A program made the translations under genes and the position numbers. Below, piece after piece: positions 1 to 64,000 of a stretch of DNA of 64,000 nt (the stretch's first letter is position 1; each line of letters starts with the position of its first letter). Source of the DNA: Petrolisthes cinctipes (taxonomy: Eukaryota; Arthropoda; Malacostraca; Decapoda; Porcellanidae); assembly GCA_033782935.1 (NCBI GenBank), contig JAWQEG010000003.1:2492501-2556500 (forward strand), read 5' to 3'. The notes under the pieces are model-generated. The model searched no databases. It was given only the letters and a program-made list of their open reading frames with translations, and was not told the origin of the DNA.

Positions 1-176
1 CAGAAGCGATCTGTACATGCCTACCCAGTGCTAGAATTTTTTCAAAAAATAGGCTCAAAACATGCTAAAAATCGATATTTTAAGTGTCCAATGTCGATAA
101 GTGCATGCATCATCTGTACCCGTTTATATCTCAAATTCAGTCTCAAAACACCCGAAAATTCGATATTTTGGGGTCC

Positions 177-323
177 CAGAAGTGATCTGTACATGCCTAC
201 TTAGTGCAAGAATATTTTCAAAATATAGGCCGAAAACATGCTAAAAATCGATATTTTAGGTGCCCAAAGTCGATATCTCAAATTCAGGCCCAAAACACCC
301 GAAAATTCGATATTTTTGGGTCA
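177..323 (+). repeat. Class S monomer exemplar (147 bp, 29-bp deletion)
   Basis: The unit reads gtcgatat directly into ctcaaattcaggccc. In full-length units these are separated by 29 bp beginning gtgcatgcat and ending gtttatat. The lost segment is bounded by atat on both sides, so loss between short direct repeats is the simplest explanation. Further copies are at 676-822, 1832-1978 and 2507-2653, and the class occurs across the window. It is usually followed by class 2. The 147-bp length equals nucleosome core DNA, which may be coincidence. Confidence 0.93.
212..226 (+). repeat. Perfect 7-bp dyad in an S monomer
   Basis: ATATTTT, a single C, then AAAATAT form a perfect inverted repeat at monomer positions about 36-50. 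Class 2 carries GTATTTT-C-AAAATAC at 359-373. The outermost pair has changed from A:T to G:C on both arms. Class 4 breaks the dyad with a G or T in the left arm. A role such as cruciform or protein binding is unproven. Confidence 0.7.
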
Positions 324-499
324 CAGAAGCGAACTGTACATGCCTACTCCGTGTTAGAGTATTTTCAAAATACAGGCCCAAAAGATACTGAAAATCGATC
401 TTTTAGGTGACCAAAGTCAATATGTGTATGCAACTTCTGCACCCGTTTATATCTCAAATTCAACCTCAAAACACCCGAAAATTCGATATTATTGGGTCC
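324..499 (+). repeat. Class 2 monomer exemplar (176 bp)
   Basis: Class 2 usually starts cagaagcgaactgtac instead of cagaagcgatctgtac. It also carries ctccgtgttagagtatttt, an acatactgaaaatc or agatactgaaaatc block and gatctttta in place of gatatttta. It typically follows an S monomer. Other copies are 823-998 and 1979-2155 (177 bp, with an extra A in cccaaaagtcg). Confidence 0.85.
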
Positions 500-1320
500 C
501 AGAAGCGATCTGTAGATGCCTACCCAGTGCTAGAATTTTTTCAAAATATAGGCTCAAAACATGCTAAAAATCTATATTTTAAGTGTCCAATGTCGATATG
601 TGCATGCAGCATCTGTACCCGTTTATATCTCAAATTCAGGCTCAAAACACCCAAAAATTCGATATTTTGGGGTCCCAGAAGTGATCTGTAAATGCCTACT
701 TAGTGCAAGAATATTTTCAAAATATAGGCCCAAAACATGCTAGAAATCGATATTTTAGGTGCCCAAAGTCGATATCTCAAATTCAGGCCCAAAACACCCG
801 AAAATTCGATATTTTTGAGTCCCAGAAGCGAACTGTACATGCCTACTCCGTGTTAGAGTATTTTCAAAATACAGGCCCAAAAGATACTGAAAATCGATCT
901 TTTAGGTGACCAAAGTCAATATGTGTATGCATCTTCTGCACCCGTTTATATCTCAAATTCAACCTCAAAACACCCGAAAAATCGATATTTTGGGGTCCCA
1001 TAAGCGATCTGTACATGCCTACTCAGTGCTAGAATGTTTTCAAAATATAGGCTCAAAACATGCTAAAAATCGATATTTTAAGTGTCCAAAGTCGATATGT
1101 GCATGCATCATTTGTACCCGTTTATATCTCAAATTTAGGCTCAAAACACCCAAAAATTCGATATTTTGGGGTCCCAAAAGTGAACTGTACATGCCTACTT
1201 AGTGCTAGAATATTATCAAAATATAGGCCCAAAACATGCTAAAATCCATATTTTAGGTGCCCAAAGTCGATATCTCGAATTAAGGCTCAAAACACCCGAA
1301 AATTCGATATTTTGGGGTCC

Positions 1321-1478
1321 CAGAAGCGATCTGTACATGCCTACTCAGATGCAGGACCAAAACATGATGAAAATCGATATTATAGGTGCCCAAAGTCAAC
1401 ATGTGTATGCATCTTCTGCACTCGTTTATATCCCAAATTCAACCTCAAAACACCCGAAAATTCGTTATTTTTGGGTCT
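1321..1478 (+). repeat. Class 7 monomer exemplar (158 bp, 18-bp deletion)
   Basis: The left half reads ctactcagatgcagg, so the dyad block between ctactcag and caggccc is missing. A class 6-like parent reading caagatgcagaccc (that form is seen near 39950 and 47250) would give this exact sequence by an 18-bp loss between two ag dinucleotides. The right half is usually gtcaacatgtgtatgc. I see this class near 1346, 4693, 5528, 6360, 8190, 11998, 13506, 15164, 16172 and 17506. A gatgaagg form is near 6861, 8700, 9858 and 11016. I see none after about 17.6 kb. Confidence 0.88.
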
Positions 1479-1654
1479 CAGAAGCGATCAGTACATGCCT
1501 ACTCCTAGTTAGAGTATTTTCAAAATACAGGCCCAAAACATGCAGAAAACCGATATTTTAGGTGCCAAAAGTCAATATGTGCATGCATCTTCTGTACCCG
1601 TTTATATCTCAAATTCGGGCTCAAAACACCCGAAAATTTGGTATTTTTGGGTCC
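1479..1654 (+). repeat. Class 5 monomer exemplar (176 bp)
   Basis: Class 5 has ctcctagttagagtatttt, a catgctgaaaatc or catgcagaaaacc block and ggtgcccaaagtcaatatg. It commonly ends with attcggtatttttgggtcc or a near variant. The next unit then starts tagaagcgat rather than cagaagcgat. Another copy is 12306-12481. Confidence 0.83.
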
Positions 1655-1831
1655 TAGAAGCGATCTGTATATCCCTATTCCTAGTTAGAATGTTTTCAAG
1701 ATACAGACCCAAAACATGCTCAAAATCGATATTTTAGGTGCCCAAAAGTCGATATGTGCATGCATCTTCTGTACCCGTTTATATCTCAAATTCAGGCTCA
1801 AAACAACCGAAAATTCGATATTTTGGGGTCC
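1655..1831 (+). repeat. Class 6 monomer exemplar (177 bp)
   Basis: Class 6 starts tagaagcgatctgtacatcc or a near variant. It has gttagaatgttttcaagata followed by cagacccaaaacatgctc. An extra A in cccaaaagtcg makes it 177 bp. A good second copy is 5002-5178. Class 6 commonly follows class 5 and precedes an S monomer or class 2. Confidence 0.83.
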
Positions 1832-2330
1832 CAGAATCGATCTGTACATGCCTACTCAGTGCTAGAATATTTTCAAAATATAGGCCGAAAACATGCTAAA
1901 AATCGATATTTTAGGTGCCCAAAGTCGATATCTCAAATTCAGGCCCAAAACACCCAAAAATTCGATATTTTGGGGTCCCAGAAGCGATCTGTACATGCCT
2001 ACTCCGTGTTAAAGTATTTTCAATATACAGGCCCATAACATACTGAAAATCGATCCTTTAGGTGCCCAAAAGTCGATATGTGGATGCATCTTCTGTACCC
2101 GTTTATATCTCAAATTCAGGCTTAAAACACCCGAAAATTCGATATTTTGGGGTTGCAGAAGCGATCTGTATTTGCCTACTCCGTGTTAGAGTATTTCAAA
2201 ATACAGGCTCAAAACAAGCTGAAAATCGATATTTTAGGTGACCAAAGTCAATATGTGTATGCATCATCTGCACCGGTTTATATCCCAAATTCAGGCTCAA
2301 AACACCCGAAAATTCGATTTTTTTGGGTCC

Positions 2331-2506
2331 CAGAAGCGATCTGTACATGTCTACTCAGTGCTAGAATGTTTTCAAAATATATGCTCAAAACATGCTAAAA
2401 ATCGATATTTTAAGTGTCCAAAGTCGATATGTGCATGCATCATCTGTACCCGTTTATATCTCAAATTCAGGCTCAAAACAAACGAAAATTCGATATTTTG
2501 GGGTCC
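2331..2506 (+). repeat. Class 4 monomer exemplar (176 bp)
   Basis: Class 4 is recognised by ctcagtgctagaatg or ctagaatttttt in the left half, aggctcaaaacatgct, the change to aagtgtcc in the middle, and gcatcatctgtacc in the right half. It is one of the commonest full-length classes and is normally followed by an S monomer beginning cagaagtgat. This copy has one private change in the right half (caaacg for cacccg). Confidence 0.85.
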
Positions 2507-3650
2507 CAGAAGTGATCTGTACATGCCTACTTAGTGCTAGAATATTATCAAAATATAGGCCCAAAACATGCTAAAAATTGATATTTTAGGTGCCCAAAGT
2601 CGATATCTCAAATTCAGGCCCAAAACACCCGAAAATTCGATATTTTTGGGTCACAGAAGCGAACTGTACATGCCTACTCCGTGTTAGAGTATTTTCAAAA
2701 TACAGGCCCAAAAGATACTGAAAATCGATCTTTTAGGTGACCAAAGTCAATATGTGTATGCAACTTCTGCACCCGTTTATATCTCAAATTCAACCTCAAA
2801 ACACCCGAAAATTCGATATTATTGGGTCCAAGAAGCGATCTGTACATGCCTACCCAGTGCTAGAATTTTTTCAAAATATAGGCTCAAAACATGCTAAAAA
2901 TCTATATTTTAAGTGTCCAATGTCGATATGTGCATGCAGCATCTGTACCCGTTTATATCTCAAATTCAGGCTCAAAACACCCAAAAATTCGATATTTTGG
3001 GGTCCCAGAAGTGATCTGTAAATGCCTACTTAGTGCAAGAATATTTTCAAAATATAGGCCCTAAACATGCTAGAAATCGATATTTTAGGTGCCCAAAGTC
3101 GATATCACAAATTCAGGCCCAAAACACCCGAAAATTCGATATTTTTGAGTCCCAGAAGCGAACTGTACATGCCTACTCCGTGTTAGAGTATTTTCAAAAT
3201 ACAGGCCCAAAAGATACTGAAAATCGATCTTTTAGGTGACCAAAGTCAATATGTGTATGCATCTTCTGCACCCGTTTATATCTCAAATTCAACCTCAAAA
3301 CACCCGAAAAATCGATATTTTGGGGTCCCATAAGCGATCTGTACATGCCTACTCAGTGCTAGAATGTTTTCAAAATATAGGCTCAAAACATGCTAAAAAT
3401 CGATATTTTAAGTGTCCAAAGTCGATATGTGCATGCATCATTTGTACCCGTTTATATCTCAAATTTAGGCTCAAAACACCCGAAAATTCGATATTTTGGG
3501 GTCCCAAAAGTGAACTGTACATGCCTACTTAGTGCTAGAATATTATCAAAATATAGGCCCAAAACATGCTAAAATCCATATTTTAGGTGCCCAAAGTCGA
3601 TATCTCGAATTCAGGCTCAAAACACCCGAAAATTCGATATTTTGGGATCC
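2507..3650 (+). repeat. Copy 2 of the 2330-bp-offset duplicated block
   Basis: This block repeats 177-1320 nearly base for base, with a few single-base differences such as ggccctaaac near 3060 and gatatcaca near 3105. It is followed at 3651 by two successive class 4 monomers (3651 onward and about 3827 onward), a local tandem duplication of one 176-bp unit. Confidence 0.85.
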
Positions 3651-6600
3651 CAGAAGCGATCTGTACATGCCTACTCAGTGCTAGAATTTTTTCAAAATAT
3701 AGGCTCAAAACATGCTAAAAATCGATATTTTAAGTGTCCAAAGTCGATATGTGCATGCATCATCTGTACCCGTTTATATCTCAAATTCAGGCTCAAAACA
3801 CCTGAAAATTTGATATTTTGGGGTCTCAGAAGCGATCTGTACATGCCTACTCAGTGCTAGAATTTTTTCAAAATATAGGCTCAAAACATACTAAAAATCG
3901 ATATTTTAAGTGTCCAAAGTCGATATGTGCATGCATCATCTGTACCCTTTTATATCTCAAATTCAGGCTCAAAACACCCGAAAATTCGATATTTTGGGGT
4001 CCGAGAAGCAATCTGTACATGCGTACTCCTAGTTAGAGTATTTTCAAAATACAGGCCCAAAACATGCTGAAAATCGATATTTTAGGTGCCCAAAGTCAAT
4101 ATGTGCATGCATCTTCTGTACCCGTTTATATCTCAAATTCAGGCTCAAAACACCCGAAAATTCGGTATTTTTGGGTCCTAGAAATGATCTGTACATCCCT
4201 ACTCCTAGTTAGAATGTTTTTAAGATACATGCTCAAAATCGATATTTTAGGTGCAAAAAACTCGATATGTGCTTGCATCTTCTGTACCCGTTTATATCTC
4301 AAATTCAGGCTCAAAACACCCGAAAATTCGATATTTTGGGGTCCCAGAAGTAATCTGTACATGCCTACTTAGTGCTAGAATATTTTTAAAATATAGGCCC
4401 AAAACATGCTAAAAATCTATATTTTTGGTGCCCAAAGTCGATATCTCAAATCCAGGCCCAAAACACCCGAAAATTCGATATTTTGGGGTCCCAGAAGCGA
4501 ACTGTACATGCCTACTCCGTGTTAGAGTATTTTCAAAATACAGGCCCAAAACATACTGAAAATCGATATTTTAGGTGCCCAAATGTCGATATTTGCATGC
4601 ATCTTCTATACCCGTTTATATCTCAAATTCAGGCTCCAAACACCCGAAAATTCGATGTTTTGGGGTCCCAGAAGCGATCTGTACATGCCTTCTCAGATGC
4701 AGACCCAAAATATGCTGAAAATCGATATTTTAGGTGCCCATAGTCAACATGTGTATGCATCTTCTGCACTCCTTTATATCCCAAATTCAACCTCAAAACA
4801 CCTGAAAATTCGATATTTTGGGGTCACAGAAGCGATCTGTACTTGCCTACTCCGTGTTAGAGTATTTTCAAAATACAGGTCCAAAACATGCAGAAAATCG
4901 ATATTTTAGGTGCCCAAAGTCAATATGTGCATGCATCTTCTGTACCCGTTTAGATCTGAAATTCGGGCTCAAAACACCGAAAATTTGGTATTTTTGGGTC
5001 CTAGAAGCGATCTGTACATCCCTATTCCTTGTTAGAATGTTTTCAAGATACAGACCCAAAACATGCTCAAAATCGATATTTTAGGTGCCCAAAAGTCGAT
5101 ATGTGCATGCTTCTTCTGTACCCGTTTATATCTCAAATTCAGGCTCAAAACACCCGAAAATTCGATATTTTGGGGTCCCAGAAGCGATCTGTACATGCCT
5201 ACTTAGTGCTAGAATATTTTCAAAATATAGGCCCAAAACATGCTAAAAATCGATATTTTAGGTGCCCAAAGTCGATATCTCAAATTCAGGCCCTAAACAC
5301 CCGAAAATTCGATATTTTGGGGTCCCAGAAGCGAACTGTACATGCCTACTCCGTGTTAGAGTATTTTCAAAATACAGGCCCAAAACATACTGAAAATCGA
5401 TCTTTTGGGTGCCCAAAAGTCTATATGTGCTTGCATCTACTGTACCCGTTTATATCTCAAATTCAGGCTCCAAACACCCGAAAATTCGATATTTTGTGGT
5501 CCCAGAAGCGATCTGTACATGCCTACTAAGATGCAGGCCCAAAACATGCTGAAAATCGATATTTTAGGTGACCAAAGTCAACATGTGTATGCATCTTCTG
5601 CACTCGTTTATATATCAAATTCAACCTCAAAACACCCGAAAATTCGATAATTTTGGGTCCAAGATGCGATCTGTACATGTCTAGTCAGTGCTATAATGTT
5701 TTCAAAATATTGGCTCAAAACATGCTAAAAATCGATATTTTAAGTGTCCAAAGTCGATATGTGTATGCATCTTCTGCACTCGTTTATATATCAAATTCAA
5801 CCTCAAAACACCCGAAAATTCGGTATTTTTGGGTCCTAGAAGCGATCTGTACATCCCTACTCCTAGTTAGATTGTTTTCAAGATACAGATCCAAAACATG
5901 CTAAATATCGATATTTTAGGTGCCCAAAAGTCGATATGTGCATGCATCTTCTGTACCCGTTTATATATCAAATTCAGGCTCAAAACACCCGAAAATTCGA
6001 TATTTTGGGGTCCCAGAAGTGATCTGTACATGCCTACTTTGTGCAAGAATATTTTCAAAATATAGGCCCAAAACATGCTAAAAATCGATATTTTCGGTGC
6101 CCAAAGTCGATATCTCATATTCAGGCCCAAAACACCAGAAAATTCGATATTTTGGGGTCCCAGGAGAGAACTGTACATGCCTACTCCGTGTTAGAGTATT
6201 TTCAAAAAACAGGCCGAAAACATATTGAAAATCGATCTTTTTGGTGCCCAAAAGTCGATATGTGCATGCATCTTCTGTACCCGTTTATATCTCAAATTCA
6301 GGCTCCAAACATCCGAAAATTCGATATTTTGGGGTCCCAGTAGCGATCTGTACATGCCTACTCAGATGCAGGCCCAAAACATGCTGAAACTCGATATTTT
6401 AGGTGCCCAAAGTCAACATATGTATGCATCTTGTGCACTCGTTTATATCTCAAATTCAACCTCAAAACACCCGAAAATTCGATAATTTTGAGTCCCAGAA
6501 GCGATCTGTATATGTCTAGTCAGTGCTAGAATGTTTTCAAAATATAGGCTCAAAACATGCTAAAAATCGATATTTTAAGTGTCCAAAGTCGATACCCGTT

Positions 6601-8680
6601 TATATCTCAAATTCAGGCTCAAAACACCCGAAAATTCGATATTTTTGGGTCCCAAAAGCGATCTGTACATGCCTACTCCTAGTTAGAGTATTTTCAAAAT
6701 ACAGGCCCAAAAGATGCTGAAAATCGATATTTTAGGTGCCCAAAGTCAATATGTGCAAGCATCTACTGTACCCGTTTATATCTCAAATTCTGGCTCCAAA
6801 CACCCGAAAATTTGATATTTTGGTGTCCCGGAAGCGATCTGTACATGCCTACTCAGATGAAGGCCAAAAACATGCTAAAAATCGATATATTTTAAGTGTC
6901 CAAAGTCGATATGTGCATGCATCATCTGTACCCGTTTATAACTCAAATTCAGGCTCAAAACACCTGAAAATTCGATATTTTGGGGTCCCAGAAGTGATCT
7001 GTACATGCCTACTTAGTGCTAGAATATTTTCAAAATATAGGCCCAAAACATGCTAAAAATCGATATTTTAGGTTCCCAAAGTCGATATCTCAAATTCAAG
7101 CCCAAAACACCCTAAAATTCGATATTTTGGGGTCCCAGAAGCGATCTGTACTTGTCTACTCCGTGTTAGAGTATTTACAAAATACAGGCCCAAAACATGC
7201 TGAAAATCGATATTTTAGGTGCCCAAAAGTCGATATGTGGATGCATCTTCTGTACCCGTTTATATCTCAAATTTAGGCTCAAAACACCAGAAAATTCGAT
7301 ATTTTGGGGTCCCAGAAACGATCTGTACTTGCTTACTCAGTGTTAGAGTTTTTACAAAATACAGGCCCAAAACAAGCTGAAAATCGATATTTTAGGTGAC
7401 CAAAGTCAATATGTGTATGCATCTTCTGCACCCGTTTATATCCCAAATTCAACCTCAAAACACCCGAAAATTCGATATTTGTGGGTCCCAGATGCGATCT
7501 GTACATGCCTACTCAGTGCTAGAATCTTTTCAAAATATAGGCACAAAACATGCTAAAATTCGATATTTTAAGTGTCCAAAGTCGATATGTGCATGCATCA
7601 TCTGTACTCGTTTATATCTCAAATTCAGGCTCAAAACACCCGAAAATTCGATATTTTGGGGTCCCAGAAGTGATCTGTAGATGCCTACTTAGTGCTAGAA
7701 TATTTTCAAAATATAGGCCCAAAACATGCTAAAAATCGATATTTTAGGTGCCCAATGTCGATATCTCAAATTCAGGCCCAAAACACCCGAAAATTCGATA
7801 TTTTGGGGTCCCAGAAGCGAACTGTACATGCCTACTTCGTGTTAGAGTATTTTCAAAATACAGGCCCAAAACATACTGAAAATCGATCTTTTGGGTGCCC
7901 AAAAGTCGATATGTGCATGCATCTTCTGTACCCGTTTATATCCCAAATTCAGGCTCAAAACACCCGAAAATTCAATATTTTTGGGTCCCAGAAGCGATCT
8001 GTACATGCCTACTCAGTGCTAGAATTTTTTCAAAATATATGCTCAAAACATGCTAAAAATCGATATTTTAAGTGTCCAAAGTCGATATGTGCATCCATCA
8101 TCTGTACCCGTTTATATCTCAAATTCAGGCTCAAAACACCCGAAAATTCGATATTTTGGGGTCCCAGAAGTGATCTTTACATGCCTACTCAGATGCAGGC
8201 CCAAAACATGCTGAAAATCGATATTTTAGGTGCCCAAAGTCAGCATGTGTATGAATCTTCTGCACTCGTTTATATATCAAATTCAACCTGAAAACACCCG
8301 AAAATTCGATAATTTTGGGTTCCAGATGCGATCTGTACATGTCTAGTCAGTGCTAGAATGTTTTTAAAATATTGGCTCAAAACATGCTAAAAATCGATAT
8401 TTTATGTGTCCAAAGTCGATATGTGCATGCATCTTCTGTACCCGTTTATATCTCAAATTCAGGCTCAAAACACCCGAAAATTCGGTATTTTTGGGTCCTA
8501 GAAGCGATCTGTACATCCCTACTCCTAGTTAGAGTATTTTCAAAATACAGGCCCAAAACATGCTGAAAATCGATATTTTAGGTGCCCAAAGTCAATATGT
8601 GCATGCATCTTCTGTACCCGTTTATATCTCAAATTCAGGCTCCAAACACCCGAAAATTCGATATTTTGGGGTCCCGGAAG
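3651..8680 (+). repeat. Mixed-class satellite with several class 7 units
   Basis: This stretch continues the array with classes 4, 5, 6, S, 2, 3 and 7 in a less regular order and no long near-identical duplication that I could find. It contains class 7 units near 4693, 5528, 6360, 6861 and 8190, and the unique 157-bp unit at 6496-6652. No non-satellite sequence is present. Confidence 0.8.
6496..6652 (+). repeat. 157-bp monomer with a 19-bp deletion
   Basis: The unit reads gtcgata straight into cccgtttatatctc, losing 19 bp (tgtgcatgcatcatctgta). Both deletion ends carry ta. The lost piece overlaps the 29-bp segment missing from class S, but both breakpoints differ, so this is an independent event. 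Confidence 0.85.
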
Positions 8681-11600
8681 CGATCTGTACATGCCTACTC
8701 AGATGAAGGCCCAAAACATGCTAAAAATCGATATTTTAAGAGTCCAAAGTCGATATGTGCATGCATCATCTGTACCCGTTTATATCTCAAATTCAGGCTC
8801 AAAACACCCGAAAATTCGATATTTTGGGGTCCCAGAAGTGATCTGTACATGCCTACTTAGTGCTAGAATATTTTCAAAATATAGGGCCAAAACATGCTAA
8901 AAATCGATATTTTAGGTTCCCAAAGTCGATATCTCAAATTCAGGCTCAAAACACCCGAAAATTCGATATTTTGGGGTCCCAGAAGCGATCTGTAGATGCC
9001 TACTCCGTGTTAGAGTATTTTCAAAATACAGGCCCAAAACATACTGAAAATCAATCTTTTAGGTGCCCAAAAGTCGATATGTGCATGCATCTTCTGTACC
9101 CGTTTATATCCCAAATTCAACCTCAAAACACCCGAAAATTCAATATTTTTGGGTCCCAGAAGCGATCTGTACATGCCTACTCAGTGCTAGAATTTTTTCA
9201 AAATATATGCTCAAAACATGCTAAAAATCGATATTTTAAGTGTCCAAAGTCGATATGTGCATCCATCATCTGTACCCGTTTATATCTCAAATTCAGGCTC
9301 AAAACACCCGAAAATTTGATATTTTGGGGTCCCGAAAGTGATCTTTACTTGCCTACTTAGTGCTGGATTATTTTCAAAATATAGGCCCAAAACATGCTAA
9401 AAATCGATATTTTAGGTTCCCAAAGTCGATATCTCAAATTCAAGCACAAAACACCCTAAAATTCGATATTTTGGGGTCCCAGAAGCGATCTGTACTTGCC
9501 TACTCCGTGTTAGAGTTTTTACAAAGTACAGGCCCAAAACATGCTGAAAATCGATATTTTAGGTGCCCAAAAGTCGATATGTGGATGCATCTTCTGTACC
9601 CGTTTATATCTCAAATTTAGGCTCAAAACACCCGAAAATTCGATATTTTGGGGTCCCAGAAGCGATCTGTACTTGCTTACTCCGTGTTAGAGTTTTTACA
9701 AAATACAGGCTCAAAACAAGCTGAAAATCGATATTTTAGGTGCCCAAAGTCAATATGTGCATGCATCTTCTGTACCCGTTTATATCTCAAATTCAGGCTC
9801 AAAACACCCGAAAATTTGATATTTTGGGGTCCCGGAAGCGATCTGTACATGCCTACTCAGATGAAGGCCCAAAACATGCTAAAAATCGATATTTTAAGAG
9901 TCCAAAGTCGATATGTGCATGCATCATCTGTACCCGTTTATATCTCAAATTCAGGCTCAAAACACCCGAAAATTCGATATTTTGGGGTCCCAGAAGTGAT
10001 CTGTACATGCCTACTTAGTGCTAGAATATTTTCAAAATATAGGGCCAAAACATGCTAAAAATCGATATTTTAGGTTCCCAAAGTCGATATCTCAAATTCA
10101 GGCTCAAAACACCCGAAAATTCGATATTTTGGGGTCCCAGAAGCGATCTGTAGTTGCCTACTCCGTGTTAGAGTATTTTCAAAATACAGGCCCAAAACAT
10201 ACTGAAAATCAATCTTTTAGGTGCCCAAAAGTCGATATGTGCATGCATCTTCTGTACCCGTTTATATCCCAAATTCAACCTCAAAACACCCGAAAATTCA
10301 ATATTTTTGGGTCCCAGAAGCGATCTGTACATGCCTACTCAGTGCTAGAATTTTTTCAAAATATATGCTCAAAACATGCTAAAAATCGATATTTTAAGTG
10401 TCCAAAGTCGATATGTGCATCCATCATCTGTACCCGTTTATATCTCAAATTCAGGCTCAAAACACCCGAAAATTTGATATTTTGGGGTCCCGAAAGTGAT
10501 CTTTACTTGCCTACTTAGTGCTGGATTATTTTCAAAATATAGGCCCAAAACATGCTAAAAATCGATATTTTAGGTTCCCAAAGTCGATATCTCAAATTCA
10601 AGCACAAAACACCCTAAAATTCGATATTTTGGGGTCCCAGAAGCGATCTGTACTTGCCTACTCCGTGTTAGAGTTTTTACAAAGTACAGGCCCAAAACAT
10701 GCTGAAAATCGATATTTTAGGTGCCCAAAAGTCGATATGTGGATGCATCTTCTGTACCCGTTTATATCTCAAATTTAGGCTCAAAACACCCGAAAATTCG
10801 ATATTTTGGGGTCCCAGAAGCGATCTGTACTTGCTTACTCCGTGTTAGAGTTTTTACAAAATACAGGCTCAAAACAAGCTGAAAATCGATATTTTAGGTG
10901 CCCAAAGTCAATATGTGCATGCATCTTCTGTACCCGTTTATATCTCAAATTCAGGCTCAAAACACCCGAAAATTTGATATTTTGGGGTCCCGGAAGCGAT
11001 CTGTACATGCCTACTCAGATGAAGGCCCAAAACATGCTAAAAATCGATATTTTAAGAGTCCAAAGTCGATATGTGCATGCATCATCTGTACCCGTTTATA
11101 TCTTAAATTCAGGCTCAAAACACCCGAAAATTCGATATTTTGGGGTCCCAGAAGTGATCTGTACATGCCTACTTAGTGCTAGAATATTTTCAAAATATAG
11201 GGCCAAAACATGCTAAAAATCGATATTTTAGGTTCCCAAAGTCGATATCACAAATTCAGGCTCAAAACACCCGAAAATTCGATATTTTGGGGTCCCAGAA
11301 GCGATCTGTAGTTGCCTACTCCGTGCTAGAGTATTTTCAAAATACAGGCCCAAAACATACTGAAAATCGATCTTTTAGGTGCCCAAAAGTCGATATGTGC
11401 ATGCATCTTCTGTACCCGTTTATATCCCAAATTCAACCTCAAAACCCCCGAAAATTCAATATTTTTGGGTCCCAGAAGCGATCTGTACATGCCTACTCAG
11501 TGCTAGAATTTTTTCAAAATATATGCTCAAAACATGCTAAAAATCGATATTTTAAGTGTCCAAAGTCGATATGTGCATCCATCATCTGTACCCGTTTATA

Positions 11601-11750
11601 TCTCAAATTCAGGCTCAAAACACCCGAAAATTTGATATTTTGGGGTCCCGGAAGTGATCTTTACATGCCTACTTAGTGCTGGATTATTTTTAAAATATAG
11701 GCCCAAAACATGCTAAAATCGATATTTTAGGTTCCCAAAGTCGATATCTC
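8680..11750 (+). repeat. 1158-bp seven-monomer HOR, about 2.65 tandem copies
   Basis: Identical landmarks recur at an offset of 1158 bp, for example 8860, 10018 and 11176, and 9360 and 10518. Shared private features are the gatgaaggccc class 7 form, aagagtcc, ggattatttt, ataggggccaaaac-like tracts, catccatcatc and acaaagtacagg. The length fits four full monomers, two S monomers and one class 7 unit with two single-base additions. The last copy diverges near 11.75 kb. Confidence 0.88.
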
Positions 11751-12611
11751 AAATTCAGGCCCAAAACACCCAAAAATTCGATATTTTGGGGTCCCAGAAG
11801 CGAACTGTACATGCCTACTCCGTGTTAGAGTATTTTCAAAATACAGGCCCAAAACATACTGAAAATCGATCTTTTAAGTGCCCAAAAGTCTATATGTGCA
11901 TGCATCTTCTGTACCCGTTTATATCTCAAATTCAGGCTCCAAACACCAGAAAATTCGATATTTTGTGGTCCCAGAAGCGATCTGTACATGCCTACTCAGA
12001 TGCAGGCCCAAAATATGCTGAAAATCGATATTTTAGGTGCCCAAAGTCAACATGTGTATGAATCTTCTGCACTCGTTTATATATCAAATTCAACCTCAAA
12101 ACAACCGAAAATTCGATATTTTTGGGTCCCAGATGCGATCTGTACATGTCTAGTCAGTGCTAGAATGTTTTCAAAATATTGGCTCAAAACATGCTAAAAA
12201 TCGATATTTTATGTGTCCAAAGTCGATATGTGCATGCATCTTCTGTACCCGTTTATATCTCAAATTCAGGCTCAAATCACCCGAAAATTCGATATTTTTG
12301 GGTCCCAAAAGCGATCTGTACATGCCTACTCCTAGTTAGAGTATTTTCAAAATACAGGCCCAAAACATGCTGAAAATCGATATTTTAGGTGCCCAAAGTC
12401 AATATGTGCATGTGTCTTCTGTACCCGTTTATATCTCAAATTCAGGCTCAAAACACCCGAAAATTCGGTATTTTTGGGTCCTAGAAGCGATCTGTACATC
12501 CCTACTCCTAGTTAGAGTATTTTCAAAATACAGGCCCAAAACATGCTGAAAATCGATATTTTAGGAGCCCAAAGTCAATATGTGCATGCATATTCTGTAC
12601 CCATTTATATC

Positions 12612-14269
12612 TCAAATTCAGGCTCAAAACACTCGAAAATTCGATATTTTGGGGTCCCAGAAGTGATCTGTACATGCCTACTTATTGCTAGAATATTTTC
12701 AAAATATAGGCCCAAAACATGCTAAAAATCGATATTTTAGGTTCCCAAAGTCGATATCTCAAATTCAGGCCCAAAACACCCGAAAATTCGATATTTTGGG
12801 GTCCCAGAAGCGAACTGTACATGCCTACTCCGTGTTAGAGTATTTTCAAAATACAGGCCCAAAACATACTGAAAATCGATCCCTTAGGTGCCCAAAAGTC
12901 GATATGTGCATGCATCTTCTGTACCCGTTTATATCACAAATTCAGGCTCAAAACACCCGAAAATTCGATATTTTGGGGTCCCAGAAGTGATCTGTACATG
13001 TCTACTTAGTGCTAGAATATTTTTAAAATATAGGCCCAAAACATGCTAAAAATCGATATTTTAGGTTCCCAAAGTCGATATCTCAAATTCAGGCCCAAAA
13101 CACCCGAAAATTCGATATTTTGGGGTCCCAAAAGCAATTTGTACTTGCCTACTCCGTGTTAGAGTTTTTACAAAATACAGGCCCAAAACAAGCTGAAAAT
13201 CGATATTTTAGGTGACCAAAGTCAATATGTGTATGCATCTTCTGCACCCGTTTACATCCCAAATTCATCCTCAAAACACCCAAAAATTCAATATTTTTGG
13301 TTCACAGATGCGATCTGTACATGCCTACTCCGTGTTAGAGTATTTTCAAAATACAGGCCCAAAACATACTGAAAATCGATCTTTTAGGTGCCCAAAAGTC
13401 GATATGTGCATGCATCTTCTGTACCCGTTTATATCTCAAATTCAGGAACCAAACACCCGAAAATTCGAGATTTTGGGGTCCCAGAAGCGATCTGTACATG
13501 CCTACTCAGATGCAGGCCCAAAACATGCTGAAAACCGATATTTTAGGTGCCCAAAGTCATTATGTGTATGAATCTTCTGCACCCGATTATATCCCAAATT
13601 CAACCTTTAAAACACCCGAAAATTCGATATTTTTGGGTCCCAGAAGCGATCTGTACATGCCTACTCTGTGCTAGAATGTTTTCAAAATATAGGCTCAAAA
13701 CATGCTAAAAATCGATATTTTAAGTGTCCAAAGTCGATATGTGCATGCATCTTCTGTACCCGTTTATTTCTCAAATTCAGGCGCAAAACACTTGAAAATT
13801 CGGTATTTTTGGTTCCTAGAAGCGATCTGTACATCCCGACCCCTAGTTAGAATGTTTTCAAGATACAGACCCAAAACATGCTCAAAATCGATATTTTGGG
13901 TGCCCAAAAGTCGATATGTGCATGCATCTTCTGTACCCGTTTATATCTCAAGTTCAGGCTCAAAACATCCGAAAATTCGATATTTGGGGGTCCCAGAAGC
14001 GATCTGTACATGCCTACTCGGTGCAAGAATATTTTCAAAATATAGGCCCAAAACATGCTAAAAATCGATATTTTAGGTGCCCAAAGTCGATATCTCAAAT
14101 TCAGGCCCAAAACACCCAGAAATTCGATATTTTGGGGTCCCAGAAGCGATCTGTACATGCCTACTCCGTGTTAGAGTATTTTCAAAATACAGGCCCAAAA
14201 CATGCTGAAAATCGATATTTTAGGTGACCAAAGTCAATATGTGTATGCATTTTCTGCACCTTTTATATC
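12612..14269 (+). repeat. 1658-bp ten-monomer HOR, copy 1
   Basis: This copy contains three S monomers, one class 7 derivative (13482-13640) and six full-length monomers. It repeats directly adjacent at an offset of 1658 bp. Differences I could find are single bases, for example cttattgct/cttagtgct, cttctgtac/cttatgtac, gaaaaccg/gaaaatcg and ggcgcaaa/ggcgtaaa. This is the most recent duplication I can see in the window. Confidence 0.9.
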
Positions 14270-15927
14270 CCAAATTCAGGCTCAAAACACTCGAAAATTC
14301 GATATTTTGGGGTCCCAGAAGTGATCTGTACATGCCTACTTAGTGCTAGAATATTTTCAAAATATAGGCCCAAAACATGCTAAAAATCGATATTTTAGGT
14401 TCCCAAAGTCGATATCTCAAATTCAGGCCCAAAACACCCGAAAATTCGATATTTTGGGGTCCCAGAAGCGAACTGTACATGCCTACTCCGTGTTAGAGTA
14501 TTTTCAAAATACAGGCCCAAAACATACTGAAAATCGATCCCTTAGGTGCCCAAAAGTCGATATGTGCATGCATCTTATGTACCCGTTTATATCACAAATT
14601 CAGGCTCAAAACACCCGAAAATTCGATATTTTGGGGTCCCAGAAGTGATCTGTACATGTCTACTTAGTGCTAGAATATTTTTAAAATATAGGCCCAAAAC
14701 ATGCTAAAAATCGATATTTTAGGTTCCCAAAGTCGATATCTCAAATTCAGGCCCAAAACACCCGAAAATTCGATATTTTGGGGTCCCAAAAGCAATTTGT
14801 ACTTGCCTACTCCGTGTTAGAGTTTTTACAAAATACAGGCCCAAAACAAGCTGAAAATCGATATTTTAGGTGACCAAAGTCAATATGTGTATGCATCTTC
14901 TGCACCCGTTTACATCCCAAATTCATCCTCAAAACACCCAAAAATTCAATATTTTTGGTTCACAGATGCGATCTGTACATGCCTACTCCGTGTTAGAGTA
15001 TTTTCAAAATACAGGCCCAAAACATACTGAAAATCGATCTTTTAGGTGCCCAAAAGTCGATATGTGCATGCATCTTCTGTACCCGTTTATATCTCAAATT
15101 CAGGAACCAAACACCCGAAAATTCGAGATTTTGGGGTCCCAGAAGCGATCTGTACATGCCTACTCAGATGCAGGCCCAAAACATGCTGAAAATCGATATT
15201 TTAGGTGCCCAAAGTCATTATGTGTATGAATCTTCTGCACCCGATTATATCCCAAATTCAACCTTTAAAACACCCGAAAATTCGATATTTTTGGGTCCCA
15301 GAAGCGATCTGTACATGCCTACTCTGTGCTAGAATGTTTTCAAAATATAGGCTCAAAACATGCTAAAAATCGATATTTTAAGTGTCCAAAGTCGATATGT
15401 GCATGCATCTTCTGTACCCGTTTATTTCTCAAATTCAGGCGTAAAACACTTGAAAATTCGGTATTTTTGGTTCCTAGAAGCGATCTGTACATCCCGACCC
15501 CTAGTTAGAATGTTTTCAAGATACAGACCCAAAACATGCTCAAAATCGATATTTTGGGTGCCCAAAAGTCGATATGTGCATGCATCTTCTGTACCCGTTT
15601 ATATCTCAAGTTCAGGCTCAAAACATCCGAAAATTCGATATTTGGGGGTCCCAGAAGCGATCTGTACATGCCTACTCGGTGCAAGAATATTTTCAAAATA
15701 TAGGCCCAAAACATGCTAAAAATCGATATTTTAGGTGCCCAAAGTCGATATCTCAAATTCAGGCCCAAAACACCCAGAAATTCGATATTTTGGGGTCCCA
15801 GAAGCGATCTGTACATGCCTACTCCGTGTTAGAGTATTTTCAAAATACAGGCCCAAAACATGCTGAAAATCGATATTTTAGGTGACCAAAGTCAATATGT
15901 GTATGCATTTTCTGCACCTTTTATATC
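14270..15927 (+). repeat. 1658-bp ten-monomer HOR, copy 2
   Basis: This is the tandem partner of 12612-14269 and shares its rare variants (aggaaccaaac, ttcgagatttt, caacctttaaaac, ccgacccctag, tatttggggg). The junction near 14270 joins a class 3-like tail (ccttttatatcccaaattca) to the class 5 tail that opens the block, inside a monomer and in correct phase. Confidence 0.9.
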
Positions 15928-18250
15928 CCAAATTCAACCTCAAAACACCCGAAAATTCGATATTTTTGGGTCCAAGAAGCAATCTGTACATGCCTACTCA
16001 GTGCTAGAATGTTTTCAAAATATAGGCTCAAAACATGCTAAAAATCGATATTTTAAGTGTCCAAAATCGATATGTGCATGCATCATCTGTACTCGTTTAT
16101 ATCTCAAATTCAGGCTCAAAACACCCGAAAATTCGATATTTTGGGGTCCCAGAAGCAAAGTGTACAGCTTACTCAGATGCAGGCCCAAAACATGCTGAAA
16201 ATCGATATTTTAGGTGCCCAAAGTCAACATGTGTATGCATCTTCTGCACTCGTTTATATCTCAAATTCAACCTCAAAACACCCGAAAATTCGATAATTTT
16301 GGGTCCAAGAAGCAATCTGTACATGCCTACTCCTAGTTAGAGTATTTTCAAAATACAGGCCCAAAACATGTTGAAAATCGATATTTTAGGTGCCCAAAGT
16401 CAATATGAGCATGCATCTTCTGTACCCGTTTATATCTCAAATTCAGGCTCAAAACACCCGAAAATTCGTATTTTTGGGGTCCTAGAAGCGATCTGTACAT
16501 CCGTACTCCTAGTTTGAATGTTTTCAAGATACAGACCCAAAACATGCTCAAAATCGATATTTATTTGCCCAAAAGTCGATATGTGCATGCATCTTCTGTA
16601 CCCGTTTATATCTCAAATTCAGGCTCAAAACACCCGAAAATTCGATATTTTGGGGTCCCAGAAGCGATCTGTACATGACTACTCAGTGCAAGAATATTTT
16701 CAAAATATAGGCCCAAAACATGCTAAAAATCGATATTTTAGGTGCCCAAAGTCGATATCTCAAATTCAGGCGTAAAACACCCAAAAATTTGATATTTTGG
16801 GGTCCCAGAAGCGATCTGTACATGTCTACTCCTTGTTATAGTATTTTCAAAATATAAGCCCAAAACAAGCTGAAAATCGATATTTTAGGTGACCAAAGTC
16901 AATATGTGTATGCATCTTCTGCACCCGTTTATATCCCAAATTCAATCTCAAAACACCCGAAAATTCGATATTTTTGGGTCCCAGAAGCGATCTGTACATG
17001 CCTACTCAGTGCTAGAATGTTTTCAAAATATAGGCTTAAAACATGCTAAAAATCGATATTAAAGTGTCCAAAGTCGATATGTGCATGCATCATCTGTACC
17101 CGTTTATATCTCAAATTCAGGCTCAAAAAACCCGAATATTCGATATTTTGGGGTCCCAGAAGTGATCTGTACATGCCTACTTAGTGCTAGAATATTTTCA
17201 AAATATAGGCCCAAAACATGCTAAAAATCGATATTTTAAGTGCCCAAAGTCGATATCTGAAATTCAGGCCCAAAACACCCGTAAGTTCGATATTTTCGGG
17301 TCCCAGAAGCGAACTGTACATGCCTACTCCGTGTTAGAGTATTTTCAAAATACAGGCCCAAAACATACTTAAAATCGATCTTTTAGGTGCCCAAAAGTTG
17401 ATATGTGCATGCATCTTCTGTACCCGTTTATATCTGAAATTCAGGCTCAAAACACCCGAAAATTCGATATTTTGGGGTCCCAGAAGCGATCTGTACATGC
17501 CTACTCAGATGCAGGCCCAAAACATACTGAAAATCGATATTTTAGGTGCCCAAAGTCAACATGTGTATGCATCTTCAGCACTCGTTTATATCTCAAATTC
17601 AACCTCAAAAAACCCAAAAATTCGATCATTCTGGGTCCCAGAACCGATCTGTACATGTTTAGTCAGTGCTAGAATGTTTTCAAAATATAGGCTCAAAACA
17701 TGCTAAAAATCGATATTTTAAGTGTCCAAAGTCGATATGTGCATGCATCTTGTGTACCCGTTTATATCTCAAATTCAGGCTCAAAATACACGTAAATTCG
17801 ATATTTTTGGGTCCCAGAAGCGATCTGTACATGCCTACTCCTAGTTAGAGTATTTTCAAAATACAGGCCCAAAACATGCTGAAAATCGATATTTTAGGTG
17901 CCCAAAGTCAATATGTGCATGCATCTTCTGTACCCGTTTATATCTCAAATTCAGGCTCAAAACACCCGAAAATTCGGTATTTTTGGGTCCTAGAAGCGAT
18001 CTGTACATCCCTACTCCTAGTTAGAATGTTTTCAAGATACAGACATAAAACATGCTCAAAATCGATATTTTAGGTGCCCAAAAGTCGATATATGCATGTA
18101 TCTTCTGTACCCGTTTATATCTCAAATTCAGGCTTAAAACACCCAAAAATTCGATATTTTGTGGTCCCAGAAGCGATCTGTACATGCCTACTCAATGCTA
18201 AAATATTTTCAAAATATAGGCCCAAAACATGCTAAAAATCGATATTTTAG
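15928..18250 (+). repeat. Mixed-class satellite, right end of domain I
   Basis: Regular monomers follow with class 7 units near 16172 and 17506, the last class 7 units I can see in the window. A near match to a CENP-B box lies at 17285-17301. No unique sequence is present. Confidence 0.8.
17285..17301 (+). other. CENP-B-box-like variant (8 of 9 core bases)
   Basis: TTCG, seven bases, then CGGG match the spacing of the mammalian CENP-B box (nTTCGnnnnAnnCGGGn). The single required central A is a T here. Most monomers have GGGG at this place. Similar CGGG variants lie at 24631-24647 and near 26985, 33578 and 34605. Binding is not implied, since the match can arise from one G-to-C change in the consensus. 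Confidence 0.3.
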
Positions 18251-19100
18251 GTGCCCAAAGTCGATATCTCAAATTCAGGTCCAAAACACCCAAAAACTCG
18301 ATATTTTGGGGTCCCAGAAGCGATCTGTACATGCCTACTCCGTGTTAAGAGTATTTTCAATATGCAGGCCCAAAACATACTGAAAATCGATCTTTTATGT
18401 GCCCAAAAGTCGATATGTGGATGCATCTTCTGTACCCGTTTATATCTCAAATTCAGGCTCAAAACACCCGAAAACTCGATATTTTGGGGTCCCAGAAGCG
18501 ATCTGTACTTGCCTACTCCGTGTTAGAGTATTTTCAAAAAACAGGCCCAAAACAAGCTGAAAATAGATATTTTATGTGACCAAAGTCAATATGTGTATGC
18601 ATCTTCTGCACCCGTTTATATCCCAAATTCAACCTCAAAACACCCGAAAATTCGATATTTTTGGGTCCCAGAAGCGATCTGTACATGCCTACTTAGTGCT
18701 AGAATGTTTTCAAAATATAGGCTTGAAACATGCTAAAAATCGATATTTTAAGTGTCCAAAGTCGATATGTGCATGCATCATCTGTACCCGTTGATATCTC
18801 AAATTCAGGCTCAAAACACCCGAAAATTCGATATTTTGGTGTCCCAGAAGCGATCTGTACTTTCCTACTACGTGTCAGAGTATTTTCAAAATACAGGCGA
18901 AAAAAAACAAGCTGAAAATCGATATTTTAGGTGACCAAAGTCAATATGTGTATGTATCTTCTGCACCCGTTTATATCCCAAATTCAACCTCAGAACACCC
19001 GAAAATTCGATATTTTTGGGTCCCAGAAGCAATCTGTACATGCCTACTTAGTGCTAGAATGTTTTCAAAATATAGGCTCAAAATATGCTAAAAATCGATA
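18250..19100 (+). repeat. 1179-bp-offset duplication, copy 1
   Basis: This block matches 19429-20280 at an offset of 1179 bp. Shared rare features are the gttaagagtattttcaat unit with an extra A, atgcagg or atgcagcc, aaatagatattttatgtgacc, and the A8 run. The offset fits a seven-monomer block of mainly full-length and S units with small insertions. Confidence 0.8.
18900..18907 (+). repeat. A8 homopolymer expansion inside a class 3 unit
   Basis: The normal ggcgcaaaacaag or ggcccaaaacaag block is ggcg, eight A, then caag here, a net gain of three bases. The same expansion is seen near 20080, 22996, 25350, 30436 and 31946 and nowhere outside about 18.9-32 kb. It therefore marks one family of copies spread within this domain. 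Confidence 0.8.
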
Positions 19101-19170
19101 TTTTAGGTGCCCAAAGTCGATATCTCAAATTCAGGCCCAAAACACTCGAAAATTCGATATTTTGGGGTCC
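19024..19170 (+). repeat. Chimeric 147-bp monomer (class 4 left, class S right)
   Basis: The left part has the class 4 signature (ctagaatgtttt, ataggctc). From about 19095 the unit becomes class S, with aggtgccc and the 29-bp deletion joint gatatctc. The switch lies in the shared run ctaaaaatcgatatttta, which suggests exchange or conversion inside the monomer. Confidence 0.8.
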
Positions 19171-19428
19171 CAGGAGCGAACTGTACATGCCTACTCCGTG
19201 TTAGAGTATTTTCAAAATACAGGCCCAAAACATGCTTAAAATCGATATTTTAGGTGCCCAAAAGTCGATATGTGCATGCATCTTCTGTACCCATTTTAAT
19301 CTCAAATTCAGGCTTAAAACACCCGAAAATTCGATATTTTGGGGTCCCAGAAGCGATCTGTACATGTCTACTCAGTGCTAGAATATTTTCAAAATATAGG
19401 CCCAAAACATGCTAAAAATCAAAATTTA

Positions 19429-20280
19429 AATGCCCAAAGTCGATATCTCAAATTCAGGCCCAAAACACCCAAAAGTTCGATATTTTGGGGTCCCAGAAGC
19501 GATCTGTACATGCTTACTCCGTGTTAAGAGTATTTTCAATATGCAGCCCCAAAACATACTGAAAATCGATCTTTTATGTGCCCATAAGTCGATATGTGGA
19601 TGCATCTTCTGTACCCGTTTATATCTCAAATTCAGGCTTAAAACACCGGAAAATTCGATATTTTGGGGTCCCAGAAGCGATCTGTACTTGCCTACTCCGT
19701 GTTAGAGTATTTTCAAAAAACAGGCCCAAAACAAGCTGAAAATAGATATTTTATGTGACCAAAGTCAATATGTGTATGCATCTTCTGCACCCGTTTATAT
19801 CCCAAATTCAACCTCAAAACACCCGAAAATTCGATATTTTTGGGTCCCAGAAGCAATCTGTACATGCCTACTTAGTGCTAGAATGTTTTCAAAATATAGG
19901 CTCAAAATATGCTAAAAATCGATATTTTAAGTGTCCAAAGTCGATATGTGCATGCATCATCTGTACCCGTTGATATCTCAAATTCAGGCTCAAAACACCC
20001 GAAAATTCGATAATTTGGGGTCCCAGAAGCGATCTGTACTTTCCTACTCCGTGTTAGAGTATTTTCAAAATACAGGCGAAAAAAAACAAGCTGAAAATCG
20101 ATATTTTAGGTGACCAAAGTCAATATGTGTATGCATCTTCTGCACCCGTTTATATCCCAAGTTCAACCTCAGAACACCCGAAGATTCGATATTTTTGGGT
20201 CCCAGAAGCAATCTGTACATGCCTACTTAGTGCTAGAATGTTTTCAAAATATAGGCTCAAAATATGCTAAAAATCGATAT
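19429..20280 (+). repeat. 1179-bp-offset duplication, copy 2
   Basis: This is the partner of 18250-19100. It diverges at about 20280, where this copy stays class 4 (aagtgtcc) while copy 1 switches to class S (aggtgccc). The duplication end therefore coincides with the chimeric switch at 19024-19170. Confidence 0.8.
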
Positions 20281-20349
20281 TTTAAGTGTCCAAAGTCGAT
20301 ATGTGCATGCATCATCTGTACCCGTTTATATCTCAAAATCAGGCTCAAA

Positions 20350-21180
20350 ACACCAGAAAATTCGATATTTTTGGGTCCCAGAAGTGATCTGTACATGCCT
20401 ACTTAGTGCTAGAATATTTTCAAAATATAGGCCCAAAACATGCTAAAAATCGATATTTTAGGTGCCCAAAGTCGATATCTCAAATTCAGGCCCAAAACAC
20501 TCGAAAATTCGATATTTTGGGGTCCCAGGAGCGAACTGTACATGCCTACTCCGTGTTAGAGTATTTTCAAAATACAGGCCCAAAACATACTGAAAATCGA
20601 TCTTTTAGGTGCCCAAAAGTTGAAATGTGCATGCATCTTCTGTACCCGTTTATATCTCTAATTCAGGCTCAAAACACCCATAAATTCGATATTTTTGGGT
20701 CCCAGAAGCGATCTGTACATGCCTACTCCTAGGTAGAGTATTTTCAAAATACAGGCCCAAAACATGCTGAAAATCGATATTTTAGGTGCCCAAAGTCAAT
20801 ATGTGAATGCATCTTCTGTACCCGTTTATATCTCAAATTCAGGTTCAAAACACCCGAAAATTCGGTATTTTTGGGTCCTAGAAGCGATCTGTACATCCCT
20901 ACTCTTAGTTAGAATGTTTTCAAGATACAGGCCCAAAACATGCTTAAAATCGATATTTTAGGTGCCCAAAAGTCGATATGTGCATGCATCTTCTGTACCC
21001 TTTTACATCTCAAATTCAGGCTTAAAACACCCTAAAATTCGATATTTTGGGGTCCCAGAAGCGATCTGTACTTGCCTACTCCGTATTAGAGTATTTTCAA
21101 AATTCAGGCCCAAAACAAGCTGAAAATCGATATTTTAGGTGACCAAAGTAAATATGTGTATGCATCTTCTGCATCCGTTT
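20350..21180 (+). repeat. Block repeated 8152 bp downstream
   Basis: This segment recurs at about 28502-29332. Shared private variants include gttgaaatg, gtgaatgcatcttc, caggttcaaaac, ctcttagttag and catgcttaaaatc. The copies are separated by other satellite, not tandem, so this is a dispersed duplication within the array. Confidence 0.75.
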
Positions 21181-23529
21181 ATATCCCAAATTCAACCTCA
21201 AAACACCCGAAAATTCGATATTTTTGGGTCCCAGAAGCGATATGTACATGCCTACTTAGTGCTAGAATTTTTTCAAAATATAGGCTCAAAACATGCTAAA
21301 AATCGATATTTTAAGTGTCCAAAGTCGAAATGTGCAAGCATCATCTGTATCCGTTTATATCTCAAATTCAGGCTCAAAACACCCGAAAATTCGATATTTT
21401 GGGGTGCCAGAAGTGATCTGTACATGCCTACTTAGTGCTAGAATATTTTCAAAATATAGGCCCAAAACATGCTAAAAATCGATATTTTAGGTGCCCAAAG
21501 TCGATATCTCAAATTCAGGCCCAAAACACCCAAAAATCCGATATTTTGGGGTCCCAGAAGCGATCTGTACATGCCTACTCCATGTTAGAGTATTTTCAAT
21601 ATACAGCCCCAAAAACATACTGAAAATCGATCTTTTAGGTGCCCAAAAGTCGATATGTGGATGCATCTTCTGTACCCGTTTATATCTCAAATTCAGGCTC
21701 AAAACATCCGAAAATTCGATATTTTGGGGTCCCAGAAGCGATCTGTACATGCCTACTCCTAGTTAGAGTATTTTCAAAATACAGGCCCAAAACATGCTGA
21801 AAATCGATATTTTCGGTGCACAAAGTCAATATGTGTATGCATCTTTTGTACCCGTTTATATCTGAAATTCAACCTCAAAACACCCGAAAATTCGGTATTT
21901 TTGGGTCCTAGAAGCGATTTGTACATCCCAACTCACAGTCAGAATGTTTTCAAGATACAGACCCAAAACATGCTCAAAATCGATATTTTAGGTGCCCAAA
22001 AGTCGATATGTGCATGCATCTTCTTTACCCGTTTATATCTCACATTCAGGCTCAAAACATCCGAAAATTCGATATTTTGGGGTCCCAGAAGCGATCTGTA
22101 CATGCCTACTCAGTGCTAGAATATTTTCAAAATAAAGGCCCAAAACATGCTAAAAAATCGATATTTTAGGTGCCCAAAGTCGATATCTCAAATTCAGGCC
22201 CAAAACACCCAAAAATTCCAAATATTGGGGTCCCAGAAGCGATCTGTACATGCCTACTCCGTGTTAGAGTATTTTCAATATACAGGCCCAAAACATACTG
22301 AAAATCGATCTTTTAGGTGCCCTAAAGTCGATATGTGGATGCATCTTTTGTACTCGTTTATATCTCAAATTCAGGCTCAAAACACCCGAAAATTCGATAT
22401 TTTGGGGTCCCAGAAGCGATCTGTACATGCCTACTCCGTGTTAAGAGTATTTTCAATATGCAGGCCCAAAACATACTGAAATTCGATTTTTTATGTGCCC
22501 AAAAGTCGATATGTGGATGCATCTTCTGTACCCGTTTATATCTCAAATTCAGGCTCAAAACACCCGAAAATTCGATATTTTGGGGTCCCAGAAGCGATAT
22601 GTACTTGCCTACTCCGTGTTAGAGTATTTTCAAAAAACAGGCCCAAAACAAGCTGAAAATCGATATTTTAGGTGACCAAAGTCAATATGTGTATGCATCT
22701 TCTGAACCTGTTTATATCCTAAATTCAACCTCAAAACACCCGAAAATTCGATATTTTTGGGTCCCAGAAGCGATCTGTACATGCCTACTTATTGCTAGAA
22801 TGTTTTCAAAATATAGGCTTGAAACATGCTAAAAATCGATATTTTAAGTGTCCAAAGTCGATATGTGCATGCATCATCTGTACCCGTTGATATCTCAAAT
22901 TTAGGCTCAAAAAACCCGAAAATTCGATATTTTGGGGTCCCAGAAGCGATCTGTACTTTCCTACTCCGTGTTAGAGTATTTTCAAAATACAGGCGAAAAA
23001 AAACAAGCAGAAAATCGATATTTTAGGTGACCAAAGTCAATATGTGTATGCATCTTCTGCAAACGTTTATATCCCAAGTTCAACCTCAGAACACCCGAAA
23101 ATTCGATATTTTTGGGTCCCAGAAGTGATCTGTACATGCCTACTTAGTGCTAGAATATTTTCAAAATATAGGCCCAAAACATGATAAAAATCGATATTTT
23201 AGGTGCCCAAAGTCGATATCTAAAATTCAGGCCCAAAACACTCGAAAATTCGATATTTTGGGGTCCCAGAAGCGAACTGTACATGCCTACTCCGTGTTAG
23301 AGTATTTTCAAAATACAGGCCCAAAACATACTGAAAATCGATCTTTTAGGTGCCCAAAAGTTGAAATGTGCATCCATCTTCTGTACCCGTTTATATCTCA
23401 AATTCAGACTGAAAATACACTAAAATTCGGTATTTTTAGGTCCTAGAAGCGATCTGTACATCCCAACTACTTGTTAGAATGTTTTCAAGATACAGGCCCA
23501 AAACATGCTCAAAATCGATATTTTAGGTG
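21181..23529 (+). repeat. Domain II satellite between duplicated blocks
   Basis: This stretch is ordinary monomers of classes 2, 3, 4, S, 5 and 6 plus the gttaagagtattttcaat unit near 22440. The region about 22.36-22.9 kb resembles 18.26-18.8 kb at an offset of 4096 bp. An A8 unit lies near 22996. No non-satellite sequence is present. Confidence 0.75.
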
Positions 23530-24858
23530 CCCAAAAGTCGATATGTGCATGCATCTTCTGTACCCATTTTTATCTCAAATTCAGGCTTAAAACACCCGAA
23601 AATTCGATATTTTGGGGTCCCAGAAGCGATCTTTACATGCCTACTCAGTGCTAGAATATTTTCAAAATATAGGCCCAAAACATGCTAAAAATCAAAATTT
23701 AAGTGCCCAAAGTCGATATCTCAAATTCAGGCCCAAAACACCCAAAAGTTCGATATTTTGGGGTCCCAGAAGCGATCTGTACATGCTTACTCCGTGTTAA
23801 GAGTATTTTCAATATTCAGGCCCAAAACATACTGAAAATCGATCTTTTAGGTGCCCAAAAGTCGATATGTGGATGCATCTTCTGTACCCGTTTATATCTC
23901 AAATTCAGGCTTAAAACACCCGAAAATTCGATATTTTGGGGTCCCAGAAGCGATCTGTACTTGCCTACTCCGTGTTAGAGTATTTTCAAAATTCAGGCCC
24001 AAAACAAGCTGAAAATCGATATTTTAGGTGACCAAAGTAAATATGTGTATGCATCTTCTGCATCTGTTTATATCCCAAATTCAAGCTCAAAACACCCGAA
24101 AATTCAATTTTTTTGGGTCCCAGAAGCGATCTGTACATGCCTACTTAGTGCTAGAATGTTTTCAAAAATATAGGCTCAAAACATGCTAAAAATCGATATT
24201 TTAAGTGTCCAAAGTCGATATGTGCATGCATCATCTGTTTCCGTTTATATCTCAAATTCAGGCTCAAAACACCCGAAAATTCGATATTTTGGGGTCCCAG
24301 AAGCGATCTGTACTTGCCTACTCCGTGTTAGAGTAATTTCAAAATACAGGCGCAAAACAAGCTGAAAATCGATATTTTAGGTGACCAAAGTCAATATGTG
24401 TATGCATCTTCTGCACCCGTTTATATCCCAAATTCAACCTCAAAACACCCGAAAATTCGATATTTTTGGGTCCCAGAAGCGATATGTACATGCCTACTTA
24501 GTGCTAGAATTTTTTCAAAATATAGGCTCAAAACATGCTAAAAATCGATGTTTTAAGTGTCCAAAGTCGATATGTGCAAGCATCATCTGTACCCGTTTAT
24601 ATCTCAAATTCAGGCTCAAAACACCCGAAAATTCGATATTTTCGGGTCCCAGAAGTGATCTGTACATGCCTACTTAGTGCTAGAATATTTTCAAAATATA
24701 GGCCCAAAGCATGCTAAAAATCGATATTTTAGGTGCCCAAAGTCGATATCTCAAATTCAGGCCCAAAACACCCGAAAATTCGATATTTTGGGGGCCCAGA
24801 AGCGAACTGTACATGCCTACTCCGTGTTAGAGTATTTTCAAAATACAGGCCCAAAACA
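23530..24858 (+). repeat. 2354-bp-offset block, copy 1
   Basis: This block matches 25884-27211 (offset 2353-2354) and about 32476 onward. It contains the variant S unit with aaaaatcaaaatttaagtg (one base shorter), the gttaagag unit, a class 3 unit with attcaggcccaaaac, and ttcgatattttcggg. Confidence 0.8.
24631..24647 (+). other. CENP-B-box-like variant in domain II
   Basis: This has the same arrangement as at 17285: TTCG, seven bases, CGGG, with T at the central position that is A in the box. It sits at the end of a class 4 unit and is copied with its block to near 26985, 33578 and 34605. Confidence 0.3.
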
Positions 24859-25099
24859 TGCTGAAAATCGATATTTTAGGTGCCCAAAGTCAATATGTGA
24901 ATGCATCTTCTGTACCCGTTTATATCTCGAATTCAGGTTCAAAACACCCTAAAATTCGGTATTTTTGGGTCCTAGAAGCGATCTATACATCCCTACTCCT
25001 AGTTAGAATGTTTTCAAGATACAGGCCCAAAACATGATCAAAATCGATATTTTAGGTGCCCAAAAGACGATATGTGCATACATCTTCTGTACCCTTTTA

Positions 25100-25770
25100 T
25101 ATCTCAAATTCAGGCTTAAAACACCCGAAAATTCGATATTTTGGGGTCCCAGATGCGATCTGTACATGCCTACTCAGTGCTACAATATTTTCAAAATATA
25201 GGCACAAAACATGCTAAAAATCAAAATTTAAGTGCCCAAAGTCGATATCTCAAATTCAGGCCCAAAATACCCAAAAGTTTGATATTTTGGGGTCCCAGAA
25301 GCGATCTGTACTTTCCTACTCCGTGTTAGTGTATTTTCAAAATACAGGCGAAAAAAAACAAGCTGAAAATCGATATTTTAGGTGACCAAAGTCATTATGT
25401 GTATGCATCTTCTGCACCCGTTTATATCCCAAGTTCAACCTCAGAACACCCGAAAATTCGATATTTTTGGGTCCCAGAAGTGATCTGTACATGCCTACTT
25501 AGTGCTAGAATATTTTTAAAATATAGGCCCAAAACATGATAAAAATCGATATTTTAGGTGCCCAAAGTCGATATATCAAATTCAGGCCCAAAACACTCGA
25601 AAATTCGATATTTTGGGGTCCCAGAAGCGAACTGTACATGCCTACTCCGTGTTAGAGTATTTTCAAAATACAGGCCCAAAACATACTGAAAATCGATCTT
25701 TTAGGTGCCCAAAAGTTGAAATGTGCATGCATCTTCTGTACCCGTTTATATCTCAAATTCAGGCTCAAAA
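25100..25770 (+). repeat. Block repeated 5086 bp downstream
   Basis: This segment recurs at about 30186-30856. Shared features are ccagatgcgatctg, gtgctacaatatttt, ataggcacaaaac, aaaatacccaaaagtttg, the A8 run and catgataaaaatc. Confidence 0.75.
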
Positions 25771-25883
25771 AACCTTAAATTCGATATTTTTGTGTCCCAG
25801 AAGCGATCTGTACATGCCTACTCCTAGTTAGAGTATTTTCAAAATACAGGCCCAAAACATGCTGAAAATCGATATTTTAGGTG

Positions 25884-27211
25884 CCCAAAAGTCGATATGT
25901 GCATGCATCTTCTGTACCCATTTTTATCTCAAATTCAGGCTTAAAACACCCGAAAATTCGATATTTTGGGGTCCCAGAAGCGATCTGTACATGCCTACTC
26001 AGTGTTAGAATATTTTCAAAATATAGGCCCAAAACATGCTAAAAATCAAAATTTAAGTGCCCAAAGTCGATATCTCAAATTCAGGCCCAAAACACCCAAA
26101 AGTTCGATATTTTGGAGTCCCAGAAGCGATCTGTACATGCTTACTCCGTGTTAAGAGTATTTTCAATATTCAGGCCCAAAACATACTGAAAATCGATCTT
26201 TTAGGTGCCCAAAAGTCGATATGTGGATGCATCTTCTGTACCCGTTTATATCTCAAATTCAGGCTTAAAACACCCGAAAATTCGATATTTTGGGGTCCCA
26301 GAAGCGATCTGTACTTGCCTACTCCGTGTTAGAGTATTTTCAAAATTCAGGCCCAAAACAAGATGAAAATCGATATTTTAGGTGACCAAAGTAAATATGT
26401 GTATGCATCTTCTGCATCCGTTTAAATCCCAAATTCAAGCTCAAAACACCCGAAAATTCGATATTTTTGGGTCCCAGAAGCGATCTGTACATGCCTACTT
26501 AGTGCTAGAATGTTTTCAAAATATAGGCTCAAAACATGCTAAAAATCGATATTTTAAGTGCCCAAAGTCGATATGTGCATGCATCATCTGTATCCGTTTA
26601 TATCTCAAATTCAGGCTAAAAACACCCAAAAATTCGATATTTTGGGGTCCCAGAAGCGATCTGTACTTGCCTACTCCGTGTTAGAGTATTTTCAAAATAC
26701 AGGCGCAAAACAAGCTGAAAATCGATATTTTAGGTGACCAAAGTCAATATGTGTATGCATCTTCTGCACCCGTTTATATCCCAAATTCAACCTCAAAACA
26801 CCCGAAAATTCGATATTTTTGGGTCCCAGAAGCGATATGTACATGCCTACTTATTGCTAGAATTTTTTCAAAATATAGGCTCAAAATATGCTAAAAATCG
26901 ATATTTTAAGTGTCCAAAGTCGATATGTGCAAGCATCATCTGTACCCGTTTATATCTCAAATTCAGGCTCAAAACACCCGAAAATTCGATGTTTTCGGGT
27001 CCCAGAAGTGATCTGTACATGCCTACTTAGTGCTAGAATATTTTCAAAATATAGGCCCAAAGCATGCTAAAAATCGATATTTTAGGTGCCCAAAGTCGAT
27101 ATCTCAAATTCTTGCCCAAAACACCCGAAAATTCGATATTCTGGGGGCCCAGAAGCGAACTGTACATGCCTCCTCCGTGTTAGAGTATTTTTAAAATACA
27201 GGCCCAAAACA
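25884..27211 (+). repeat. 2354-bp-offset block, copy 2
   Basis: This copy matches 23530-24858, with a few base changes and a one-base offset shift near 24.1 kb, where copy 1 has an extra A (gttttcaaaaatatag). It then continues in parallel with 32476-34262 at an offset of 6592 bp well beyond the point where copy 1 diverges. Confidence 0.8.
26651..26826 (+). repeat. Class 3 monomer exemplar (176 bp)
   Basis: Class 3 shares ctccgtgttagag with class 2 but has acaagctgaaaatc, the middle motif ggtgaccaaagtcaatatg, gtgtatgcatcttctgcaccc and cccaaattcaacctc. It usually precedes class 4. The copy at 2156-2330 is 175 bp because its dyad lost one T (gtatttcaaaatac). Confidence 0.85.
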
Positions 27212-30200
27212 TACTGAAAATCGATCTTTTAGATGCCCAAAAGTTGAAATGTGCATGCATCTTCTGTACCCGTTTATATTTCAAATTCAGGCTCAAAAAA
27301 CCTTAAATTCGATATTTTAGGGTCCCAGAAGCGATCTGTACATGCCTACTCCTAGTTAGAGTATTTTCAAAATACAGGGCCAAAACATGCTGAAAATCGA
27401 TATTTTAGGTGCCCAAAGTCAATATGTGAATGCATCTTCTGTACCCGTTTATATCTCAAATTCAGGTTCAAAACACCCTAAAATTCGGTATTTTTGGGTC
27501 CTAGAAGCGATCTATACATCCCTACTCCTAGTTAGAATGTTTTCAAGATACAGGCCCAAAACATGCTCAAAATCGATATTTTAGGTGCCCAAAATACGAT
27601 ATGTGCATACATCTTCTGTACCCTTTTATATCCCAAATTCAGGCTTAAAACACCCGAAAATTCGATATTTTGGGGTCCCAGAAGCGATCTGTACATGCCT
27701 ACTCAGTGCTACAACATTTTCAATATATAGGCCCAAAACATGCTACAAATCAAAATTTAAGTGCGCAAAGTCGATATCTCAAATTCAGGCCCAAAATACC
27801 CAAAAGTTTGATATTTTGGGGTCCCAGAAGCGATCTGTACATGCTTACTCCGTGTTAAGAGTATTTTCAATATGCAGGCCCAAAACATACTGAAAATCGA
27901 TCTTTTAGGTGCCCAAAAGTCGATATGTGGATGCATCTTCTGTACCCGTTTATATCTCAAATTCAGGCTCAAAACACCCGAAATCTCGATATTTTGAAGT
28001 CCCAGAAGCGATCTGTACTTGCCTACTCCGTGTTAGAGTATTTTCAAAATTCAGGCCCAAAACAAGCTAAAAATCGATATTTTAGGTGACCAAAGTAAAT
28101 ATGTGTATGCATCTTCTGAATCCGTTTATATCCCAAATTCAAGCTCAAAACACCCTAAAATTCGATATTTTTGGGTCCCCGAAGCGATCTGTACATGCCT
28201 AATTAGTGCTAGAATGTTTTCAAAATATAGGCTAAAAACATGCTAAAAATCGATATTTTAAGTGTCCAAAGTCGATATGTGAATGCATCATCTGTATCCG
28301 TTTATTTCTCAAATTGAGGCTCAAAACACCCGAAAATTCGATATTTTTGGGTCCCAGAAGCGATATGTACATACCTACTTAGTGCTAGAATTTTTTCAAA
28401 ATATAGGCTCAAAACATGCTAAAAATCGATATTTTAAGTGTCCAAAGTCGATATGTGCAAGCATCATCTGTACCCGTTTATATCTCAAATTCAGGCTCAA
28501 AACACCCAAAAATTCGATATTTTTGGGTCCCAGAAGTGATCTGTACATGCCTACTTAGTGCTAGAATATTTTCAAAATATAGGCCCAAAACATGCTAAAA
28601 ATCGATATTTTAGGTGCCCAAAGTCGATATCTCAAATTCAGGCCCAAAACACTCGAAAATTCGATATTTTGGGGTCCCAGGAGCGAACTGTACATGCCTA
28701 CTCCGTGTTAGAGTATTTTCAAAATACAGGCCCAAAACATACTGAAAATTGATCTTTTAGGTGCCCAAAAGTTGAAATGTGCATGCATCTTCTGTACCCG
28801 TTTATATCTCAAATTCAGGCTCAAAACACCCGTAAATTCGATATTTTTGGGTCCCAGAAGCGATCTGTACATGCCTACTCCTAGTTAGAGTATTTTCAAA
28901 ATACAGGCCCAAAACATGCTGAAAATCGATATTTTAGGTGCCCAAAGTCAATATGTGAATGCATCTTCTGTACCCGTTTATATCTCAAATTCAGGTTCAA
29001 AACACCCGAAAATTCGGTATTTTTGGGTCCTAGAAGCGATATGTACATCCCTACTCTTAGTTAGAATGTTTTCAAGATACAGGCCCAAAACATGCTTAAA
29101 ATCGATATTTTAGGTGCCCAAAAGTCGATATGTGCATGCATCTTATGTACCCTTTTACATCTCAAATTCAGGCTTAAAACACCCAAAAATTCGATATTTT
29201 GGGGTCCCAGAAGCGATCTGTTCTTGCCTACTCCGTGTTAGAGTATTTTCAAAATTCAGGCCCAAAACAAGCTGAAAATCGATATTTTAGGTGACCAAAG
29301 AAAATATGTGTATGCATCTTCTGCATCCGTTTATATCCCAAATTCAAGCTCAAAACACCCGAAAATTCGATATTTTTGGGTCCCAGAAGCGATCTGTACA
29401 TGCCAACTTAGTGCTAGAATGGTTTCAAAATATAGGCTCAAAACATGCTAAAAATCGATATTTTAAGTGTCCAAAGTCGATATGTGCATGCATCATCTGT
29501 ATCCGTTTATATCTCAAATTCAGGCTCAAAACACCCGAAAAATCAATATTTAGGGGTCCCAGAAACGATCTGTACTTGCCTACTCCGTGTTAGAGTATTT
29601 TCAAAATACAGGCGCAAAACAAGCTGAAAATCGATATTTTAGGTGACCAAAGTCAATATGTGTATGCATCTTCTGCACCCGTTTATATCCCAAATTCAAC
29701 CTCAAAACACCCAAAAATTCGATATTTTTGGGTCCCAGAAGCGATATGTACATGCCTACTTAGTGCTAGAATTTTTTCAAAATATAGGCTCAAAACATGC
29801 TAAAAATCGATATTTTAAGTGTCCAAAGTCGATATGTGCAAGCATCATCTGTACCCGTTTATATCTCAAATTAAGGCTCAAAACACCCGAAAATTCGATA
29901 TTTTGGGGTGCCAGAAGTGATCTGTACATGCCTACTTAGTGCTAGAATATTTTCAAAATATAGGCCCAAAGCATGCTAAAAATCGATATTTTAGGTGCCC
30001 AAAGTCGTTATCTCAAATTCAGGCCCAAAACACCCAAAAATTCCAAATTTTGGGGTCCCAGAAGCGATCTGTACATGCCTACTCCGTGTTAGAGTATTTT
30101 CAATATACAGGCCCAGAACATACTGAAAATCGATCTTTTAGGTGCCCTAAAGTCGATATGTGGATGCATCTTTTGTACCCTTTTATATCTCAAATTCAGG

Positions 30201-32475
30201 CTTAAAACACCCGAAAATTCGATATTTTGGGGTCCCAGATGCGATCTGTACATGCCTACTCAGTGCTACAATATTTTCAAAATATAGGCACAAAACATGC
30301 TAAAAATCAAAATTTAAGTGCCCAAAGTCGATATCTCAAATTCAGGCCCAAAATACCCAAAAGTTTGATATTTTGGGGTCCCAGAAGCGATCTGTACTTT
30401 CCTACTCCGTGTTAGAGTATTTTCAAAATACAGGCGAAAAAAAACAAGCTGAAAATCGATATTTTAGGTGACCAAAGTCAATATGTGTATGCATCTTCTG
30501 CACCCGTTTATATCCCAAGTTCAACCTCAGAACACCCGAAAATTCGATATTTTTGTGTCCCAGAAGTGATCTGTACATGCCTACTTAGTGCTAGAATATT
30601 TTTAAAATATAGGCCCAAAACATGATAAAAATCGATATTTTAGGTGCCCAAAGTCGATATCTCAAATTCAAGCCCAAAACACTCGAAAATTCGATATTTT
30701 GGGGTCCCAGAAGCGAACTGTACATGCCTACTCCGTGTTAGAGTATTTTCAAAATACAGGCCCAAAACATACTGAAAATCGATCTTTTAGGTGCCCAAAA
30801 GTTGAAATGTGCATGCATCTTCTGTACCCGTTTATATCTCAAATTCAGGCTCAAAACACCCGAAAATTCGGTATTTTTGGGTCCTAGAAGCGATCTGTAC
30901 ATCACTACTCCTAGTTAGAATGTTTTCAAGATACAGGCCCAAAACATGCTCAAAATCGATATTTTAGGTGCCCAAAAGTCGATATGTAAATGCATCTTCT
31001 GTACCCGTTTATATCTCAAATTCAGGTTCAAAACACCCTAAAATTCGGTATTTTTGGGTCCTAGAAGCGATCTATACATCCCTACTCCTAGTTAGAATGT
31101 TTTCAAGATACAGGCCCAAAACATGCTCAAAATCGATATTTTAGGTGCCCAAAAGACGATATGTGCATATATCTTCTGTACCCTTTTATATCTCAAATTC
31201 AGGCTTAAAACACCCGAAAATTCGATATTTTGGGGTCCCAGAAGCGATCTGTACATGCCTACTCAGTGCTACAATATTTTCAAAATTTAGGCCCAAAACA
31301 TGCTAAAAATCAAAATTTAAGTGCCCAAAGTCGATATCTCAAATTCAGGCCCAAAATACCCAAAAGTTTGATATTTTGGGGTCCCATAAGCGATCTGTAC
31401 ATGCTTACTCCGTGTTAAGAGTATTTTCAATATGCAGGCCCAAAACATACTGAAAATCGATCTTTTAGGTGCCCAAAAGTCGATATGTGGATGCATCTTC
31501 TGTACCCGTTTATATCTCAAATTCAGGCTCAAAACACCCGAAAATTCGATATTTTGAGGTCCCAGAAGCGATCTGTACTTGCCTACTCCGTGTTAGAGTA
31601 TTTTCAAAATTCAGGCCCAAAATAAGCTAAAAATCGATATTTTAGGTGCCCAAAGTCGATATCTCAAATTCAGGCCCAAAACACCCGAAAATTCGATATT
31701 TTGGGGACCTATAAGCAAACTGTACATGCCTACTCCGTGTTAGAGTATTTTCAAAATACAGGCCCAAAACATACTGAAAATCGATCTTTTAGGTGCCCAA
31801 AATTCGATATGTGCATGCATCTTCTGTACCCGTTTATATCTTAAATTCAGGCTCCAAACACCCGAAAATTCGATATTTTGGGGTCCCAGAAGCGATCTGT
31901 ACTTTCCTACTCCGTGTTAGAGTATTTTCAAAATACAGGCGAAAAAAAACAAGCTGAAAATCGATATTTTAGGTGACCAAAGTCAATATGTGTATGCATC
32001 TTCTGCACCCGTTTATATCCCAAGTTCAACTTCAGAACACCCGAAAATTCGATATTTTTGGGTCCCAGAAGTGATCTGAATATGCCTACTTAGTGCTAGA
32101 ATATTTTTAAAATATAGGCCCAAAACATGATAAAAATCGATATTTTAGGTGCCCAAAGTCGATATCTCAAATTCAGGACCAAAATACTCGAAAATTCTAT
32201 ATTTTGGGGTCCCAGAAGCGAACTGTAAATGCCTACTCCGTGTTAGAGTATTTTCAAAATACAGGCCAAAAACATACTGAAAATCGATCTTTTAGGTGCC
32301 CAAAAGTTGAAATGTGCATGCATCTTCTGTACCCGTTTATATCTCAAATTCAGGCTCAAAACAAACGAAAATTCGGTATTTTTGGGTCCTAGAAGCGATC
32401 TGTACATCCCTACTCCTAGTTAGAATGTTTTCAAGATACAGGCCCAAAACATGCTCAAAATCGATATTTTAGGTG
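27212..32475 (+). repeat. Domain II satellite with dispersed block copies
   Basis: This stretch includes the downstream copies of the 8152-bp pair (about 28502-29332) and the 5086-bp pair (about 30186-30856). It also contains the chimeric 147-bp unit at 31563-31709. The gttgaaatg class 2 variant and the aatcaaaatttaagtg S variant recur. I see no unique sequence. Confidence 0.75.
31563..31709 (+). repeat. Chimeric 147-bp monomer (class 3 left, class S right)
   Basis: The left part has the class 3 signature (ctccgtgttagag, aataagcta). From about 31635 it becomes class S, with aggtgccc and the 29-bp deletion joint. This is a second, separate left/right swap onto a class S tail, again at the ctaaaaatcgatatttta run. 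Confidence 0.75.
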
Positions 32476-34262
32476 CCCAAAAGTCGATATGTGCATGCAT
32501 CTTCTGTACCCATTTTTATCTCAAATTCAGGCTCCAAACACCCGAAAATTCGATATTTTGGGGTCCCAGAAGCGATCTGTACATGCCTACTCAGTGCTAG
32601 AATATTTTCAAAATATAGGCCCAAAACATGCTAAAAATCAAAATTTAAGTGCCCAAAGTCGATATCTCAAATTCAGGCCCAAAACACCCAAAAGTTCGAT
32701 ATTTTGGGGTCCCAGAAGCGATCTGTACATGCTTACTCCGTGTTAAGAGTATTTTCAATATGCAGCCCCAAAACATACTGAAAATCGATCTTTTAGGTGC
32801 TCAAAAGTCGATATGTGGATGCATCTTCTGTACCCGTTTATATCTCAAATTCAGGCTCAAAACACCCGAAAATTCGATATTTTGGGGTCCCCAAAGCGAT
32901 CTGTACTTGCCTACTCCGTGTTAGAGTATTTTCAAAATTCAGGCCCAAAACAAGCTGAAAATCGATATTTTAGGTGACCAAAGTAAATATGTGTATGCAT
33001 CTTCTGCATCCGTTTATATCCCAAATTCAAGCTCAAAACACCCGAAAATTCGATATTTTTGGGTCCCAGAAGCGATCTGTACATGCCTACTTAGTGCTAG
33101 AATGTTTTCAAAATATAGGCTCAAAACATGCTAAAAATCGATATTTTAAGTGTCCAAAGTCGATATGTGCATGCATCATCTGTATCCGTTTATATCTCAA
33201 ATTCAGGCTAAAAACACCAGAAAATTCGATATTTTGGGGTCCCAGAAGCGATCTGTACTTGCCTACTCCGTGTTAGAGTATTTTCAAAATACAGGCGCAA
33301 AACAAGCTGAAAATCGATATTTTAGGTGACCAAAGTCAATATGTGTATGCATCTTCTGCACCCGTTTATATCCCAAATTCAACCTCAAAACACCCGAAAA
33401 TTCGATATTTTTGTGTCCCAGAAGCGATATGTTCATGCCTACTTAGTGCTAGAATTTTTTCAAAATATAGGCTCAAAACATGCTAAAAATCGATATTTTA
33501 AGTGTCCAAAGTCGATATGTGCAAGCATCATCTGTACCCGTTTATATCCCAAATTCATCCTCAAAACAACCGAAAATTCGATATTTTCGGGTCCCAGAAG
33601 TGATCTGTACATGCCTACTTAGTGCTAGAATATTTTCAAAATATAGGCTCAAAGCATGCTAAAAATCGATATTTTAGGTGCCCAAAGTCGATATCTCAAA
33701 TTCAGGCCCAAAACACCCGAAGATTCGATATTTTGGGGGCCCAGAAGCGAACTGTACATGCCTACTCCGTGTTAGAGTGTTTTCAAAATACAGGCCCAAA
33801 ACATACTGAAAATCGATCTTTTAGGTGCCCAAAAGTTGAAATGTGCATGCATCTTCTGTACCCGTTTATATCTCAAATTCAGGCTCAAAAAACCTTAAAT
33901 TCGATATTTTTGGGTCCCAGAAGCGATCTGTACATGCCTACTCCTAGTTAGAGTATTTTCAAAATACAGGCCCAAAACATGCTGAAAATCGATATTTTAG
34001 GTGCCCAAAGTCAATATGTGAATGCATCTTCTGTACCCGTTTATATCTCAAATTCAGGTTCAAAACACCCTAAAATTCGGTTTTCTTGGGTCCTAGAAGC
34101 GATCTATACATCCCTACTCCTAGTTAGAATGTTTTCAAGATACAGGCCCAAAACATGCTCAAAATCGATATTTTAGGTGCCCAAAAGACGATATGTGCAT
34201 ACATCTTCTGTACCCTTTTATATATCAAATTCAGGCTTAAAACACCCGAAAATTCGATATTT
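32476..34262 (+). repeat. Block shared with 25884-27670 (offset 6592)
   Basis: Landmarks pair exactly, for example 26057/32649, 26734/33326, 27387/33979. Past 34262 the pairing resumes at an offset of 7620 bp, which equals 6592 plus the 1028-bp tandem duplication that follows. Confidence 0.8.
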
Positions 34263-35325
34263 TGGGGTCCCAGAAGCGATCTGTACATGCCTACTCCGTG
34301 TTAGAGTATTTTCAAAATACAGGCCCAAAACAAGCTGAAAATCGATATTTTAGGTGACCAAAGTCAATATGTGTATGCATCTTCTGCACCCGTTTATATC
34401 CCAAATTCAACCTCAAAACACCCGAAAATTCGATATTTTTGGGTCCCAGAAGCGATATGTACATGCCTACTTAGTGCTAGAATTTTTTCAAAATATAGGC
34501 TCAAAACATGCTAAAAATCGATATTTTAAGTGTCCAAAGTCGATATGTGCAAGCATCATCTGTACCCGTTTATATCTCAAATTCAGGCTCAAAACACCCG
34601 AAAATTCGATATTTTCGGGTCCCAGAAGTGATCTGTACATGCCTACTTAGTGCTAGAATATTTTCAAAATATAGGCCCAAAGCATGCTAAAAATCGATAT
34701 TTTAGGTGCCCAAAGTCGATATCTCAAATTCAGGCCCAAAACACCCGAAAATTCGATATTTTGGGGGCCCAGAAGCGAACTGTACATGCCTACTCCGTGT
34801 TAGAGTGTTTTCAAAATACAGGCCCAAAACATACTGAAAATCGATCTTTTAGGTGCCCAAAAGTTGAAATGTGCATGCATCTTCTGTACCCGTTTATATC
34901 TCCTATTCAGGCTCAAAAAACCTTAAATTCGATATTTTTGGGTCCCAGAAGCGATCTGTACATGCCTACTCCTAGTTAGAGTATTTTCAAAATACAGGCC
35001 CAAAACATGTTGAAAATCGATATTTTAGGTGCCCAAAGTCAATATGTGAATGAATCTTCTGTACCCGTTTATATCTCAAATTCAGGTTCAAAACACCCTA
35101 AAATTCGGTTTTTTGGGGTCCTAGAAGCGATCTATACATCCCTACTCCTAGTTAGAATGTTTTCAAGATACAGGCCCAAAACATGCTCAAAATCGATATT
35201 TTAGGTGCCCAAAAGACGATATGTGCATACATCTTCTGTACCCTTTTATATCTCAAATTCAGGCTTAAAACACCCGAAAATTCGATATTTTGGGGTCTCA
35301 GAAGCGATCTGTACATGCCTACTCA
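33270..35325 (+). repeat. 1028-bp six-monomer tandem duplication
   Basis: Two copies, about 33270-34297 and 34298-35325, pair at a constant 1028-bp offset (33326/34354, 33622/34650, 33979/35007). The length fits five full monomers and one S monomer plus one base. Since the older partner near 26.7-27.6 kb has one copy, this duplication is younger than the 6592-bp one. Confidence 0.85.
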
Positions 35326-37159
35326 GTGCTACAATATTTTCAAAATATAGGCCCAAAACATGCTAAATATCAAAATTTAAGTGCCCAAAGCCGATATCTC
35401 AAATTCAGGCCCAAAATACCCAAAAGTTTGATATTTTGGGGTCCCAGAAGCGATCTGTACATGCTTACTCCGTGGTAAGAGTATTTTCAATATTCAGGCC
35501 CAAAACATACTGAAAATCGATCTTTTAGGTGCCCAAAAGTCGATATGTGGATGCATCTTCTGTACCCGTTTATATCTCAAATTCAGGCTCAAAACACCCG
35601 AAAATTCGATATTTTGAGGTCCCAGAAGCGATCTGTACTTGCCTACTCCGTGTTAGAGTATTTTCAAAATACAGGCCCAAAACATATTGAAAATCGATCT
35701 TTTAGGTGCCCAAAAGTTGAAATGTGCATGCATCTTCTGTACCCGTTTATATCTCAAATTCAGGCTCAAAACACCCGAAAATTCGATATTTTGTGGTCCC
35801 AGAAGCGATCTGTACATGCCTACTCAGTGCTAAAATATTTTCAAAATATAGGCCCAAAACATGCTAAAATCGATATTTTAGGTGCCCAAAGTCGATATCT
35901 CAAATTCAGGCCCAAAACACCCAAAAATTCGATATTTTGGGGGCCCAGAAGCGATCTGTACATGCTTACTCCGTGTTAAGAGTATTTTCAATATTCAGGC
36001 CCAAAACATACTGAAAATCGATCTTTTAGGTGCCCAAAAGTCGATTTGTGGATGCATCTTCTGTACACGTTTATATTTCAAATTCAGGCTCAAAAAACCC
36101 GAAAATTCGATATTTTGGGGTCCCCAAAGCGATCTGTACTTGCCTACTCCGTGTTAGAGTATTTTCAAAATTCAGGCCCAAAACAAGCTGAAAATCGATA
36201 TTTTAGGTGACCAAAGTAAATATGTGTATGCATCTTCTGCATCCGTTTATATCCCAAATTCAAGCTCAAAACACCCGAAAATTCGATATTTTTGGGTCCA
36301 AGAAGCGATCTGTACATGCCTACTTAGTGCTAGAATGTTTTCAAAATATAGGCTCAAAACATGCTAAAAATCGATATTTTAAGTGTCCAAAGTCGGTATG
36401 TGCATGCATCATCTGTTTCCGTTTATATCTCAAATTCAGGCTAAAAACACCCGAAAATTCGATATTTTGGGGTCCCAGAAGCGATCTGTACTTGCCTACT
36501 CCGTGTTAGAGTATTTTCAAAATACAGGCGCAAAACAAGCTGAAAATCGATATTTTAGGTGACCAAAGTCAATATGTGTAAGCATCTTCTGCACCCGTTT
36601 ATATCCCAAATTCAACCTCAAAACACCCGAAAATTCGATATTTTTGGGTCCCAGAAGCGATATGTACATGCCTACTTAGTGCTAGAATTTTTTCAAAAAT
36701 ATAGGCTCAAAACATGCTAAAAATCGATATTTTAAGTGTCCAATGTCGATATGTGCAAGCATCATCTGTACCCGTTTATATCTCAAATTCAGGCTCAAAA
36801 CACCCGAAAATTCGATATTGTCGGGTCCCAGAAGTGATCTGTACATGCCTACTTAGTGCTAGAATATTTTCAAAATATAGGCCCAAAGCATGCTAAAAAT
36901 CGATATTTTAGGTGCATAAAGTCGATATCTCAAATTCAGGCCCAAAACACCCGAAAATTCGATATTTTGGGAGCCCAGAAGCGATCTGTACATGCCTACT
37001 CCGTGTTAGAGTGTTTTCAAAATACAGGCCCAAAACATACTGAAAATCGATCTTTTAGGTGCCCAAAAGTTGAAATGTGCATGCATCTTCTGTACCCGTT
37101 TATATCTCAAATTCAGGCTCAAAACAACCGAAAATTCGATATTTTGTGGTCCCAGAAGC
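35326..37159 (+). repeat. End of domain II
   Basis: This stretch repeats the 32.6-33.7 kb pattern again at an offset of about 3233-3234 bp (36207 pairs with 32974). It holds the last aatcaaaatttaagtg unit (near 35370) and the last gttgaaatg unit (near 37073). Confidence 0.75.
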
Positions 37160-37491
37160 GATCTGTACATGCCTACTCAGTGCTAGAATTTTTTCAAAAT
37201 ATAGGCTCAAAACATGCAAAAAATAGATATTTTAAGTGTCCAAAGTCGACATGTGCATGCATCATCTGTACCCGTTTATATTTCAAATTCTGGCTCAAAA
37301 CACCCGAAAATTCGATATTTTTGTGTCCCAGAAGTAATCTGTACATGCCTACTTAGTGCTAGAATATTTTCAAAATATAGGCCCAAAACATGCTAAAAAT
37401 CGATATTTTAGGTGCCCAAAGTTGATATCTCAAATTCAGGCCCAAAACACCCAAAAATTCGATATTTTGGGGTCCCTGAAGCGATCTGTAC

Positions 37492-37496
37492 GGCAT
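37492..37496 (+). other. Unique 5-bp insertion (ggcat)
   Basis: The invariant ctgtacatgcctac block is interrupted to read ctgtac, ggcat, atgcctac. I saw no other copy, so it is younger than the surrounding duplications. The exact placement is ambiguous by a base or two because the insert resembles the adjacent atgcc. Confidence 0.8.
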
Positions 37497-39566
37497 ATGC
37501 CTACTCCATGTTAGAGTATTTTCAATATACCGGCTCAAAACATACTGAAAATCGTTCTTTTAGGTGCCCAAAAGTCGATATGTGGATGCATCTTCTGTAC
37601 CCGTTTCTATCTCAAATTCAGGCTCAAAACACCCGAAAATTCGATATTTTGGGGTCCCAGAAGCGATCTGTACATGCCTACTCCTAGTTAGAGTATTTTC
37701 AAAATACAGGCCTAAAACATGCTGAAAATCGATATTTTAGGTGCCCAAAGTCAATATGTGCATGCATCATCTGTACCCGTTTATATCTCAAATTCAACCT
37801 CAAAACACCCGAAAATTCGGTATTTTTGGGTCCTAAAAGCGATTTGTACATCCCTACTCCCAGTCAGAATGTTTTCAAGATACAGACCCAAAACATGCTC
37901 AAAATCGATATTTTAGGTGCCCAAAAGTCGATTTGTGAATGCATCTTCTTTACCCGTTTATATCTCAAATTCAGGCTCAAAACATCCGAAAATTCGATAT
38001 TTTGGGGTCCCAGAAGCGATCTGTACATGCCTACTCAGTGCTAGAATATTTTCAAAATATATGCCCAAAACATGCTAAAAATCGATATTTTAGGTGCCCA
38101 AAGTCGATATCTCAAATTCAGGCCCAAAACACCCAAAAATTCGAAATTTTGGGGTCCCAGAAGCGATCTGTACATGCCTACTCCTAGTTAGAGTATTTTC
38201 AAAATACAGGCCCAAAACATGCTGAAAATCGATATTTTAGGTGCCCAAAGTCAATATGTGAATTCATCTTCTGTACCCGTTTATATCTCAAATTCAGTCT
38301 CAAAACACTCAAAAATTCGATATTTTGGAGTCCCAGAAGCAATCTGTAATTGCCTACTCCGTGGTAGAGTATTTTCAAAATACAGGCCCAAAACAAGCTG
38401 AAAATCGATATTTTAGGTGACCAAAGTCAATATGTGTATGCATCTTCTTCACCCGTTTATATCCCAAATTCAGCTTCAAAACACTCGAAAATTCGATATT
38501 TTGGGGTCCCAGAATCGATCTGTACTTGCCTACTCCGTGTTAGAGTATTTTCAAAATACAGGCCCAAAACAAGCTGAAAATCGATATTTTTGGTGACCAA
38601 AGTCAATATGTGTATGAATCTTCTGCACAGGTTTATATCCCAAATTCAATCTCAAACACCCGAAAATTCGATATTTTTTGGGTCCCAGAAGCGATCTGTA
38701 CATGCCGACTTAGTGCTAGAATGTTTTCAAAATATAGGCTCAAAACATGCTAAAAATCGATATTTTAAGTGTCCAAAGTCGATATGTGCATGCATCATCT
38801 GTACCCGTTTATATCTCAAATTGAGGCTCAAAACACCCGAAAATTCGATATTTTGGGGTCCCAGAAGCGAAATGTACATGCCTACTCCGTGTTAGAGTAT
38901 TTTCAATATACAGGCCCAAAACATACTGAAAATCGATCTTTTAGGTGCCCAAAAGTCGATATGTGGATGCATCTTCTGTACCCGTTTATTTCTCAAATTC
39001 AGGCTGAAAACACCCGAAAATTCGATATTTTGGGGTCCCAGAAGCAAACTGTACATGCCTACTCCTAGTTAGAGTATTTTCAAAATACAGGCCCAAAACA
39101 TGCTGAAAATCGATATTTTAGGTGCCCATATTCAATATGTGCATGCATCTTCTGTACCCTTTTATATCTCAAATTCAGGCTCAAAACACTCGAAAATTCG
39201 ATATTTTGGGGTCCCAGAAGCAATCTGTACTTGCCTACTCCGTGTTAGAGTATTTTCAAAATACAGGACCAAAACAAGCTGAAAATCGATATCTTAGGTG
39301 ACCAAAGTCAATATGTGTTTGCATCTTTTTCACCCGTTTATATCCTAAATTCAACCTCAAAACTCCCGAAAATTCGATATTTTTGGGTCCCAGAAGCGAT
39401 CTGTACATGCCTACTCAGTGCTAGAATGTTTTCAAAATATAGGCTCAAAACATGCTAAAAATCGATATTTTAAGTGTCCTAAGTCGATATGTGCATGCAT
39501 CATCTGTACCCGTTTATATCTCAAAATGAGGCTCAAAACACCCGAAAATTCTGTATTTTTTAGTCC

Positions 39567-39725
39567 TAGAAGCAATCTGTACATGCCTACTCCATGTTAG
39601 AGTATTTTCAAAATACAGGCCCAAAATATACTGAAAACCGATCTTTTAGATGCCCAAAAGTCTCTACCCGTTTATATCTCAAATTCAGGCTCCAAACACC
39701 CGAAAATTCGATATTTTTTGGGTCC
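39567..39725 (+). repeat. 159-bp class 2 monomer with a 19-bp deletion
   Basis: The unit reads aagtctctacccg where class 2 reads aagtcgatatgtgc onward, a loss of 19 bp. An extra T in gatattttttgggtcc raises 158 to 159. The homologous unit in the second 7-kb copy (46866-47024) has the same deletion, so it predates that duplication. Confidence 0.85.
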
Positions 39726-41217
39726 CAGAAGCGATCTGTACATGCCTACTCCTAGTAAGAGTATGTTCAAAATATAGGCCCAAAACATGCTGAAAATCGA
39801 TATTTTAGGTGCCCAAAGTCAATATGTGTATGCATCTTCTGTACCCGTTTATATCTCAAATTCAGGCTCAAAACACCCGAAAATTCGGTATTTTTTGGTC
39901 CTAGATGCGATCTGTACATCCCTACTCCTAATTAGAATATTTTCAAGATGCAGACCCAAAACATGCTTAAAATCAATATTTTAGGTGCCCAAAAGTCGAT
40001 AAGTGCATGCATCTTCTGTACCCGTTTATATCTCAAATTCAGGCTCAAAACACCCGAAAATTCGATATTTTTGGGTCCCAGAAGTGATCTGTACATGCCT
40101 ACTTAGTCCTAGAATATTTTCAAAATATAGGCCCAAAACATGCTAAAAATCGATATTTTAGGTGCCCAAAGTCGATATCTCAAATTCATGCCCAAAACAC
40201 CCAAAAAATCGATATTTTGGGGTCCCAGAAGCTATCTGTACATGCCTACCCCGTGTTAGAGTATTTTCAATATAGAGGCCTAAAACATACTGAAAATCGA
40301 TCTTTTAGGTGCCCAAAAGTCGATATGTGCATGCATCTTCTGTACCCGTTTATATCTCAAATTCAGGCTCAAAACACCCGAAAATTCGATATTTTGGGTC
40401 CCAGAAGCGATCTGCACTTGCCTACTCCGTGTTAGAGTATTTTCAAAATACAGGCCCAAAACAAGCTGAAAATCGATATTTTAGGTGACCAAAGTCAATA
40501 TGTGTATGCATCTTCTGCATCCGTTTATATCCTAAATTCAACCTCAAAAAACCCGAAAATTCGATATTTTTGGGTCCAAGAAGCGATCTGTACATGCCTA
40601 CTCAGTGCTAGAATGTTTTCAAAATATAGGCTCAAAACATGCTATAAATCGATATTTTAAGTGTCCAAAGTCGATATGTGCATGCATCATCTGTACCCGT
40701 TTATATCTCAAATTCAGGCTCAAAACAACCGAAAATTCGATATTTTGAGGTCACAGAAGTGATATGTACATGCCTACTTAGTGCTAGAATATTTTCAAAA
40801 TATAGGCCCAAAACATGCTAAAAATCGATATTTTAGGTGACCAAAGTCGATATCTCAAATTCAGGCCCAAAAGACCCGAAAATTCGATATTTTGGGGCCC
40901 CAGAAGCGAACTGTACATGCCTACTCCATGTTAGAGTATTTTCAAAATAGAGGCCCAAAATATACTGAAAATCGATCTTTTAGGTGCCCAAAAGTCGATA
41001 TGTGCATGCATCTTCTGTACCCGTTTATATCCCAAATTCAACCTCAAACAACCCGAAAATTCGATATTTTGGGGTCCCAGAAGCGATCTGTACATGCCTA
41101 CTCAGTGCTAGAATTTTTTCAAAATATAGGCTCAAAACATGCTAAAAATCGATATTTTAAGCGTCCAAAGTCGACATGTGCATGCATCATCTGTACCCGT
41201 TTATATTTCAAATTCAG

Positions 41218-42046
41218 GCTCAAAACACCCGAAAATTCGATATTTTGGGGTCCCAGAAGTGATCTGTACATGCCTACTTAGTGCTAGAATATTTTCAAAA
41301 TATAGGCCCAAAACATGCTAAAAATCGATATTTTAGGTGCCCAAAGTCAATATCTCAAATTCAGTCCTAAAACACCGTAAAATTCGATATTTTGGGGTCC
41401 CAGAAGCGAACTGTACTTGCCTACTCCGTGTTAGAGTATTTTCAATATAAAGGCCAAAAACATACTGAAAATCGATATTTTAGGTGCCCAAAAGTCGATA
41501 TGTGGATGCATCTTCTGTACCCGTTTATATCTCAAATTCAGGCTCAAAACACCCAAAAATTCGATATTTTGGGGTCCCAGAAGCGATCTGTACTTGCCTA
41601 CTCCGTGTTAGAATATTTTCAAAATACAGGCCCAAAACAAGCTGAAAATCGATATTTTAGGTGACCAAAGTCAATATGTGTATGCATCTTCTGCACCCGT
41701 TTATATCCTAAACTCAACCTCAAAACACCCGAAAATTCGATATTTTGGGGTCCCAGAAGTGATCTGTACATGCCTACTTAGTGCTAGAATATTTTCAAAA
41801 TATAGGCCCAAAACATGCTAAAAATCGATATTTTAGGTGCCCAAAGTCAATATCTCAAATTCAGTCCTAAAACACCGTAAAATTCGATATTTTGGGGTCC
41901 CAGAAGCGAACTGTACTTGCCTACTCCGTGTTAGAGTATTTTCAATATAAAGGCCAAAAACATACTGAAAATCGATATTTTAGGTGCCCAAAAGTCGATA
42001 TGTGGATGCATCTTCTGTACCCGTTTATATCTCAAATTCAGGCTCA
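41218..42046 (+). repeat. 500-bp-offset tandem duplication
   Basis: About 329 bp at 41218-41546 recur at 41718-42046 with no difference that I can see, including the rare tracts gtcctaaaacaccgtaaaa and aatataaaggcc. The 500-bp period equals 147 + 177 + 176. The corresponding place in the other 7-kb copy (about 48.5-49.2 kb) has a different unit order. Confidence 0.8.
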
Positions 42047-45000
42047 TAACACCCGAAAATTCGATATTTTGAGGTCGCAGAAGTGATCTGTACATGCCTA
42101 CTTACTGCTAGAATATTTTCAAAATATAGGCCCAAAACATGCTAAAAATCGATATTTTAGGTGACCAAAGTCGATATCTCAAATTCAGGCCCAAAAGACC
42201 CGAAAATTCGATATTTTGGGGCCCCAGAAGCGAACTGTACATGCCTACTCCGTGTTAGAGTATTTTCAAAATACAGGCCCAAAATATACTGAAAATCGAT
42301 CTTTTAAGTGCCCAAAAGTCGATATGTGCAAGCATCTTCTGTACCCGTTTATATCCCAAATTCAACCTCAAAATACCCGAAAATTCGATATTTTGGGGTC
42401 CCAGAAGCGATCTGTACATGCCTACTCAGTGCTAGAATTTTTTCAAAATATATGCTCAAAACATGCTAAAAATCGATATTTTAAGTGTCCAAAGTCGACA
42501 TGTGCATGCATCATCTGTACCCGTTTATATTTTAAATTCAGGCTCAAAACTCCCGAAAATTCGATATTTTGGGGTCCCAGAAGTGATCTGTACATGCCTA
42601 CTTAGTGCTAGAATATTTTCAAAATATAGGCCCAAAACATGCTAAAAATCGATATTTTAGGTGCCCAAAGTCAATATCTCAAATTCAGTCGTAAAACACC
42701 GGAAAATTCGATATTTTGGGGTCCCAGAAGCGAACTGTACATGCCTACTCCGTGTTAGAGTATTTTCAATATACAGGCCAAAAAGATACTGAAAATCGAT
42801 CTTTTAGTTGCCCCAAAGTCGATATGTGCATGTATCTTCTGTACCCGTTTATATCCCAAATTCAACCTCAAAACACCCAAAAATTCGATATTTTGGGGTC
42901 ATAGAAGCGATCTGTACATGCCTACTCAGTGCTAGAATTTTTTCAAAATATAGGCTCAAAACATGATAAAAATCAATATTTTAAGTGTCCAAAGTCGACA
43001 TGTGCATGCATCATCTGTACCCGTTTATATTTCAAATTCAGGCTCAAAACACTCGAAATTTCGATATTTTGGGGTCCCAGAAGTGATCTGTACATGCCTA
43101 CTTAGTGCTAGAATATTTTCAAAATATAGGCCCAAAACATGCTAAAAATCGATATTTTAGGTGCCCAAAGTCAATATCTCAAATTCAGTCCCAAAACACC
43201 CGAAAATTCGATATATTGGGGGCCCAGAAGCGAACTGTATATGCCTACTCCTAGTTAGAGTATTTTCAAAATACAGGCACAAAACATACTGAAAATCGAT
43301 ATTTTAGGTGCCCACAGTCAATATGTGCATGCATCTTCTGTACCCGTTTATATCTCAAATTCAGGCTCAAAACACCCGAAAATTCGGTATTTTTGGGTCC
43401 TAGAAGCGATCTACACATCCCTACCCCTAGTTAGAATGTTTTCAAGATACAGACCCAAAACATGCTCAAAATCGATATTTTAGGTTCCCAAAAGTCAATA
43501 TGTGCATGCTTCTTCTGTACCCGTTTATTTCTCAAATTCAGGCTCAGAACACCCGAAAATTCTATATTTTGGGGTCCCAGAAGCGATCTGTACTTGCCTA
43601 CTCCGTGTTAGAGTATTTTCAAAATACAGGCCCAAAACAAGCTGAAAATCGATATTTTAGGTGAAAAAAGTCAATATGTGTATGCATTTTCTGCACCCGT
43701 TTATATCCCAAATTCAACCTCAAAACACCCGAAAATTTGATATTTTGGGGTCCCAGAAGTGATCTGTACATGCCTACTTAGTGCTAGAATGTTTTCAAAA
43801 TATAGGCTCAAAACATGCTAAATATCGATATTTTAAGTGTCCAAAGTCGATATATGCATGCATCATCTGTATCCGTTTATATCTCAAATTGATGCTCAAA
43901 ACTACCCGAAAATTCGATATTTTGGGGTCCCAGAAGCGAACTGTACATGCCTACTCCGTGTTAGAGTATTTTCAATATACAGGCCAAAAACATACTGAAA
44001 ATCGATCTTTTAGGTGCCCAAAAGTCGATATGTGGATGCATCTTCTGTACCCGTTTATTTCTCAAATTCAGGCTGAAAACACCCGAAAATTCGATATTTT
44101 GGAGTCCCAGAAGGGAACTGTACATGCCTACTCCTAGTTAGAGTATTTTCAAAATACAGGCCCAAAACATGCTGAAAATCGATATTTTAGGTGACCAAAG
44201 TCAATATGTGTATGCATCTTTTGCACCCGTTTATGTCCCAAATTCAACCTCAAAACACCCGAAAATTCGATATTTTTGGGTCCCAGAAGCGACCTGTACA
44301 TGCCTACTACTAGTCAGAGTATTTTCAAAATACAAGCCCAAAACATGCTGAAAATCGATATATTAAGTGCCCAAAGTCAATATGTGCATGCATCTTCTGT
44401 ACCAGTTTATATCTCAAATTCAGGCTCAAAACACCCGAAAATTCGACATTTTGGGGTCCCAGAAGCGATCTGTACATGCCTACTCAGTGCTAGAATATTT
44501 TCAAAATATAGGCCCAAAACATGCTAAAAATCGATATTTTAGGTGCCCAAAGTCGATATCTCAAATTCATGCCCAAAACACCCCAAAAATCGATATTTTG
44601 GGGTCCCAGGAGCGATCTGTACATGCCTATTCCGTGTTAGAGTATTTTCAATATACAGGCCCAAAACATACTGAAAATCGATCTTTTAGGTGCAAAAAGG
44701 TCGATATGTGGATACATCTTCTGTACCCGTTTATACTCAAATTCTGGCTCAAAACACCCGAAAATTCGATACTTTGGTGTCCCAGAAGCGATCTGTACAT
44801 GCCGACTCAGTGCTAGAATTTTTTCAAAATATAGGCTCAAAACATGCAAAAAATAGATATTTTAAGTGTCCAAAGTCGACATGTGCATGCATCATCTGTA
44901 CCCGTTTATATTTCAAATTCTGGCTCAAAACACCCGAAAATTCGATTATTTTGTGTCCCAGAAGTAATCTGTACATGCCTACTTAGTGCTAGAATATTTT

Positions 45001-46865
45001 CAAAATATAGGCCCAAAACATGCAAAAAATAGATATTTTAAGTGTCCAAAGTCGACATGTGGATACATCTTCTGTACCCGTTTCTATCTCAAATTCAGGC
45101 TCAAAACACCCGAAAATTCGATATTTTGGGGTCCCAGAAGCGATCTGTACATGCCTACTCCTAGTTAGAGTATTTTCAAAATACAGGCCCAAAACATGCT
45201 GAAAACCGATATTTTAGGTGCCCAAAGTCAATATGTGCATGCATCATCTGTACCCGTTTATATCTCAAATTCAACCTCAAAACACCCGAAAATTCGGTAT
45301 TTTTGGGTCCTAAAAGCGATTTGTACATCCCTACTCCCAGTCAGAATGTTTTCAAGATACAGACCCAAAACATGCTCAAAATCGATATTTTAGGTGCCCA
45401 AAAGTCGATTTGTGCATGCATCTTCTTTACCCGTTTATATCTCAAATTCAGGCTCAAAACATCCGAAAATTCGAAATTTTGGGGTCCCAGAAGCGATCTG
45501 TACATGCCTACTCAGTGCTAGAATATTTTCAAAATATATGCCCAAAACATGCTAAAAATCGATATTTTAGGTGCCCAAAGTCGATATCTCAAATTCAGGC
45601 CCAAAACACCCAAAAATTCGAAATTTTGGGGTCCCAGAAGCGATCTGTACATGCCTACTCCTAGTTAGAGTATTTTCAAAATACAGGCCCAAAACAAGCT
45701 GAAAATCGATATTTTAGGTGACCAAAGTCAATATGTGTATGCATCTTCTTCACCCGTTTATATCCCAAATTCAGCTTCAAAACACTCGAAAATTCGATAT
45801 TTTGGGGTCCCAGAATCGATCTGTACTTGCCTACTCAGTGTTAGAGTATTTTCAAAATACAGGCCCAAAACAAGCTGAAAATCGATATTTTTGGTGACCA
45901 AAGTCAATATGTGTATAAATCTTCTGCACAGGTTTATATCCCAAATTCAATCTCAAACACCCGAAAATTCGATATTTTTGCGTCCCAGAAGCGATCTGTA
46001 CATGCCGACTTAGTGCTAGAATGTTTTCAAAATATAGGCTCAAAACATGCTAAAAATCGATATTTTAAGTGTCCAAAGTCGATATGTGCATGCATCATCT
46101 GTACCCGTTTATATCTCAAATTGAGGCTCAAAACACCCGAAAATTCGATATTTTGGGGTCCCAGAAGCGAAATGTACATGCCTACTCCGTGTTAGAGTAT
46201 TTTCAATATACAGGCCCAAAACATACTGAAAATCGATCTTTTAGGTGCCCAAAAGTCGATATGTGGATGCATCTTCTGTACCCGTTTATTTCTCAAATTC
46301 AGGCTGAAAACACCCGAAAATTCGATATTTTGGGGTCCCAGAAGCGAACTGTACATGCCTACTCCTAGTTAGAGTATTTTCAAAATACAGGCCCAAAACA
46401 TGCTGAAAATCGATATTTTAGGTGCCCAAATTCAATATGTGCATGCATCTTCTGTACCCGTTTATATCTCAAATTCAGGCTCAAAACACTCGAAAATTCG
46501 ATATTTTGGTGTCCCAGAAGCAATCTGTACTTGCCTACTCCGTGTTAGAGTATTTTCAAAATACAGGACCAAAACAAGCTGAAAATCGATATCTTAGGTG
46601 ACCAAAGTCAATATGTGTTTGCATCTTTTTCACCCGTTTATATCCTAAATTCAACCTCAAATCTCCCGAAAATTCGATATTTTTGGGTCCCAGAAGCGAT
46701 CTGTACATGCCTACTCAGTGCTAGAATGTTTTCAAAATATAGGCTCAAAACATGCTAAAAATCGATATTTTAAGTGTCATAAGTCGATATGTGCATGCAT
46801 CATCTGTACCCGTTTATATCTCAAATTGAGGCTCAAAACACCCGAAAATTATGTATTTTTGGTCC

Positions 46866-47024
46866 TAGAAGCAATCTGTACATGCCTACTCCATGTTAGA
46901 GTATTTTCAAAATACAGGCCCAAAATATACTGAAAACCGATCTTTTAGGTGCCCAAAAGTCTGTACCCGTTTATATCTCAAATTCAGGCTCCAAACACCC
47001 GAAAATTCGATATTTTTTGGGTCC
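46866..47024 (+). repeat. 159-bp monomer, homologue of the 39567 deletion unit
   Basis: It reads aagtctgtacccg, which shows the 19-bp loss more cleanly than 39567-39725, where a G-to-C change gives aagtctctaccc. Both share the extra T in the gatattttttggg tract. Confidence 0.85.
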
Positions 47025-47200
47025 CAGAAGCGATCTGTACATGCCTACTCCTAGTTAGAGTATGTTCAAAATATAGGCCCAAAACATGCTGAAAATCGAT
47101 ATTTTAGGTGCCCAAAGTCAATATGTGTATGCATCTTCTGTACCCGTTTATATCTCAAATTCAGGCTCAAAACACCCGAAAATTCGTTATTTTTTGGTCC

Positions 47201-47353
47201 TAGATGCGATCTGTACATCCCTACTCCTGATTAGAATATTTTCAAGATGCAGACCCAAAACATGCTCAAAATCAATATTTTAGGTGCCCAAACTACCCGT
47301 TTATATCTCAAATTCAGGCTCAAAACACCCGAAAATTCGATATTTTTGGGTCC
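47201..47353 (+). repeat. 153-bp monomer with a 24-bp deletion
   Basis: The unit reads gtgcccaaactacccgtttat. Its homologue in copy 1 (near 39990) is full length, with cccaaaagtcgataagtgc. The 24-bp loss therefore arose after the 7-kb duplication and explains the 7299-to-7275 step in offset. It hits the same part of the monomer as the 29-bp and 19-bp deletions. Confidence 0.85.
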
Positions 47354-49849
47354 CAGAAGTGATCTGTACATGCCTACTTAGTCCTAGAATATTTTCAAAA
47401 TATAGGCCCAAAACATGCTAAAAATCGATATTTTAGGTGCCCAAAGTCGATATCTCAAATTCAGGCCCAAAACACCCAAAAATTCGATATTTTGGGGTCC
47501 CAGAAGCGATCTGTACATGCCTACCCCGTGTTAGAGTATTTTCAATATACAGGCCTAAAACATACTGAAAATCGATCTTTTAAGTGCCCAAAAGTCGATA
47601 TGTGCATGCATCTTCTGTACCCGTTTATATCTGAAATTCAGGCTCAAAACACCCGAAAATTCGATATTTTGGGTCCCAGAAGCGATCTGTACTTGCCTAC
47701 TCCGTGTTAGAGTATTTTCAAAATACAGGCCCAAAACAAGCTGAAAATCGATATTTTAGGTGACCAAAGTCAATATGTGTATGCATCTTCTGCATCCGTT
47801 TATATCCTAAATTCAACCTCAAAAAACCCGAAAATTCAATATTTTTGGGTCCAAGAAGCGATCTGTACATGCCTACTCAGTGCTAGAATGTTTTCAAAAT
47901 ATAGGCTCAAAACATGCTAAAAATCGATATTTTAAGTGTCCAAAGTCGATATGTGCATGCATCATCTGTACCCGTTTATATCTCAAATTCAGGCTCAAAA
48001 CACCCGAAAATTCGATATTTTATGGTCACAGAAGTGATATGTACATGCCTACTTAGTGCTAGAATATTTTCAAAATATAGGCCCAAAACATGCTAAAAAT
48101 CGATATTTTAGGTGACCAAAGTCGATATCTCAAATTCAGGCCCAAAAGACCCGAAAATTCGATATTTTGGGGCCCCAGAAGCGAACTGTACATGCCTACT
48201 CCATGTTAGAGTATTTTCAAAATAGAGGCCCAAAATATACTGAAAATCGATCTTTTAGGTGCCCAAAAGTCGATATGTGCATGCATCTTCTGTACCCGTT
48301 TATATCCCAAATTCAACCTCAAACAACCCGAAAATTCGATATTTTGGGGTCCCAGAAGCGATCTGTACATGCCTACTCCGTGTTAGAGTATTTTCAATAT
48401 ACAGGCCAAAAACATACTGAAAATCGATATTTTAGGTGCCCAAAAGTCGATATGTGGATGCATCTTCTGTACCCGTTTATATCTCAAATTCAGGCTCAAA
48501 ACACCCGAAAATTCGATATTTTATGGTCACAGAAGTGATATGTACATGCCTACTTAGTGCTAGAATATTTTCAAAATATAGGCCCAAAACATGCTAAAAA
48601 TCGATATTTTAAGTGCCCAAAGTCAATATCTCAAATTCAGTCCTAAAACACCGGAAAATTCGATAGTTTGGGGTCCCAGAAGCGAACTGTACTTGCCTAC
48701 TCCGTGTTAGAGTATTTTCAATATACAGGCCAAAAACATACTGAAAATCGATATTTTAGGTGCCCAAAAGTCGATATGTGGATGCATCTTCTGTACCCGT
48801 TTATATCTCAAATTCAGGCTCAAAACACCCAAAAATTCGATATTTTGGGGTCCCAGAAGCGATCTGTACTTGCCTACTCCGTGTTAGAATATTTTCAAAA
48901 TACAGGCCCAAAACATGCTGAAAATCGATATTTTAGGTGACCAAAGTCAATATGTGTATGCATCTTCTGCACCCGTTTATATCCTAAATTCAACCTCAAA
49001 ACACCCGAAAATTCGATATTTTTGGGTCCAAGAAGCGATCTGTACATGCCTACTCAGTGCTAGAATGTTTTCAAAATATAGGCTCAAAACATGCTACAAA
49101 ATCGATATTTTAAGTGTCCAAAGTCGATATGTGCATGCATCATCTGTACCCGTTTATATCTCAAATTCAGGCTCATAACACCCGAAAATTCGATATTTTG
49201 AGGTCGAAGAAGTGATCTGTACATGCCTACTTACTGCTAGAATATTTTCAAAATATAGGCCCAAAACATGCTAAAAATCGATATTTTAGGTGACCAAAGT
49301 CGATATCTCAAATTCAGGCCCAAAAGACCCGAAAATTCGATATTTTGGGGCCCCAGAAGCGAACTGTACATGCCTACTCCGTGTTAGAGTATTTTCAAAA
49401 TACAGGCCCAAAATATACTGAAAATCGATCTTTTAGGTGCCCAAAAGTCGATATGTGCAAGTATCTTCTGTACCCGTTTATATCCCAAATTCAACCTCAA
49501 AATACCCGAAAATTCGATATTTTGGGGTCCCAGAAGCGATCTGTACATGCCTACTCAGTGCTAGAATGTTTTCAAAATATAGGCTCAAAACATGCTAAAA
49601 ATCGATATTTTAAGTGTCCAAAGTCGACATGTGCATGCATCATCTGTACCCGTTTATATTTTAAATTCAGGCTCAAAACACCCGAAAATTCGATATTTTG
49701 GGGTCCCAGAAGTGATCTGTACATGTCTACTTAGTGCTAGAATATTTTCAAAATATAGGCCCAAAACATGCTAAAAATCGATATTTTAGGTGCCCAAAGT
49801 CAATATCTCAAATTCAGTCCTAAAACACCGGAAAATTCGATATTTTGGG

Positions 49850-52765
49850 GTCCCAGAAGCGAACTGTATATGCCTACTCCGTGTTAGAGTATTTTCAATA
49901 TACAGGCCAAAAAGATACTGAAAATCGATATTTTAGTTGCCCAAAAGTCGATATGTGCATGTATCTTCTGTACCCGTTTATATCCCAAATTCAACCTCAA
50001 AACACCCGAAAATTCGATATTTTGGGGTCATAGAAGCGATCTGTACATGCCTACTCAGTGCTAGAATTTTTTCAAAATATAGGCTCAAAACATGATAAAA
50101 ATCAATATTTTAAGTGTCCAAAGTCGACATGTGCATGCATCATCTGTACCCGTTTATATTTCAAATTCAGGCTCAAAACACTCGAAATTTCGATATTTTG
50201 GGGTCCCAGAAGTGATCTGTACATGCCTACTTAGTGCTAGAATATTTTCAAAATATAGGCCCAAAACATGCTAAAAATCGATATTTTAGGTGCCCAAAGT
50301 CAATATCTCAAATTCAGTCCCAAAACACCCGAAAATTCGATATTTTGGGGGCCCAGAAGCGAACTGTACATGCCTACTCCTAGTTAGAGTATTTTCAAAA
50401 TACAGGCCCAAAACATACTGAAAATCGATATTTTAGGTGCCCACAGTCAATATGTGCATGCATCTTCTGTACCCGTTTATATCTCAAATTCAGGCTCAAA
50501 ACACCCGAAAATTCGGTATTTTTGGGTCCTAGAAGCGATCTACACATCCCTACCCCTAGTTAGAATGTTTTCAAGATACAGACCCAAAACATGCTCAAAA
50601 TCGATATTTTAGGTTCCCAAAAGTCAATATGTGCATGCTTCTTCTGTACCCGTTTATTTCTCAAATTCAGGCTCAAAACACCCAAAAATTCGATATTTTG
50701 GGGTCCTCGAAGCGATCTGTACTTGCCTACTCCGTGTTAGAGTATTTTCAAAATACAGGCCCAAAACAAGCTGAAAATCGATATTTTAGGTGAAAAAAGT
50801 CAATATGTGTATGCATTTTCTGCACCCGTTTATATCCCAAATTCAACCTCAAAACACCCAAAAATTCGATATTTTTGGGTCCAAGAAGCGATCTGTACAT
50901 GCCTACTCAGTGCTAGAATGTTTTTAAAATATAGGCTCAAAACATGCTAAAAATCGATATTTTAAGTGTCCAAAGTCGACATGTGCAAGCATCATCTGTA
51001 CCCGTTTATTTCTCAAATTGAGGCTCAAAACACCCGAAAATTCGATATTTTGGGGTCCCAGAAGCGAACTGTACATGCCTACTACGTGTTAGAGTATTTC
51101 CAATATACAGGCCCAAAACATACTGAAAATCGAACTTTTTGGTTCCCAAAAGTCAATATTTGGATGCATCTTCTGCACCCGTTTATATCCCAAATTCAAT
51201 CTCAAAACACCCGAAAATTTGATATTTTGGGGTCCCAGAAGTGATCTGTACATGCCTACTTAGTGCTAGAATGTTTTCAAAATAAAGGCTCAAAACATGC
51301 TAAAAATCGATATTTTAAGTGTCCAAAGTCGATATATGCATGCATCATCTGTACCCGTGTATATCTCAAATTGATGCTCAAAACTACCCGAAAATTCGAT
51401 ATTTTGGGGTCCCAGAAGCGAACTGTACATGCCTACTCCGTGTTAGAGTATTTTCAATATATAGGCCAAAAACATACTGAAAATCGATCTTTTAGGTGCC
51501 CAAAAGTCGATATGTGGATGCATCTTCTGTACCCGTTTATTTCTCAAATTCAGGCTGAAAACACCCGAAAATTCGATATTTTGGAGTCCCAGAAGGGAAC
51601 TGTACATGCCTACTCCTAGTTAGAGTATTTTCAAAATACAGGCCCAAAACATGCTGAAAATCGATATTTTAGGTGACCAAAGTCAATATGTGTATGCATC
51701 TTTTGCACCCGTTTATGTCCCAAATTCAACCTCAAAACACCCGAAAATTCGATATTTTTGGGTCCCAGAAGCGATCTGTACATGCCTACTCAGTGCTAGA
51801 ATGTTTTCAAAATATAGGCTCAAAACATGCTAAAAATCGATATTTTAAGTGTCCAAAGTCGATAAGTGCATGCATCTTCTGTACCCGTTTATATCTCAAA
51901 TTCAGGCTCAAAACACCCGAAAATTCGATATTTTGGGGTCCCAGAAGTGATCTGTACATGCCTACTTAGTTCTAGAATATTTTCAAAATATAGGCCCAAA
52001 ACATGCTAAAATCGATATTTTAGGTGCCCAAAGTCGATATCGCAAATTCAGGCCCAAAACACCCAAAAAATCGATATTTTGGGGTCCCAGAAGCGATCAG
52101 TTCATGCCTACTCCGTGTTAGAGTATTTTCAACGTACAGGCGGAAAACATACTGAAAATCGATCTTTTAGGTGCTCAAGAGTCGATATGTGGATGCATCT
52201 TCTGTACCCGTTTATATCTCAAATTCAGGCTCAAAACACCCGAAAATTCGATATTTTGGGGTCCCAGAAGCGATCTGTACTTGCCTACTCCGTGTTAGAG
52301 TATTTTCAAAATACAGGCCCAAAACAAGCTGAAAATCGATATTTTAGGTGACCAAAGTCAATATGTGTATGCATCTTCTGCACCCGTTTATATCCTAAAT
52401 TCAACCTCAAAACACCCGAAAATTCGATATTTTTGGGTCCAAGAAGCGATCTGTACATGCCTACTCAGTGTTAGAATGTTTTCAAAATATAGGCTCAAAA
52501 CATGCTAAAAATCGATATTTTAAGTGTCCAAAGTCGACATGTGCATGCATCATCTGTATCCGTTTATATTTCAAATTCAGGCTTAAAACACCCGAAAATT
52601 CGATATTTTGGGGTCCCAGAAGTGATCTGTACATGCCTACTTAGTGCTAGAATATTTTCAAAATATAGGACCAAAACATGCTATAAATCGATATTTTTAG
52701 GTGCCCAAAGTCAATATCTCAAATTCAGTCCCAAAACACCCGAAAATTCGATATTTTGGGGTCCC
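49850..52765 (+). repeat. 3265-bp-offset block, copy 1
   Basis: This block pairs with 53115-56031 at 3265-3266 bp (50092/53357, 51263/54528, 52502/55768). Shared rare variants include gatcttttagttgccc or gatattttagttgccc, catgataaaaatcaatatt, ctacacatccctacccc, ggtgaaaaaagtc, cgaactttttggttccc, tcaacgtacaggcgg and tcaagagtcg. Confidence 0.85.
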
Positions 52766-53114
52766 AGAAGCTAACTGTACATGCCTAATCCGTGTTAGAG
52801 TATTTTCAAAATACAGGCCAAAAACATACTGAAAATCGATCTTTTAGGTGCCCAAAAGTCGATATGTGCATGCATCTTTTGTACCCGTTTATATCTCAAA
52901 TTCAGGCTCCAAACACCCGAAAATTCGATATTTTTGGGTCCCAAAAGCGATCTGTACATGCCTACTCCTAGTTAGAATGTTTTCAAGATACAGACCCAAA
53001 ACATGCTCAAAATCGATATTTTAGATGCCTAAAAGTCGATATGTGCATGCATCTTGTGTACCCGTTTATATCTCAAATTCAGGCTCAAAACACCCGAAAA
53101 TTCGATATTTTTGG

Positions 53115-56031
53115 GTCCCAGAAGCGATCTGTACATGCCTACTCCGTGTTAGAGTATTTTCAATATACAGGCCAAAAAGATAATGAAAATCGATCTTTTA
53201 GTTGCCCAAAAGTCGATATGTGCATATATCTTCTGTACCCGTTTATATCCCAAATTCAACCTCAAAACACCCGAAAATTCGATATTTTGGGGTCATAGAA
53301 GCGATCTGTACATGCCTACTCAGTGCTAGAATTTTTTCAAAATATAGGCTCAAAACATGATAAAAATCAATATTTTAAGTGTCCAAAGTCGACATGTGCA
53401 TGCATCATCTGTACCCGTTTATATTTCAAATTCAGGCTCAAAACACTCGAAATTTCGATATTTTGGGGTCCCAGAAGTGATCTGTACATGCCTACTTAGT
53501 GCGAGAATATTTTCAAAATATAGGCCCAAAACATGCTAAAAATCGATATTTTAGGTGCCCAAAGTCAATATCTCAAATTCAGTCCCAAAACACCCGAAAA
53601 TTCGATATTTTGGGGGCCCAGAAGCGATCTGTACATGCCTACTCCTAGTTAGAGTATTTTCAAAATACAGGCCCAAAACATACTGACAATCGATATTTTA
53701 GGTGCCCACAGTCAATATGTGCATGCATCTTCTGTACCCGTTTATATCTCAAATTCAGGCTCAAAACATCCGAAAATTCGGTATTTTTGGGTCCTAGAAG
53801 CGATCTACACATCCCTACCCCTAGTTAGAATGTTTTCAAGATACAGACCCAAAACATGCTCAAAATCGATATTTTAGGTTCCCAAAAGTCGATATGTGCA
53901 TGCTTCTTCTGTACCCGTTTATTTCTCAAATTCAGGCTCAAAACACCCGAAAATTCGATATTTTGGGGTCCCAGAAGCGATCTGTACTTGCCTACTCCGT
54001 GTTATAGTATTTTCAAAATACAGGCCCTAAACAAGCTGAAAATCGATATTTTAGGTGAAAAAAGTCAATATGTGTATGCATTTTCTGCACCCGTTTATAT
54101 CTCAAATTCAGGCTCAAAACACCCGAAAATTCGATATTTTTGGGTCCAAGAAGCGATCTGTACATGCCTACTCAGTGCTAGAATGTTTTTAAAATATAGG
54201 CTCAAAACATGCTAAAAATCGATATTTTAAGTGTCCAAAGTCGACATGTGCAAGCATCATCTGTACCCGTTTATTTCTCTAATTGAGGCTCAAAACACCC
54301 GAAAATTCGATATTTTGGGGTCCCAGAAGCGAACTGTACATGCCTACTACGTGTTAGAGTATTTTCAATATACAGGCCCAAAACATACTGAAAATCGAAC
54401 TTTTTGGTTCCCAAAAGTCGATATTTGGATGCATCGTCTGCACCCGTTTATATCACAAATTCAATCTCAAAACACCCGAAAATTTGATATTTTGGGGTCC
54501 CAGAAGTGATCTGTACATGCCTACTTAGTGCTAGAATGTTTTCAAAATATAGGCTCAAAACATGCTAAAAATCGATATTTTAAGTGTCCAAAGTCGATAT
54601 ATGCATGCATCATCTGTACCCGTTTATATCTCAAACTGAGGCTCAAAACTACCCGAAAATTCGATATTTTGGGGTCCCAGAAGCGAACTGTACATGCCTA
54701 CTCCGTGTTAGAGTATTTTCAATATACAGGCCAAAAACATACTGAAAATCGATCTTTTAGGTGCCCAAAAGTCGATATGTGGATGCATCTTCTGTACCCG
54801 TTTATTTCTCAAATTCAGGCTGAAAACACCCTAAAATTCGATATTTTGGAGTCCCAGAAGGGAACTGTACATGCCTACTCCTAGTTAGAGTATTTTCAAA
54901 ATACAGGCCCAAAACATGCTGAAAATCGATATTTTAGGTGACCAAAGTCAATATGTGTATGCATCTTTTGCACCCGTTTATGTCCCAAATTCAACCTCAA
55001 AACACCCGAAAATTCGATATTTTTGGGTCCCAGAAGCGATCTGTACATGCCTACTCAGTGCTAGAATGTTTTCAAAATATAGGCTCAAAACATGCTAAAA
55101 ATCGATATTTTAAGTGTCCAAAGTCGATAAGTGCATGCATCTTCTGTACCCGTTTATATCTCAAATTCAGGCTCAAAACACCCAAAAATTCGATATTTTT
55201 GGGTCCCAGAAGTGATCTGTACATGCCTACTTAGTTCTAGAATATTTTCAAAATATAGGCCCAAAACATGCTAAAAATCGATATTTTAGGTGCCCAAAGT
55301 CGATATCTCAAATTCAGGCCCAAAACACCCAAAAAATCGATATTTTGGGGTCCCAGAAGCGATCTGTTCATGCCTACTCCGTGTTAGAGTATTTTCAACG
55401 TACAGGCGGAAAACATACTGAAAATCGATCTTTTAGGTGCTCAAGAGTCGATATGTGGATGCATCTTCTGTACCCGTTTATATCTCAAATTCAGGCTCAA
55501 AACACCCGAAAATTCGATATTTTGGGGTCCCAGAAGCGATCTGTACTTGCCTACTTCGTGTTAGAGTATTTTCAAAATACAGGCCCAAAACAAGCTGAAA
55601 ATCGATATTTTAGGTGACCAAAGTCTATATGTGTATGCATCTTCTGCACCCGTTTATATCCTAAATTCAACCTCAAAACACCCGAAAATTAGATATTTTT
55701 GGGTCCAAGAAGCGATCTGTACATGCCTACTCAGTGCTAGAATGTTTTCAAAATATAGGCTCAAAACATGCTAAAAATCGATATTTTAAGTGTCCAAAGT
55801 CGACATGTGCATGCATCATCTGTATCCGTTTATATTTCAAATTCAGGCTCAAAACACCCGAAAATTCGATATTTTGGGGTCCCAGAAGTGATCTGTACAT
55901 GCCTACTTAGTGCTAGAAAAATTTCAAAATATAGGACTAAAACATGCTATAAATCGATATTTTTAGGTGCCCAAAGTCAATATCTCAAATTCAGTCCCAA
56001 AACACCCGAAAATTCGATATTTTGGGGTCCC
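53115..56031 (+). repeat. 3265-bp-offset block, copy 2
   Basis: This is the partner of 49850-52765. Since 49.85-51.77 kb also matches about 42.72-44.29 kb, this is the third copy of that part. Several classes here start gtcgacatg in the middle of the unit, making a SalI-type site that is typical of the right half of the window. Confidence 0.85.
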
Positions 56032-56382
56032 AGAAGCGATCTGTATATGCCTACTCCTTGTTAGAGTATTTTCAATATACAGGCCCAAAACATACTGAAA
56101 ATCAATCTGTTAGGTGCCCAAAAGTCGATATGTGGATGCATCTTCTGTACCCGTTTATATTTCAAATTCAGGCTAAAAACACCCGAAAATTCGATATTTT
56201 GGGTCCCAGAAGCGATCTGTACTTGCCTACTCCGTGTTAGAGTATTTTCAAAATACAGGCCCAAAACAAGCTGAAAATCGATATTTTAGGTGACCAAAGT
56301 CAATATTTGTATGCATTTTCTGCACCCGTTTATATCCCAAATTCAACCTCAAAACACCCGAAAATTCAATATTTTTGGGTCC

Positions 56383-56527
56383 AAGAATGTTTTCAAAATA
56401 TAGGCTCAAAACATGCTAAAAATCGATATTTTAAGTGTCCAAAGTCGACATGTGCATGCATCATCTGAACCCGTTTATTTCTCAAATTGAGGCTCAAAAA
56501 ACCCGAAAATTCGATATTTTGGGGTCC
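56383..56527 (+). repeat. 145-bp monomer (31-bp deletion), copy 1 of 4
   Basis: The unit start reads gggtccaagaatgttttc, so it jumps from agaa near position 5 to agaa near position 36. Exactly 31 bp, including the otherwise most conserved cgatctgtacatgcctac block, are gone. The agaa direct repeat at both ends marks a slippage or microhomology deletion. The rest is class 4. Confidence 0.9.
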
Positions 56528-57732
56528 CAGAAGCGAACTGTACATGCCTACTCCGTGTTAGAGTATTTTCAATATACAGGCCCAAAACATACTGAAAATC
56601 GATCTTTTAGGTGCCCAAAAGTCGATATATGGATGCATCTTCTGTACCCGTTTATATCTCAAATTCAGGCTGAAAACACCCGAAAATTCGATATTTTGGG
56701 GTCCCAGAAGCGAACTGTACATGCCTAATCCTAGTTAGAGTATTTTCAAAATACAGGCCTAAAACATGCTGAAAATCGATATTTAAGGTGCCCAAAGTCA
56801 ATATGTGCATGCATCTTCTGTATCCGTTTATATCTCAAATTCAGGCTCAAAACACTCGAAAATTCGATATTTTGGGGTCCCAGAAGCGATCTGTACTTGC
56901 CTACTCCGTGTTAGAGTATTTTCAAAATACAGGCCCAAAACAAGCTGAAAATCGATATTTTAGGTGACCAAAGTCTATATGTGTATGCATCTTCTGCACC
57001 CGTTTATATCCTAAATTCAACCTCAAAACACCCGAAAATTAGATATTTTTGGGTCCAAGAAGCGATCTGTACATGCCTACTCAGTGCTAGAATGTTTTCA
57101 AAATATAGGCTCAAAACATGCTAAAAATCGATATTTTAAGTGTCCAAAGTCGACATGTGCATGCATCATCTGTATCCGTTTATATTTCAAATTCAGGCTC
57201 AAAACACCCGAAAATTCGATATTTTGGGGTCCCAGAAGTGATCTGTACATGCCTACTTAGTGCTAGAAAATTTTCAAAATATATGACTAAAACATGCTAT
57301 AAATCGATATTTTTAGGTGCCCAAAGTCAATATCTCAAATTCAGTCCCAAAACACCCGAAAATTCGATATTTTGGGGTCCCAGAAGCGATCTGTATATGC
57401 CTACTCCTTGTTAGAGTATTTTCAATATACAGGCCCAAAACATACTGAAAATCAATCTGTTAGGTGCCCAAAAGTCGATATGTGGATGCATCTTCTGTAC
57501 CCGTTTATATTTCAAATTCAGGCTAAAAACACCCGAAAATTCGATATTTTGGGTCCCAGAAGCGATCTGTACTTGCCTACTCCGTGTTAGAGTATTTTCA
57601 AAATACAGGCCCAAAACAAGCTGAAAATCGATATTTTAGGTGACCAAAGTCAATATTTGTATGCATTTTCTGCACCCGTTTATATCCCAAATTCAACCTC
57701 AAAACACCCGAAAATTCAATATTTTTGGGTCC

Positions 57733-57877
57733 AAGAATGTTTTCAAAATATAGGCTCAAAACATGCTAAAAATCGATATTTTAAGTGTCCAAAGTCGACA
57801 TGTGCATGCATCATCTGAACCCGTTTATTTCTCAAATTGAGGCTCAAAAAACCCGAAAATTCGATATTTTGGGGTCC
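57733..57877 (+). repeat. 145-bp monomer, copy 2 of 4
   Basis: This unit has the same joint as 56383-56527 and was carried by the 1350-bp tandem duplication. Confidence 0.9.
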
Positions 57878-58938
57878 CAGAAGCGAACTGTACATGCCTA
57901 CTCCGTGTTAGAGTATTTTCAATATACAGGCCCAAAACATACTAAAAAATCGATCTTTTAGGTGCCCAAAAGTCGATATATGGATGCATCTTCTGTACCC
58001 GTTTATATCTCAAATTCAGGCTGAAAACACCCGAAAATTCGATATTTTGGGGTCCCAGAAGCGAACTGTACATGCCTAATCTTAGTTAGAGTATTTTCAA
58101 AATACAGGCCTAAAACATGCTGAAAATCGATATTTTAGGTGCCCAAAGTCAATATGTGCATGCATCTTCTGTATCCGTTTATATCTCAAATTCAGGCTCA
58201 AAACACTCGAAAATTCGATATTTTGGGGTCCCAGAAGCAATCTGTACTTGCCTACTCCGTGTTAGAGTATTTTCAAAATACAAGACCATAACAAGCTGAA
58301 AATCGATATTTTAGGTGTCCATAGTCAATATGTGTATGCATCTTCTGCACCCGTTTATATCCTAAATTCAACCTCAAAACACCCGAAAATTCGATATTTT
58401 TGGGTCCCAGAAGCGATCTGTACATGCCTACTCAGTGCTAGAATGTTTTCAAAATATACGCTCAAAACATGCTAAAAATCGATATTTTAAGTGTCCAAAG
58501 TCGATATGTGCATGCATCTTCTGTACCCGTTTATATCTCAAATTCAGGCTCAAAACACCCGAAAATTCGGTATTTTTGGGTCCTAGAAGCAATCTGTACA
58601 TCCATACTCCTAGTTAGACTGTTTTTAAGATACAGACCCAAAACATGCTCAAAATCGTTATTTTAGATGCCCAAAAGTCGATATGTGCATGCATCTTCTG
58701 TACCCGTTTATATCTCAAATTCAGGCTCCAAACACCCGAAAATTCGATATTTTTGGTTCCCAGAAGCGATCTGTACATGCCTACTCCGTGTTAGAGTATT
58801 TTCAAAATACAGGGCCAAAACATACTGAAAATCGATCTTTTAGGTTCCCAAAAGTCGATATGTGCATGCATCTTCTGGACCCGTTTATATCCCAAATTCA
58901 ACCTCAAAACACCCGAAAAATTCGATATTTTTGGGTCC

Positions 58939-59083
58939 CAGAAGCGATTTGTACATGCCTTCTCAGTGCTAGAATTTTTTCAAAATATAGGCTCAAAACA
59001 AGCTAAAATTCTATATTTTAAGTGTCCAAAGTCGATATGTGCATGCATCATCTGTACCCGTTTATATCTCAAATTCAGGGTCC
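58939..59083 (+). repeat. 145-bp monomer with a different 31-bp deletion
   Basis: The unit ends caaattcagg then gtcccagaattg, losing 31 bp that include gctcaaaacacccg and ttcgatatttt. Runs of G flank the joint. It has the same length as the other 145-bp class but an unrelated deletion at the opposite end of the unit. I saw it only once. Confidence 0.85.
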
Positions 59084-59364
59084 CAGAATTGATCTGTACA
59101 TGCCTACTTAGTGCTAGAATATTTTCAAAATATAGGCCCAAAACATGCTAAAAATCGATCTTTTAGGTGCCCAAAAGTCGATATGTGCATGCATCTTCTG
59201 GACCCGTTTATATCCCAAATTCAACCTCAAAACACCCGAAAAATTCGATATTTTGGGGTCCCAGAAGCGATCTGTACATGCCTACTCCGTGTTAGAGTAT
59301 TTTCAAAATACAGGCCCAAAACATGCAGAAAATCGATATTTTAGGTGCCCAAAGTCAATATGTG

Positions 59365-61654
59365 CATGCATCTTCTGTACCCGTTTATATCTCAAATTCA
59401 GGCCCAAAACACCCGAAAATTCGGTATTTTTTGGTCCTAGAAGCGATCTGTACATCCCTACTCCTAGTTAGAATGTTTTCAAGATACAGACCCAAAACAT
59501 GCTCAAAATCGATATTTTAGGTGCCAAAAAGTCGATATGTTCATGTATCTTCTGTACCCGTTTATATCTCAAATTCAGGTTCAAAAAACCCGAAAATTCG
59601 ATATTTTGGGGTCCCAGAAGCGATCTGTACGTGCCTACTTAGTGCTAGAATATTTTCAAAATATAGGCCCAAAACATGCTAAAAATCGATATTTTAGGTG
59701 CCCAAAGTCGATATCTCAAATTCAGGCTCAAAACACCTGAAAATTCGGTATTTTTGGGTCCTAGAAGGAATCTGTACATCCCTAATCCTAGTTAGAATGT
59801 TTTTAAGATACAGACCCAATACATGCTCAAAATCGATATTTTAGGTGCCCAAAAGTCGATATGTGCATGCATCTTCTGTACCCGTTTATATCTCAAATTC
59901 AGGCTCAAAACACCCGAAAATTCGATATTTTGGGGTCCCAGAAGCAATCTGTACAAGCCTACTCAGTGCTAGAATATTTTCAAAATATAGGCCCAAAACA
60001 TGCTAAAAATCGATATTTTAGGTGCCCAAAGTCGATATCTCAAATTCAGGCCCAAAACACCCAAAAATTCGATATTTTGGGGTTCCAGAAGCGATCTGTA
60101 TATGCCTACTCCTTGTTAGAGTATTTTCAATATACAGGCCCAAAACATACTGAAAATCAATCTGTTAGGTGCCCAAAAGTCGATATGTGGATGCATCTTC
60201 TGTACCCGTTTATATCTCAAATTCAGGCTAAAAACACCCGAAAATACGATATTTTGGGTCCCAGAAGCGATCTGTACTTGCCTACTCCGTGTTAGAGTAT
60301 TTTCAAAATACAGGCCCAAAACAAGCTGAAAACCGATATTTTAGGTGACCAAAGTCAATATTTGTATGCATTTTCTGCGCCCGTTTATATCCCAAATTCA
60401 ACCTCAAAACACCCGAAAATTCGATATTTTTGGGTCCAAGAATGTTTTCAAAATATAGGCTCAAAACATGCTAAAAATCGATATTTTAAGTGTCCAAAGT
60501 CGACATGTGCATGCATCTTCTGTACCCGTTTATATCTCAAATTCAGGCCCAAAACACCCGAAAATTCGGTATTTTTTGGTCCTAGAAGCGATCTGTACAT
60601 CCCTACTCCTAGTTAGAATGTTTTCAAGATACAGACCCAAAACATGCTCAAAATCGATATTTTAGGTGCCCAAAAGTCGATATGTTCATGTATCTTCTGT
60701 ACCCGTTTATATCTCAAATTCAGGTTCAAAAAACCCGAAAATTCGATATTTTGGGGTCCCAGAAGCGATCTGTACGTGCCTACTTAGTGCTAGAATATTT
60801 TCAAAATATAGGCCCAAAACATGCTAAAAATCGATATTTTAGGTGCCCAAAGTCGATATCTCAAATTCAGGCTCAAAACACCCGAAAATTCGGTATTTTT
60901 GGGTCCTAGAAGCAATCTGTACATCCCTAATCCTAGTTAGAATGTTTTTAAGATACAGACCCAATACATGCTCAAAATCGATATTTTAGGTGCCCAAAAG
61001 TCGATATGTGCATGCATCTCCTGTACCCGTTTATATCTCAAATTCAGGCTCAAAACACCCGAAAATTCGATATTTTGGGGTCCCAGAAGCAATCTGTACA
61101 AGCCTACTCAGTGCTAGAATATTTTCAAAATATAGCCCCAAAACATGCTAAAAATCGATATTTTAGGTGCCCAAAGTCGATATCTCAAATTCAGGCCCAA
61201 AACACCCAAAAATTCGATATTTTGGGGTTCCAGAAGCGATCTGTATATGCCTACTCCTTGTTAGAGTATTTTCAATATACAGGCCCAAAACATACTGAAA
61301 ATCAATCTGTTAGGTGCCCAAAAGTCGATATGTGGATGCATCTTCTGTACCCGTTTATATCTCAAATTCAGGCTAAAAACACCCGAAAATACGATATTTT
61401 GGGTCCCAGAAGCGATCTGTACTTGCCTACTCCGTGTTAGAGTATTTTCAAAATACAGGCCCAAAACAAGCTGAAAACCGATATTTTAGGTGACCAAAGT
61501 CAATATTTGTATGCATTTTCTGCGCCCGTTTATATCCCAAATTCAACCTCAAAACACCCGAAAATTCGATATTTTTGGGTCCAAGAATGTTTTCAAAATA
61601 TAGGCTCAAAACATGCTAAAAATCGATATTTTAAGTGTCCAAAGTCGACATGTG
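59365..61654 (+). repeat. 1145-bp tandem HOR, two copies
   Basis: Copies at about 59365-60509 and 60510-61654 pair at 1145 bp (59537/60682, 59861/61006, 60116/61261). Shared variants are gatatgttcatgtatc, ctgtacgtgcc, ccctaatcctag, ccaatacatgctc, caagcctactcag, gaaaatacgatatt and tgcgcccg. Each copy ends in a 145-bp unit. Confidence 0.88.
60438..60582 (+). repeat. 145-bp monomer, copy 3 of 4
   Basis: This unit has the same agaa-to-agaa joint as 56383. Its right half is class 5-like (cttctgtac, aggcccaaaac, ttcggtatt), whereas copies 1, 2 and 4 have catctgaaccc and aaattgaggctc. It therefore looks like a recombinant at the 1145-bp junction. Confidence 0.88.
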
Positions 61655-61727
61655 CATGCATCATCTGAACCCGTTTATTTCTCAAATTGAGGCTCAAAAA
61701 ACCCGAAAATTCGATATTTAGGGGTCC
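61583..61727 (+). repeat. 145-bp monomer, copy 4 of 4
   Basis: This unit has the same joint and class 4 tail as copies 1 and 2. From here to about 62.35 kb the array repeats 57.73-58.5 kb at an offset of 3849-3850 bp. Confidence 0.9.
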
Positions 61728-62432
61728 CAGAAGCGAACTGTACATGCCTACTCCGTGTTAGAGTATTTTCAATATACAGGCCCAAAACATACTGAAAATC
61801 AATCTTTTAGGTGCCCAAAAGTCGATATATGGATGCATCTTCTGTACCCGTTTATATCTCAAATTCAGGCTGAAAACACCCGAAAATTCGATATTTTGGG
61901 GTCCCACAAGCGAACTGTACATGCCTAATCCTAGTTAGAGTATTTTCAAAATACAGGCCCAAAACATGCTGAAAATCGATATTTTAGGTGCCCAAAGTCA
62001 ATATGTGCATGCATCTTCTGTATCCGTTTATATCTCAAATTCAGACTCAAAACACTCGAAAATTCGATATTTTGGGGTCCCAGAAGCAATCTGTACTTGC
62101 CTACTCCGTGTTAGAGTATTTTTAAAATACAGGACCAAAACAAGCTGAAAATCGATATTTTAGGTGTCCATAGTCAATATGTGTATGCATCTTCTGCACC
62201 CGTTTATATCCTAAATTCAACCTCAAAACACCCGAAAATCCGATATTTTTGGGTCCCAGAAGCGATCTGTACATGCCTACTCAGTGCTAGAATGTTTTCA
62301 AAATATAGGCTCAAAACATGCTAAAAATCGATACTTTAAGTGTCCAAAGTCGATATGTGCATGCATCTTCTGTACCCGTTTATATTTCAAATTCGGGCTC
62401 CAAACACCCGAAAATTCGATATTTTGGGGTCC

Positions 62433-62570
62433 CAGAAGCGATCTGTACATGTATAGTCAGTGCTAGAATGTTTTCAAAATACAGGCCCAAAACATGCTGA
62501 AAATCGATATTTTAGGTGCCCAAGTCAATATGTGCATGCATCTTCTGTACCCGTTTATATCTCAAATTCA
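62433..62570 (+). repeat. Chimeric monomer (class 4 left edge, class 5 body)
   Basis: It starts agtcagtgctagaatgtttt as class 4 or 7-associated units do, then changes to aatacaggcccaaaacatgc and ctgaaaatc as in class 5. The switch lies within ttttcaaaata. It also lacks one A in gcccaagtcaatatg. Confidence 0.75.
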
Positions 62571-63930
62571 GGCTCAAATCACCCGAAAATTCGGTATTTT
62601 TGGTTCCTAGAAGCGATCTGTACATCCCTACTCCTAGTTAGAATGTTTTTAAGATACAGACCCAAAACATGCTCAAAATCGACATTTTAGGTGCCCAAAA
62701 GTCGATATGTGCATGCATCTCCTGTACCCGTTTATATCTCAAATTCAGGCTCAAAACACCCGAAAATTCGATATTTTGGGGTCCCAGAAGCAATCTGTCT
62801 ATGCCTATTCAGTGCTAGAATATTTTCAAAATATAGGCCCAAAACATGCTAAAAATCGATATTTTAGGTGCGCAAAGTCGATATCTCAAATTCAGGCCCA
62901 AAACACCCGAAAATTCGATATTTTGGGGTCCCAGAAGCGATCTGTACATGCCTACCCCGTGTTAGAGTATTTTCAATATACAGGCCCAAAACATACTGAA
63001 AATCGATATTTTAAGTGTCCAAAGTCGATATGTGCATGCATCATCTGTACCCGTTTATATCTCAAATTCAGGCTCAAAACACCCGAAAATTCGATATTTT
63101 TGGGTCCCAGAAGCGATCTGTACATGCCTACTCCTAGTTAGAGTATTTTCTAGATACAGACCCAAAACATGCTCAAAATCGATATTTTAGGTGCCCAAAA
63201 GTCGATATGTGCATGCATCTTCTGTACCCGTATATATATCAAATTCAGGCTCAAAACACCCGAAAACTCGATATTTTGGGGTCCCAGAAGCGATCTGTAC
63301 ATGCCTACTCAGTGCTAGAATATTTTCAAAATATAGGCCTAAAACATGCTAAAAATCGATATTTTAGGTGCCCAAAGTCGATATCTCAAATTCAGGCCCA
63401 AAACACCCAAAAATCGATATTTTGGGGTCCCAGAAGCGATCTGTACATGCCTACTCCGTGTTAGAGTACTTTCAATATACAGGCCCAAAACATACTGAAA
63501 ATCGATCTTTTAGGTGCCCAAAGTCAATATGTGGATGCATCTTCTGTACCCGTTCATATCTCAAATTCAGGCTCAAAACACCCGAAAATTCGATATTTTG
63601 GGGTCCCAGAAGCGATCTGTACTTGCTTACTCCGTGTTAGAATGTTTTTAAGATACAGACCCAAAACATGCTCAAAATCGATATTTAAGGTGCCCAAAAG
63701 TCGATATGTGCATGCATCTCCTGTACCCGTTTATATCTCAAATTCAGGCTCAAAACACCCGAAAATTCGATATTTTGGGGTCCCAGAAGCAATCTGTCTA
63801 TGCCTACTCAGTGCTAGAATATTTTCAAAATATAGGCCCAAAACATGCTAAAAATCGATATTTTAGGTGCGCAAAGTCGATATCTCAAATTCAGGCCCAA
63901 AACACCCGAAAATTCGATATTTTGGGGTCC
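62433..63930 (+). repeat. 1498-bp HOR cycle at the right edge
   Basis: The unit beginning cagaagcgatctgtacatgt then atagtcagtg starts at 62433 and again at 63931, 1498 bp apart (999 + 499). Inside it, 62641-62940 recurs at 63640-63939 at a 999-bp offset (shared ctgtctatgcc, gtgcgcaaagtcg, catctcctg). Confidence 0.82.
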
Positions 63931-64000
63931 CAGAAGCGATCTGTACATGTATAGTCAGTGCTAGAATGTTTTCAAAATACAGGCCCAAAACATGCTGAAA
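63931..64000 (+). repeat. Partial monomer cut by the window edge
   Basis: The last 70 bp repeat the first 70 bp of the chimeric unit at 62433, so the array and its HOR pattern continue beyond the window. Confidence 0.9.

What the first reader, a model, noticed from the sequence alone, without database searches (positions are those of the whole stretch)
2331..2506. The 176-bp monomer is itself a dimer of an 88-bp ancestral unit
Consensus positions 1-88 and 89-176 align without a gap. By hand I count 58 of 88 identities. Matching blocks are cgat-tgt-catgc (7-20 with 95-108), ggctcaaaaca (52-62 with 140-150) and cgatatttt (73-81 with 161-169), all at exactly 88 bp. Two of the three CpG pairs are also 88 bp apart (7/95 and 73/161). 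This gives a three-level history: 88-bp unit, 176-bp dimer, multi-monomer HOR.
Basis: seen in the sequence. Interest (0 to 1): 0.75.

Follow-up and report, generated by a model that had tools for sequence, protein, structure and literature searches.

The report
Porcelain-crab satellite built from two halves
The repeated DNA in this stretch, which makes up roughly a third of the porcelain crab Petrolisthes cinctipes genome assembly, is an old doubling of an 88-letter unit, and copies exist in which the two halves have since recombined to give 88- and 264-letter units.

Summary
The window is one satellite: 380 monomer rows, 93.1% mean identity to a computed 176-bp consensus. The consensus halves match at 60 of 88 positions without a gap; 20,000 dinucleotide shuffles reached at most 40. 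Lag 88 is the second-highest autocorrelation peak. In a tree of 90 halves A and B separate with support 1.0, and none of 2,873 scored halves is ambiguous. The dimer predates the array.

The 'HOR' level is only partly right here: blocks are duplicated at many lags, without one period.

Beyond the finding: the genome is the Petrolisthes cinctipes assembly. The satellite fills an estimated 461-509 Mb, 31-34% of it; the published table gives satellites under 1 Mb and 806 Mb unclassified. A/B chimeric junctions in 88-bp register exist: 1,182 A-to-B at three blocks and 187 B-to-A at one, against 1 and 0 for two out-of-register controls. All 19 junction places that I fetched carry 88-type or 264/265-bp units. 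The 88-bp units seen are therefore derived, not surviving ancestors. Known route, apparently undescribed family.

The parts
1..64000 (+). Continuous satellite array, 380 monomer rows (378 interior): 271 without a gap of 5 bp or more, 83 with a 29-bp deletion in the B half (about 147 bp), 14 with an 18-bp deletion in the A half (about 158 bp), 10 others
   Evidence: wraparound alignment, 93.06% identity to consensus; gap tally
   Evidence: halves 56 of 88 identical in this copy
2331..2418 (+). half A (consensus columns 1-88)
2419..2506 (+). half B (consensus columns 89-176)
2337..2350 (+). shared block 1, A copy (columns 7-20); A-to-B chimeric junctions at this block: 909 in the genome
2425..2438 (+). 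shared block 1, B copy (columns 95-108)
2382..2392 (+). shared block 2, A copy (columns 52-62); junctions at this block: 102 A-to-B, 187 B-to-A
2470..2480 (+). shared block 2, B copy (columns 140-150)
2403..2411 (+). shared block 3, A copy (columns 73-81); A-to-B junctions at this block: 171
2491..2499 (+). shared block 3, B copy (columns 161-169)
2507..2653 (+). example of the 147-bp form: 29-bp deletion inside half B
   Evidence: sequence, gap tally
177..3650 (+). block duplication: 7 monomers from 177 repeated from 2507 (lag 14 monomers, 2,330 bp; 99.1% base identity over 177-1300)
8675..11648 (+). block duplication, lag 7 monomers (1,158 bp; 99.7% over 8675-10480)
12658..15973 (+). block duplication, lag 10 monomers (1,658 bp; 99.6% over 12658-14300)

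Best explanation
The 176-bp monomer of this Petrolisthes cinctipes satellite is a fixed heterodimer of an older 88-bp unit. Two neighbouring 88-bp units, A and B, became the unit of amplification and diverged to 68% identity. All later spread copied the AB pair, so every A half is closer to other A halves than to any B half. Inferred mechanism: unequal exchange or slippage in an 88-bp array made the dimer; exchange in 176-bp register, plus duplication of multi-monomer blocks, spread it. Rare pairing one half out of register still joins A to B inside the blocks that they share. That leaves 88-bp A/B chimeras and, reciprocally, 264/265-bp one-and-a-half units, some of which were then multiplied within local higher-order repeats. 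Shown: half homology, A/B separation, in-register chimeras of both kinds, 3.5-mer HORs. Inferred: the ancestral 88-bp array, the exchange mechanism, and the time order of events outside the window.
For: 60 of 88 identity, beyond every shuffle; shift 88 alone stands out. Autocorrelation peak at 88. Tree of 45 A and 45 B halves: A/B split with support 1.0, mean A-B path 0.65 against 0.16 (A-A) and 0.11 (B-B); 0 of 2,873 halves ambiguous. A-B identity inside one monomer (0.613, 272 monomers) equals that between monomers (0.612), so the dimer is older than the array and the halves are not being homogenised. Junction counts at up to 2 mismatches: A-to-B 102 (block 2), 171 (block 3), 909 (block 1); B-to-A 187 (block 2); reversed-pattern controls 0 throughout; out-of-register joins 1 and 0. 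Fetched places: A-to-B 15 of 15 hold units of 70-89 bp, including two in tandem at C62 (L033); B-to-A 4 of 4 hold 264/265-bp units. 617- and 616-bp repeats of 88/89 + 3 x 176 bp at 99.3% and 98.0% identity.
Against: No array made only of uniform 88-bp units was found; the longest run seen is two. All 88-bp units read are chimeras, so the ancestor is inferred from similarity alone. No related species could be searched. The fetched places were picked by me from the listings, not at random, and many junctions are copies of few events (block 1 is dominated by one variant). 0 of 380 rows in the window itself are 88 or 264 bp long. Rearrangements out of 88-bp register are far commoner: the 29-bp and 18-bp deletions and a roughly 47-bp duplication in L015.
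Confidence: 0.9

Rival explanations
1. Chance resemblance of two AT-rich halves.
For: The sequence is 62% A+T and has short-period words such as TTTT and AAAA.
Against: 0 of 20,000 dinucleotide and 0 of 20,000 mononucleotide shuffles come near; no other shift of the consensus does.
Confidence: 0.01
2. Convergence or constraint: two half-nucleosome or protein-binding sites 88 bp apart are kept alike by selection, with or without a dimer origin.
For: Matching positions lie in blocks; 176 bp is near nucleosome-repeat length (general knowledge).
Against: Columns that match between halves are not significantly less variable among monomers than columns that differ (mean minor-allele frequency 0.065 and 0.080, Mann-Whitney P 0.43; 0.28 without CpG). 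Minor alleles do not lean towards the other half's letter (0.360; 78 of 174 other offsets are as high or higher). No folding signal (z -0.09).
Confidence: 0.07
3. The 88-bp units of today are survivors of the ancestral 88-bp array.
For: They have the predicted length and occur on many contigs (listing).
Against: In all 15 A-to-B places fetched the unit is A-like on the left and B-like on the right with the switch in a shared block; reciprocal 264/265-bp products exist in 4 of 4 B-to-A places fetched.
Confidence: 0.05
4. The dimer was born as a pair of already diverged 88-bp units picked out of an older array (HOR birth), rather than by doubling one unit that diverged afterwards.
For: Equally compatible with the data; alpha-satellite dimers of two units that differ by up to about 30% are described (PMC8122249, passages).
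Against: Nothing here separates the two.
Confidence: 0.45

Closest known systems
Drosophila Responder (Rsp) satellite
   Same: fixed dimer of two related units (two 120-bp monomers sharing 84%; PMC8122249, passages)
   Different: no sequence relation tested; the units here are 88 bp and 68% identical, and the satellite is about a third of the assembly
Primate alpha-satellite dimers (SF1-2) and HORs
   Same: heterodimer as amplification unit, further multi-unit blocks (PMC8122249, passages)
   Different: there each half is nucleosome-sized (about 170 bp); here the whole dimer is. No CENP-B box or centromere function was tested
Hordeum chilense HchH1Sat02-92 and its 46-bp relatives
   Same: longer satellite read as a doubling of a shorter ancestral one that still exists (PMC11447152, passages)
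   Different: there the short form survives as its own satellite; here no such array was found

Membership tests
Satellite DNA (long head-to-tail arrays) | long tandem arrays of one family | tested here: met
   whole 64-kb window; 18 of 18 sampled 10-kb stretches from 1.5 Mb to the end of contig C3 are satellite, apart from the last bin of L016; L001 is satellite only from about 4.8 kb
Dimeric satellite | two homologous halves in each unit, A and B separate clades | tested here: met
Dimeric satellite | shorter ancestral unit known as its own array in the same or a related species | tested here: inconclusive
   88-bp units exist but are chimeras, at most two in tandem; no related species could be searched
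Regular higher-order repeat | one multi-monomer period through the array | tested here: not met
   in this window: 16 different block lags, best lag mean 0.897 vs 0.888. Locally met at C115 and C230
Centromeric satellite | bound by CenH3/CENP-A | not testable with these tools
   needs ChIP or CUT&RUN
Olive satellites (O-51, O-80, O-86, O-178, O-179, O-218) | matches the published primers | tested here: not met
   11 of the 12 primers of PMC9009077 tested; none above the range of its shuffles

The most novel reading that the evidence does not exclude
Unit length in this satellite is a two-way state rather than a one-way ladder: the 176-bp dimer keeps shedding 88-bp chimeras and 264-bp one-and-a-half units by exchange between halves that are only 68% identical. 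Some of these are adopted into new HORs (88 + 3 x 176), so a satellite that fills about a third of a genome carries a countable record of how satellite periods change.
Probability: 0.3. Interest if true: 0.6.

Novelty: new member of a known kind. Interest (0 to 1): 0.42.

Why it matters
The dimer itself follows a well-known route. What is useful is the scale. With an estimated 2.7-3.0 million monomers in a public HiFi-based assembly, exchanges between halves can be counted, which turns 'how do satellites change their period' into a measurable question. It also suggests that a large part of the 806 Mb called 'unclassified' in P. cinctipes, and perhaps of the 0.57-Gb size difference from P. manimaculis, may be one satellite (the latter is inference; P. 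manimaculis DNA was not searched).

Tried and rejected
Deeper sub-period inside 88 bp: best circular self-match of A 33 of 88 (P 0.26), of B 31 of 88 (P 0.58): none. Inverted-repeat folding of the monomer: z -0.09. Ongoing conversion between halves in the window: none seen. Exact-word search of viral contigs and of genome contigs: 0 matches each. Satellite ORF on the minus strand as a bait for relatives: 11 candidates, none significant. Plus-strand ORF: one protein, Pcinc_006891; no P. manimaculis protein, which is weak evidence because spurious gene models are rare. First anchor-based cutting of monomers found only 75 anchors and was replaced by wraparound alignment. DNA search of the monomer in its own genome found nothing because its words are too common: no evidence. 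Literature searches on 88/176-bp dimers and on dimerisation in crustacean satellites (0 papers) gave no description of this family. Recalled, from no call: hermit-crab cryptic satellites said to be about 30% of a genome; my search for it found 0 papers.

Full report
What was claimed.

Check. I aligned the whole window by wraparound dynamic programming to an iterated consensus: 380 monomer rows, 93.06% identity, lengths mostly 176-177, 146-148 and 158. Shuffles give a mean of 24.6 and at most 40 (dinucleotide) or 42 (mononucleotide) in 20,000 each. Among shifts 1-88 of the circular consensus, 88 gives 120 of 176 and the next best 61. The raw-sequence autocorrelation at 88 is 0.503, second to 0.518 at 176.

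Age of the dimer. Halves were taken from the window and from 18 further 10-kb stretches of contig C3 (first and last row of each stretch dropped; locus L001 not used): 1,437 A and 1,436 B halves with at least 45 aligned letters, none ambiguous; a tree of 45 A and 45 B halves drawn from 967 near-full monomers has the A/B split with support 1.0. This test scores aligned parts, so a chimeric unit counts as an A part and a B part. Jukes-Cantor distance between halves is 0.41, between monomers 0.12. A-B identity is the same within a monomer (0.613) and between monomers (0.612), and minor alleles do not lean towards the other half. So the window shows no homogenisation between halves. No sub-period inside 88 bp was found.

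HOR level. In the window, runs of 5-11 monomers are copied at 97% or more at 16 lags; 205 of 380 monomers lie in such blocks; no single lag stands out. Some copies are near-perfect over more than a kilobase (99.1-99.7%). I call this overlapping block duplication, not one HOR.

Whose genome. A jockey-like reverse transcriptase in L004 is 84-87% identical to Petrolisthes cinctipes and 86% to P. manimaculis proteins. A satellite-derived ORF of the window hits one protein only, Pcinc_006891. That protein is 100% identical over its 179 aa at C505 of the window's genome, and C505 has the very length, 2,763,820 bp, recorded for its contig. The published assembly has 9,391 contigs and 1.49 Gb; G000 has 9,385 and 1.484 Gb.

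How much. A 28-mer of half A at up to 2 mismatches occurs 1,177,522 + 1,199,371 times; 299 times in the window and 857 times in 180 kb of sampled array, which scales to 509 and 499 Mb. A 28-mer of half B occurs 1,148,191 + 1,157,383 times and 320 times in the window, which scales to 461 Mb (my arithmetic). That is 31-34% of the assembly. The calibration rests on contig C3 alone, and uncollapsed haplotypes could inflate it. The genome paper (passages seen) lists satellites below 1 Mb and 806 Mb unclassified; a search for papers with both 'Petrolisthes cinctipes' and 'satellite DNA' found none.

Exchange between halves. One sampled monomer of 1,059 outside the window was an 88-bp A/B chimera (L018 8454-8541), and one was a one-and-a-half unit built on a 147-bp form (L006, 236 bp). 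I then counted junction words in the genome at up to 2 mismatches: A-to-B 102 at block 2, 171 at block 3, 909 at block 1; B-to-A 187 at block 2. Reversed words gave 0 each time. Two out-of-register joins gave 1 and 0. In the 1,439-monomer sample the block-2 words find only the two real cases, while the normal A and B words at the same stringency find 517 and 944, so the counts are lower bounds by roughly a factor of two. I fetched 19 places chosen from the listings. 15 A-to-B places hold 88-bp-type units: 77-88 bp in L033-L039, with two in tandem in L033; 88, 88, 88 and 70 bp in L045-L048, the last with the 18-bp deletion; 87-89 bp in L049-L052, one cut by the end of the stretch. 4 B-to-A places hold 264 or 265 bp (L041-L044). 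In L049 and L050 the 88/89-bp unit sits in a regular 617/616-bp repeat with three full monomers, 99.3% and 98.0% alike between copies. Many junctions are copies of few events.

Reading. The dimer is an old, fixed heterodimer. The halves have drifted to 68% identity, yet exchange one half out of register still happens, inside the shared blocks and in the 88-bp register. Unequal crossing-over explains both products; slippage could too. The ancestral 88-bp array is inferred, not seen.

Known parallels. Rsp (2 x 120 bp, 84%) and alpha-satellite dimers (PMC8122249, passages), barley 46 to 92 bp (PMC11447152, passages), and the general statement that satellites keep motifs of shorter ancestral monomers after duplication and divergence (PMC5615363, passages). 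This is a new member of a known kind; the abundance and the countable exchanges are what is of interest.

Noticed in passing
window 1-64000; L002, L006-L022: Recurrent internal deletions: 29 bp in half B between ATAT repeats (83 of 378 interior monomers), 18 bp in half A (14 of 378), and combinations elsewhere: 129 bp (29+18) 4 of 1,059 and 138 bp (29+10) 12 of 1,059 sampled monomers.
   Followed up: partly
G000 contig C3, 1.324 Mb to 5.536 Mb: Array spans most of the right-hand 4.2 Mb of the contig: 18 of 18 sampled 10-kb stretches from 1.5 Mb on are satellite (L016 leaves it in its last bin), 3 of the 18 in reverse orientation; L001 shows an interruption before about 2,487,300.
   Followed up: partly
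C505:503525-504061; e.g. C820:172018-237768: Annotated protein Pcinc_006891 is a fusion of a repeated ORF (residues 1-131) with satellite sequence (from about 130). The ORF recurs on many contigs, in places every 5.9 kb in tandem.
   Followed up: no
L049-L052: The block-1 chimeras read lie among monomers that look more divergent from the C3 consensus, perhaps a separate subfamily that favours HOR formation.
   Followed up: no
L001:1211-1847: A GC-richer tract with 22-118-bp tandem repeats rich in CCTAGG/AGGTAGC words sits in the non-satellite stretch next to the array.
   Followed up: no
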